From Hericium rajendrae (Eukaryota > Basidiomycota > Agaricomycetes > Russulales > Hericiaceae): a stretch of 64,000 nt of DNA. The stretch covers positions 930,001-994,000 of the forward strand of contig CM065891.1 in the NCBI GenBank assembly GCA_033439255.1. The letters are read 5' to 3'. Positions 1-64,000 of this stretch are shown here, one piece after another (the stretch's first letter is position 1; each line of letters starts with the position of its first letter). Below the pieces are notes generated by a model. That model made no database searches. It saw only the letters and a program-made list of their open reading frames with translations, and was not told the DNA's origin. A program made the translations under genes and the position numbers.

Positions 1-828
1 GGATGCTGATTCTGCTCGCCAAGCACCCAGAAATCCAATCGCGTCTCCGCGCAGAGCTTCTAGCCGTCAAACCCAGCACCTCACAAGCGAACCTCAGCGA
101 AGAGGAGATACTCTCGCTGAATGAATCGCTCTCATCGCTTCCGCTGCTGCACAACGTCTGCCGTGAATCACTCCGGCTCATCCCGCCCGTGCACTCTTCC
201 CTCCGCGTCGCAGTCAAGGATGACGTCCTGCCCGTGTCACAGCCGTTTAAAGGCCGCGACGGCAAGATGCACGACTCCATCTTTGTTCCGAAGGGCACGT
301 TTGTGCATGTACCCGTGGAAGCTATGAGCTTGGACCGCGAGATCTGGGGCCCGGACGCATGGCAATTTGTGTAAGTCTCCTCAGGCATTGTAACTCACTT
401 GCGCTCGACGGCTGATTGCATCGCAGGCCCGATCGCTGGGACAGCCTTCCGGAAGCGGTCTCCGCCTTGCCAGGGCTCTTCTCCAATATTCTTGCCTTCT
501 CCGCGGGCCCACGCGTACGTACTCCCTTGAGCACGTCCGATCCAATGCCTGATTTCGTCACTTTAGTCCTGTATCGGACTGCGGTTCTCCATGATCGAGA
601 TGAAGAGCTTCCTTTACATCCTGCTCACGAACTTCGACTTCCGGGATACCGACATGAAGGTCGTCAAACTTAACGTGTGAGTCATGCTGCCCATCGCGCT
701 GTGATCTCCCGCGCTCATGGCTCGACTCCAACAGCGTGCTGACGAGGCCGTATGTTTCGGGGAAGCTCAAGGACGGGAGCCAGTGTCCCTTGATTGTTAC
801 GCCGTTAGCCCTCGGAAATGATGCTTAA
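1..828 (+). CDS. Cytochrome P450, C-terminal part
   Basis: Heme-thiolate monooxygenase, cut by the left edge of the window. Exons: 1-370, 427-514, 567-676 and 735-828, all with GT-AG introns. The first exon carries the K-helix ExxR (residues CRESLRLIPPVH) and the following beta strands. The heme-binding loop FSAGPRSCIGLRFS is formed across the second intron, with the Cys thiolate ligand first in exon 3, followed by the L helix (IEMKSFLYILL). The protein ends LALGNDA. The N-terminal membrane anchor and the oxygen-binding I helix lie outside the window, so family and substrate cannot be told. Fungal P450s of this type are ER-bound and use a P450 reductase. No defect is visible in the part seen. 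Confidence 0.92.
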
Positions 829-1211
829 TCACTGGCATTGCACTGTGTTTTCACTAATTCGTTCTTACGATACCTATTCTTGATTATTCAATGTTTTCGT
901 GTTGTCGGACACACGCTGCTCTCATCTAGGAAAGAAAACAATACAATTGAGCATTCGTGGATGTGATACAGCCAGAATCGTCTCTATAGACACGGAGAAC
1001 GATAACGTGGTCCAGACAAACAGAGCAAATGAAGCGAAAATGCAAACGAGCGACTAGTACAACTTAAGGGGCTTGCTGCAGCTGAGCTAGCGAACGCCAA
1101 AATTAGCACGCGACCCACAACCCAAAGTCGCAAGGCGCAACTCACCATCCAGAGTAGGCGCACGCCCCGCAAACTGCAAACCCACATTTCAGACACCCCG
1201 CACCCGCCTCT
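829..1211. other. Intergenic, convergent 3' ends
   Basis: Tail-to-tail gap between the P450 gene (plus) and the large minus-strand gene. I see no ORF with a recognisable product and no RNA gene. Confidence 0.6.
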
Positions 1212-4200
1212 CTACGCCTTCTTCCTCTTCCCAAACAGCCCTCTGCGCGGCGACTTGACCTCCTCCTCCGACACCGAGAACGACGACGACTTCTTGAAGT
1301 TCGGCTCCGACACGCCCGCAGCATGTAGTGCGCCCGCGGGCCCGCTCTTCTTGGCCTTCGGCTTGGGCTTGGGCCGTGCCTGGCGGAACGAGACGACGCT
1401 GAAGCCCATCGGAGACGCGGCGAGGTTCATCATCATGTCGGGCGAGTATGCGCGGCGCGCGGGCTTCGGCGCGGGCGTCGCCGCGCGGGGTTTCGCCTTC
1501 TCGAGTGATGTCTCGCTGCCCTTTGCTTTTGGCTCGCTCGTGTCCGTCGAGAAGCTAGATGTCGATTGCGCGGGCTGGTGCGTGTTCGCGGGCGCGGGCG
1601 CCGACTTCGTTTCTGAGCTGCTCTGGCTCGGCGGCGAGGAGCGCGCGGGGCTCGCGTTGAGATATTCGTCGGGGCGGCCGCCCGGCTCGAGCGTCGCAGA
1701 TCGTTGCGGTGCCCAGCGCTCGGGCGGGGTAATGTCGCGCTCGCGCTCCGGGTACTCGGACGGCGCGTCCGACTGCCGCGACTGCCGCGGCGAGAACGCG
1801 TCCACGTCGCCGCGCGCGCGGTACTCGAGGTACTCGCGGTCGTCGTACAGTACGTACTCGCGCTGTGACGCGCCCGAGTGTGCGCGACTGCGCGCCCCTG
1901 GGCGCGGCGTGGGGTAGTACGCGCGTGCGGGCAGGGCGCGCTCATCGTCGGGGTGCGGCGGCTCGCGCGAGACGGGCGTGCCGCTGCCGCTGCGTGCGCC
2001 GGGGATATATTTCCGGGGGAGCGGCGAGTGGTCATGTTCGCGGCGCACCATGTACTCGCGCGCGGAGTACGGCGGGCGGTCGCGCACGGTGTAGCGCTCG
2101 GCGGTGCCGGGGAAGTCATCGTAGCGCCGCTCGTATGCATGGTCAGCCCGCTCGTAGACAATGCGGTTGCCGTCGTCATCCTGGTACGCGACCTCATAGT
2201 CCGGCTGCGGTCGCGCGATGCGCCGCGGCATATATGCGCGGCCTTCGCGGTCGTACAACACCTCATGCGCGGGCGATTCGCGCGGGCGACGAGGCGGCGA
2301 TGTGGGGGATTGATACCCCGGGGCGTCACGCGGGTCGATCTGCGCGACATCCTCCTGAAGGCGTTCCAGCGGTGAGCGGCGGGGATACCGCGAGCCCGGC
2401 GGGATCGCGGTCGTGTCCAGGTGCAGCGGCACGCGGCCGTGGTGCCTTGGATCAACGTTGATGTCGCTCTCGAACTCGGACCCTATTGAATGCGATTTAA
2501 CAGAGGAGCCGGTGTGCGAGTTCGATTTCATCAGCGGGGGATGCAGGAAAGATGGGGGATGTGTGAGGTCCGGCTGGCTGTGCGCCTTGCGCGGGCGACT
2601 GCCGGGGACTGGTGTCGGCGCAAGAATAGGATCGGCCAGCTCGTAATCGTCGTCGTCGAGCCATCCTGAGGAGTCACCATCGTCGTACAAAGTCCTGTCC
2701 GCTCGCAACGGACGGAGCGGTGCAGCTGCGCCCTCCGGGACACTCGATAGCACCCGCTCCTCATCTAGCATCCACATCGTATTGCGGCTGCCCGACGACG
2801 CAGGCAGCGCATGCCGCGTGTCCGCGTCCATGCCCAGATCCAAGAAGTCGGGCAGGAGGTCCCGCATGGCCTCCTCGTCGTCGACGAGGCTCGAGAGTAC
2901 CGTCTGCGTGGGGCTCGAAAGCGGGTCCGTCGATGAGGACGCAGAGTGTGCACGCGGCGCACTGGGCGGCCGCACATGGGGCGCAGCGCGCACGGGCGGC
3001 ACCTTCCGGGCGAAGTGCTCTTCCTCTGGGATGGTCCGGACCTCACGCCCTTCGTCCTCCTGCTTCCGCGCAGCATGCAGAGCCTGCATGAGATCCTCCT
3101 GCACGGCCGCATGCCTGCCTCCTTGGGGCGAGATGGGATGTGCGACCGAGCTCCGGGGGTACGCGGGACTCATGGGAGGCGCAGGACTGGTGATGTTATG
3201 TGACCGCGGCGGCGGGCGCCTGCCGCTCCTGAAGCTCGGGGTGGGCGATTGTGCGTCCCACGAGAAGTCGCTCGCAGTATCGTCGCCGCGCCCGACGAGA
3301 TTCGGGGGCACCGACGATGGCGGCGAGAACGAGCGCGCGTCCTGGATGCAGTCCTCTGCGCGGCGCGTGAGGAACTCGCGGTAGGCGCCGAGCTCGTCAG
3401 CCGACATCAAGCGTGCCGGCCGCGAGCCTGCGCCTGCTGATGGGGGGTGATGTCTATCGAGCTCGTGCACATGCTCTATTTCCGTCGCATGGTACGCTTG
3501 TCGGCGTCTCGCGATGCCATCGACCGAGGGTGGGCGGGAGACCGGGGGTGAGCGTATCGGTGCAAGGGGGAGAGATGTATCGGGTGGAGGTCGCTGCAGG
3601 CGGTTGACGGGACTGCTGATTTTTCGGCGGACGAAGGGGGGCGCTGCTTGGATGAGGGAAGGTGAGCCTCCGGCGGATGGGGGCGCAGAGCGCCCTACGT
3701 AATACGCGGACGCTGTAGATGTCGGAAGCGTGGAAGCGCGGACGCGCTCGCGTGCGACAGATACACTAGAACTTGAAGAGCCTGAGAGATAGGTGGGAGT
3801 TAATGGCGATGAGATGCTCGGCGTTGAGGCTGTGGTTCTGGGGCTACGGACAATGATGGACTGCATGAGGTATGAACAAGATAAGAACATACCTAGCACA
3901 TGCAGTGGGCCGCTCCGGAGAACCATAATGCTCTTGTTCCGAGTGACCATGCGACGGGTATGCAATCTTGAATGTATGGGTATTGGTATCAGGGTCGTAG
4001 TGATCCATGACCACATTTGGACGTCTGCGTATCGTGTCAGCTCATTCGAAGCAGCAATGGCGCATGTAGACCATAGAAGTCGCGTCCCAGTTGTCCCGCA
4101 TTTGTTGAAAAATGGAAATAACTCACAATGCTCGGGAAGGGTTAACCAAGGTTCTGCCCGACTCCTCCTGCGCAGGTGAAAGCCGCTCGCGGTCCAGGTA

Positions 4201-4410
4201 GTCACGCTCGTCCGACAGCAGGACATGCTCTCTAGGGATCGGCAGCTCCGAGTGCTGCAACTCATAGACTACATCTTCCTTCTCCTCTATGAACGGCGAA
4301 GGGACGCGCCCTCCATCCACCGACACGTAAGGTTGCGGCGCCACAAGGGGGAAGTCGTCCAAGCTCGCAAGCAGATCCTCCGCGCTCGACGAGCCCGAGC
4401 TGTAAACCAT
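1212..4410 (-). CDS. Large Ser/Pro/Arg-rich protein of unknown function
   Basis: I do not recognise the family. Three exons fit: 4410-4127, 4024-3893 and 3843-1212, joined by GT-AG introns (branch-like CTGAC before the first acceptor) and giving about 1,015 residues. The open frame runs on upstream of the chosen Met through a hydrophobic stretch (HFIFAPLSVFVLMVYSS) to about 4620 without another Met, so a membrane segment encoded by an upstream exon is possible. The body is low-complexity: Pro/Ser/Arg-rich with many acidic patches, Tyr-rich repeats (about 650-850) and a basic tail ending FGKRKKA. This composition suggests a largely disordered, phosphorylatable regulatory or scaffold protein; that is inference. 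GC content is high and the frame is unbroken over 2.6 kb. Confidence 0.7.
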
Positions 4411-6869
4411 TAGCACAAAGACCGACAGCGGCGCGAAGATAAAGTGACGCACAAGACCGAAGACTGGGACTCGCGGACGCCGAGGGCGTGCCCCGCGTAC
4501 ATAGGACGGGTGTACGCCATGGCGGCGGGATGAGTGCACTCGGAGCTCGAGTGAAGGAGGGCCGTGTATGAAGTGCGACCGACTATCGTGCCCTCGGACG
4601 CGAGGATAGAATCGAGAAGAGCACGCTTCTGGCCCTCAGCGTTCAGAAAGCCGCGCAGCGTGCGATGGGAACGGGGGTAACGCGCTGATCGTCAGGGCAG
4701 CGTTGGATACGAAACGAATGTGTCCCGATGCTGGGTCGAGTGCAGTCCAGAAATGACGAATCTGTCAGATCACGGAAGGAGGGCGGGGGCAAGGAGGCGA
4801 GTCCTGGCGAGTCGGGCGGGAAGGAAACCAGGCAACGCAGGCACTTGTGAATCCATGGTGACTTGTCGGAAACGGCAAATATGTACAGGGCAGCTTGAAT
4901 TAGGTTCGAAGGAGAGATTTGAATCTGCCGGAAAGCGCGCTCGCTTCCGAATCTTCATCGCATCTCGTCGTAGCCCTGAGAATGCTAAGCGCCACACGAC
5001 TATGGAATCCGAGAGCGGCCTGCTCGATTTTCAGCGAGAATGGCTTCCATATATGGCATTTGTTTGTGTAGGGCGGTGCTGTCGTCCACCGGACCCTGAT
5101 CACTCCCTGATGAGCTATTATCATCACGTACATCTTATCTTGCGGCACGTTCTACCAACGATCTAGATAGCGATCTGTGCAGTTTTGCCTCCGTCCTGTC
5201 TGTACCTAGTATACATATGTACAGTACGTGTTGTACATGCTGCAATATGAATTTAGTCCACATAGTACGCATTATTCTTCTTGCTGTCGCCCCATTGAGC
5301 TCTTAGTCTGGGCTTCTTTCACATCTGTACGAGGTATTAACTCGTTCTCACACGAGCCCTGGAATACTGAAAGGTACGTGCATCTTCATCGGGACCGTGT
5401 AGCTTTGAACTCATTGTTCTCTTGTAGTAGCCTGACAGCCTCCACGTCTATCGCCACCTTCGTGTCCTAGACAACCCGACGAACCGTAGCGTACCTGCCA
5501 CGATAAATTTAAGTGCCGTCAAGAAAAGGCCCTGAAAGTGGTCATCCTGTTCAACTTCACAATGTAAGCCATGCGTCTGATCTCACCTTTGCCGTAGTAA
5601 CTCTGCAAATAGCGAAACACGTCAAGTCTGCTCATGAGGCAAACAGTGTCTCCCATCTCGAAGCTTCTCAAGCCTATCAGCCTATCACACGTCAATCTTG
5701 CTCTCGAGTACATATGCGCTTGCAAAGCTTTCCATTTCGTGTGATCAAGTTTCTGAGGTTTTCGTCGACCACCGGTTCGATTCTCATTCGCATTAGGCTA
5801 AAAACATTCTGACTATCGGATTACAGTTATCTCAAGGCTGCGACAGGCCCCGCAGGTCTAGCCACGCGAGGCGTACCCCACGTACTCGATGATGATGCCC
5901 TTGGCATGTCACGCGGAACGTTGTTGAGAGGGTGTCAGGCCAGCATGCAGCAATGGGGAGGTAGCGATCGACATGAGGTGATGCCACTCCATTCGTGACA
6001 AGGCAGTAAGCAGCTTTTCGTCTTCCAAAATGTGACAAGTATACTGACCTCGAGAATCGAGCCACGGCCTCCAACTCAGACGCGCCGCCGACGATAGTGG
6101 AAGATACGCTTGGCATCCACATCCATGGTAATGACCAGATGATGATGCTTGGGCGTTCATGTGCAGGTACGACAGCCTTTGGAAAGATACCATTGGGCAG
6201 CGACCGGCCGTTGCATGGGGCAACACGCTGCAACAAGGTGAGTTTAAGTAGCTGTACTTTTTGCCGAAGTTGCTGACTTACCTCGAGTCAAGCTCCAGAT
6301 TGCAGCAATGGGTGCCAACAGCTACGCGGACTCCGCGTTCAACCCACGTGCCATAAGTTGACGATGACACCTGTGATGGCCACGTGAGTGCAATGTCAAC
6401 TGCGTGCAAGGTGTCCGGCCTGAAGACACGATGGGTGCCCGCACCTCGTAACTTGACCATGACGCTGTCCGCGCATCATGCCGGCGTGAGGATATCCAGA
6501 CCGGAGACTGCGCCAAATACACCGGCACCAAGTACTTGACGATGATCGGTGATGCGCAGGCATTGACGAGAGACTGGGGGTTGACACGGGAAAAACAGAA
6601 GTGGCCCGGCATGGGGGACATGTACTGAAGACAGTAAGTTCCTGCACCCGTTCGAAACCAAGTATGCTGACCTTCAGGAAGAAGTCGGTGTCTCCGACGC
6701 GCAAACCCGGTCCCCGATGGCACAATGCAGATGCGCACGTGAGGTTGCTTGACCATGACACCCTCGTGGGTCATTGGAGCATGATACCGGAAGATCGAGA
6801 CTGCAGTGGGTCAAAGACGGTGGGCAAACCAGGCTACATAACCTGGCGATGATGCCTCTGGCCTATCGC
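4411..6869. other. Intergenic stretch with relics
   Basis: No intact gene seen. It is the upstream side of the minus-strand gene ending at 1212. Positions 5001-5026 carry a 26-base word that recurs in opposite orientation near 28,317. From about 5,830 on it holds the degenerate repeats listed separately. Confidence 0.5.
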
Positions 6870-6870
6870 G
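5830..6870 (-). repeat. Degenerate repeats around a TTGACGATGACGCC-like word
   Basis: A short word close to TTGACGATGACGCC recurs near 5889, 6137 (weak), 6356, 6451, 6536, 6748 and 6845, at spacings of roughly 85-100 or 210-250 bases. Two better copies lie at 20,236 and 20,660. Read on the minus strand it gives peptides such as GVIVKLRG, GVMVK and IIVK, so these could be remains of short repeated exons. No complete gene can be assembled and I do not recognise a family. Confidence 0.4.
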
Positions 6871-7810
6871 CAGGCACCGTGCTAGGATTTTGGGCAGCTG
6901 AAACCAACCAGTCTAAGGTGAGCATAGTTTCGACTCAGCTAAACGAACAATAACATACCGATCGGCAAGAACTCACAGATGAGCATCCTGCTTCTCGAGG
7001 CGGGCGGGGACGACCGCGGCGACACGCGCGTGTAGGATGTGTACCAGTACTCCGTGGCGTTTGGGACGGAGCTCGACTGGGCGTGGTCGACGGAGTCTGG
7101 GAGGACGATTCATGGGTGTGTGGGTGCACGATGCGTCGGGATGCACTGCTAATGGTGCTGTAGGGGAAAGACACTCGGCGGGAGCTCATCGATCAATGGC
7201 GCGCACTGGACGCGGGGCATGGCTGCTCAGTATGGTGCATGGTCCACTCTTTTGGAGAGCAGTGAAACTGAGATCGGCTGGAACTGGGACAGCTTGTTCA
7301 GTTACATGAAGAAGGTCCGTATTTCTTCTCGCGATGGGTATATGGGTGTGCTAACCTTGTGAAATGACAGTCCGAGACTTTCTCAGCTCCGAACGATGGA
7401 CAGCGCGCGAAGGGCGCGAACAGCAACGGCTCATACCACGGGTCAAACGGCCCCGTGCAGGTCACATTCCCTGATGAAATGTATGGTGGACCGGAACAGC
7501 CCGATTTCGTGTCCACCATCACAAACCTGACGGGCCTCAAGCACTTGCCAGATGTCAACGGAGGAGACTCGAACTGCATCTCGTACATGCCTCTTGTACG
7601 TCCAACAAACGCTGTCTGTCTGACCATGCCTTCACGATTGTGTCGTCCTAGTCCATAAACTGGCACGCGGATGACCACTGCTCCTCCTCCGTCGAGGCCT
7701 ACCTCACACCCGTCGAAAACACGTGCTGGGTGCAGGCCAGTGCTCACCACGGTTCGCGTGGGCATCAGCAGAAGTGCGCTCGCTATACATACTTCAGCCT
7801 TGGGGTAGGT
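6870..7810 (+). pseudogene. GMC oxidoreductase relic
   Basis: Remnant of an FAD-dependent GMC (glucose-methanol-choline) oxidoreductase. A nucleotide-binding strand SILLLEAGGDDRGD is read from 6983. It is followed by an in-frame TAG at 7033-7035 where the surrounding sequence continues as coding (DVYQYSVAFGTELDWAW). The GMC signature GKTLGGSSSINGAHWTRG begins near 7165. Further exon-like pieces at about 7372-7590 (EMYGGPEQPDFV) and 7651-7730 (SSVEAYLTPVEN) are separated by introns with normal ends. The first nucleotide-binding motif is decayed, and everything after about 7800, including the catalytic His region, is missing. Fungal GMC enzymes often feed H2O2 to peroxidases, but this copy cannot. 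Confidence 0.8.
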
Positions 7811-8609
7811 TTCACCTTGCTGCATGGGTCTCTCGCCTAGAGATCCCGGCGACGAGAGCTTAAACCTTTGAAGTCCAGGTAAGCATAGATGTGACTACGA
7901 AATATGCAACACCTCACCACATGTATCCTTCCAATAGCAAAGAGCCCGCGCTAGGCATAGCCCAGCGCTTGTGTCCGTATGCGGGGCGTCAGCGGTCTCT
8001 CGCTGACGTCTAGTTCGACATCTTGACGATCGAGCGCGCCTGCCATTCGGTATGGGCCTTGAAGGGTTTGAGAATTTGGTATGACATGTCTGCAATTCAG
8101 AGGCCTGGTGAGTGTTGATTTGCATTGCCTTATCTTCTGTTCGATACTCACTTTGGAGCGGAGGCTCTTCCGCAACCCCGCACTCGCAGACGACATCACA
8201 GAAGCCCACGGACATGGACCTCACAGGTTTGGCCTTCGAGCGTGGTTCCCGCTTAGCGCAGACCACAGGTAGGAAACATTGGCAACAAGTGACTGTCATT
8301 CGTAGTGAGTACTGCTCTGACTCCGCTCGTTTAGCAGCGGATACTCACATTCTAGTTTAGGGCTCGCACGGTGCTGCGCTCTGCTCCTGATGAGGGTACG
8401 TCAACACATGGGTCCATATGCCAATTGCTCTGTTAAATTGAATCCTTCACCACGCTGTATGATGTCGCCCTCTCTTGAGCATTTTGTACGTCGTTTCGGT
8501 CAGTCTCGGGAGGTGCCGAACTATTGCTGTCTCTGCCTAGCCCGTCTGCTTTTGGATCGTCTGTCCAGTTTACCATCCCAAGACCTCGCCCTTCCCTTTC
8601 GTTTCACAA
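7811..8609. other. Intergenic upstream of the alpha-kinase gene
   Basis: No convincing gene. Short open frames on both strands lack recognisable features. The last part presumably holds the promoter of the gene starting at 8610; no clear TATA box was found. Confidence 0.5.
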
Positions 8610-11600
8610 ATGGCCCAATTTACCATTCAAAGTGAGCCTTCTGTGATGGATCCCAACAAGCGGAGGGTCGCCTTCACCACGGATCACGACACCCGGCAGA
8701 AATGCAAGGGATGCAAGAAATTTTCGTACCGACAGCGAATGTTTTATCTGCAAAATGAAAATGAAGGACAGGCTGGTCATTGGGTCTGCCAACAGTGTAA
8801 TCGGTATTATCTTACCAAAGGAACAGGTGCGTTGATTATCTATCTCGAACCAGAACAAGGCGCAACTGAATCTTGATCGACTTCTCGTAGACCATCCGGA
8901 GCCCAAAGGCAATCGCGTTGATAGCGATTTGGACGATCCCGAATATGATGATCCTGGACCTGGACCTCCATATTCTCAGAATCCTCCAGCATCCCAGGCC
9001 GCTCAATATCAGCTTGTTCGTCGTCAGACCATCTGAAAAATCTGAAATCTACATAGCTGCCAGCCAATGCTATTTCTGGTTCCATAGTGCTATGGCTGCT
9101 ATGTAGTTGGGCCACACAGCTATACAGGACTATGGTAGCTATCATAGCTATTATAGTCATGGGTGATGGGTATATAGTATTACATAGTGATAGGACACTA
9201 CTATGCCTGCTATGTAACTTATGTGCCTTTAGTCTCCCTCTATGTATCCTATAGATACTATGTTTCATACAGAGCTTCCAAAGGTTACTATGGACTCTTA
9301 GGTTGCTATAATATCTATAGTTGGTGTAGAGACTATGATTTCGAGCATACTATATTTGAAACAAGTCAAACTTAATTATATTTAAGTACTACTACAGTCA
9401 AGTATACTACGTTACATGCGCGCTCGGAAGGTGACAAGGCGTGCACGCGCACAAGGGTGCGGCTGTGCGCGACGCTGCACGCAAGGTGCAACGGCGCGGG
9501 CGAAGCTCGCGACCCGTGCGCGGGAGCGCGCATGCTGTGGGGCCGGCACATGATAGGACGGGCCTACGCTATGCGGCCGGCCTGCGTGCGGGAGACGCGG
9601 ATCGTGAGATCCGTGCGCAAGTCGTCGGGCCCGTGCGCGAGGCACCAGGCCCATGTGCGAGGCATGGGCATCGGTGGCGGCAGCGAGAGGCGTTGGTGGC
9701 GGCGGCAGGAGGCGGTGGCGGCGGCGGCGGAGCTGTAGGAAGGTGGCGGGCCCGTGCGCAAGCCGTTGGCATGCAGTGGCCCATGCGCAGGGCGCTGGCG
9801 TGCGACGGACCCGTACACGGGGGCTAGAGCCTGGTGCGGGGTATGCGGGGCATGCGCAACATGGCAGGTCCGTGCGCGATGCTGCAGGCATGCGTGCGAG
9901 GCGCGGTGGCCGCATACGCGAGAGGGCGGCGCGAGGCGTGAGGTGCGGGGAGGGCATGGGAGGCGTAGGACTGCGGCGCACCTGCGTATGGCCATGCGCG
10001 ATGTGCACGCGTGTGCGTGCTGTCCAGCATGCGCTGGTGTGCCCGTCCCGTGTCGTTCGGCGCTGGCATGCCCGCCCTCGGGCGCGTGCGATGTGCGCGT
10101 GTCTGTGCGTGCGCGTGTGCTGGCATCCCCGCATGGCTGCGGCCATCCGCCGCCAGTGCGCGCGCTGGCGGTGCCTCGTGTACGCTAGCGGGGCCGCACG
10201 CACGCAGCACGGCAGGGCGGGCCCGTTCGCGAGACGGGGAGGCTGCGCAGAGCGTACCTGGCGCACGGGCCAGGCAGCAGCGCCGTAGACGGGACGACGG
10301 GGCCATGCGGGAAGGGCAAAGCCCGTGGACGAGGTGGCGGGCTCGCGTGCGCGTCGTCCGCGCGATGTGCGTGCGCCAGCGCACGGTCGTGGTCGTTAGA
10401 GACGGCGCGCCAGGTCCTGCGGGCATGACGGCGATGTCGAGGGGTGAGTCGATGAAGGGGAGACGGCGGCGGGAGGCGAATGGACGGGAGAGGCCCGCAA
10501 GGGGGACGTAAATGGAGAGTATCGCTCGAACGAGTGATACTCTCTGCGTTAGTACGAATAAACATAATATAACTTTTTTTTACTCACCTAGGGAGTCCTC
10601 ATTTCCTGTCACCCTCCTTCGACCTTCGGTTTGACGAGAGAGACGTCGAAAAGAGCAGAGGAGTGGAGGGAGAGGACTAGACGAAGAGGTGGTAGCACGA
10701 GTGAGCAACGAGTTGAACTCAGACGCGAGTTCGGTGCTTCAGCCCCGAACGGGCGAAACTATGTTGCTCGAGCCTCAACAAATCAAATAAAATCGTGTAA
10801 ATTCAAGAAAAAAGATAACAGTGATAAATAATACACGAAACTTGAATGCATGAGACCAATATGTATCTACCATATCGTGGACCTCTCAACAACTGCATCA
10901 ACGTACTAAAGTCTGTCAGCCCAGTCTCTGACGCGACGCTCGGCAAGCGCCCGGCAGCCACGAATCCCGGCTCTGCCCGGGATTCGTATATAAGGCTCGC
11001 GCGACGCGCGCTGCCTCTTGCTCTTTAACTCCCACTGTCTCTTGCCACGTCGACACCTTCGTCGACATCGTTTGCTCGCTTATCGTTGTTCTTTGCTCGC
11101 TCGTCGTTGTGTATTTGCTCGCTCGTCGTTATTTCTTGTTCGTTGCTATCTTTAAGGTATTCTTTTAATTGTTGATGATCTCTTATTGCTTATACTAATA
11201 CTAATGTCTTTAAGTTAGTTTTTCAGATTTCGCTTTTTGTTACTTTGGTAAGTTCTCATATGTTATCTTTATCTTCTAAGACTCATGTTTTCTTATCTTT
11301 TCTTACTTAGTTTATTATCTTATCTTACTTATCTTATCTTCTTGTATTTTCTTATCTTACTTATCTTACTTATCTTATCTTATCTTCTTGTATTTTCTTA
11401 TCTTATCTTATCATTTTCTTACTTATCTTTTTGGCTTTTAGTTAGTAGTAGTGTTTGTGATATCAATATAATCTTGATGCATTGAAATACTTTATATCTG
11501 TGTGATCATATATTATCAATTTTGATATAAAAGATTTAGAGTTCTAATAAATTTTATTGCTTTAATATATATATCAGGTCTACATATTAAATATAAGATA

Positions 11601-14462
11601 TATAAGACACATATTGAATGTAGGATATGTAAGACATATATTGTACATAGGTTATGTGAGACACATATTGAATATAGGATATGTAAGACACATAAGCCTT
11701 ATAGGATATGTAAGACACATAAGCCTTATAGCTTTCATAGCTAGTCATACTATTATAGCTACATAGTCAGCTCTCATAGCTATGATAGCACTCCATAGCA
11801 CTCCATAGCATCACCTTTGAGCTTCATAGCACTACATAGTATCACCCTTTGGCTATGTGGGCTATACAATAAAGGGCGATACTATGAAGCTAGGAGATCT
11901 ATGTAGACTTTATAGAGCTATGTACCATTGGCAAATTTTTCAGATGACTGCGTCTGGCCAAAGGGGCGGTATGTTCTGTTGGCTTTTGGGTCGCTCTCTT
12001 CCTTCATTCATCTGATATTTATTCACAGAATCCCAATACCCTGTCCGCGCAGTGGGCACCAGTGTCGTTCATGGCCATCAGGGCCAACGTACCTCTGGTC
12101 CATCGATGGCACCGCCTACTGCCCGAGGCCGGCCTCACGTTCGTGTCACAAGTGGGACGGCAGTTCAAATATTGTCTCCTGGTTCCATGTTTCCACCGGA
12201 GGTTCTGGAGCATGCGTCGCAGTCTGTAAAGGCAGTTTCTCAGGAAAAGGCCAAGATCCTGCACGAGCAGATGTGCCTTCGTTTCCAGAAGCTGGCCAGC
12301 CATGATGTAGAGTACGTCACTGTAATTGCGGCCATGTGCACCTTGGCTCCCGGTCGTCTAAAGCATACCATGATCTCAGTGAGTCATCATCACTTGCTCC
12401 GCTTTTCATCTCATGTCAACCGTTGCAGACGATTCAAGAGACTATCAACTATGTCCCGGCCAAGATATCCAAGGACCACCTCAATCTCCTTGTCTATACC
12501 GCCCTGCTTCCTCAATACCTGGCCTGGTCTCATAACTACACAGCATTTACAATGGGTGACTTCGAGTTGAAGAACAAGAAATATGGTCCAATTCTTCGAG
12601 CTACTGAGGACCACCCTTACGCGTTCTATGATGATTTTCTGCAGAAGAAAGGCAAAAGTACTGTGAAAAAATTTTATACCGGTGATGCGCACATGTACTT
12701 GAAGCTGCCTTTCGACAAGCTAGAGATCATTATGGACCACATCGCCGCCATGGAATCTGCAGATGAGCGTGCAGAAGTCAAGCGAGAGGTATGAACTTAT
12801 TTAAACCTGTCGGATCCTTTTATCTCACTTTCAAACCTCTCGAGCTAGGACCGAACTCTGCCCTCTATCGACTTTGCGAAACTGGGCTTCGCAAGTGCTT
12901 CTCAGTCTCCGGCGAATAAGCCTGTTCCAACCCTAACCCATAAAGATAAATCTGCGGCAAGGACTTCATGTTGCGTTCTCTCGTGGCCTGGCTAATAGCT
13001 CGTTTTTTGCAGAGGCCCGGTTCACTTCCTGGAAAAGAAGCTGTTCATCCAGTGGTACTTACTCAAAACAAACAGCTTCATGCCCGATCGTCCAACAAAA
13101 AGCGTGATTCAGAGGTGCACATCATCACCGTCACCTATTAGTTTGCGCTAAGCCACTGCTCCGTACAGGTGGCTGACTTGTCAGATGGAGGCCCTCCCTC
13201 GAAGTGCGTAGCCCAACCTGAGACGGAGGAAGCCTGCCGCATTCAAGCGGCGCTTCTTAAGCAAAAGTCAATCAGGAAGCGCGAGGTTCAATCTCTCCGT
13301 GAGTGTTCATTTTCCTGTCAATCATGTTCACTTATTCAAATCATGCACTTAGTCTCTACTATCACGGTACAAATCACATTCCATGCCCCGAAGCGGCCGA
13401 GCTTCTCAGAGCTTCTCAGCTTCTCTGATAATATTGCGCTGGCGGAGACCGCCGATGTCAAGACCGAGCTTGTCTATGACACGTCAGGCACAGCTCAGTT
13501 TGGCGCATTCAAGAAAGGTAGGGAAGCCTTGGTATCGATACCGATTTTTTTCTGGCCAGGTTCCTCCCTCAAGGTTTGCATGAAGCAGATGGTGTACGAC
13601 AATCCGAAAGGTCCTCAATACCCACGTCTTCCATACGACAATCACCGGCAGATGGCCAAGCTGAAAGGCGAAGTCAGCTGCTCTATCTGGGCGAATGCTC
13701 TGATGGGCTTGGTGTATAATTTTGTAGACTCTGAGTCCATAATCCGTGGCCCACCCAACTTTTTCATCCCTCCGATGAGGTTTGTAGAGGCTGGCATCTG
13801 CATTGGAGTCGCTGGCAGCCCTGACAAGCGTTTGGTTGCGCTGTTGGAAGAGTGGATAGACCAGGACGTCGACGGTCCATGGCACAAGTATTTGGGCAAT
13901 GGTTCGGCCCACGTTCTTCCTCTGGAGGATGAGGAAGATAGGCATCGAGCAAATTTCCTGACATTTGTTCAACACGTTCAGTACTGGAAGACTGGCGGGC
14001 AGGCCTTTGTTGCGGATTTCCAAGGTACGTCTTCTGGCTGCTTAGGAAAGGCACACCGGCTAAAATTTTGCTAGGTGGAAGAACCTTATTATCAGACCCA
14101 CAGATTATTACGAACCCGTATGTGCTTCAGTATGATTCCTCGGCTGCTAAATCCGATCTTGCGATTAGGGCTCTCGGACGCGGAATTTTTGCGGAAGGCA
14201 ACTACAGTCCTCTCTTCAACCATTTTCCGAACGAGCACCAATGCAATTACGTCTGTGAATACTTCGGCCTCAAGTCGGTGCCACAAATGGAGACCGACTT
14301 CTTTGGCAAGGGCAAAGGCAAGGCGTTGGGCACATCTCAGCAGCCCATTGATCTTAGTGACGACGGTATGAGCTCCATCAATCATACGCTGGTACAACGA
14401 TCGCTCATAGTTCTTCGTCAGATGGCCTAGGCACAAAAGACATGGACATATCACAAATGTAG
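8610..14462 (+). CDS. Alpha-type protein kinase gene, split by element A
   Basis: Exons: 8610-8826, 8891-9029 continued at 11949-11968 after removal of the insertion, 12029-12378, 12429-12788, 12849-12956, 13013-13114, 13169-13298, 13353-13517, 13560-14024, 14075-14117, 14169-14365 and 14422-14462. They sum to 2,337 bases (778 residues) only when element A and one AC duplicate are left out. The N terminus has a CxxC...CxxC zinc-ribbon-like motif (CKGC, CQQC). The C-terminal alpha-kinase (MHCK/eEF2K-type) domain shows FGAFKK, LKVCMKQMV, the ADFQGG and DPQI catalytic segments, and the zinc-binding HQCNYVCEYFGL. Substrates are unknown. As it stands the first part reads into a stop just inside the element (QTI then TGA). 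The kinase domain lies downstream and could only be made from an internal start. The intron at 12957 appears to be of GC-AG type, which is the least certain junction. Confidence 0.85.
9430..10510. repeat. GC-rich, strand-biased core of element A
   Basis: About 1.1 kb with strong G excess on the plus strand, many GCGCGGGC and GTGCG words and a GGCGGC run near 9,690-9,735. Long open frames occur on several frames at once, as expected from GC-rich repetitive DNA, and none has recognisable domains. I do not call a gene here. Confidence 0.6.
10515..10544. repeat. Conserved hairpin of element A
   Basis: GAGAGTATCGCTCG, a 2-base loop AA, then CGAGTGATACTCTC: a 14-base stem with one mismatched position (G against T). 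The same hairpin occurs in element B at 25068-25097. On the minus strand it lies immediately after an intron acceptor. Confidence 0.85.
10544..10587 (-). other. Probable conserved minus-strand intron in element A
   Basis: Minus-strand GTGAGTAAAA donor, CTAAC branch-like word and GCAG acceptor. The matching site in element B (donor at 25138) keeps the donor, the A-run and the CTAAC word, which suggests a spliced minus-strand transcript in both elements. Confidence 0.55.
10987..10994 (+). promoter_or_regulatory. TATA box inside element A
   Basis: TATATAAG, followed by a pyrimidine-rich leader with CTCTT and CTTGC words. Element B has TATATAAGG at the equivalent place (25538). The downstream transcript has no recognisable ORF. 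Confidence 0.55.
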
Positions 14463-15493
14463 TTGTTAGTCCCAAAATTTGGCATCGGAGCTATCCTCTT
14501 AGCTTAGCTTATGTCAAAACACTGAATCAAATGCGCTGGCAAATGGCCGTGTGCATAGTATCCTTCACCGTGTCGAGTTCGAAGCAATCACAATAAGAAT
14601 ACCTCTAGCGAACTTGCTGAGATGACTTTCACTCTCTGGATCATTGTTCAAGATGAAGCTACCAGTAGAAGATGAATCTTCAGGCTCGGAAGCAGAGCTG
14701 GTATAATCAGCAGAACAAGCAGAGGGGTCATGGAGCCCACTCGCTGTCCAGGAGAACGTGACCTGTCCCGGCGCCCTGAAGCGCACGAGCGATAAGGCAA
14801 AAGAGGACCGTTCTTTACCCTACAGAACAGCGGTCGCAGCGTGGTCAATGCCAGTCTCGGCGCGTGTCTGGCTGCCCAACCACGACGCGATCGCGGCGTC
14901 TTCGACTGATGCTGCGATGGCTATGAGTATGAGTCGAAAATCCAACCATTTGGTTTGTTAGCCAACGATCACATAGCGATGGTGCAGAGGCAAATCTCAA
15001 CGTCTGGCAATGCATGATAATTAAAGACGCACAATATTGCACTAATATTGCCCGACTCGGACGCGTGAGGGACACGGAGGTGACTGCGTCACGATGACAG
15101 TGACAACAGTCACATACATGCCATTGCTCGACCGTCGGCACGTACTAATCTCTAGGAAGTTCACAGAGGGCTCTTCACTGCATTAGGAGTCTGATGATGT
15201 GCAGAAAAGCTACTTCTCATGTCTTTTGGTGGAGGAATGAGTGCATCACATGTTTGTCACATCGAGTGTGATGTCTGAAGACGCGCGTCGCGCCTTGTTC
15301 GTCTTTACAGTACTCCCTCCGTCGCAATGTGATCACCCGCAGTTTCTCGCAGCAGACCTCGATCGAGCTCCATCTGCCTCCGTGTCTTCCGCCTCATCGA
15401 CGACCAGGTGTGGGTAGAAACGAGCGGCACCATCGAGTTCACCACCACCAGCTCGTGCGCGTGATGCGTGAAGCACTTGCTCTTCGATCTTGC
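14463..15493. other. Intergenic, about 1 kb
   Basis: Lies between the end of the alpha-kinase gene and the 3' end of the protease relic. No supported gene, RNA or repeat seen. Confidence 0.5.
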
Positions 15494-17520
15494 TTATGTT
15501 GATTCTAATTGCGATCCTGGTTTGCTGACGGCCGCCATCAACACCATCAGCGAGCGGCGTGCAGCGACGAGTCGCCGAGCCTGACCGTCGGCATCGTCGC
15601 CAGGCGCAACCACAGGCTCGCCTATGCGCGAGAGGTCCTCCTTGATGACCTCCATGATGCCGCGGATCGGCTCGCCCTTGATGAACTTCCTCACCTCCTC
15701 CATGTCGAGCGTGTCATGCTCAATCAGCACCTCTGCGAGCTGCAGGCCGTCAGGTCAGCGTACGTTGTACGGAAAGAGGGAGGGGACGTACGCGGTGGAG
15801 CTCGGTCAGCTTCGAGCTCAGCAGCACCTCGACCGCACCTGGCCTGAGAGCAGAAGACTGAGGAAGGAAGCATGGGTCAGCGGGAATAGCAGGTAAGAAG
15901 CACAGGCACGTACCTCCGGACTTCGTTCTCGATTTCCTGCCGCTTATGCACGCTGATAGTCTCCCTCCGTGCGGTCGTTCAAGAATACAGGCCCAATCTT
16001 GTCGGAGTAGCCGTAGTTCTATCGTGCACATAAAAGGGCAAAACGTGTCAGTACGGCCGGACTCCGAGGATTTAGCAGGGCAAACACATCCCGCAGCGAC
16101 CGCACCCGCAGCGGACAGCGCGGGAAGAGAAGGGGACCCGAGGGAGAATTGCAAAAACACACCTTGACCATCCGTGTTGCAGTCGACGTCGCATCCTGCA
16201 AATCCGACGCCGCGCCGCTCGTGACGTTCTCTGACCCGAAAACTACAAGGTAGACTCAGCGAGAGCACAACAACAAGAACGAAACCCCACGCACTCAGTT
16301 CCTCCTCGACACGCCCCCCAAGACACACGTCAATATTCGCTCGGAACTTCTTCAACGAGACCGACAGCTGGTCGTCCTCCGGCAGCATCGAGGTCTGCAG
16401 GCATCACGTTAGTGGCGGATGGAGGCGAACGGGGGCAGATACGTATGATGCCGAGTGCGTGCCCGCGCGGTACGGACGTCACCTTGTGCAGCGGCATCGC
16501 GCTGTCGGTGTACAGCGCTGTAAGGGCGTGGCCGCCCTCGTGGTATGCCGTCAGACGCTCGACCCTGTCGTTGATGTACTGGCTCTTGGGCTCGGCGTCC
16601 ATGACGATGCGGTCCTTGGCCCACTCGAGGTGCTTGAGACCCATTGCGTTGGCATGTTCCTTGGATGCCTGGATCGCGGCTTGGCTGTATATGCGTTAGG
16701 CATCGCTCGCACCACTGAGACGGCATATACTTACTTGACCATGTTCTGCAAATCTGCACCTGAGAAACCAGGCATGCCGCGAGCGACAATCATAGGGTCG
16801 ACATCTGTCGCAGCTCGCTAGCACAACCGTTCAGTACTGTTTGAAAAGTATGCACCTTTGTCAATGATGACCTCAGTCATATGGTGCTTCAGAATCTGCG
16901 CATGTCCTCAGACATGAGGCAAGGGGACCACAATATGCCTGTCGAATCGTCCCGGCTGAACCAGCCGCCCTGTCCGTTGATGCATTAGCAGCGAAGCAAG
17001 AATGCCCAATATATGTGCACGCACTGGTCAAGGCTCTGCGGGAAGTTCGTTGCAGCAATGATGATGACGCCCTCGGTCTGCAAGAAACCATACATGTCGA
17101 CGAGCAGCTGATTGAGCGTCTGCTTCATATACTGTCAGTCACACGCGCTGCGCTTCCCGCCGATGGCATCGAGCTCGTCAATGACAATAATCGCAGGTTG
17201 CTTGCTGTGCGCCGTGGCGAAGAGCTCGTGCACGCGTTTGGTGCCGACATCCACGAACATCTCATCGAATTCAGATCTGGATGCGAAGAGGAAGGGCACA
17301 CCAGCCTCACCTGCAACGGCGCGCGCGAGCATCGTCTTACCGGTGCCACGCAGGCCCGTGAGCAGGATGCCCTTCGTAAGCTTGCTGCCGAGCGCGGAGA
17401 AGATCGTCGGGTCCTTGAGGAAGGCGACGATGTCCTTGAGCTCCGACTCCTTAGCCGCGCCCTTGTCCATGTCGCGCCCCTCTTCAGATGTGGCACCGCC
17501 GTCCATGGCTGACTTGCCAC
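15494..17520 (-). pseudogene. YME1-type (FtsH family) AAA metalloprotease relic
   Basis: Derived from the mitochondrial inner-membrane i-AAA protease. Recognisable parts in order: helix DIVAFLKDPT, Walker A GLRGTGKT, pore loop FLFAS, Walker [26 protein letters not shown], second-region motifs RPGRFDRH-like and ARGMPGFSGADLQNMV, the protease zinc site HEGGH near 16,540, and the C-terminal helices ending at 15494. It is broken several ways: TGA at 17135-17137 where the family has Gln (RDxQYMKQ), TGA at 16908-16910 where Arg is expected (PxVxGxAQILK), a frameshift near 15,960, and a degraded donor near 16,295. The mitochondrial presequence, transmembrane helix and start of the AAA domain are absent, so it is a 5'-truncated copy. 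A functional YME1 gene should exist elsewhere in the genome. Confidence 0.88.
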
Positions 17521-18108
17521 ACCACCGGAGTATGTATGTGTCCTTGTCCTATGGCTAGCCGCTGCCACCACCGACTGCGTAAGCGCAGAGCGCGCCGAAC
17601 TCTGCGTTGATGACCCCGCCGCTGTCATGGCATGCATAGATGGGCAGGCTCGCGGTCCAGTAGCATATATATTTGTAGTGTATGTATTTGTAGCGTACAT
17701 GCAGTATCGGTAGCAAACAATAAAGTGAATTTTTTGAAATCCTCATGAATAAATCGCGTTCGACGGCATGCGATGGCATGCGACGACAGAAGGCCGCTTA
17801 ACACGGGTATCATCAGAATGTCGAATCGCATCGCATGAGATCAGACACGAAAGCAAGGATTGATGCAGTTTGCTACGATGCGAGCTCCTGTGATTGTCGT
17901 GCCAAAATATCAACTGAGATCGGCGCTCGTTGGACGGCACCGCCCAACTCTGTCTCATTGGGCTTGAGGAGTCGCTGGCCCGCGGCCCGTGGATCCCGGC
18001 CTGCCGCCTCCAGTCTATCTTCGCATTTTTCATCGGCGCGCTGAGGGCTCCTCAAGCTCATCTACTGTCGTCCATTGGGCACGTATGCTAGCTTTCTGAT
18101 TTACTACC
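17521..18108. other. Intergenic
   Basis: AT-rich patch near 17,660-17,760 with TATTTGTAG repeats; otherwise nothing identifiable. Confidence 0.5.
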
Positions 18109-19951
18109 ATGCCTAATCAGCACAAACCTATTCGTAAGCTTCCTTCAAAGCCCTGTTCCGCAAAATAGAATTGCCCTAATTGCTTTTTGTTTGACAGCCC
18201 CTGAAGACGAGCTTCGTCGCTGGGTTACTTTGTACTACAACTTCCGAAGGACTGACGAACAAATCGCTCGCCTTTGCCTTCTCCAATTCGATTCAAATAC
18301 TTATGGTCTAAGGTATGCCCGGCCATCCTTCAAGGTTACTTTACCTCACACGATTGCCTATCAGTACCCGCACTGTTCGACGCCTTCGGGGCAAGTGGGG
18401 TCTCACCAGCACTCGTCAGCAACAACACACGCTGGAGAGCATTTCTCAAGCCGTGTTGGATATCAAGAAAATGTTTCCCCATCGGGGCGCTCGCAAGGTC
18501 AGAGATGCTCTATGGTTTCAAAAACATATCAGGGCCCCGAGGTACGTGTCTACCTCAATAGAAATGTTCTGATGCAGGACTCACAGTGTTTTCTGCCAGA
18601 GAGCTGGTGGAGGAGTTCCTCAAGAATCATGAGCCTGAAGCAGTGGAGCGTCGCCGTCATGGTCGCCTGAAACGTCGCCGCTATTGGTCTGCGGGTGTTA
18701 ACGACGTATGGGCCCAGGACCAGCATGACAAATGGATGCGATTTGGCCTGTACATGCATAGCAGCATAGAGGTACACTCCGGATTCATCAACTGGATGAA
18801 GATCTGGTGGACCAACAAGAATCCCGACTTGTAGGAAAATACTACTTGGACTTTGCGCGAAATCTCGGAGGTATCTTTATCACCTTTTTGTACACAATAT
18901 TTGCCTGATCTTTATTGCCAGCTATTCCGCTAATCACTCAAAGCGATCCTGGTACGGAGAATTATGGAGTCGCAAACTTGCAGACCGTAATTCGGAGACG
19001 GCTCGATCCATCCTTGCAGGACATGCTCCAGCACCGTTGGATGCGTAAACACACCAACATTAAACCAGAAATCCACTGGTCTATGTGGCGACGGGATGGG
19101 TCGCCGGGATTTGAGAACATTTTGGAGCATGGCATCAATTCAGGCTGGTACGACCCGACCAATGAGCTGGAAAGGTAAGTCACGTTTTGATTCGAAATTC
19201 TCCAGGCTGTGAATTGAAGCGGGTCATCTAGACTGGTTTTTTTGTGGCTTGCAATTCCATGGCTCCAGGCAGAAATCGACTCTTGGGTACATCAGCAAAA
19301 CGTGACTGCACGACGTGCGAATCGCAACAAAATATTACCCCATGGAATTCCAGCTCTCATCCTTCACAGGCCTCAGGATTATGGGGCAATGGACTTCAAG
19401 GTTTGTTCGACCCTGTATCTGTAGCCCCATGCTGAAGCGAGCACATCTAGGTCCATGTCCCTGAGCCAACGCCTTTGTTTGATGAATTGGAGGCAGAGTT
19501 TGCTCCTCCCGATCACCCGGTATTCCACCTGGTTCCGCCTCCGTTTGAGCAGCAGATCAAGAAGCACTACTCTGACTTGGGTGAGCCGCCTGTGGATGGT
19601 GACACATTTTGGGACGTATACAATCAGGTTCTTGGGCGGTTTCAATCCGCCCCAGTCAATCAAGAGCTAGTCACTGTCCTAGCATCATCTCATTCAGAAG
19701 ATAGCTACGAAGATGTCCCGGAGCCTGATCACATTCCACTTCTACCCCTTCCTGCATTTCGTCCTGCTGTACCCGTGCCCGTCATTCCCTTTGGCCCGGA
19801 CATAGAGCTAGAGTATCGCGGCGGGGCAGATAATCCCCAGATACCCTCTTTTCTGCAGACCTGGCGATCAGAAGGGAATAACGGGAGTGAAAGCATTCCG
19901 CTTGCGAATTTCACAGATGATGACAGTTCGGACAGCGGGGAGGAGGATTAA
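18109..19951 (+). pseudogene. Integrase-core (DDE) protein gene with a frameshift
   Basis: Matches a family of integrase-core proteins common in basidiomycetes. Exons: 18109-18133, 18198-18312, 18365-18541, 18600-18870, 18922-19174, 19232-19400 and 19451-19951. An N-terminal helix-turn-helix part (TVRRLRGKWGL) is followed by the catalytic core: VNDVWAQDQHDKW with the first Asp, and TQSDPGTENYGVAN with the second. An acidic Ser/Asp-rich tail ends DSGEED. The frame breaks near 18,823: the sequence reads AATCCCGACTTG, and one more C would give the expected NPRLVGKYYLDF; as it stands a TAG follows at 18831. No terminal repeats were found, so it may be a stationary, domesticated-type gene and not part of an active element. 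Confidence 0.8.
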
Positions 19952-21002
19952 AAAGAAAATAAATGTATATACATATATCTACCGAGCAATATATTCTCTA
20001 GTATATCCAGCTGCGTGCAGGTTGTGGACACCTTTCATCGCAATTCCATGTGGTCTTCGTTCTTCCACGTTAATGTTATTGAATCCCGATCTGGGGCGAT
20101 GTTCAGGTCAAGCAGCAGGCCGGGGCAGGCCATCCGCATTTTCAGTGGAACACAGGTCCACTCCGTCTCACACGAGCGTCGCCTGCCACAACGAGCGACA
20201 TCGCGAGCTGCATTCCACCTTCGCGCCCACACCACGTAACTTGACGATGACGCCTTGGAAGCCGCACGTGCGATGCTGTGGGGTGGAGAGCCCGACGGGC
20301 CAGATATTAAACTTGAAGGTCATGCGAGACGGACCCATGATCCCGCCAACCAACTCCCTGCTGGCGCTCTCGCCATTGTCTGAGCATGCGACATTGTAAG
20401 TGAAAAGCGGGCGGCGAAAGGAGAATGACAAGATGCGACGACCTTGCGAAACACGAGACCATGAGTTCTAATCCCCCTTTGCATGCGACAACAACTCACC
20501 ATCATGCAGAACAGCTTGCGCTCGCTGCATCCACCACCGAGCTAACCGAATCACAGACGAGTTTCATCAAGAACTTTCATCGGCGCCGTACCATCACCCT
20601 TCGCGTTCACCGAGTCCGGAGCGATGCGTTCGCCGCAAGTGTATCTGCGGTTCGGCCGACCTAACTTGACGATGACGCCCTGCGTGCGTAGTCCAGCTGT
20701 CCGCGAGACCCGACGAGAGTGCGGGTGACGGTGCAAGGCGCCAGAACCGGGTCGGGGAGCGTCGTGCTAAGAATGGCTAAAGTCGGCGAAGAGGCATACT
20801 TAGTCGACGAGCACAACACGGCGAGTGCGCTGGAATGGCGGGGTGGTGTGAGAGACCCCACACCTTATGGTAAGTTCTTGCATCATTCAACCAACATGAA
20901 TAGACAAAGCATGGCAGTAAACCGAGGTATGCGACTTTGGATTAGAGATCGAGATGCCGTGGTGCAATGACAGTGCATCAACAGTGCATCTGGCATCGGA
21001 AC
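19952..21002. other. Intergenic with two repeat-word copies
   Basis: Holds the two cleanest copies of AACTTGACGATGACGCC (20,234 and 20,658). Minus-strand peptides GVIVKLRG and GVIVKLGR are read there, but no gene can be built. A short open plus-strand frame at 20,719-20,970 has no recognisable domain. Confidence 0.45.
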
Positions 21003-21739
21003 ATGGCAAGCATGCTGCGCAAGGTCACGTACTCCGGCTTCCGCATGGGCACGTACAAGTACTTCAAGGACGCGTGCGTGCATCCCCTCCGCTGCTGGTG
21101 TGGCGCTGATGCGGTGCAGGATATACGCGCTCGGCGCGGGGACGATTTCGAGCAAGAGCCTGGCGCGGAAGGTGCTCGCCGCGACGGTCGCGTCGACGAT
21201 TGGCTCGTGCGTTCGTCCTGCCCTTCCTGTCTTGTGCAGAGCCTGATGTGATGCCGCAGGGCCATCGCAAATCCCACCGACCTCGTCAAAGGTACGCCTC
21301 AGTCCGCACATCTCCATTCCTCCTGGTGACGCCCGCCGACAGTCCGCATGCAGGGATATTATCCAGAGGGCAGCCCGTACCACAAGACGCGGCACGCGTT
21401 CGCGACGATCTACCGCGCCGGCGGGCTGCGCGCGCTCTACCGCAGCGTGGACGCGACAACCGTGCGCGGTGTCGTGCTCTCCATGTTGCAGATCTGCGCG
21501 TATGATCAGACGAAGCAGACCGTGAAGCGTGCGGCGCTCATGGAGGAGGGTGTGCCGCTGCACGTCGCCCGGGCGAGCATGCTCACGGGGTTCGTGTGCT
21601 CTGTGTTCTCGAACCCGGTGGGTGTGGTGAAGGTGTGCATGATAAATGATAAGGAGTGCCGGTTCAAGGGCGTGGGGGATTGCATACGGACCATCATGGT
21701 AAAGGAGGGCCCGGGCGCATTTTTTAAGGGCTTTGGGAT
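21003..21739 (+). pseudogene. Mitochondrial carrier family protein, 5'-truncated
   Basis: Inner-membrane metabolite carrier of the three-repeat SLC25 family. Exons: 21003-21073, 21120-21206, 21260-21291 and 21343 onward. Visible parts: MLRKVTYSGFRMGTYKYFKD (end of the first repeat), then PTDLVKVRMQ, which is a second-repeat PxD/E-xx-K/R motif, then GLRALYRSVDATTVRG and a third-repeat NPVGVVKV. Most of the first repeat is missing. The last helix is unclear because the likely C-terminal strand (FGIVGTNSFVLF, near 21,757) is in another frame. It could be an expressed fragment, but I think it is a decayed copy. Layout resembles dicarboxylate/oxaloacetate carriers; the substrate cannot be assigned. 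Confidence 0.65.
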
Positions 21740-22601
21740 GTGCTGGGCAAGGGTGAGTGGTTTGGCATCGTTGGGACCAACTCCTTCGTCCTCTTTTGCC
21801 AGAAGTTTTTGCACAGGCAGCGGCGCCTCGTCGGCGGCTACCATCAGGAGCTGGAGTACCTTGGAAAGGGCAAGGATGCATACGAGGCAGCTCTCCAGAG
21901 CATGTTATTGGTTTTGGAGGGCAACACATATATTTTCGTTTCAACAAATGCTCACAATCTTGACGACAGTGGCGTAAGAATCGATCGTGCCGTGTTTGAG
22001 GAACAATATGGGTGGTGATTCGGAGCGCTGCACGGTTTGTGCACGGGACCCTGTAGAATAGCAATATATGCTTCGCATTGTACGGTACGAACAGCGGGGT
22101 GGAGCTTTTGGTTCTATTTCCACCACCTGCCGCGAACACGACCCAACCAGAACCTCTAGAGGCTGAGCGCTGAGCCGTTGCGCCGGTGCGTCGCGTCGCG
22201 ATCACGTGACCTAATCAACAGTTACAATGGCCGCCTGTCAAGGGCCACAGGCGCGACTTCTATAAGACAAGAACGCCGTCCGGGTTGAACTCAACCACCC
22301 GTCTCCCTGCCCCCAGCTCAGGTCAGTTTAATCCGACTCCTGCTCCTCCCATTTCTTTTTTCTTTCGCCATGGCGTGCGCTGCTTGGTTGGGTCTCTCCA
22401 AGGCTCTGCCGCGGCGGCGCCTTGTGCTCTCGGACAGCGTGCGGTTGCGTCTCTCCAAGGTGCTGCCGTGCGTCGTTCGTCTTTGGATACCCCTTTTCCA
22501 CTCCTTTCCCATCCTCTCACGCACGATAGACTTCCATTAACACAGCTGGTATAGTTGATCCACCACCAGCCGGCTGCATATCATACCTCTAGCTACCCAC
22601 C
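21740..22601. other. Intergenic and 5' region of the dioxygenase gene
   Basis: Contains ATCACGTGAC (22201) and TATAAG at 22261, the latter about 340 bases before the start codon chosen at 22602, so a long or spliced 5' leader is likely. A short open frame (22285-22554) is probably leader sequence. Confidence 0.45.
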
Positions 22602-25600
22602 ATGTGCCTACAGGTCGGTGATCGCAGCCCTTGTCCGTCGTTGTTACTGACCACCGCTTGTTCATAGCTTCACTCTGGCCGACAATACGGGAACATTCCC
22701 ATTATCTCCACACCGTTCAAGACCAACCTCCGTTTCGGGGACCTGCTCAGTAAGGCCCTCAAGCGAGAAAAGGAGCTCGCCGACTTCAACGAGAAGCTCG
22801 CCGCACTTGCCGATGCCAACCCCATGCACGTTGAGGTCGACGGAGCAGAGGGTACTGCCAACGGCTCCACGTGCAGTGCTGGTGCGCGCGATAGTGCTTG
22901 CGGCCCATCCGAGCACAGGCCGAATGATGGCGAGTGGTCTCCCCACACGCTGTCTCCCTTGACCACATCAGGAAAAACCGCAAATCCATCAAACATGCTT
23001 ACCGATCATCAGAAGTTTGATGGGCGCTACTGATGTCAGATTAGCGCTACTGATCTAGACTTAGTGATGTAATAGAAGAATCATGACCACTGTAATTTAG
23101 CCGTAGCTTCTGTAGCACGTAATTATACAAGGCACATTTTGATCAAGGAATCTGTAGACATCATCTACCTGCTGTAGCTATGATGCGCCTGCTGTAGCTG
23201 CGGTAGACAACGTATTAACATGCATTATATCATCGACTTTAACTATTCTATGATTCTTATATACATATACCATTAGTCAGCAACAAAAATATGATATATA
23301 TGATCAACTCTTATAAGTTTACTTAAGACTGTATAGAGTTGAGTGTTGCCGCATTGTGTGAGCAGCAGGACGAAGAATGTTGCCCAAATATGGGCATGAT
23401 TTGTCGTCTCAAGTGTGGCTGTACTGGAGCGCTGCGACTCAACAAGTTGAAACATTGAAGTCCTGTCTCAAGGTAAGTTCACAGTATGTATTGATACTAT
23501 TGCATATGAAATTATAGGTTCTACTACTGCCCTTGCCTCTGGGCTTTGTATCTGGGCCTTGGCTCCAAAAAATGGTTCTGATAGGTACGTCAAATAATCT
23601 TCTGAATCATAGCACAAATGTTTTTCTCTAGACCTCAAACCTTCATCGATTTACACGATCTTGGCGTCGTTCGAATCATGCTCATCGTAGCTTTCGAACG
23701 AGCCCACATGCGAGGCATTTGGATAAGTATTAGGTGAGTTACTTGTCTTATTCTGATAGGTACTTACTGATAGAAGGATCTTGGCATAGCGCAACGAGCA
23801 GAGCATGTATCGGCTCGTATATAGGCTTGTTCGAATGCTATGACTCATAGCTTTCGAACAAGCCTACATATGAGTCGATCCAACCAGCCGTTGCTCCGCA
23901 GCAAGACATTCTCTCCTCCTGGTAAGGCGAAATTCGCCTTTTAGCGAATTTGTCATATCTCAATCAATACAGTACGTATCAACGACGTTTTAACAGTTTT
24001 GGAAAGCGCTGATTTATACCTTTCCAATAAGCCTACATACACATCGATAGGACCAGGTAGCGCCACGAAACAGCAAGATCTCCTGGATGATGTGGCAAAA
24101 CGTGTTTTTGCCATATCTTGGGATATATTGTACGTATCACAGCTCTCTTAGGCTCGACGGAAAGTTCTAATTTGTAGCTTTCAGATAAGCCCTCATGCGT
24201 CCATATTGGTGGACTTTTCATTGCGCAAGGGACAAACTTGTCCCATCATCCCCCCTCCTAGGCGAGTTTTTTTTTCACTTTCTCAAATCTCCATCATTTT
24301 CTATGATCTTAGGCTTATTTTGCTCACACAATACGGGGCTTTCATTTTATTATATTAATCAGGTAAGTACTGGATGTGTGGTACTGCAATATTGATACCT
24401 ATGATTTCTTAGGTGTCACCTTGGAGGTTCCCACGCCCTCGGCAGAGCGGCACAGAGCAGGACGAAGAATCTTGCCCAAATTTGGGCAAGATTCTTCGTC
24501 ACGCGGAGAGGGCGCATGGTGCAGTGCGGTGCATGGGTGAGGCGCGACGTGGCATGGATGTGACTGTGGGTGCAATTCTGTGAGCGTATGCATGGCATGG
24601 CACAATGGATGGGCTTGTGGGTGAGGCGCAGCACAGCGCAGTGGACAGGCACATGGGCAAGGCATGGTGCAGTGCAGCAGGCAGGCACACGTGCACATCA
24701 GAGACATGGGGTGTGAGCATGGGCACAGGATGCGGGCACACAGGTGAGGTGCAGCGCAGGCATGGTGCAATGTGTGGTCACATAGGCAGGTGCGGTGTGC
24801 AAGGCATGATGCGGGAGAGGCAGGGGGCGAGCATGGTGTGGCATGCAAGCACAGGATGGGCATGGGGTGGTAGGTGGCATGACACATTGGTGGGTGGCGA
24901 GGGGCATGCGGTAGGCAGCGCAATGCATCGGTGGGTGGTGCGACGCATCGGTGGGTGGCGCGACACACGCGATAAGTGGGAGAGGCATGTGGTGGTGATG
25001 TCGAGGGGGGGCCAAAGCAGAAGGGGGCAGCGACGAGAAGTGACTCGAAGGGACAGGGAAGGAAATTGAGAGTATCACTCGAATAAGCGATACTCTCAGT
25101 GTTAGCACAAATAAACAAAGAGATTTTTTTTTACTTACCTGCCAGGCCCTCATCATCCTATAACTGTCCACCAGTGTTTGATTCCACATGAAAGGGGGAG
25201 GAAGGAAGAAGGAGAGGAGAGATGGGAGGGGAGTTGATGGTAGCAGCTGCAAGAAACTTCAATGTGTGTTAAGTCGTTTAACCAACGAATGTGTGCGAGT
25301 TTGAATGTTTGTAATGTAGTAAATCAAATAAAATCAGGATAAATCTGAAAAAACAACAGTAGCTATATTTCATTAGTTTAATTCATTTGAATGATGAAAC
25401 TATCTAGCTATTATACTATAAGCTATTGGAAAGCGACACGAACTTAGTGAAGTCTGCCGTCTTGGTCTCTGATGCAGCACCCGGCAGCACCCGGGCCGGG
25501 TTGCAACAGCTGCATTTCGGGCTCCGCTCGTGATGTCTATATAAGGCATGCATGACGCGCAACCTCTCTTTCTTTCCAACCCCCATCATCTCTTCTGTCA

Positions 25601-27933
25601 TTGACTCAAGCTTTTGCATGGTGAGTCTTCCTTTTCTTATGTCTAGTAATCTTTGTGCTTATGTCTTACCCTTACTATAGGTGTATACATTTTCGCTTTT
25701 TTAAAAATTTTGATAAGTCGCTTTTAGTCTTCGATGCTTCACTAACTAGCTTTTACTACTTGTTAGATATTGCTTTTTTTTGTGATGTACATAAGTGTTC
25801 ATTTGAACCTTTTGTGATGACCTTTATTAATGTTTGTTTGTCTTACAGTCTCTATACTTTTGAATCCTCTCATAGTATAGCCTCTTATAGTACCATGTAT
25901 TTGCTAGTCAATAAATTTTGATTGTTGTTTGATTAAATCCTTATGAACTGCATAAATTTTTTTATTGACTTGGATGTTATATTGAGTGGTCAAGACCTGC
26001 AAATATAACAGACTGTATATGTGCAATAAATCTATTGTAGCATGTATAGACTATGTAGTTGTGGTAGCACATTATAGCATTTGTAGAAGATTGCACATTT
26101 TGAGAACTTGACTTGTCTACAGTAGCAAACCTGTACTACAGTGAACTACAGTAGACAATATCTGTCTACTGTAGGTACGAAAAATAAGAAGAGTCCTACA
26201 GACACTATGTCAACTACTCTGGCTACTGTAGCTACTGTAGCCAACGGTAGTTCACGATAGTACATACGGTTTTTCCAGATGCACACCGCCATCGAGCCCG
26301 GAAGTCACTCCGTGCGACAACGACCGCCTTCCGGAAATTCCCCCATCCCACGACGGCTCGAGCTGCGATAGCTCGGACGAAGATGATGGCCCGGATGAAG
26401 ACAATCTGTCCGATATGCCAGAGCTCGTGGACGATGAGCCCGATGACCCGACGCCGCCTCCTGCTCCTGCCCGGCCCCGCTCGACGCCTTCTGGTGCATC
26501 ACAGGGTTTCAATCCCAGCTCGGGTGACACCACCTCCAGCAAGAACAAGAGAAAGCGGAACAGGAACAAGAAGAAGCCGCGCAAGCAGAACGTCGGGCGA
26601 AAGGAAGGCAAGAAGTGCCGACGTACTGCCACGCGCAGGGAGGAGCGGGCAAAAGCAGCAGCTCAGAGGAACTGGGCGGCACCGCCAAGCACCCATGGTG
26701 CATCCTTCGCCCGCCGCCCACCGCCCGCCACCATCTCCGTGGATGCCGACGCCGCTGTCGACTACCACGTGACAAAGGGCGCGTATACAGCACGCCGGGA
26801 GAAGTCATTGAGCCAGGTGCCCTGGGAGCGTGTCGAGCTGGACGCCCGTGGCTTTGAATACTTTGACTGGTGCGGAACGTGCGTATTCTACCCCTCGCAT
26901 GACCTGAGCACTCATGCAGTACTGACATAGTGTCGCATATGCAATCCTCGACAACGAGGATCGCATCATTGCAGTCCTCGTGCCGCCTCCGCTGGAGGGC
27001 GATGACAGGAGTGACAAAGATCGCTGGGCTGCAGCGATGGAGCGGGCAGCATCTCTGTTCGAGAAAAAACGTGAGGATGCGGACGGGTCCTTTGGTGCGA
27101 AGCAGAAGACCCATCGGCGCGGCCAATTCACCGCGCTTGCAACAGGGGTTTCGTACGGGGGTGGGCAGAAGGTGCAGAGTTAGTACCACCATCCTATTGG
27201 CTTCGCTGACGCTCTGTGCCTAGAAACCCGGAAACCTCAAGAACTCAAAGTGTCATGAAGAACTTCTGCGCGCGCTCACCGATGATGCCGACGTATCGCG
27301 CATTGCTAACTTTCAGAGTGGTATGTCCTGTTTTCTAGGTGCGGCGACTCGGCCTAACACCCTGGTTCAGATGTGATGGCATCATATTTCCCGAAGGTTT
27401 ACACACACGTCTATGACTCCCTCCGCACGCTGTCTGAGAGTCAACCCAACCTTCGCCGCAACTTTCCCGGCGGCAGCATCTATCCCACTGTCACATTTAA
27501 CTTGGGGCCAAGTACAGTTTGCAACGATCACAACGACTGCAACAACGCGCCGGACGCTCCGTGTGCGATCACTGCGCTGGGCGACTTCGATCCAGACAAG
27601 GGGGGGGAGTTGTACCTGTGGGATCTCGCACTCATCATTAGATTCCCCCCAGGTACAACAATTCTGCTATCCTCTGCTAGCATGCGCCACGGGAACCTTC
27701 CCATCCAAGAGGGCGAGCATCGCTACTCTATGACCCAGTACTGCCCGGGCGGTCTCCTATGCTGGGTACGCCATGGTCTCCACCCTGCGAGCTCGCTTTC
27801 CAAACCAGAGCGTGCAGCGCTGGATGGCGACCACAATGCTCGGTGGGCGACGGTACTAGGTCGGTTGTCCAAGTACGATGAGTTGGAGCAGGACCGGGAG
27901 CAGCTGATGAGGTGGGAGCGGAGCCGTCAGTAA
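22602..27933 (+). CDS. 2-oxoglutarate/Fe(II) dioxygenase-like protein (TET/JBP-like), split by element B
   Basis: Exons: 22602-22613, 22668-22965 continued at 26284-26878, 26931-27171, 27224-27320 and 27371-27933. With element B and one CA duplicate removed they sum to 1,806 bases, 601 residues. The N-terminal half is disordered: a charged helix near residues 25-50, then Pro/Asp/Glu- and Lys/Arg-rich stretches that look nuclear. The C-terminal domain has a double-stranded beta-helix pattern: H468-x-D470 (VCNDHND), a WDL strand, H521 (SMRHGN) and R532 (GEHRYS), fitting two His and one Asp for iron and Arg for 2-oxoglutarate. This architecture resembles the TET/JBP-type genes expanded in mushrooms, which oxidise methylcytosine in DNA; activity here is inference. 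As it stands the first part ends in a stop inside the element (22668-23033), so the catalytic domain is cut off from its start. Confidence 0.75.
23369..23408. repeat. Degenerate copy of the 40-base palindrome
   Basis: Begins GACGAAGAATGTTGCCCAAA and continues into an imperfect complement. It matches the perfect copy at 24461 apart from a few bases, and both are preceded by GAGCAG/GCAG words. Confidence 0.75.
23640..24250. repeat. Tandem degenerate repeats in element B
   Basis: Units of very roughly 150 bases share CTTTC(C/G)AA(T/C)AAGCCTACAT, seen near 23,690, 23,855, 24,025 and 24,178, and ACGTATCA near 23,970 and 24,130. No protein is recognisable. Confidence 0.6.
24461..24500. repeat. Perfect 40-base palindrome
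   Basis: GACGAAGAATCTTGCCCAAA followed directly by its exact reverse complement. With the degenerate copy at 23369 it brackets about 1.05 kb, which suggests a nested insertion or a paired protein-binding site. Confidence 0.9.
25068..25097. repeat. Conserved hairpin of element B
   Basis: GAGAGTATCACTCG, AA, then TAAGCGATACTCTC; the stem has three mismatches. It corresponds to 10515-10544 in element A. A minus-strand intron (donor GTAAGTAAAA, complement of 25133-25138) ends just beside it. Confidence 0.8.
25538..25546 (+). promoter_or_regulatory. TATA box inside element B
   Basis: TATATAAGG followed by a pyrimidine-rich leader; counterpart of 10987 in element A. A donor-like GTGAGT lies about 80 bases downstream. 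Confidence 0.55.
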
Positions 27934-29232
27934 CCAGTAGCCAAGCGTTGATCATGCCATGCCGCTGCACTATTACCCGTTATTGAATTCAACCAACTCC
28001 TTCTATTTGCACATCAGCCGATGACGTGCTCACAGCGACGAGGAGGGCTTTTGTGTCAACGAGGCTCCGAGGCTCTGCGTCGGCTACTCGATAAGGGGAC
28101 CTGAAGCCTAGTCAGCCTCGGTGTACCACACCAGATCACTAGGCTATCCAGATCGGAGACAATTATATTATGCACCCGAGCTGCTCAGAGATATGGCGAT
28201 CAGCTATGATCGATACTGAAGGGACGCCAATAACTTTAAGTCTATCTTAACTGAAGCATGTGTCCGGGGGACCGCCGAGGTGCCGGGGTCAGCCGACGCG
28301 GCATCTGCTTTGTTTGGAGCAGGCCGCTCTCGGATTCCATACACGACCGATGTTCGTCGGCCGGCGGCAGCACTCGGCCCACACACCTTTGCTCCACATC
28401 TTGATGTCGGTCGCATTTGCTTTTCCCGCACGTCTGTCGCACCGCTCGTTGTATAGATGTGCGCTCGTGTGGTCGGCCCGCAGCGATTATAGAGTCGAAT
28501 GCAGGTAATGGGGCCGCCCACCACCTTGGATTCGATCGCCGCGACCATCTGGGACACGAGACTTGCACCCCATAAATAGCCTTGATTCTCCCTGGAACTC
28601 CCCGCAGCCGCGCGATTAGAATACGCGCCGCCTGCGCCCCCGCCCAATGCGTCTCCTGCCTTATCCAGCCCCTTCTCCCAACTTTTTCGCACTCAAACTC
28701 GATCCCATCAATTGCTTCTTTGCGCCGAGCGATCCTTCTGCTGCACCAGCGTTCACGCGGTCGGGCTGCCAGTATGCTTGTAGTGCTCCCGCCACGGTTG
28801 GTCTTATCGTTGTTACACGCGGCATTCGCGTCCGACGACGTAGCCGATGCCATCAGCTCATGCCTATCTCACCTCGCGCCTCGCCATGTCGCGACATAGG
28901 CTCAGACACAGCCGGTACATTTGAGCTCCGCAAGAACCCTGCAACTTGCGTTGCAAGACCCCATTCTACGATTGCAATATGCTCGGCTTGCCCGGCTGCT
29001 CTTCGTCGGAGTCGTTAGCAGCAGAGAAATTCGAGCTCAGCTGCACCGATAGCCTGGATTGGAGGCTAGTCGCGATACCGAGGCTTGACCGAGGCATGCT
29101 CGGCAACGCTGCAAGGGCTATCATCCCAAAATATTTAAATTTTCAGATACGCACCCTCATGCACAGTCATGCACGCCCTCTCGGCTATCCTTACATGATG
29201 GAATCTACACGCTACAACAAACTCTCGTGATC
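27934..29232. other. Intergenic, about 1.3 kb
   Basis: Tail-to-tail gap between the dioxygenase and bleomycin hydrolase genes. The only item of note is the 26-base word at 28317-28342 shared, inverted, with 5001-5026. Other open frames here look spurious. Confidence 0.5.
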
Positions 29233-31352
29233 TCACGCCAGTGCACCCTGGCGATAAGGTCAGCATTGCGATCGCGCGTAGAGACGTGTGATAAAGGGCC
29301 AAGCTCACCATGGGATCCCAGGCTGGGAGCACTGTGCGCTCGTCCTTCTCGAAGACCTTAACGAGCTCCTTCAGGGCCAGAGCCTTGGGCACAACGACTT
29401 GATAGACGAACCTGCGAAGCAGTTTTAGCATGCGATTTACGTGGAATACACACGCGTCGTGGAAATGCCATCAGAGCGGCACGAGGATCACACACTTCCA
29501 TGGCCCAGTGCCAATGCGGCAGGCCAGTCCCCAAAAGCGGAAGCAGAAACGAGGGAAAAATCACTCACTCCTCAAACCAGCGGTCCGTCATCACAAAGTA
29601 GCCTTTCTGCCCGGCAGAGTCGCCCCACGAGTTCTCCACCTTGTAGCGCAGCGGCTTGCCCTGCGGGTCGAGGTGCACGCCTGAGATGACCATCGCGTGC
29701 GTCATGGCCGATTCGCCCGTCTGTACGCGCTCCGCCTTCGTCAAGCTGAGCTTGATATCGAACGCGTTCTGCGGGCAAAAAGTACGCGTCGGAATACGCT
29801 CATCAGAAGAGGGTCTGGACCCTTTTCCTCACCTCGTATTCGAAGAGGTTCGTGTCCATGATACCCGTTGAGGATTCCGAGAACTTTCCGACATCACAAC
29901 CGAAGAAGACAGGTCTGCCCGCTTTGATGGACTGTAATAAATGTCGTAAATATTCAGTCTAAGATGCGCATCCCATAAATCAGGAGAAATGTCACCTTGA
30001 CCACCGCGACCTTCAAGTTGTCGATCTCTGTGTTGACATCTGCGGCGTACGAATGAGCTTCGCGAATGATTTACATTGATATGGAAATTACGCACAGAGC
30101 ACGGCACGGCCGCCCCACACGTTCCCGAGCTTGTCAACCGTGTACAACTTCGAGTACTCGTTACGCGGGTCGTTGATTAGCGAGAACGAATCCACCACCT
30201 AGCCCGCCAAGGTCAATAATACCCGACAGGGCCACATAAAGAACACGCACCGGGTACTGCTTATTCGCAAATGCCTGCAATACGCGCGTGTGAGCAACTT
30301 TTCAAAGCAGACAAAGATGCAGAGCTCCCGGACCTTGTAGAACTCGCGCGGCGTGCCCTCCCACCGCCCGGCCTTGCCGTCCTTATCGTAGTAATCCCAC
30401 GCGAACCTATCGTCGGGCCGCGGCGGCACGCCGAGCGTCGCACTCATGATCGCGTATACCTCCTGCAGGAGCTCCTCCTTCTTCGCGCGCACGGCCGCAA
30501 GGATCTGCACGTCGGAGAGGCCGGGCGCCGTGCGGAGCGACGTGAGCAGGTGCCGGAGCGTGAGCGAGTGCTCGCGCAACTTCGTCTTGAGCAGCGTGTT
30601 GAGCGGGCCCGAGAGCGACGAGTGCGTCGACTCGGGGTACGCGGCTTGCGGGAGCGCGCCATAGTTCTGTGCGCGAAGCATGAGCAGCCGTCAGGTCGTG
30701 GACGGAAATAGAGTGCGTACCTCGAGAAGGTTGACGACCATATCCCATTGACCGCCGTCGCTGATGAGGTCGCCGGTGAGGTGCATGATGAGGCGATCGT
30801 CGAGCGGGAGATCTGCATGCTCGATGGACAGCTCCAGGAAGTAGTTCGCCTTGTTCAACTTGTCCCAGAAAAACAAGTACGACTGTCCCGCCCCTATCAG
30901 CCTAACCATCCGCACACGCTCACGTACGACTGGACACGCACCTGCGAGAGCTCAAACTCTTTCAGATTCAGCTTCTTCATCACGTCGTAGCGCAGTACAT
31001 TCGTAGTCGCGAACAGCCAGCAGCGTCCGCTACTCTGCTGGTTCGTGACAGGGCCCGTCTTGAACTCAAGCTCCGTGTTAAAGACGTGCGTGCTGCTGAT
31101 ACGCGCCTCGCGCCGCGCGAGCGCACTGCGGATGTCCGCATGCGCGAGGATCGTGCGCGCGAGCTGCGTCTTGGGGCTCGCCGCGGCCTCGGCTTCCCAC
31201 TGGGCGATGCTCCCGAGCGCTAGCGAGCCATCTGCGGAAAGCGGAGTCGCGGTCGCTGCGGACGACTGGGTAAACAGTGCCCGCTTCTCGTCAAGAGACG
31301 AAGTGCGCGGGGCGGGTGTGTCCTGCGTTGGTTTAGAGGGTGCGGCGCCCAT
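29233..31352 (-). CDS. Bleomycin hydrolase (papain-like aminopeptidase C1B)
   Basis: Cytosolic cysteine aminopeptidase; homologues also hydrolyse homocysteine thiolactone and inactivate bleomycin. Ten exons: 31352-30942, 30882-30721, 30666-30334, 30274-30251 (24 bases), 30198-30096, 30039-29996, 29931-29833, 29768-29569, 29411-29309 and 29247-29233. They total 1,494 bases, 497 residues, close to the family length. The catalytic triad is complete: C111 in QQSSGRCWLFA, H416 in MTHAMV and N438 in VENSWG. The C-terminal tail, which in homologues lies in the active-site cleft of the hexamer, ends GALA and is placed alone on the last 15-base exon. The first 50 residues are Ser/Thr/Pro-rich; the start MGAAPS has a Gly at position 2 that could be myristoylated (inference). 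The gene looks intact. Confidence 0.95.
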
Positions 31353-31819
31353 AGTGGTATGTTGTTGCGTAGAGTTGAAGGAAACGAGGATAACGAGGAG
31401 ATGGGTACAGATATAGCTCAGCTCAGCTGCGACTGCGAGGGTCGACGCTGACACGTCCGAGGAGGCTGTTCTCGGATTCACGGGGCACCGTCAGGGTCGT
31501 GGTGTCACCATACGGGCAAGACATGGCGAGATAACGTCAGGTCCCGTGTGTCGTGTGATAAGAATTGTTTTGATTGAGAGGGCTCGCTGCGCCAGTGATT
31601 TTAGCTGGAACAAGTGTTTACAAAGTGAATTCTATAGGGAAAGACGATGGACGGGATATCACAACATGCAGCACAGAATATCCGTAGACTAGAAGCTGTT
31701 TGCCAGCAACAACGTTATAGGCCCGTGGCGGGGAGCATAGAAGAATCATATCAGATAAGATGAAGAAGACGGGATAAGATAAGATTATCATAGAAGAGGG
31801 CCAATGGAGACGATTTAAG
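31353..31819. other. Upstream region of bleomycin hydrolase
   Basis: Divergent side of the hydrolase gene, ending at the Tc1 insertion. No gene seen; GATAAGAT repeats at about 31,753-31,790. Confidence 0.5.
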
Positions 31820-31821
31820 TA

Positions 31822-31854
31822 CAGCTGGTCTCATATCGATAGACCAGCGCCCGC
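31822..31854 (+). repeat. Left terminal inverted repeat
   Basis: Starts CAGCTGGTC after the TA target. It contains an internal short palindrome GGTCT...AGACC. One mismatch (C for T) against the right repeat. Confidence 0.93.
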
Positions 31855-32289
31855 GCGTCCAGCATAGGCTGCAATGATTCTCCGCTCCAAAATGAAATAA
31901 CTTCCTTCCATTTCGGGCTGCTCCACCTCCACTGCGGGGTATCGACTGGATCCTCAAGCAGATCCATATCTCGCTTGTCTCTCGCTTGTCGCTGGCTCAC
32001 TGCAACAGGTAGTGACAAGGTATCCTTGGCTAGCAATGGCGATGTCATGGCTCCTGTAACTGCGGGATACGACCGAACGGGGAGGTCAGATGCGGCCAAT
32101 GTGGTGAGTGCTCTTCACATTTTGCCTATTTTATCAGGATTTCTTCGCGTATTTGCCAACCTGACCACTGTGATGATAGATGTAGGCCTTCAAACTGACG
32201 TCAGGACTGGCAGGAAGGTCATTTATAACTTGGTGCGCTTTTTCATGATTTTCTCTTCAATTTATCGTGCATTTATTGTCTCTAGTACT

Positions 32290-33897
32290 ATGTCGAACAA
32301 CAACAACAACAACCAGAACCGTCCCCCGATGCCACAGCCAGGATCTGAAGCTGACTGGCGTCGCTGCTTCCATCGCTCTGGCTACTGGCTGGGTGTCTTG
32401 CCTGATCACCCGGTCATCCATGGCCCAGGTCCACCTTCCGAGCGACACCCGTCGAGTGTACCATCAACGTCAACCCATGTACCTTCTCAGTGCACACGGG
32501 CTACCCCTTCCCCCCCATATGCTCTCCAGACACCAGCCCAGTTCCCACAAGCTGGTGGTCCTCTGCATGCTCATCATCCGCCACCTACTCTTGCGCCGTG
32601 CCCTCAGCCGAGCCAAGCGAGAAGTGTGCAGGCGAACGGTAAGTTGTATATAGTGATGCCTTGTATACTCTCTATATTGAATCTTACTATCTTGTAGTGA
32701 CATCAATGCGGGTGTCCATACCCAAAAACACGGGCATCTCGGGCGCTGTCATCAGCCGCGTGATGCTCACGCTACCTGTCGACATCCCGTTCAGTGACTT
32801 CTTCGACCGCACCTGCGCGCAGATGGATTTGCATCCGTCCAATGCCACCATCGGATACAAGTTTGATTCGGATTGAGTCCGTGATCCGCCATGCCATCTA
32901 TCAAATGCATTTGAGTTGCGGGAAGCGATGGATATAGGTGTTGGTATGGCAAGTCGAGCGTGCTCGCGAGTAGTAGTTATGGAAATTCATAACCTGGTGC
33001 GTACGTCTTGTTCTCACTAATCAACTTACTAATGCGTCATTCGACAGAGACCAGCTCCTGCACCAGCAGTGCCAGCTCCTGTGGCACCACGCAAGCGATG
33101 CACTCCTGATGACAGCGTTGCTTTCGGAGATGGTAGTAACGACGAGCCTAACACAACACTCAGCTTCGTCAAAGAGTTCCGACAGCTGAAGGCGCATCTG
33201 GAATGTGCCCGTCATCCTGGGCGACACTGCTATGTGTCTTTCACAACGGGAGAGCATGTCCAAATGGATACGGCAAAGCTCATGTTGTGGGCGAAGAAGA
33301 TGGTATGCATTATATATCTTCTGTTCGTTGTTGTATTATGCTAATTTTGTCTTCTAGTTCTTGCACGAAGCCACATTGTATCATCCACCAAGTGCATTGG
33401 ACTTTGATCATGTCCAGAAGAAGCCGTGGTGCACTCCGGCCTCTGTTCCTTCTACGACAAACACACCGGCAATTCATGTTCATCTCCCTGCAACATTTCC
33501 GTATGCGAGCAGCCCTGGAGCCAATGCAGCTTCTTCAGCAGCATCGACATCTACTCGTCCCATGACTCGCCCAGCATCCCTTATCGATCTCATGCAGAGC
33601 GACGAGAGCAACGGCCCGGGCAATGCTCATACCGACACCTGCTATCCAAGTGTTGACGAGTTGCTCGAGGACCTTGATTTGCAGTACCCTCGCATGGATA
33701 TCTTGCAGTTCGCAGCAGCGCTTCATGGTCATGGATACACCGATGTTGGCTTGATTGACAGCTTGGACATTGATGTCTTGCTCGGGCCAATCGGCATGCC
33801 CGCTGGTGTTGCCTATCATGTCCTCGAGCATGCCGGGACGTTAGCGTGGCGCATTCAGAAGGGGAAGGGGAAGGCTGTCGTGAAGGAAGAAGATTAG
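32290..33897 (+). pseudogene. Passenger gene in the Tc1-type element, nonsense-mutated
   Basis: I do not recognise a named family. Exons: 32290-32640 (MSN6 run, Pro/Ser-rich), 32696-33000, 33048-33303 and 33358-33897. The second exon holds a compact, ubiquitin- or PB1-like part (VSIPKNTGISG...CAQMDLHPSNATIGYKF). The C-terminal part (about 50 residues before VLEHAGTLAW) looks like a SAM-type helical bundle, followed by a Lys-rich tail KGKGKAVVKEED. In-frame TGA at 32874-32876 interrupts YKFDSDxVRDPP; the reading frame is otherwise open and spliceable on both sides, and CGA (Arg) is the simplest ancestor. The start could lie further upstream, since spliceable open sequence exists from about 31,975. 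It may be cargo captured by the transposon. Confidence 0.65.
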
Positions 33898-34147
33898 CTC
33901 TAACCATGATGGTGGCGAGGTGACAGCGGGGAGGATGCCGTGTAAGTGCTCCATGTTCGGACGATGCGACAGCAGGCTGTCATGCTTTTTGGACTGTTCT
34001 CTCTGAATATATTGGACGGTAACCTTCTCTGGTGTTTGATTAGATTCCGTAGATTTCTAACTTGTAGACTACATTGTATGTTTTACTAGGCACACAGTAA
34101 TTGTTAATCTTTTTTCATTCGAAGATGGTACATGTTCGCTGAGGAAT

Positions 34148-35339
34148 TTATGTGCCATAACCGCAATCCCGATACCACCCTGCTGCTTTCTCGGGTGTCG
34201 CTGCCATGAAGACAGCTTCCCACAGCATGCCATATGGATCACAGGTGGGTTCTCCGGTCAGTTCGCCACGAACATAGTCCCGATTTGACCGAATCCAAGC
34301 CTTCAATGAAGAGAATGCTTCTTCGATAGGATTAAAATCGGGGGAGTACGGAGGCAAATATAGTAGATGCATGCTGCTGATTGATATTGATGAGAATTAT
34401 GCTCGTTCCATCTCAAACAAGCACATACCGTCCTTCGATCATATCTCGAAGCTCAGCATGTTTGTGAATTGATGCATTATCCATCACAACAACTGAATTT
34501 CGAGCTGGGAATGGGTTCATGTTGTCAAGCAGACCCTCGACAAATTCGTTAAAGAGGACAGCATTATAGGCACGCTCTTGGATATCGAGGTGAAGTACAC
34601 CATCGAGGGACAATGCAGGAAGGATGGAGTACCTGCAAAGAAAAATAAGTCATCAAAAGGCCATTTCCACATGCTTGAAAGCTCACCGTTGACCACGGAT
34701 GAAATAGTCGCGACGTCGCGCACGATTTCCCATCGGTGACCACGCCATCCTTCGCTTTGTCGTATTCCGGTTGAAGGCAGACTCGTCCACAAAGACAAGC
34801 TGCTCAGCATGATATTGTTCGCCTACATGAATTAAATACTCGTCGCGTGCGTCTTTGCTGCGCTCAAGAGCCTCTCGGGACACCTGTATACTCATCGTAA
34901 GAGATGCCTTCTTAGACTTCAAATAACTTGTACTGACCTGCTTTCGGGTGAATCCGCGGTGGCGCAAGGATCGAGAAATCGTGTCCGCAGATACTGAGAC
35001 CCTGCATGATGCTTCCAGCTCAATATGAAGCTCTTCCAATAACATGTCCGGTGTCCTCTCTATGCAGCCCTCCAGAAACTCGTAGAAACTGTCAGATAGC
35101 AATATTATTATAGACAAAGGGCTCACCGATACATGAAGTCCATTGAGTACCTGCGCGTGGCCAGCCTGCAGAGGTTTTCGAGTGACTTCGCCTGTCCTCG
35201 AAGCCAGGCTGAGGATACGGCGGACGGTGCGCTCGCTAATCTCAAGGATATTCGCAATACGGTCATTGTGGTAGCCCTTGGCAGATAACGAGACAGCATG
35301 TTCTTTTGTAACATCAGGAATGTAACGACGATTACCCAT
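34148..35339 (-). CDS. Tc1/mariner-type DDE transposase
   Basis: Exons: 35339-35127, 35078-34938, 34883-34687, 34632-34429 and 34376-34148, 984 bases, 327 residues, no stop or frameshift. The N-terminal helix-turn-helix (AVSLSAKGYHNDRIANILEI and TVRRIL) should bind the inverted repeats. The catalytic acids are D151 (LVFVDESAF), D235 (VVMDNASIHKH) and E270 (PPYSPDFNPIEE), a DD34E spacing as in Tc1. Exon-intron structure in a transposase is usual in fungi of this group. The second acceptor was placed at TACGAG because it alone keeps frame. The enzyme would cut and paste the flanking 33-base repeats at TA sites. Confidence 0.93.
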
Positions 35340-35460
35340 GGTCAGTCTGGGAGCATCGCACGAAGAGAATAGACATTGAGAATCAACGGCGAGTTGGAAC
35401 ACCTCCATCCAAATTAGGCAAGATCGAATCGGGTTGCACCACAGGTGCCTGAGCTGGAGC

Positions 35461-35493
35461 GGCGGGCACTGGTCTATCGATATGAGACCAGCT
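35461..35493 (-). repeat. Right terminal inverted repeat
   Basis: Inverse of 31822-31854 with one difference, followed by TA. The transposase start lies about 120 bases inward. Confidence 0.93.
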
Positions 35494-35539
35494 GTAAGAC
35501 AGGTGCCGCGCAAATCCAGCACCTTATGTAAGATTATGT

Positions 35540-36192
35540 AAGGTGGTGTGGGAACCGCCAAATCTGCTGGCACCGACACATCCGTACCACGCTGACCTCC
35601 CAATGTACAACCACACCCCACTCGTGAACCTCCACTTTGACGTGCTCGAGGACTTTGCACGCAAGGGGAAAGCCACTCTCGTCTGCGAGCGCAGCAAGTT
35701 CACACCCCAGCAGTGCGTCAAGACACCCCCGGGCGCATTCCAATACGTACCCCCACCACATGTGCACTAGCTCTCCCAGAACTCGGCATGCTGCAGCTGC
35801 TGCATGGCGGCAGCAAGACGGTGCTTTTCAAGAACATTGCGGATGGCGCGCCGCTGTTCCTGTTGCCGCAGCGACTTTTTTCGCATAATGGCAGCTGGGG
35901 GGGTGTTGCTCGGCACGGCGAGCTCATTCGGGAACCTGCTGGGCACGGCGCGAGCGGCACTGGGCATGACGAGTGGCCGTCGCAGTTTTTTTTCTACTCG
36001 AATGCACTGTCTGCGACGACCCATGCGCGCAGCTTGGTAGAGCTGCCAGAGGATGGTCAGACATTTAAGGAGCTGTTCACGGGGTTGTCATTGTCAAATG
36101 GGTCTGGATCTGGTCCTGCTGGCATCGGGCTCTGTGTCCTTTTCGTTCCCGAGGGGTGCGGCATGGCTGCTGGCCTCCTTCCCTTTTTTTAA
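35540..36192 (+). other. Possible coding remnants right of the transposon
   Basis: Two open plus-strand stretches: 35543-35768 (YNHTPLVNLHFDVLEDF...) and 35783-36190 (ELGMLQLLHGG...LFTGLSLSNG). They could be exons of one gene cut at its 5' side, but no consistent junction was found and I recognise no family. Confidence 0.3.
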
Positions 36193-37499
36193 GTCTATAC
36201 TGTGTGTTCTCGCTCGACAAACCGCGTTCAATTGCATCACATGACCGGGCGCTTAGATCACGTGTGGGCGCTTAACGGGCGTCTAGTGAGGTCCTGCCCC
36301 GCCAAATTCCCGCTACCTATAGGTAGTGGGTCTTAGGGCCTCCAAACGTGTTTCACTTTTGGCGCAGGATTTTACGTTCATGACATTCGACTCCGCTCCG
36401 GCTAAGTGCGGCGCAGCACCGCTGTCGAGCTCGTACAAATCGACGACTGTCAACTCAAATCGCCGGAGAAGTATAATTCGATTTCAGAACATAGTACTTT
36501 CGATACCAATCCACATGTATGTAAAATCTTATATTTTACGGATCGTCGACGGCGAAGATATTCCAATCCGAAATCGAGCCCACTGAACTCCTTCACGGCA
36601 CGTGCTTCCGCGCGCGAGTCCGTTTTCAGAGACTCGAAAACGCGACGTGCTCTGCAGCTCGTGGATTATTTTCGAGTAGATGGAATGGAAAGTACGATTC
36701 GATACTTCAAATATTGTCTTTCAATGCCATCTGTGACATGTGCTAAATCGTATGCTTCAATGCGTGCCGACCAGAAGTGATCTCAAGGGCTCAGGTAGCG
36801 GGCTCTGCCGCGAAGCCGGCGCCGTCGTTATGTTCAGAGGTCGAAAATTCAAAAGTGTGCGGGATAGCTCAGAATGCATCGAAAATGAGTTTCCGAGGTT
36901 TCTAGGGTGTGTCACGTAGTAAGGCTTATAACTCTACAACGAGGACAGATATCATTGAAATTCTTCCTGGGACTTGTAGCTCTACATCTACAGACTCATT
37001 GCCAGGAAGCAGAATGGCAAGAATCTGACGGGCGTCGGTGCAGTAGGCGTCGCCGTCGGGCGGCGCGCCTGCTTACATAACACGTGCGGCTTTTGCGCGG
37101 CACCTATCTTATCAATTCATCGACCTGATCTCCATGACTTCCGGTGTTCATTTCTTTCTTTCCCCAAAATCTCCGTCTCTCCGTGCCTACATTACTACAC
37201 AACTGCGCTATATGACAGCATTTAGCTCACATGAGGGCATTCTATGCGCCCTCTTTTCCTTCCAAGACGTTCGAAAGGAGCAGGCAAGGTCGGGATTGTG
37301 CTGAATTTGGACAACGAGCACTTTTTTCTGGTGGAGCTTGCGGTCTGGATCCTATGAGAAGGCGGACTGCTTTCAAGGCTCTTGTAAGTCATATACCGTT
37401 TATCTTACCACGCAGCTGAAATCACCGCCCCGTTACTGAAGTGCTGATATTTCGCCGAATCCTGCATGGTAATGCCCGAGATACCACTCGCTCCGTAAC

Positions 37500-38020
37500 C
37501 TAACAGCGTCCTTGCCCAACCGCTGTGCAAGGATCTGACATTGATATCATATTCTCGGCCGATGAGACCATTCGAGCCTATCTCATACCAGCTCTCGAGC
37601 TTCGTCGCTGTCAGGCGGAGCATCCTGAGGTCGTGAGGGCGCGTTCACCAACTCCAGCACTGTTTTTGAGGTCGCACTCCACTTCTTGTGCCTTTTCCTC
37701 CGCATTCAGCTGCCAAGACATTATCCTCGAGTGACGTGTCTCACGTTCTCGAGCTATTTCGATGTCACTGCATCGGCCCGAATTGTTGCGTGTGAACGGG
37801 TGTGTCGTCCTTTTCCCTCTTTTGAAGTCTTCTCATGCTGTTGAATAGCCAATGGTAGACAGGCAATTTCCGTCACCGGGAGCGCAGCGCAAGCTTGTCC
37901 AGTCTGCTGCCAATATAGGACTCGGATCCAAGATAGAGGGTCGACTCCTCAACCCCGGTGGCGAATGTCGGTATCTCATTGGACGTCCCTGCTAGAACTA
38001 TGCTGGCGCTGCGATTCTGC
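37500..38020. repeat. Diverged duplicate block, copy 1
   Basis: Similar to 38,930-39,450 in the same orientation. Shared landmarks are CAGCTGCCAAGACATT (37708; 39114), CGTGAGGGC (37634; 39037) and TCGGGAGCG or CCGGGAGCG (about 37,878; 39,310). Much divergence lies between them. Confidence 0.6.
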
Positions 38021-38329
38021 AGCCATTCTCCATGTACAGTTCGAAATTCACGTCTAAGATCCTTCCTGCGATGGTCACAGATTGTCTCAATGTCGTGTCG
38101 CCTTCAAGGTCCACCAACCCGCGTAGCCTTCATCGGCTTCTCAAGCGGTTGGTTCGTTATCCAACTTTCCTGCCTAGTTTCTGATGAAATATCACACGCA
38201 AAGTTGCCTGTCTCGATGGCCAGAACGCCGCGACGAACGTAGCGTGCTGGGCGCTGTAGTCCCAAGTCCTAAACATCAAATATCAAATATCAGATATCGT
38301 GTTTCTCTTTCCATTCCAAGGTTCCTCCG

Positions 38330-38900
38330 ACATAATCGCTCGAGGCACCGATACACTAATCCTTTGATTGACTATGACTCTACGACCACTACTACGTTTG
38401 GCTTCAAGAACCTTCTTAAGCTTCTCCAGCGAGCTTCTTCTTCCAACGAACTTACTTCCAGCGGCATGGATCAATGCTTCACGTTCGGGAGCGGAGAGCT
38501 CTACCATGGGAGCGATCCCAGATCGCTCAACGATGGATCGGTACTTCTAACCCGTGACATGCGTTTTTACCGCACGACCGGTATGCATCTATAACCAATT
38601 TGTCGACCACTTTTCCAAGCTGACTTGCCCATTTTCCTGTTTCCTCCGACTCGCAATTGTCATGTGTCGATGACCAGCGTATCGGTTGTCAATTCTGTAT
38701 TCAAATATTCTTGGCAGACGATTGGAGGAAGCCAACCTGCGGCCTCAAGCACTTATCCTAGTAGCTGTGCACCTGATATGTACGGCATCGCACGATGCAC
38801 CTTCGCTTTCGGGCGTGGGAGCCGGACATGTTTGCGTTCACAGACGGTGGCGGCTTGCGGCGCGTCGTTCCCGGTGGCTACTTACAGATCGCGCTGCCCG
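38330..38900. repeat. Duplicated block upstream of peroxidase 1
   Basis: Matches 41,950-42,620 in the same orientation. Shared words include CATAATCGCTCGAGGCACCG (38334; 41950), GGGAGCGGAGAGCT followed by ACCATGGGAGCGATCCCA (38,488; 42,219), and GCGTTCACAGACGGTGGCGG (38,834; 42,559). Confidence 0.8.
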
Positions 38901-38929
38901 CGTTTCTGCTTTCCATTCTAAGGTACGAT

Positions 38930-39450
38930 TTGCAATGAAATGATTGATTGTCTCCCAGATTGTAGCAGGATAACTCGTCAAGTCCGACGTCGCAAGTTTC
39001 GAGACCAATCGTTGTCGGACGAAGCGTCTGAAAAGCGTGAGGGCATGTTCACCTATACCCGATTACTGTCCTGCCGGTACCGCCCCAATTTCCTGCACTT
39101 TTTTCTCCAAATACAGCTGCCAAGACATTTCTTCACTATCCTCTAGTGAACTCTCTCACATTTTCGTGCGATTTCGACATCGTCGCAACGGGTCGGGTCG
39201 AAAAGGGAGCCCGGGTTCGTCCGTGTGAGTAAGTTCTGTCGTCGTCTTCCCACTTTCTGTGACTCTCAACCTCTGAAGACCCAATGACAGATGGGCAGTT
39301 TTCGCCATCGGGAGCGTAAAGATAGCTTTGTCCAGGCTGCTCTCAGCTTAGGACCCGAGTCCAAGGCACACACTCAACAGCGATAAAGGATGTCATCATC
39401 CAAGGGCTCGAGACTACGGGTCGCACACGGTCGTTCGGAACCTGCAGAAG
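38930..39450. repeat. Diverged duplicate block, copy 2
   Basis: Partner of 37,500-38,020; see the landmarks given there. Confidence 0.6.
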
Positions 39451-39955
39451 AAACAATGCGGATCGCGATGTATAGCATTGAATTTTGAACGCTGTCCAGT
39501 CACTGGATCGTTTAACAGCCTCAAGCAATTACTCGATCTACTCTGCTACAAAGCGATCCAGCAGATATCCTGCGTTCATTCTGGCCTCCAAACTGGTTCT
39601 GTGAACCCAAGGTTGTGTGACCCGTACCTATATCCGTCGGAACCGCTAGTAACCAGATTTTCAGCGCTTTCCCATTCCGTGATTCAACGTGCTTCCATAT
39701 CCCCGGTACATTGTTCGTTCCTCTTACACAACCTCGCGGGCGATACCTGCTACATCACCAGTTTGGTAGAACTGGCATCCTTGCTACACTATCGTGTCAA
39801 CGGACAAGGCAGTTTCTCATAAGCTCCAGCATGCGCAAGGAACATACGCTTGGCGTCGCTAACAATCTAGTCCTCATTGGATGTTCATCCCCAGACCTGC
39901 ACTCTTGCGACGACTCTGGCCGTCCTGCATGCGTATTTTCGAGGCGAAATGCAAG

Positions 39956-39962
39956 TATAAAA
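39956..39962 (+). promoter_or_regulatory. TATA box of peroxidase 1
   Basis: TATAAAA, 73 bases before the start codon. TGCACTC at 39898 fits the metal-response consensus TGCRCNC described for Mn peroxidase promoters; a single site is weak evidence. Confidence 0.75.
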
Positions 39963-40028
39963 GGCCCTACAGCGAGGGCCAGAATTCTTCAGAACAGCTA
40001 GTTCTCTCACTCAACTATTTCGCATAAA

Positions 40029-41626
<1,598 letters not shown>

Positions 41627-43202
41627 ACATCAAGCATCACACCTCATCTTCCTCTTTCTGTGCGGTTTCGAAAAATAGCCATTGCGCAGTGTTCTTTGTC
41701 TTCCAGTGTATGCATGTATATGACTCGATCTCCGGGTTTATCAAGGTCATTATCTGGTCTCGTTCATACCGCAGAAGCACACTTTCGATGGATCATTAGT
41801 GTGATAGCCTGGTGAGCACTGCTCTCCGTTTTCCAAACTTCGGAGAAAACAGTCGTGGCGTGATCATGCTCGGTTGATGATCAGCTTCTGCTTCATTCTT
41901 GTTTATGTTCGTTGAGATTCATCACTTCCATTTCGAGACTCATCCGACATAATCGCTCGAGGCACCGATGCACCTCCGGTTGATTGACTATGTTCTAGGA
42001 CCACTACTAGGTTCTACTCCACAACCTTCTGCCGCTTCTCCAGCGAAGCTTTCACGACGATCTTACTTCCAGCGCCATGGTCGACGCTCGACGCACACCG
42101 AAAGAGTGGGTTATGGGCCCTGTACAATGCAGTTTACGAACGCCGCCATACTCTGTGATAGCATATTTAGTTGCCTGCGCTTGTCAAGTTTCAGGCCGAC
42201 AGCTGCTGTCCACGCTCGGGAGCGGAGAGCTGTACCATGGGAGCGATCCCAGGTCGCTTATCCATGGATCGGTACCTCTTGCCCTCAGTCTGCATTTTAT
42301 CTCACACCGGGTAAGCGTCTTTATTTAGGGTGCTGGTCGCTTCATCACGCTGACTTGCCTGTTTTCCGATAATATCGGGCTCCCGGCATGAGAGGCGCGG
42401 ATGACGAGAACGTCGGAAACTGGTTCTGTATTTTGGAAAAGGCGATTGGAAACAGCTTACCGCCGGCCTCGAACGCTTGTCCATTACCGGTTCGTGTCTA
42501 ATATGTACGGGACCGCCAGAAGCATCCTGAGGTTTGCGCGTGAGAGCCAGACATGGCGCGTTCACAGACGGTGGCGGCTTCCGACGCGTCGTTCCCAGCG
42601 CTCACAGATCATTTCACTCTCCATGTCTACTCTCCATTCTGATATATGCTGCGTATTAGTGCATCAACTAAATGTCTTTCAAACCTCAGCGGACTTGACG
42701 GGCTCGAATTTTCACCTGGTCATGATTATGTCACCGTTGGTCACTCTGGATCACGGGCCACGGCCATCGCGCTGCTCTCGACGTTGATGAGTCCTGATGA
42801 AGCATATACATTGCCTTGCAGATTCTGTGGCTCATGTGCATGGATTCAGGCCCACTCTTCCGGTGTGGGTTCAGGGAAAAGTACCCATGGTAAGAGGTCC
42901 TCATTAATGTATTGTTTCAGCCCGTGCGTGCACCTCCTACCATACACGTCCATGCCTCACTTTCCGGGTGTCGCAGGTTCCAGACGCACCAGTTCCATGT
43001 ACTCCGATTAGTCGATACGTTCCTTGGGTTCGGGCGAGTCGAGGGAATGGTACGGCTGTGATTGGTGGAGCACCATGCTTCGTCGTGGACGCTAACGGGA
43101 ACAGCACGAAGGCCATCGTATGCTACTGCATTTTGTGCCTGGGTGGTTGCTACAGGCGCAATGCTCGTAGTCAAAAGTTTGACCATTATTGGGCAGTCAG
43201 GG
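41627..43202. other. Spacer between peroxidases 1 and 2
   Basis: Holds the second copy of the duplicated block (41,950-42,620). No intact gene seen; it should contain the promoter of peroxidase 2. Confidence 0.55.
41950..42620. repeat. Duplicated block upstream of peroxidase 2
   Basis: Partner of 38,330-38,900. Both copies lie about 0.7-1.1 kb before a peroxidase TATA box, so gene plus upstream DNA were probably duplicated together. Confidence 0.8.
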
Positions 43203-43209
43203 TATAAAA
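43203..43209 (+). promoter_or_regulatory. TATA box of peroxidase 2
   Basis: TATAAAA, 82 bases before the start codon. Confidence 0.75.
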
Positions 43210-43284
43210 GATGCGGTAGGATCGTGGTGCAAGACCAGAGCACTCAGGTTCTCCAGCCCTGATCTTCCGCTCAAGTCGTCTTCA

Positions 43285-44913
<1,629 letters not shown>

Positions 44914-45631
44914 AATTTCTCTGCGGGTTTAGAGAGATACTTCATATTTATGCCACAAACAAGTTGTCGTCTCCGTCATGTAGTTGTTGTTCAGTCGTTG
45001 AAATTCATATCTTTTGGGTCGGTTCTTTGCACTTCGTGCCGCATGATCGAATATCGAACTCAAGAGCCTCTCGACAACGTCTCCAGATTCGAAATTGGGG
45101 TACTGTATCACAACGGTCGACCGGCATGCCTAGACCATACTTATACCAGCGTGCGTACTAAAAGTGAGACAATCCACATCGTGACGCTTGCACCACCACG
45201 TCTTGCGCGACCTCGACAACATCTCTCTAGCTGCGACGGTGACAAAGTATATGAAGCTGACTCGAAAAGCAGGAGGGTCAATAAGAAAACATTGACATAT
45301 AGCCAACTCATGTAGGGATGACAAGGAGGATATCGGATAATTCATACAGTGCCGTAGAACGGGATCATAAGCAAATCCCATGTATGTAGCTTACATAGAA
45401 ATGAACGGCGACAAAGAGAAACGGATAGTACAGAGGAGCAAGACATATGAACAATAGTGAGAGCTGAGCGCTTTGCCAGGCCGTAGTTAGACGTCGGGAA
45501 CGGGGCGAGTTGCTACGCATCACGATGACTTGACCGGTATCAAGAATATCTCGCGAAAAATTTTCTGCAGGGATGCATTGCTATTAGCGGAACGCAATTA
45601 TATACAAACGACAGGCAGAAGTGCAGCGTAC
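44914..45631. other. Intergenic
   Basis: Tail-to-tail gap between peroxidase 2 and the minus-strand F-box gene; nothing identifiable. Confidence 0.55.
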
Positions 45632-47358
45632 CTAAGGACTTCCGAGACTACCATGACTAGAAAGCGCTTGCTTTCGTGTATTATCGTCGAAAGCAATCTG
45701 CAGTCCAGGGATGGAACGGAGCTCCTCCAGCCGGCGTTTGTCCATGCGAAGGCAATCACGCAGTTCTAGCTTTTCGATCGGATTTCCAAATTTCTGGCGC
45801 GAAGCGACGGCCCTCCGCAGACAGGGAACAAACGCACAATAGAATCCCTGTAATGAATCTAGCAATACATCCCTCAAGGAAAGCGTCCAAAGCTCAGGGA
45901 ATATGAGAAAGCCGCCCTGCTGGTCTGCTTGCTCCGGATAAGTAGCATCGGGCTCATTTCATTCGCAAAGAGCATCGCAGAGGTTCTGAAATCCAAGGCT
46001 ATTCCCCATGTAACAACACCACATCGGTTGTTTTGAATGGGCTTTCGGTGCGGTAAGATGTGGATCAAGTCTGATTTCACTGCGTGGAACCAGAAATGTC
46101 GAAATGAGAGGGTATCGGGCGCGAGAGGATGCAGTGAGGCAAGACACCTCCGCGTGAAGTCATCGCGACGGGAATCCCACTCGGTGAAGATGGACACACG
46201 GTAGACGCTGGAATTGATGGAGATTTGACTCCTCCTGAGGTCCATATCGACTTCAACCTGCGATAGAGTTGGTGTAGCGTGCTTCCGAAAAAAAATGTGA
46301 TCTTCCAAAACAGCGGCTATAGCGGCAAATTCTTCTTTGCTTTGATTTTTATTTTCGGACGCATTCAGGCCTAGAAAAGCATTATGCGATGGATAGATGT
46401 GCATTGCAACACCAGCACAGTCGAGGGCATCCCCGATAAGACGACAGACCTTGAGATTCGGAAGAGAGACAGCTTTGTCCCGGTCCCGGTGAGGATGGAC
46501 CTTCGCAGGGCATTTTGGCAGAATTTCGTCTAGTGCCAGATACTCTAGACAAGGGGAAAGCCGCAAGAGATCGAGGAGTTGTGTTAGGGAAGGGATCATT
46601 TTGCTTCGCGGGATAGCAATATCCGTCGCCGACCATAACAACTCGTCAAAGAGGAAAGTGATGTCCAGTGAAGTGAGGTTTCGGACCAAATTGCGAAAAT
46701 TTAGCGAGTCCCATGGGACTACACAATTGACTAAGGCCAATTTACTGACTGCGAACGTGTTGCCGTCGAATAATGCCGGCGGAATTCTTGATACTATAGG
46801 CCGCTCGTCTACATCGCAGGCTGCAAATATCACGGTCTTCAATAATGATGCGGGCCCGAGAAGCTTTGAAAACAATGTCTCCATTGTCACCGGGTCTGTT
46901 GAATTGTGGAGGCACTGGATATGAGAGACGTGTTCGTGTATGGCATGTATGGCATCTCCGGTGAGATCTCCACCTTCGGTAAATTGCAGGATGGACAATG
47001 GCACAGACTGAGAACGCGTCAAGATAGTCCACATCCAGTCAGAGTTCCAGGTAAGCGGAACGTAGGACCAGAGCGAGCATGCTTGAATAGCGACGTCCCG
47101 CCAATATCTGCATACGTGAGTGACAACTATCCATCCAAGGCCGGTCTTTCTGCTAGGGACGGCGATGCTGCGTTTATTGCGCTGATAGGGTTTGAAGTAT
47201 TCCGGCGTCTCATCGTCTCGAAGGTGAGAAAAAATAGCGACGAGAAGTTCTGAGGGCATGCATGAGATCGGAGCAACGGCATTATTGCTGAACCCAGGGT
47301 GATTCACGATAGCGACTTCCGGATCACAGGCATGAGAAGGTAGAAGTGGATAGCTCAT
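45632..47358 (-). CDS. F-box protein
   Basis: Probable substrate receptor of an SCF ubiquitin ligase. The start chosen is the first Met in frame (MSYPLLPS, 47358). The F-box is at about residues 30-75 (APISCMPSELLVAIFSHLRD ... WIVVTHVCRYWRDVAI), typical of basidiomycete F-box genes. Leucine-rich segments follow (SKLALVNC, CLEYLALDEI, NLKVCRLIG). The long frame stops at 45874. The next frame continues with a normal-looking end (FPELWTLSLRD ... PIEKLELRDCLRMD, stop at 45632), so a last intron or a frameshift lies between about 45,900 and 46,010. The best donor I can find there is weak, so the junction is unresolved. F-box families are large in these fungi and the target is unknown. Confidence 0.78.
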
Positions 47359-47978
47359 GTTCAGGGCAAGCGAAATGCTGATTGCCAGATCGATCGAGGC
47401 CAACTTAGACACATCAGCAGCTGTAGTACAGGGAACGCGTGAAGGCAATATACTTATTTGTGATTGAATTCATTCGACGACACACTCTGCAGCTGTGTAA
47501 ATGGCTTGTGTCCTTTCCTATGAAGTGGGTGAAGTAATTCAATGGAGGTACGAAATGTTGAGCTCGACACAGCTCACCGAGGGTAGGACGATTCCAACAA
47601 GTTGGTTCTGAGCTTAATCCCAACAAGACCGAAGGAAGAAGGTGGTTGAAGTTGATTCAAGCGAGTCCAAATAGGTAGAAGTACCGTTTACACGAGAGGG
47701 CGGACTCGGAAGGAGCGTATGTACCTGTCCGAGCAGCGCTGAGCGCTTTCTTCCAGGAACCTCGTGGGGATCCGCTCGCGTCTCTGATTGACTTCCGCCC
47801 TCTATTCTGAAGTTTGTGCATTCTTGGTCGTCGACCTTGCAACGTCCGCAACGGAATCGACCTGAACGAAGTCTCTCTCGCTTCAACAGTGACTACGTGA
47901 AGTGTGGCGAGGGCATTTAGCTAAAGGAAATGCCATCATGCCAGCAAACACCTTATCGTCCGTCTTTTCTACCCTGAG
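47359..47978. other. Divergent promoter region of two F-box genes
   Basis: About 620 bases between the divergent starts at 47358 and 47979. Short open frames on the minus strand look spurious. No clear TATA box. Confidence 0.5.
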
Positions 47979-50161
47979 ATGACCTTGCCGTCGCCGGGCA
48001 GTGCCTATGATGATACCAGCTGTCTCGGCGGGAAGGTCTCTGTTTCTAGTTCTTCTTCAATCCCTCTTGACGTTTTGATCGAGGTGAGTTGATCTCCGAA
48101 TGCGTCGTTCGCCTTGCTTTGCAGCCCATGCGATGGGATACGGTCATCTGACCTTTTTCAATGATGTGGTCAAAGATTTTTGTCTATATTCAGGCATCCT
48201 CGCTACTCGCCCTTTCACGTACCTCGAAATGGCTTCGGTGGATCATCCTTCGTCGGACACCGATTTCTCTCGAGTTCTGGGTCCAGTCCCTTCGAAACAT
48301 GGACGACCTACCACCGTGCCTCCCAAACATGAGCGAACCATGCTATGCTAGCTTAACGTGCGAGTTCTGGTGTCAGGTACAGCCCTACATGTTATTTCTT
48401 CAAGCGAATCATGGTCCTGATTGCGTAACGCAGAGGTGCGGAAAGGATGATGAGATATGTCCTATCATTTGGCACCACAGAATACGTCTCTGCAGGGCTT
48501 GCATTAGCATAGAGTAAGTCTTGCATCGGACACGAGTGACGAAACATCCTCATTGTTCGCCATAGCTTCTTTGATTCGCAGCCTTCAGCTCCTTCACACT
48601 TGAACAGGGTTTCGTCTTGGGGGTTGGGAATGGAGGCGTATGAATCATTCGTACTTCTCGGCGGCTTCGGGCGTATTCCAGTGGCAAAGTGCATCTGGAA
48701 CAAACGTCTCGTTTGGAGATTTGAAGAGGCTCTCTTGTCACTGACCCCCGACTTCCAGACAGACTTTGCCAACAAAGTTTATGAACGACTGGCTGACTAT
48801 GAGGTGATTCAGTGGTCTCTCGGTGACTATATGAGTACAGGATCTCACTATCTTTCACAGATTTTGGCGAAGTACTTGGCTTGGTATGAGAAGCGCTGGT
48901 CAGAAGCTCCCGAGAACGACTTGCAAAGCAAGATGACTCTTGCGCGAGTTGTGACGTCTCACATGAGAACAGCAGAGTATGTTTAACGACCCTCATACCT
49001 TCGCAATCCTGTGTCATAAGGATCCTTGGTACATTTAACACTCTGCTGACCACATGTATTCGATATAGAATCGCCCAGGGAGAATACGGTGCCGATCTTT
49101 CGTTGATACCTAATTGGTACGGACATCCGCTGGTCTATACCCAGGGCACGATCTGGGATTCAGGTGAGCTCACACGTCTCAAAACGTCTCTTCATCCTGT
49201 TTTACTCGCTCGTGAATATTCAGAATGGCAGGACATGAAGCCTATCATGATCAGACACTTTGACCAGCTGCGGTCCATCGCCACCGAGCATGCGAAATTG
49301 AAGATACTCAACAGACAGATCTATCTTGCTACGCGAACCATCGATGTCATGGGTAAGAACGGCGCTCTCCCAAAGTTAACATCCCCCATGGTCGCCGACA
49401 TACTTCTCATGCCTGAGGTCGAGAGGCTTGTCAGCTTAGGACGTCTATTGGGCGTGCCCTTAATCACAAGCAAGCCTTCGGAATCTACGCCTGATCCAGG
49501 CTTAGAAGACATGTTGCCAATGATCTGGGAGACCTTTATACACCAACGATGTGAACAGCTACTCTTGTCTATCGACCAGGGCACGGCGACGATTTTGGAT
49601 ATCTTCAAAGAGCGTGGTACTCTGGACCACCCAGCTGCCATCTTCTTCTGCACGACCTGCTCCGACGTCCTTGATTACCCCCGCGCCATCATGCACGCAT
49701 GTTCTTATTCCCCAGTGTCGTCCGCGCCCCTTTTGAAGAGCAAGCCTGTCCCGAAGCCCATGTATGCATATGCCGTGCAAAGCAGATTCGGATGCGCGCC
49801 TTGGTCTCCCGGCGTGCAATACCGTGTGCATCCGGCCTCGGATCGTATCATTGCTTTGATGAAAGCATGCCGCGTGGACCCTGTGACGGGAATTGTCGTT
49901 GATTTGGATAAAGCAGACGTGAGAGTACGATGCAGTGCGTGCGCGCCGGCCGATCAGAGGGCCATGGACTGGCATACGGCGGTGAGTTTTATCATCTGCT
50001 GTCTGTTTAGATCATTCTCATTTACTTTCACATTTGGTCTCTTGCATCTACAGCGCACCCACGCCATCGAGCAGCATCTCTATGTTCAGGATGACGGCTC
50101 GGGGTCAAAGACGATCTCGTCTGCAGTCAATATCATGTGGAGTCCCGCCGAGCGTGTTTGA
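47979..50161 (+). CDS. F-box protein
   Basis: Exons: 47979-48083, 48176-48376, 48434-48513, 48566-48976, 49069-49163, 49224-49981 and 50054-50161; 585 residues, in frame throughout. An F-box-like start (IPLDVLIEIFVYIQASSLLALSRTSKWLR) is followed by a segment usual in one basidiomycete family (LPPCLPNMSEPCYASL) and a Cys pattern suggesting a zinc knuckle (CEFWCQRCGK ... RLCRAC). The middle third is helical and charged. Cys-rich spots recur near the end (FFCTTCSDVLDY and VRCSACAPAD). It is head-to-head with the other F-box gene but not similar to it. No defect seen. Confidence 0.85.
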
Positions 50162-50282
50162 GCTACCCTTCCCTTATCAGCACTCTCTTTTAGATTTCTA
50201 CATATCTTACATTCCACTTATAGTTGCCACGATGTCGATAATCGTTCGCATATATTCAGCATCATACCGCACCAGGATCAGA

Positions 50283-52265
50283 TTACAAGATATACACAAA
50301 ATCTGAGTCCGGCTCTGCCCTGCCGCCATTGCGACTCCTCTCCTGCAGTCTCCTTTTGACCTCCGCCATCATGCGCTGCTCCCGTATTGTTAGATCTACT
50401 ACACTTGACTGCGTTGGCTGTGGTTTGCTCATGTTGGAGTTGAGATGCGCGTTGCTAGCCAGCGTCATGTTCAAAGACCGTTCGATCTCGGACGTCAGCG
50501 ACGTCGAGATCCTCTTGACTGCATCCAGTATCACAGGGGGCGAGGGGAAGTCCGCCAGGCTCATAGAGGTATCGCTGGAGCAAGTCGAGACACTGAGAAA
50601 CCCATTTGAGCCGCCTCCGCCTCCCTCGTATTTCGCAGTATGAGGCCCGAGAATGTAACGCGTCCCGCTCTCGGAAGACGTGCTGGCAGATACGACGAGC
50701 CGCGGCACCGAATCTTGTCTATCCTGTTGGGTATCCTTGAGATCAGAGGCCGAGCCGATGGAGACGACCAGGCCTCGCCCGAACTCCATGCTCCTGGGTT
50801 GCGCTCGCCGGACCTCAAACACAAGCTCATCATCGCTATCAATGATTACTTCGCTCTCAGCAGCCTCTTCTGACTCGTAAGTAGAGAAGGACGTTGCCAC
50901 AGAGAGACCCGAGCTGAGAGGAGAGAAGATGACGCCTTCGTGCGACCCAGTCGTCAACATGCTCGCCATCGAGATTTTCCTGGGAGGGCTGGCAGCGCGT
51001 GCGCGCAGAGCAACAGTCTCCGAGCCAGAGCGCAGGGCCATTGCGGCTAGAACCGTGTCTTCGGGATGTACGCACATAGAGTGCTTGCGAGCAGCTGGAT
51101 TGGAGTCGAGCGTGCTGACGGAGGACGAATAGTTCTGCAAGGCGAGCCCCAGAGCGTGCGCGATGTCTGCGACCTCCTTTGAATCGAGGTTAGAGAAGCT
51201 GTCGTAGCCATCTGAATCTAGGACCCGCATAGGAATTTCGCCCATGTCTTGCTCCTCCATCTCAGCTACAGAAAACAAGCGAGGGCTGCCTTCATCGCCC
51301 GAGGAAGCATGACTGGAAAATGCGGGTATCGCGACGTTGCTACTTTCCAGGTCATGCTTGGCATAGCGCTGCTCGCGGTCTTGCTCCATGCCACGCGTCG
51401 ATGCTGGGACAGGCGTCGAAGGCCGGTAGGCAGGCGCCGGCGCCAGCCCTTGGACAATCACCCAGTCGAGATCCAGACCGTCTTTCGGTGAACTGCGACG
51501 GCTGATGAATGACTTCGCCTTCACCTTGATTGATGTCCCGAGCATCTTGGCCGATGCTACCACCATCTTCGCTGGTGTTCGCAGTATCTTGCTTGGCGTT
51601 TCCCACATCTTGCCCCGCGTTCCCCACATAGAATCGTCGTGAGCAATGCCGCCCTTCCTCTTCTGCAGGCCACCTCCACCTCGGATACCTTGATCGCTCT
51701 TCGCCCGGCGTCCGGCATTCTCATTCTTCGATGAACGCCCGGCATTCTCGTTCTTCCTCGACAGAGTAGGGATCACGAAAGCTACACGCCCGCCGCGCCG
51801 CTTTAGCATCACATGCGCTGCCCCTGCGACGACAGCCAGGAACGCGATGCCGAGGAGGATAGCTACGACCACAAAGCGGCTGTGATCTGTGCTGATAACA
51901 GGCGAGGCACTCGGCGGTATGGCGGGACTGGCCGTAGCAGTAGATGAGTCCGTGACGGTCAGCGTCGGAGCATGTAAAGGAATTGCTGGAATATATGGAG
52001 GCAGCGGGCCAAGAACCTGCGGCTCGACGATGGTGGGTGGTAATTTGCTTGGCGGCTGGCGGCGGAAGAGGCGTCTACACCTGGAACGAATCGTGCGTGA
52101 AGACTCAGCAGATGGAGGCGGACGGGCGAATAGATCAGGTCGGTTGATAGATCCGGAGTCAAATGGGACGGTGTCCAGAGCTAGCTCTGTAATCTGCGAT
52201 TGTAGTTCATAGACGGTGGGTGCGTTAGTTTGTAGAGAGAGTTGTTGTGTTGGCGTCGGCGCCAT
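50283..52265 (-). CDS. Single-pass membrane protein of unknown function
   Basis: An intronless 660-residue frame, unusual here. The N-terminal about 130 residues are Pro/Ser/Thr-rich with a basic cluster (RSRCRRLFRR). One transmembrane helix at about 131-154 (FVVVAILLGIAFLAVVAGAA) is followed by KRRGGR, which places the long C-terminal part in the cytosol by the positive-inside rule. There is a KNENAGRSS/KNENAGRRA direct repeat at 171-188 and, at 213-252, five copies of a seven-residue unit starting with Lys (KMWETPS, KILRTPA, KMVVASA, KMLGTSI, KVKAKSF). The rest is Ser-rich with acidic patches (DSDDE) and a short C-terminal charged helix (REQRMMAEVKRRLQERSRN). There is no signal peptide. It resembles the layout of fungal single-pass stress sensors, but no family motif supports that. 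Confidence 0.75.
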   Translation of the reverse strand: MAPTPTQQLSLQTNAPTVYELQSQITELALDTVPFDSGSINRPDLFARPPPSAESSRTIRSRCRRLFRRQPPSKLPPTIVEPQVLGPLPPYIPAIPLHAPTLTVTDSSTATASPAIPPSASPVISTDHSRFVVVAILLGIAFLAVVAGAAHVMLKRRGGRVAFVIPTLSRKNENAGRSSKNENAGRRAKSDQGIRGGGGLQKRKGGIAHDDSMWGTRGKMWETPSKILRTPAKMVVASAKMLGTSIKVKAKSFISRRSSPKDGLDLDWVIVQGLAPAPAYRPSTPVPASTRGMEQDREQRYAKHDLESSNVAIPAFSSHASSGDEGSPRLFSVAEMEEQDMGEIPMRVLDSDGYDSFSNLDSKEVADIAHALGLALQNYSSSVSTLDSNPAARKHSMCVHPEDTVLAAMALRSGSETVALRARAASPPRKISMASMLTTGSHEGVIFSPLSSGLSVATSFSTYESEEAAESEVIIDSDDELVFEVRRAQPRSMEFGRGLVVSIGSASDLKDTQQDRQDSVPRLVVSASTSSESGTRYILGPHTAKYEGGGGGSNGFLSVSTCSSDTSMSLADFPSPPVILDAVKRISTSLTSEIERSLNMTLASNAHLNSNMSKPQPTQSSVVDLTIREQRMMAEVKRRLQERSRNGGRAEPDSDFVYIL

Positions 52266-53913
52266 CTAGGCTGTGCATGTAGGATGTGGGGGAGCGGGTC
52301 GTGTTCAAGGGAGCGTTGGAAGGAAGGAAGGAATTGGCGTGATTCCAGAAAAGGTTTGGATCGCGAACGACGCGACATGATCGACAGCCAGGATTACTGT
52401 AATCTGGAATACATCCTTCACCAAGCCACACTGATATTTATTCAAGGCCAACTAGTCGAGACGATTGCCATCAAGTAAAGGTAGCCTGGTAGATCCATCA
52501 ACAGTCGTGCTTTGCAGACATATGGCAGAAGCGAGTTGTCGAAGACCTGCATTGATAATACGGTAGGTTGAGAGTGCCTACCTTCCCTCCGGCGCGATGC
52601 TCGCACGCGAAAGACATGCTCCGGATCATGATGAGAACTTGTCTCTTCATATGTGGATGTGAAGTCACTTTTCTCACAACATCAAGAGGATGAGCATGAT
52701 GAAAAGATATGTCGGTACCGCATTTGTCGGTGTCGGTGTCGAGGCAAGCCGAAAGCTCTCTACTGAGACCGACATTCGTACTCGGCAATGCACTCACCCC
52801 AGCCATAGGGTAGCCTATCTGATGGTGCTGAAGCGTAGTGATTTGTGTGCCTGCTAACATCGGTGAGAACATCAGACACGATGAATCAGGCAAGTTGGCT
52901 TGCCTTCGATCGAACAACGGGTCGGTTTGTGCTCTGCAGATGTTTAGGCAAACCGACTGCAGAAGCCCAAGAGACTATCAGAGACGCTGCATCTATAGCT
53001 GTGGCTCGACAGAATTTCAAGTCTATCCATTTTTCAGCTTTCAGATCTTGAGTACCAAAGAAATCCTGCGACCTTCTCGTCTGTCCTCCAATCCTCGAAA
53101 GCTAGAAATCGGACTGCAAATGCCCTCACCTTCCTGGTCTCAGTTTCCAAGTTGTTATGACAAGAGCAGGAATAACTTCGTCAGACTGCTAACTAGCCAT
53201 GAAAAAGAACTGAGTACGAAGTTGCAGTGGGAATGCGAAGGGATGGTGAGGCGGAACCCAGAGGCGCACGCGCGTCGGAGCCGCGCGGCCCCGAGAAAGC
53301 TGGCGGGATCACGGGCGCTAAAGTTCACCTTCACCGTTCGTTCTTCGCGGTTCCATCACGATTTGGAGTAAGAAACATCTAGTTGTCCTTCAAGTCGCGT
53401 CGTACTTTCACCGTCCATTTTACCACGATGCTTTAAAGATCACCATATAGTCGATCCGCAATCGCAGTCGTAAGTCGTAAAGGTTGCGCCCATTCAATCA
53501 TCAGGTGAGCTGGTGGTCATGTCTTCTTCGATTTGAGCCCATCTCCACGGTATAGGTGTGCGTCTGACGAGCAATACGCCCCTTTATCCGCGAAGTAGGC
53601 CCTCTGCGCGTCTTACTCTACTTGAGTAGTCCATGGCCTCCTCGGGCCTGATTTCATCTGACAATTCCACCACTGTGTTACCAGATGGCAGAGGCGTTCG
53701 GTTCGACGATGCCCTGTCATCTTAGTCGTTCTGGTGAACAACAGCGACCCCATTCGTCGGGAAGTGATGTACCCTCATCTCGTCCAAGGAAAAGCTTGAC
53801 GATTACGGCGGGCTTACCGTTTCTCGTTACTCTCGTTGGCCAACCTCGCAAGCATCGTACCTTCGAAGACTCCCATCTCTCACTGATGACCGAGCTCTCC
53901 ATGGTGCAGCCAG
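52266..53913. other. Intergenic, 1.6 kb
   Basis: Head-to-head region of the membrane protein gene and peroxidase 3. An open plus-strand stretch (52838-53371) has no recognisable feature; no gene called. Confidence 0.5.
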
Positions 53914-53920
53914 TATAAAG
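53914..53920 (+). promoter_or_regulatory. TATA box of peroxidase 3
   Basis: TATAAAG, 77 bases before the start codon. Confidence 0.7.
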
Positions 53921-53990
53921 AGGTTTCGTGACGCACTGTTAGAATGTCAGGACACTTCAGTTCTCTTTCCCTTTCCTTACTATCACCGCC

Positions 53991-55629
<1,639 letters not shown>

Positions 55630-56957
55630 CCCACCTTCCTAAGTATCCTGACTTGCCCGTCTTGGTGTTTCTTTCGACTCGGGTCCGTGTTCTGAATGCC
55701 ATCTCTATGTATATGCGGTTCGTGTGTACCACCACCAGTCGTAAACGTGAATACACGTTTCTTTTCCATCGGACGCGCAGCTTGAGAACCGGAGTTGCAG
55801 GATCCGAGCGCCCTCCATCCCTCTTCGGAATTTGGGGTATGTCGATTGGTTAGGGAATATAAACGGCGTCGCACACTTTCATCTAGGTCCCACGAGCCTC
55901 CGCGCTCCCCGACGTCGACTCTGACGAGTTCCTATGATGATCTACCGATATTGTCTGTGAACGCAAGTGCCGATGCGCTGGTAAGGGCATCATTAATCGG
56001 TGAGAATGTTCTTTCAATCGCATGCTGCATGGACGGATGCTGATCGCGGATTTATGACTGGGTTTTTCTTCTCATCGTCGTCTATGTCGGACGCTGCACT
56101 TGCACAATCTTTCGACTTGGCAGTGACGCATTGACGTATGATATAGAATTTGCCAAGGACGCTGGACAATCGAACTGAACAGCCGTCGTCTCGCAGACAA
56201 TGTGCCGTGACTGCAACATTGTCCTGATTCGGTTTCTTGCGAACTGCATGCCGGCTAAGAATGGGTCTGACAGGTATTCTTGGAATCAAGCTAGGACGAA
56301 AATAGACTTCTTTACTTGAAGAAGTTCTGAGAACGCGTCCCGCCGGGAGATACTGTGTTCGCAAGTCAAAGTGAAAAAAGGCTTAATAGTCTGCGCTGAA
56401 GGCATGTCAAGCTCTTAATGGGCTTCATGGACTACTGAATGATCTGCGACATGCGACATTTGTTCTAGATTCTCTTAGACAATATCCGCGAAGTCATAGA
56501 GCATATAACGGCCGCTATGGTCCACGGATGAGACATACAGTGGAGTAGAAGTGATTCTTCTTCAACCATGCCCGTATCCATGGTCTAGGTGCGTTACCCG
56601 CTTATGCCTGTCTGCAGGAGCGCCTGCCTACTGCCCTTGTAGGCTGTGAGAGTGCGCTACACGAGCACAATGCCGTCTTGCCCTTCTTCCCGAGCGTGTA
56701 CGGACACTAGTCCCTGTTGACGACCCGAAAATACGGGTGTTCATCTCGAGGCCTCCCTGTCTGTCGGTGAATGCATTGAATGGCCATCGTTTGATTGGCA
56801 GTAAAACGTATTGAGGTGCCTATGGCGAACAGAACGTCGCGACATTCTGGTACATTGGCATTTTGATTGGTTCTCGCGACGACGAAACGCAGGTAGTTGC
56901 ACAGCTTGATGGCTCCCATCTCCAGAGCATGAATCCTCCATACTTTGGACCTTCAGG
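55630..56957. other. Spacer between peroxidases 3 and 4
   Basis: 1.3 kb with no gene recognised. Short open frames on both strands lack features. Confidence 0.55.
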
Positions 56958-56964
56958 TATAAAA
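56958..56964 (+). promoter_or_regulatory. TATA box of peroxidase 4
   Basis: TATAAAA, 74 bases before the start codon. Confidence 0.75.
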
Positions 56965-57031
56965 AGGGATCCTGTTCACTGCTCATCGACCAGGACATCC
57001 CAGCCCTCCATTTCCTACTCACCTCTTTCCC

Positions 57032-58672
<1,641 letters not shown>

Positions 58673-59742
58673 AGTGTTTCGCTCCCGGATCTGGCCTCTG
58701 CAGGCGGATCTAGTGTCTTGTATGTGTTTTGTATTCCATATATGTATTCAGGTTTCTTCGGGCGTATCAAATACACTGTGCTTTTCTTCTCAAAGCTGCG
58801 TGGAAAAGAACAGTCAGACCATCGGCCTTTCATCGGGTTTTCGCACGCCAAAAATACTCGTGGAAAAAAGGCAATCTGAATATTGATATTGCCTAGCATC
58901 ACTGACTATCCATCAGAGCAAGCTGCACGGTCGAGATGTTCTATAGTAAAGGTGCGTTCCAGACTGACTCTATATCGCACCTATCTATGAAACAGTAACG
59001 TTGTTCTAGGAATTCCGGCCTGCACATGTCGTGAAGATGCTGGTCAGTCGATGATGCGATCATATTCTCACATCCTGCCATCTGCAATCCTCTTCGATAG
59101 GAAAGAACCGAAGTCCGAGTCGGTACGGTTCCTCACCCGAGGAGTAGGTAGCCTCTCCAATGCTGGATGTATGGTATTCGGTGTCAATTTCTACCGTTCA
59201 TTGTTCGAGCTGGCGCTAAGAGTGCCTTGACCGCAAATGCAGATGCAGCTCCTTCATCCGCGGCCTTTGCAACGATCATTTGGCGGCGTCATCAACGAGG
59301 TCCTATTCAGGTTATGCGTTGTCGACTTATCGCTCATGACGAGATTGATGAGCGCCTGAGTGCATACTGGGATGCAAGGTTGCTATCTCCTGCAGGTAAA
59401 ATTCTGCTCATGCTTGCCAAGGCCACCCCATTATGTCGGCGTGGCTCTCAACCAGAACTTCGTGCCACGCTGTAGGCCTTTGGTCGGCGCTTGTTGACGG
59501 CGCCTCCCATACCATGGTACTCGGTCGTCGACGACCAGCGTGCAATCTTCCTCTGCTTACGATGGGCCCTACCTCTCCATCGGCGCCGTCCTCGAATGTG
59601 ACCGCTGCCATTGGCCAGCAGGCCATTGTCTTACCGAATCCAGTGAAGAACTGGACCCTTGGCCGTCGCAACCAGCAAGTGAAACAGTTATCAACGTGCA
59701 GTTACATTTACTTGACCAAATTTCCAGAATTTACCTTCCTGG
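58673..59742. other. Spacer between peroxidases 4 and 5
   Basis: 1.1 kb, no gene recognised. Confidence 0.55.
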
Positions 59743-59749
59743 TATAAAA
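59743..59749 (+). promoter_or_regulatory. TATA box of peroxidase 5
   Basis: TATAAAA, 75 bases before the start codon. Confidence 0.75.
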
Positions 59750-59817
59750 GGCCTCGCTAACATGCTGAGGATTGTCAGAGTACTCGAGTTCTCTGTCTTG
59801 TACATCCGGGGGCCGCC

Positions 59818-61485
<1,668 letters not shown>

Positions 61486-61901
61486 ACGAGTTAGCAATAT
61501 GCAAGGGTTTGTTCTGTGATCGGAAATTTGGGGGGCTCAAAGTCTTGTATCATGGGTTTTACGCTGGTGTTCCTTAAATCTATCTTCTGAATGGAATTTT
61601 ATTTGAACTTGTTTCATTGCTTCATACAATTCAAACTTGGAGAGATGGCGACTGTTGACCTAAAAAGGCATGCGTAGAGTTCGCCTACTTTGACTCCGGC
61701 GGGATGCATGCATGTGCTTCGGCGCTCGCCGTCCCGCGCCCAGCGCTAGCTTCACATCGACGACCCTTGGCATCTTTTGGCAGTGGCCCAAGGCTCACTT
61801 GACGTCACAATCTTCTGCTACTTCTCCGTTCGCAGCGGGTCTATTGAGCTCTGAACTCTGAAGATCTGAAGCTGTACAACGCCTGGCCTGTGCCTCGCGA
61901 C
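61486..61901. other. Intergenic before the RabGAP gene
   Basis: About 415 bases, presumably the peroxidase 3' region and the RabGAP promoter; nothing else seen. Confidence 0.55.
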
Positions 61902-64000
61902 ATGTCATCCACTGGAGAGACGGGCGGAGGGAAGGAGCACACTGAAACCACGCCTTCAACAGAACCACAACAGGCTGCTTCGTCGCATACGCTAGATGCT
62001 CTCTTATCGCCGAGTGGCACGCCCCAGCCGGAAACTCAGTCGTTTCCTCGAGATTCGGTCGTTTCAGTGGCAGAGTCCGAATTCGCAGACGTCGGGCTCG
62101 ACGATTCACGGTTCTCGACGGTCGCACTCACTGCACGCGATAGCACCATAGCTATAAAGTCACCAGTCGAGGAGACGCCTCCCTCTAGATTTGGCGAAGA
62201 TGGACGTCGAACGACAATTGCCATGGGACAGCCAAGCGCAACTCCCAGACAAACCACCTTCAAGCACAAGAAGTCGGCCTCCGCTGCGTCTGCAAGATCC
62301 GCCAATAATGTCGCGTTCTTTATGCAGAGGCTCGATGTACAAATGGGAGAAAAGGATAAAGATGAGCAAGGGAGAAGAATCAGCGTGGATGGGAAGCAGA
62401 AGCTGCAGGAGGAATTTAACAGGAAGCAGAGCGAGCTGGAAGATGCTGGTGGAGGAGGTATCAATTGGGGTATGTGCCAGTACACTGTGTCGACGATGCA
62501 CCCCATTTACTTTTCACGCCTCGAAGAATTCTGGGGACAGGTTGTATCAGGTGCGTGGCTGGGATATGTGGACTATGAGCCTTATACACGTCTCATGCAA
62601 GATGAACAGACTATCAGACTTTTGCTTCGGAAAATGCAGATGAACTTGCGCGCGCTATTGAACGTGGTATACCAGACAGCCTTCGTGGTATGATGTGGCA
62701 ATTAATGTATCTGGACCCCTCGTTTTGGAGTCGGCTGCCCACTCATGCGATCTTAGGTCGGCTTCTAAGGATCCGGAGATGGAGGCTCAATATCTCAAGC
62801 TGATAAAGGAGACAAGCCCCCATGAGAAGGCTATTACTCGCGATCTTGGCAGGTAAGTCACTCTCGTCAGCCAAATTAACTGTATATCGACCTATCTAGG
62901 ACGTTCCCTCATCATGCCTTCTTCACGGATGGACAAGGCATCGGTCAAGAGAATTTGTTCAACGTTCTCAAAGCGTATTCAATGTGCGTTTCATCGATAC
63001 CTCCTTACATCTTGCTTGACCTTCCCAGGAAGATATGATCCACAAGTAGGATACTGCCAAGGACTGCCTTTCGTAGTAGCAGTGCTCCTGTTGAATGTGA
63101 GTTCGATGAAAATATCCATGCTTAGACAATGGTCTCTAAGTCCTTTCAGATGCCAGATGAGGAAGCATTCTGTCTGCTCGTGCGGCTGATGCATTCGTAC
63201 GATCTGCGGGGCCATTTTCTTCCCGAGATGCCGAAGTTACAACTACGCATGGTAAGCACTTTCGTCTGAGCATTTAAACGTAAACTCATACTTCGGAAAA
63301 TCTAGTTCCAGGTAGATTGGATTCAACGTCCAAACTCTTTCACGACTTACATGTGCCATGCAGTTTGATCGACTGATCGAGGACCTGCTTCCCGTATTGA
63401 ACGTTCATTTCCTGCGACAAGGGATTAAGTCCAGCATGTTCTGCTCACAATGGTTCCTGACGTTATTCAGCTACCGGTAACTTGAGTTTCAATCGCCAAT
63501 TATGTCATACTGAATGCTGCTTAGATTTCCATTAGATATCGTATTTCGAATATTTGACAACTGTCTCGCAAGTGGAATAGAGGCGATCTTCGGATTTAGC
63601 CTTATACTCCTTCAGAAAAATGAGGAACAACTCCTGAAGCTCAAATTTGACGAGTTGGTCTCTTTTCTCAACAACAAGCTCCTTGATACCTACAAGGTCT
63701 GATTCATGGTTCAATGGCATCGGTTTTTAAACTAAGTTTGAATTAGATGGAAAACTCAACATCGGAAAGTTCGAAGCCGTCGTATCGAGTGGATGATATC
63801 GTTCAAGATGCGAACTCTATGAGAATCACACCCTTCATGCTCGATGCATATACCCATGAATATAACGACATGATTCGTGCACGAGACGCACATGCAGCGG
63901 AGATGGATTCATTGCGAAATAGCAACCGCATCTTGTCCCAGCAAGTGTGCGTATTGTTCGAAAGCTTCATAGCAGGCCTGTCTGACGGTCTTCTTCCAGC
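61902..64000 (+). CDS. Gyp5-like Rab GTPase-activating protein (TBC domain), 3' part missing
   Basis: Stimulates GTP hydrolysis by Rab proteins in ER-Golgi and exocytic traffic. Exons: 61902-62469, 62527-62550, 62610-62706, 62757-62852, 62900-62983, 63033-63096, 63150-63251, 63306-63311 (six bases), 63364-63476, 63525-63696, 63747-63946 and 64000 onward. The N-terminal about 190 residues are disordered. The TBC domain begins INWEFWGQVVSDYQTF; the Arg finger lies in IERGIPDSLRGMMWQLM and the Gln finger in VGYCQGLPF. It continues through FCSQWFLTLFSYRFPLDIVFRIFD. After it come RITPFMLDAYTHEY and a charged helix (ARDAHAAEMDSLRNSNR) that starts the coiled coil typical of Gyp5/Gyl1. The start Met was chosen as the only one leading in frame. 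The gene looks intact to the window edge. Confidence 0.93.

Follow-up and report, generated by a model that had tools for sequence, protein, structure and literature searches.

Two probable PlavakaB-type passenger families with a shared internal module in Hericium rajendrae

Two elements, A and B, were located in a 64,000-nucleotide stretch of Hericium rajendrae DNA (the window). We asked which transposons they belonged to and what they held in common. With a probability of about 0.83, A and B were non-autonomous PlavakaB-type transposons of two families, which probably moved in trans and carried what looked like a two-way module inside. The unusual part was this shared module, rather than the element class.

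Both elements were complete, as judged from their ends and target site duplications (TSDs). Element A was 2917 bp long (9030..11946, plus strand), and comparison of its flanks gave the TSD AC at 9028..9029 and 11947..11948. Its left terminal inverted repeat CATCTGAAAAATCTG (9030..9044, plus) was identical at 14 of 15 positions to the reverse-complemented right repeat CATCTGAAAAATTTG (11932..11946, minus). Element B was 3316 bp long (22966..26281, plus), and the same comparison gave the TSD CA at 22964..22965 and 26282..26283. Its repeats CATCAGGAAAAACCG (22966..22980, plus) and, as reverse complement, CATCTGGAAAAACCG (26267..26281, minus) were also identical at 14/15 positions. B contained a 40-bp palindrome-like repeat, with its first copy at 23369..23408, and a perfect 40-bp palindrome at 24461..24500. 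The first-pass annotation had described A and B as one family with the end motif CATC(A/T)G(A/G)AAAAA. The motif held for the first 11 bases in A, where base 12 was T. The relationship stood through the shared module; however, A and B formed two families, because their ends differed beyond the first 11 bases and no mutual BLAST match was found. Most of the remaining sequence differed as had been described, and the best local match (87 bp at 80%) itself lay within the module. The fifth terminal base was A only at the left end of B and T at the remaining three ends.

The ends were then counted across the genome. The pattern CATCWGRAAAAAYYKS occurred 64 times against 0 for its reversed pattern, CATCWGRAAAAA 320 times against 36, and the A-type end CATCTGAAAAATYTG 113 times against 0. 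Since these counts were far above those of the reversed patterns, the end motif exceeded chance. Among 100 listed of the 113 A-type ends, 21 adjacent pairs were spaced 2.6-3.6 kb apart. A 2-base TSD was found in 12/12 fetched A- and B-type copies with both ends found, the copies having been chosen by a regular expression that demanded CATC at the ends. The A-type copies gave AC, TA, TT, CT, TG, AC and AA, and the B-type copies gave CA, CA, TA, AA and CT. Thus, the proposal of inverted-repeat transposons with 2-base, non-TA duplications was borne out for A and B (AC/AC and CA/CA), and TA occurred in only 2/12 copies. Loci L002, L003, L013, L014, L015 and L057 (A/B), for which both ends were not shown, were left uncounted. 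One B copy, on C2, stopped at 2180 and resumed at 2179, and A-type ends lay immediately within this break; the comparison gave a 2-base empty site. Another, on C8, showed a 3-base overlap at an insertion with an AAG duplication.

Two more full-length B copies were found at other loci with 99% identity, and such near-identical copies at different loci indicated activity. When the flanks of B were joined, a forward frame was open for 173 codons, and one reverse frame was open too. The joined flanks were single-copy, and no empty site for B was found elsewhere in the genome. A membership in a Helitron or LTR retrotransposon was ruled out by the inverted repeats and 2-bp TSDs at many separate sites. 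Within the sequence read, the two elements showed neither other boundaries, nor another duplication length, nor an enclosing element of those kinds. A search of 9000-26300 for known RNA families returned none at E up to 1, except for a sub-threshold mir-355 match in B (23817-23871; 27 bits against a threshold of 70.3, E 0.13), which was taken as chance. This match region fell on a 74-bp inverted repeat.

For the placement, we compared the elements with PlavakaB, a group of the CACTA-like CMCT clade (Kojima 2025). Its termini CATCA..TGATG and 2-3 bp TSDs are described in section 3.2.2 of PMC12730594, published in December 2025. The genome held 132 Plavaka (PF18759) matches, of which 0 lay in the window. 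One minus-strand frame of A and one of B were compared with Pfam, and neither matched a family at E up to 0.01, in agreement with the earlier report that no transposase was visible. A search for a longer copy with a transposase had been suggested; a 9638 bp A copy contained a nested retroelement rather than a transposase. However, the genome held Plavaka-encoding elements with CATC..GATG ends, and three end pairs 12.41 kb apart enclosed Plavaka genes. Two checked copies of this 12.4 kb family had the TSDs TG and GA. The element had CATCT at both ends, and so the fifth base varies among Plavaka-type elements; the published consensus has CATCA at both ends, as against CATCT at both A ends and one B end. 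The C4 copy carried a Plavaka frame (PF18759, 288 bits), a TET/JBP-like (oxygenase) domain with E 1.3e-7 and 31.5 bits, short of the Pfam cut-off (34.9), and two Ulp1-like (protease) pieces, one of which passed its own cut-off. CPKC and HSLVH were seen by eye in the protein of the 12.4 kb element (compare the PlavakaB motifs C(2)C and H(3-4)H). Identity to this protein was only 30-33% at the eight best-scoring Plavaka loci, which meant that several lineages exist in the genome. In the single further Plavaka-encoding element for which both ends were seen, on C14, a matching duplication was absent. The placement, which had been left open, could thus be narrowed to the PlavakaB type by the CATC..GATG ends, the 2-3 bp duplication and the Plavaka-encoding elements of the same genome.

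The link to these elements was different for B and for A. Bases 1-241 of B showed homology to a Plavaka-encoding element at its right end (70%, E 7e-25, BLAST), and the right end of B matched the left ends of two such elements (50 bp at 78% and 86 bp at 69%). Matches to Plavaka-encoding elements on both sides were also found for two other kinds of passenger. In the case of A, the sole match found among the ends was to another, apparently non-autonomous element. We compared 83 of the 132 Plavaka matches, small fragments being left out, with 100 listed of the 113 A-type ends. Within 14 kb, 0/83 were enclosed by inward-facing A-type ends, and 4/83 had such an end on one side, at 6.1-13.0 kb. For the minus-strand Plavaka genes at C7:2558710-2559738 and C12:990735-991586, an A-type end lay 8.0 and 8.9 kb upstream, respectively, as compared with 9.8 kb for the left end in the 12.4 kb element. 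The placement of A was based on its ends, duplication and shared module. From this sequence evidence we infer that a Plavaka transposase moves A and B. The supplier for B would be the lineage at C8:1606440-1607451; A, for which the search yielded no cognate, may likewise use a Plavaka transposase. In the proposed mechanism, larger CATC..GATG-ended elements probably supply the transposase, which would excise A and B and re-insert them in trans, and insertion would leave 2-base, sometimes 3-base, duplications.

Two other readings of the class were weighed. It is very improbable that the two elements come from a separate superfamily not yet described, with PlavakaB-like ends by convergence and another transposase. 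A was linked to Plavaka only through its short ends, duplication length and module, and the missing cognate would fit such a reading; however, the homology of B to a Plavaka-encoding element spanned 241 bases, module order and spacing were common to A and B, and a hairpin-carrying insert in the C8 copy of B matched the 12.4 kb Plavaka element at either end. Only a little less improbable was a split origin, in which B is a Plavaka passenger and A is moved by a different transposase of the CMCT clade encoded in the genome (EnSpm, Chapaev or a remote Plavaka lineage). The absence of a found cognate for A and the several Plavaka lineages with ends not seen would allow it, whereas A had CATC..GATG ends and a 2-base duplication as in PlavakaB, not CAC..GTG or TGT..ACA. 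We kept the PlavakaB-type reading for both elements.

We focused on the module common to A and B. The ordered arrangement reported earlier was confirmed: a hairpin, minus-strand intron signals and a TATATAAG box followed in the same order and spacing. In A, the hairpin GAGAGTATC..GATACTCTC was at 10515..10544. The predicted intron of 46 nt (10542..10587, minus) had a GTGAGT donor, a TACTAAC branch-like site and its acceptor AG within the hairpin arm, and the TATATAAG box (10987..10994, plus) was 472 bases from the hairpin start. In B, the hairpin of the same arms was at 25068..25097. The predicted intron of 44 nt (25095..25138, minus) had a GTAAGT donor, a GCTAAC branch-like site and likewise its acceptor AG in the arm, and the box (25538..25545, plus) was 470 bases from the hairpin start. 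Overall, the predicted minus-strand intron was 44-49 nt long, its 3' splice site was covered by a near-invariant hairpin, and the TATA box was about 465 bases away. G-rich zones with approximate limits, C-rich on the minus strand in A, were read directly at 9430..10510 in A and 24430..25060 in B; the resemblance to A's zone was present in only part of the listed copies. Both elements keep what looks from its sequence like a two-way transcription module, in which the TATA promoter would read rightward and the spliced transcript would read leftward through the hairpin into the G-rich zone. Its transcription and usefulness were inferred from conservation only.

One hairpin arm together with the branch-like site and donor occurred at 143 genome places (control 0). 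A module at C8:1599873 would fall within the C8 element that terminates at C8:1609076 if that element equals the 12.4 kb one in length. An inward-facing strict end was found within 6 kb of 23/51 listed hairpins (random mean 2.1, nearby-shift mean 4.0), and strict ends on both sides of 8/51 (random mean 0.4, nearby-shift mean 0.7). The other 28/51 had none within 6 kb, which ruled out strict ends for every module carrier and meant that the ends of some carriers were other or decayed. No match to the hairpin was found among IMG/VR contigs. We found no published description of the module or of the individual A and B families in open-licence papers.

It was also considered whether the minus-strand transcript encodes a protein. 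Among 13 spliced models, 10 started alike (M..-SIA..SDTL); of the remaining ones, A stopped after four codons, one was out of frame and one was interrupted. The ten were open for 50 to 395 codons, counted from the closest start codon to the splice site that did not fall in the last three bases; 3/10 ended before 80 codons and 7/10 exceeded 150. The zone read by this transcript was GC-rich with several open frames, lengths of 30, 32, 33, 34 and 36 at the hairpin loop did not keep the reading frame, and single-base gaps separated relatives. Protein coding was not accepted, but the transcript may still be coding.

The module could quite possibly be functionless, a remnant of an ancestral promoter whose likeness came from common descent and recombination between elements. 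The stem was nearly invariant rather than richly covarying, the spliced frame was short or broken in several copies, the hairpin-carrying C8 insert had neither donor motif nor TATA box, and the 12.4 kb Plavaka element had no module, all of which would suit a remnant. However, the arm, branch-like site and donor were kept at the 143 places while the intron interiors between them were widely different among those listed, the arms were kept while the loop varied from 4 to 10, and L065 and L059 showed a paired, two-sided stem change. In 21 distinct hairpins, the test for strand preference gave 5 G-U pairs against 3 A-C and 1 other, a balance that favoured neither strand clearly. Somewhat more doubtful is the idea that the module is a selected unit across end families, combining tuning by RNA or peptide with transfer between families. 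The minus-strand RNA, with its 3' splice site inside the hairpin, may act on how the elements are spliced or silenced, either directly or through a short peptide. The module may also have passed between families, in which case ends and inside would have separate histories.

These results assigned the CATC-ended, 2-base-TSD elements of H. rajendrae to a recently described transposon group, and likely source elements were present in the same genome. TET/JBP-bearing Plavaka elements are named in section 3.2.2 of PMC12730594 from Agaricus bisporus and Gymnopus confluens, and the elements with a TET/JBP-like frame found here add to those examples. The main text of that paper contained the words hairpin and Ulp1 nowhere and promoter once, in a reference. 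A hairpin at a predicted splice acceptor, present at more than 100 places, provides a test case for selected RNA in passenger transposons.

Among known systems, Tc1/mariner elements duplicate a TA target. They resemble A and B in the 2-base duplication and short inverted repeats; in contrast, duplications of the A/B type were non-TA in 10/12 copies. Non-autonomous CACTA/EnSpm elements have short inverted repeats, subterminal short repeats and a 2-3 bp TSD, and include passengers larger than a MITE. However, A and B did not end in CACTA or CAC..GTG, and the end-matched transposase was Plavaka. PlavakaA, placed by PMC12730594 in the same clade as PlavakaB, shares the 2 bp TSDs of A and B, but its termini there are TGT..ACA instead of CATC..GATG. 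PlavakaB, as described in the same paper, agrees with A and B in CATC..GATG termini and TSDs of 2 or 3 bp. It differs in that A and B had no found transposase and several of their ends were CATCT, not CATCA. The likeness extended to same-ended elements of this genome, which encode the Plavaka transposase and, in some cases, a TET/JBP-like protein.

Elements A (9030-11946) and B (22966-26281), the two TIR elements of the window, carried short terminal inverted repeats and 2-base duplications (AC for A, CA for B), as first described. The 12-base end motif claimed in the first-pass annotation held for 11 bases in A and failed beyond base 11. The ordered content ascribed to both elements was found again: first a G-rich zone, then the GAGAGTATC hairpin, the signals of a minus-strand intron and finally TATATAAG. 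The end patterns were searched in the genome (46.8 Mb, 19 contigs), and reversed patterns served as the control. A/B-type ends were far over chance (64 matches against 0). A second end pattern gave 320 against 36, and the A-type end gave 113 against 0. Among 100 listed of these 113, 21 adjacent inward-facing pairs were spaced 2.6-3.6 kb. All 12 fetched A- or B-type copies with both ends found, the two window copies included, had a matching 2-base duplication; six further fetched loci without both ends visible were left out of this count.

Of 648 candidates for relatives of A, 40 were scored and yielded 64 matching pieces; B had two more full-length copies at 99% identity. One B copy provided the empty site of an insertion bearing A-type ends, with 2 bases duplicated, and another, on contig C8, that of a 3994-bp element, with 3 bases (AAG). 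No empty site of B was found elsewhere, the joined B flanks being single-copy in the genome. Once joined, these flanks had a forward frame open over 173 codons, and one reverse frame was open too. Nested in one A copy was a retroelement (L062:711-8353, C2:2703010-2710652) that matched reverse transcriptase, RNase H and integrase. At C1:374135-388795, two inward-facing ends were separated by 14.7 kb that included a hairpin, 2.0 kb from the left end, and no Plavaka match; this is perhaps a nested insertion. Within the window, a weak alpha-kinase match (PF02816, E 0.001, under cut-off) lay downstream of A at 13142-14074, and A may sit in an upstream exon of this alpha-kinase-like gene. Weak HTH and DDE_3 matches, under cut-off in a single frame at 34683-35699, are perhaps a Tc1/mariner-like remnant.

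The placement of A and B had been considered open. This did not stand: PlavakaB families are reported to have CATCA..TGATG termini and duplications of 2 or 3 bp (Kojima 2025, PMC12730594). The genome had 132 matches to the Plavaka family. Three end pairs, each 12.41 kb apart, enclosed Plavaka genes: C4:1119862-1132277 (duplication TG, read whole), C2:3857472-3869885 (GA, both ends read) and C2:25000-37414 (from the end pair and a Plavaka match). The duplications of this 12.4 kb family were read in two of its three copies. The C4 copy contained a Plavaka transposase frame (PF18759, 288 bits), a TET/JBP-like domain (E 1.3e-7, 31.5 bits, under the cut-off of 34.9) and two Ulp1 peptidase-like pieces (26.6 and 17.8 bits, cut-off 20.7). 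TET/JBP matches under cut-off (27.5-30.2 bits) lay within the three 12.4 kb copies and another Plavaka-encoding element, on C14, whose compared flanks had no matching duplication. Such matches also lay about 8 kb from the Plavaka matches at C9:549710 and C4:348987, where each pair may share one element. The TET/JBP family had 46 genome matches, the majority away from Plavaka hits; a 293-aa frame accounted for nine of the 46 and a 194-aa frame for fourteen. These repeated, distant frames suggest that other high-copy mobile families may carry the gene. At C1:628671/635508 and C11:44347/51182, two end sites whose starts were 6837 bases apart, or almost so, enclosed equal Plavaka scores, as if one stretch had been duplicated.

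The terminal 300 bases were compared between elements. The left end of B matched the right end (1609076) of the C8 Plavaka element over bases 1-241 (70%, E 7e-25). Its right end matched the left ends of the C14 element (50 bp, 78%) and the 12.4 kb element (86 bp, 69%). The 3994-bp insert matched both ends of the 12.4 kb element (219 and 36 bases). Both ends of a third passenger kind (CATCAGGAAAAACCGGAGTTTC), taken one each from two separate copies, matched those of the C14 element. The sole match of the A ends was another, apparently non-autonomous element. Excluding fragments left 83 of the 132 Plavaka matches; using the 100 listed A-type ends of 113, none of the 83 was flanked on each side by an inward-facing end within 14 kb, and four had one on one side. 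Judged by these terminal matches, B and the two other passenger kinds are tied to Plavaka elements; A is assigned by its ends, duplication and shared module. Palindromes of about 40 bp, differing in sequence, occurred inside both Plavaka-encoding and passenger elements: in B (23369-23408, 24461-24500), the 12.4 kb element (element positions 6115-6152, 8954-8998) and the C8 insert (L055:645-684). The latter two elements' palindromes resembled each other.

The hairpin pattern gave 188 forward genome matches against 0 in the control. The pattern is nearly palindromic; with one exception, every place listed in full showed it on both strands. One arm with a branch-like site and donor at set spacing occurred at 143 places against 0. 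TATATAAG/A lay 459-472 bases from the hairpin start in 11 of 12 oriented examples from fetched loci, which were not independent (five B copies, the rest A relatives or neighbours); the twelfth was broken by an A-type insertion. The 13 intron models predicted lengths of 44-49 nt and placed the acceptor AG within the hairpin arm. Three more hairpins of these loci fell outside the module pattern: one truncated at the locus end, one in L062 with an altered donor, and that of the 3994-bp insert, without donor or TATA box. No such hairpin was found in the 12.4 kb element, even when each arm was allowed as many as 3 changes. The stem was nearly invariant and the loops were variable; a looser search gave variants, among them a stem pair changed from A-T to C-G in L065 and L059. 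Folding of the minus-strand RNAs gave z of -1.8 (A) and -3.2 (B). An inward-facing strict end lay within 6 kb of 23 of the 51 listed hairpins on C1-C3, against a random mean of 2.1 (maximum 7) and a nearby-shift mean of 4.0 (maximum 11); the other 28 had no such end. The predicted features suggest that the module might be a divergent transcription unit with its leftward RNA spliced at the hairpin. That the module is debris left from an ancestral promoter and shared between the elements is at least as likely.

The element kind has been known since 2025. No description of these individual families, of their likely source elements or of the module was found in the open-licence literature, the main text of PMC12730594 included. 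The ends of A and B would be recognised by a transposase made elsewhere, like those of passengers of CACTA-type elements, which A and B resemble in their short duplication and large interior without transposase.
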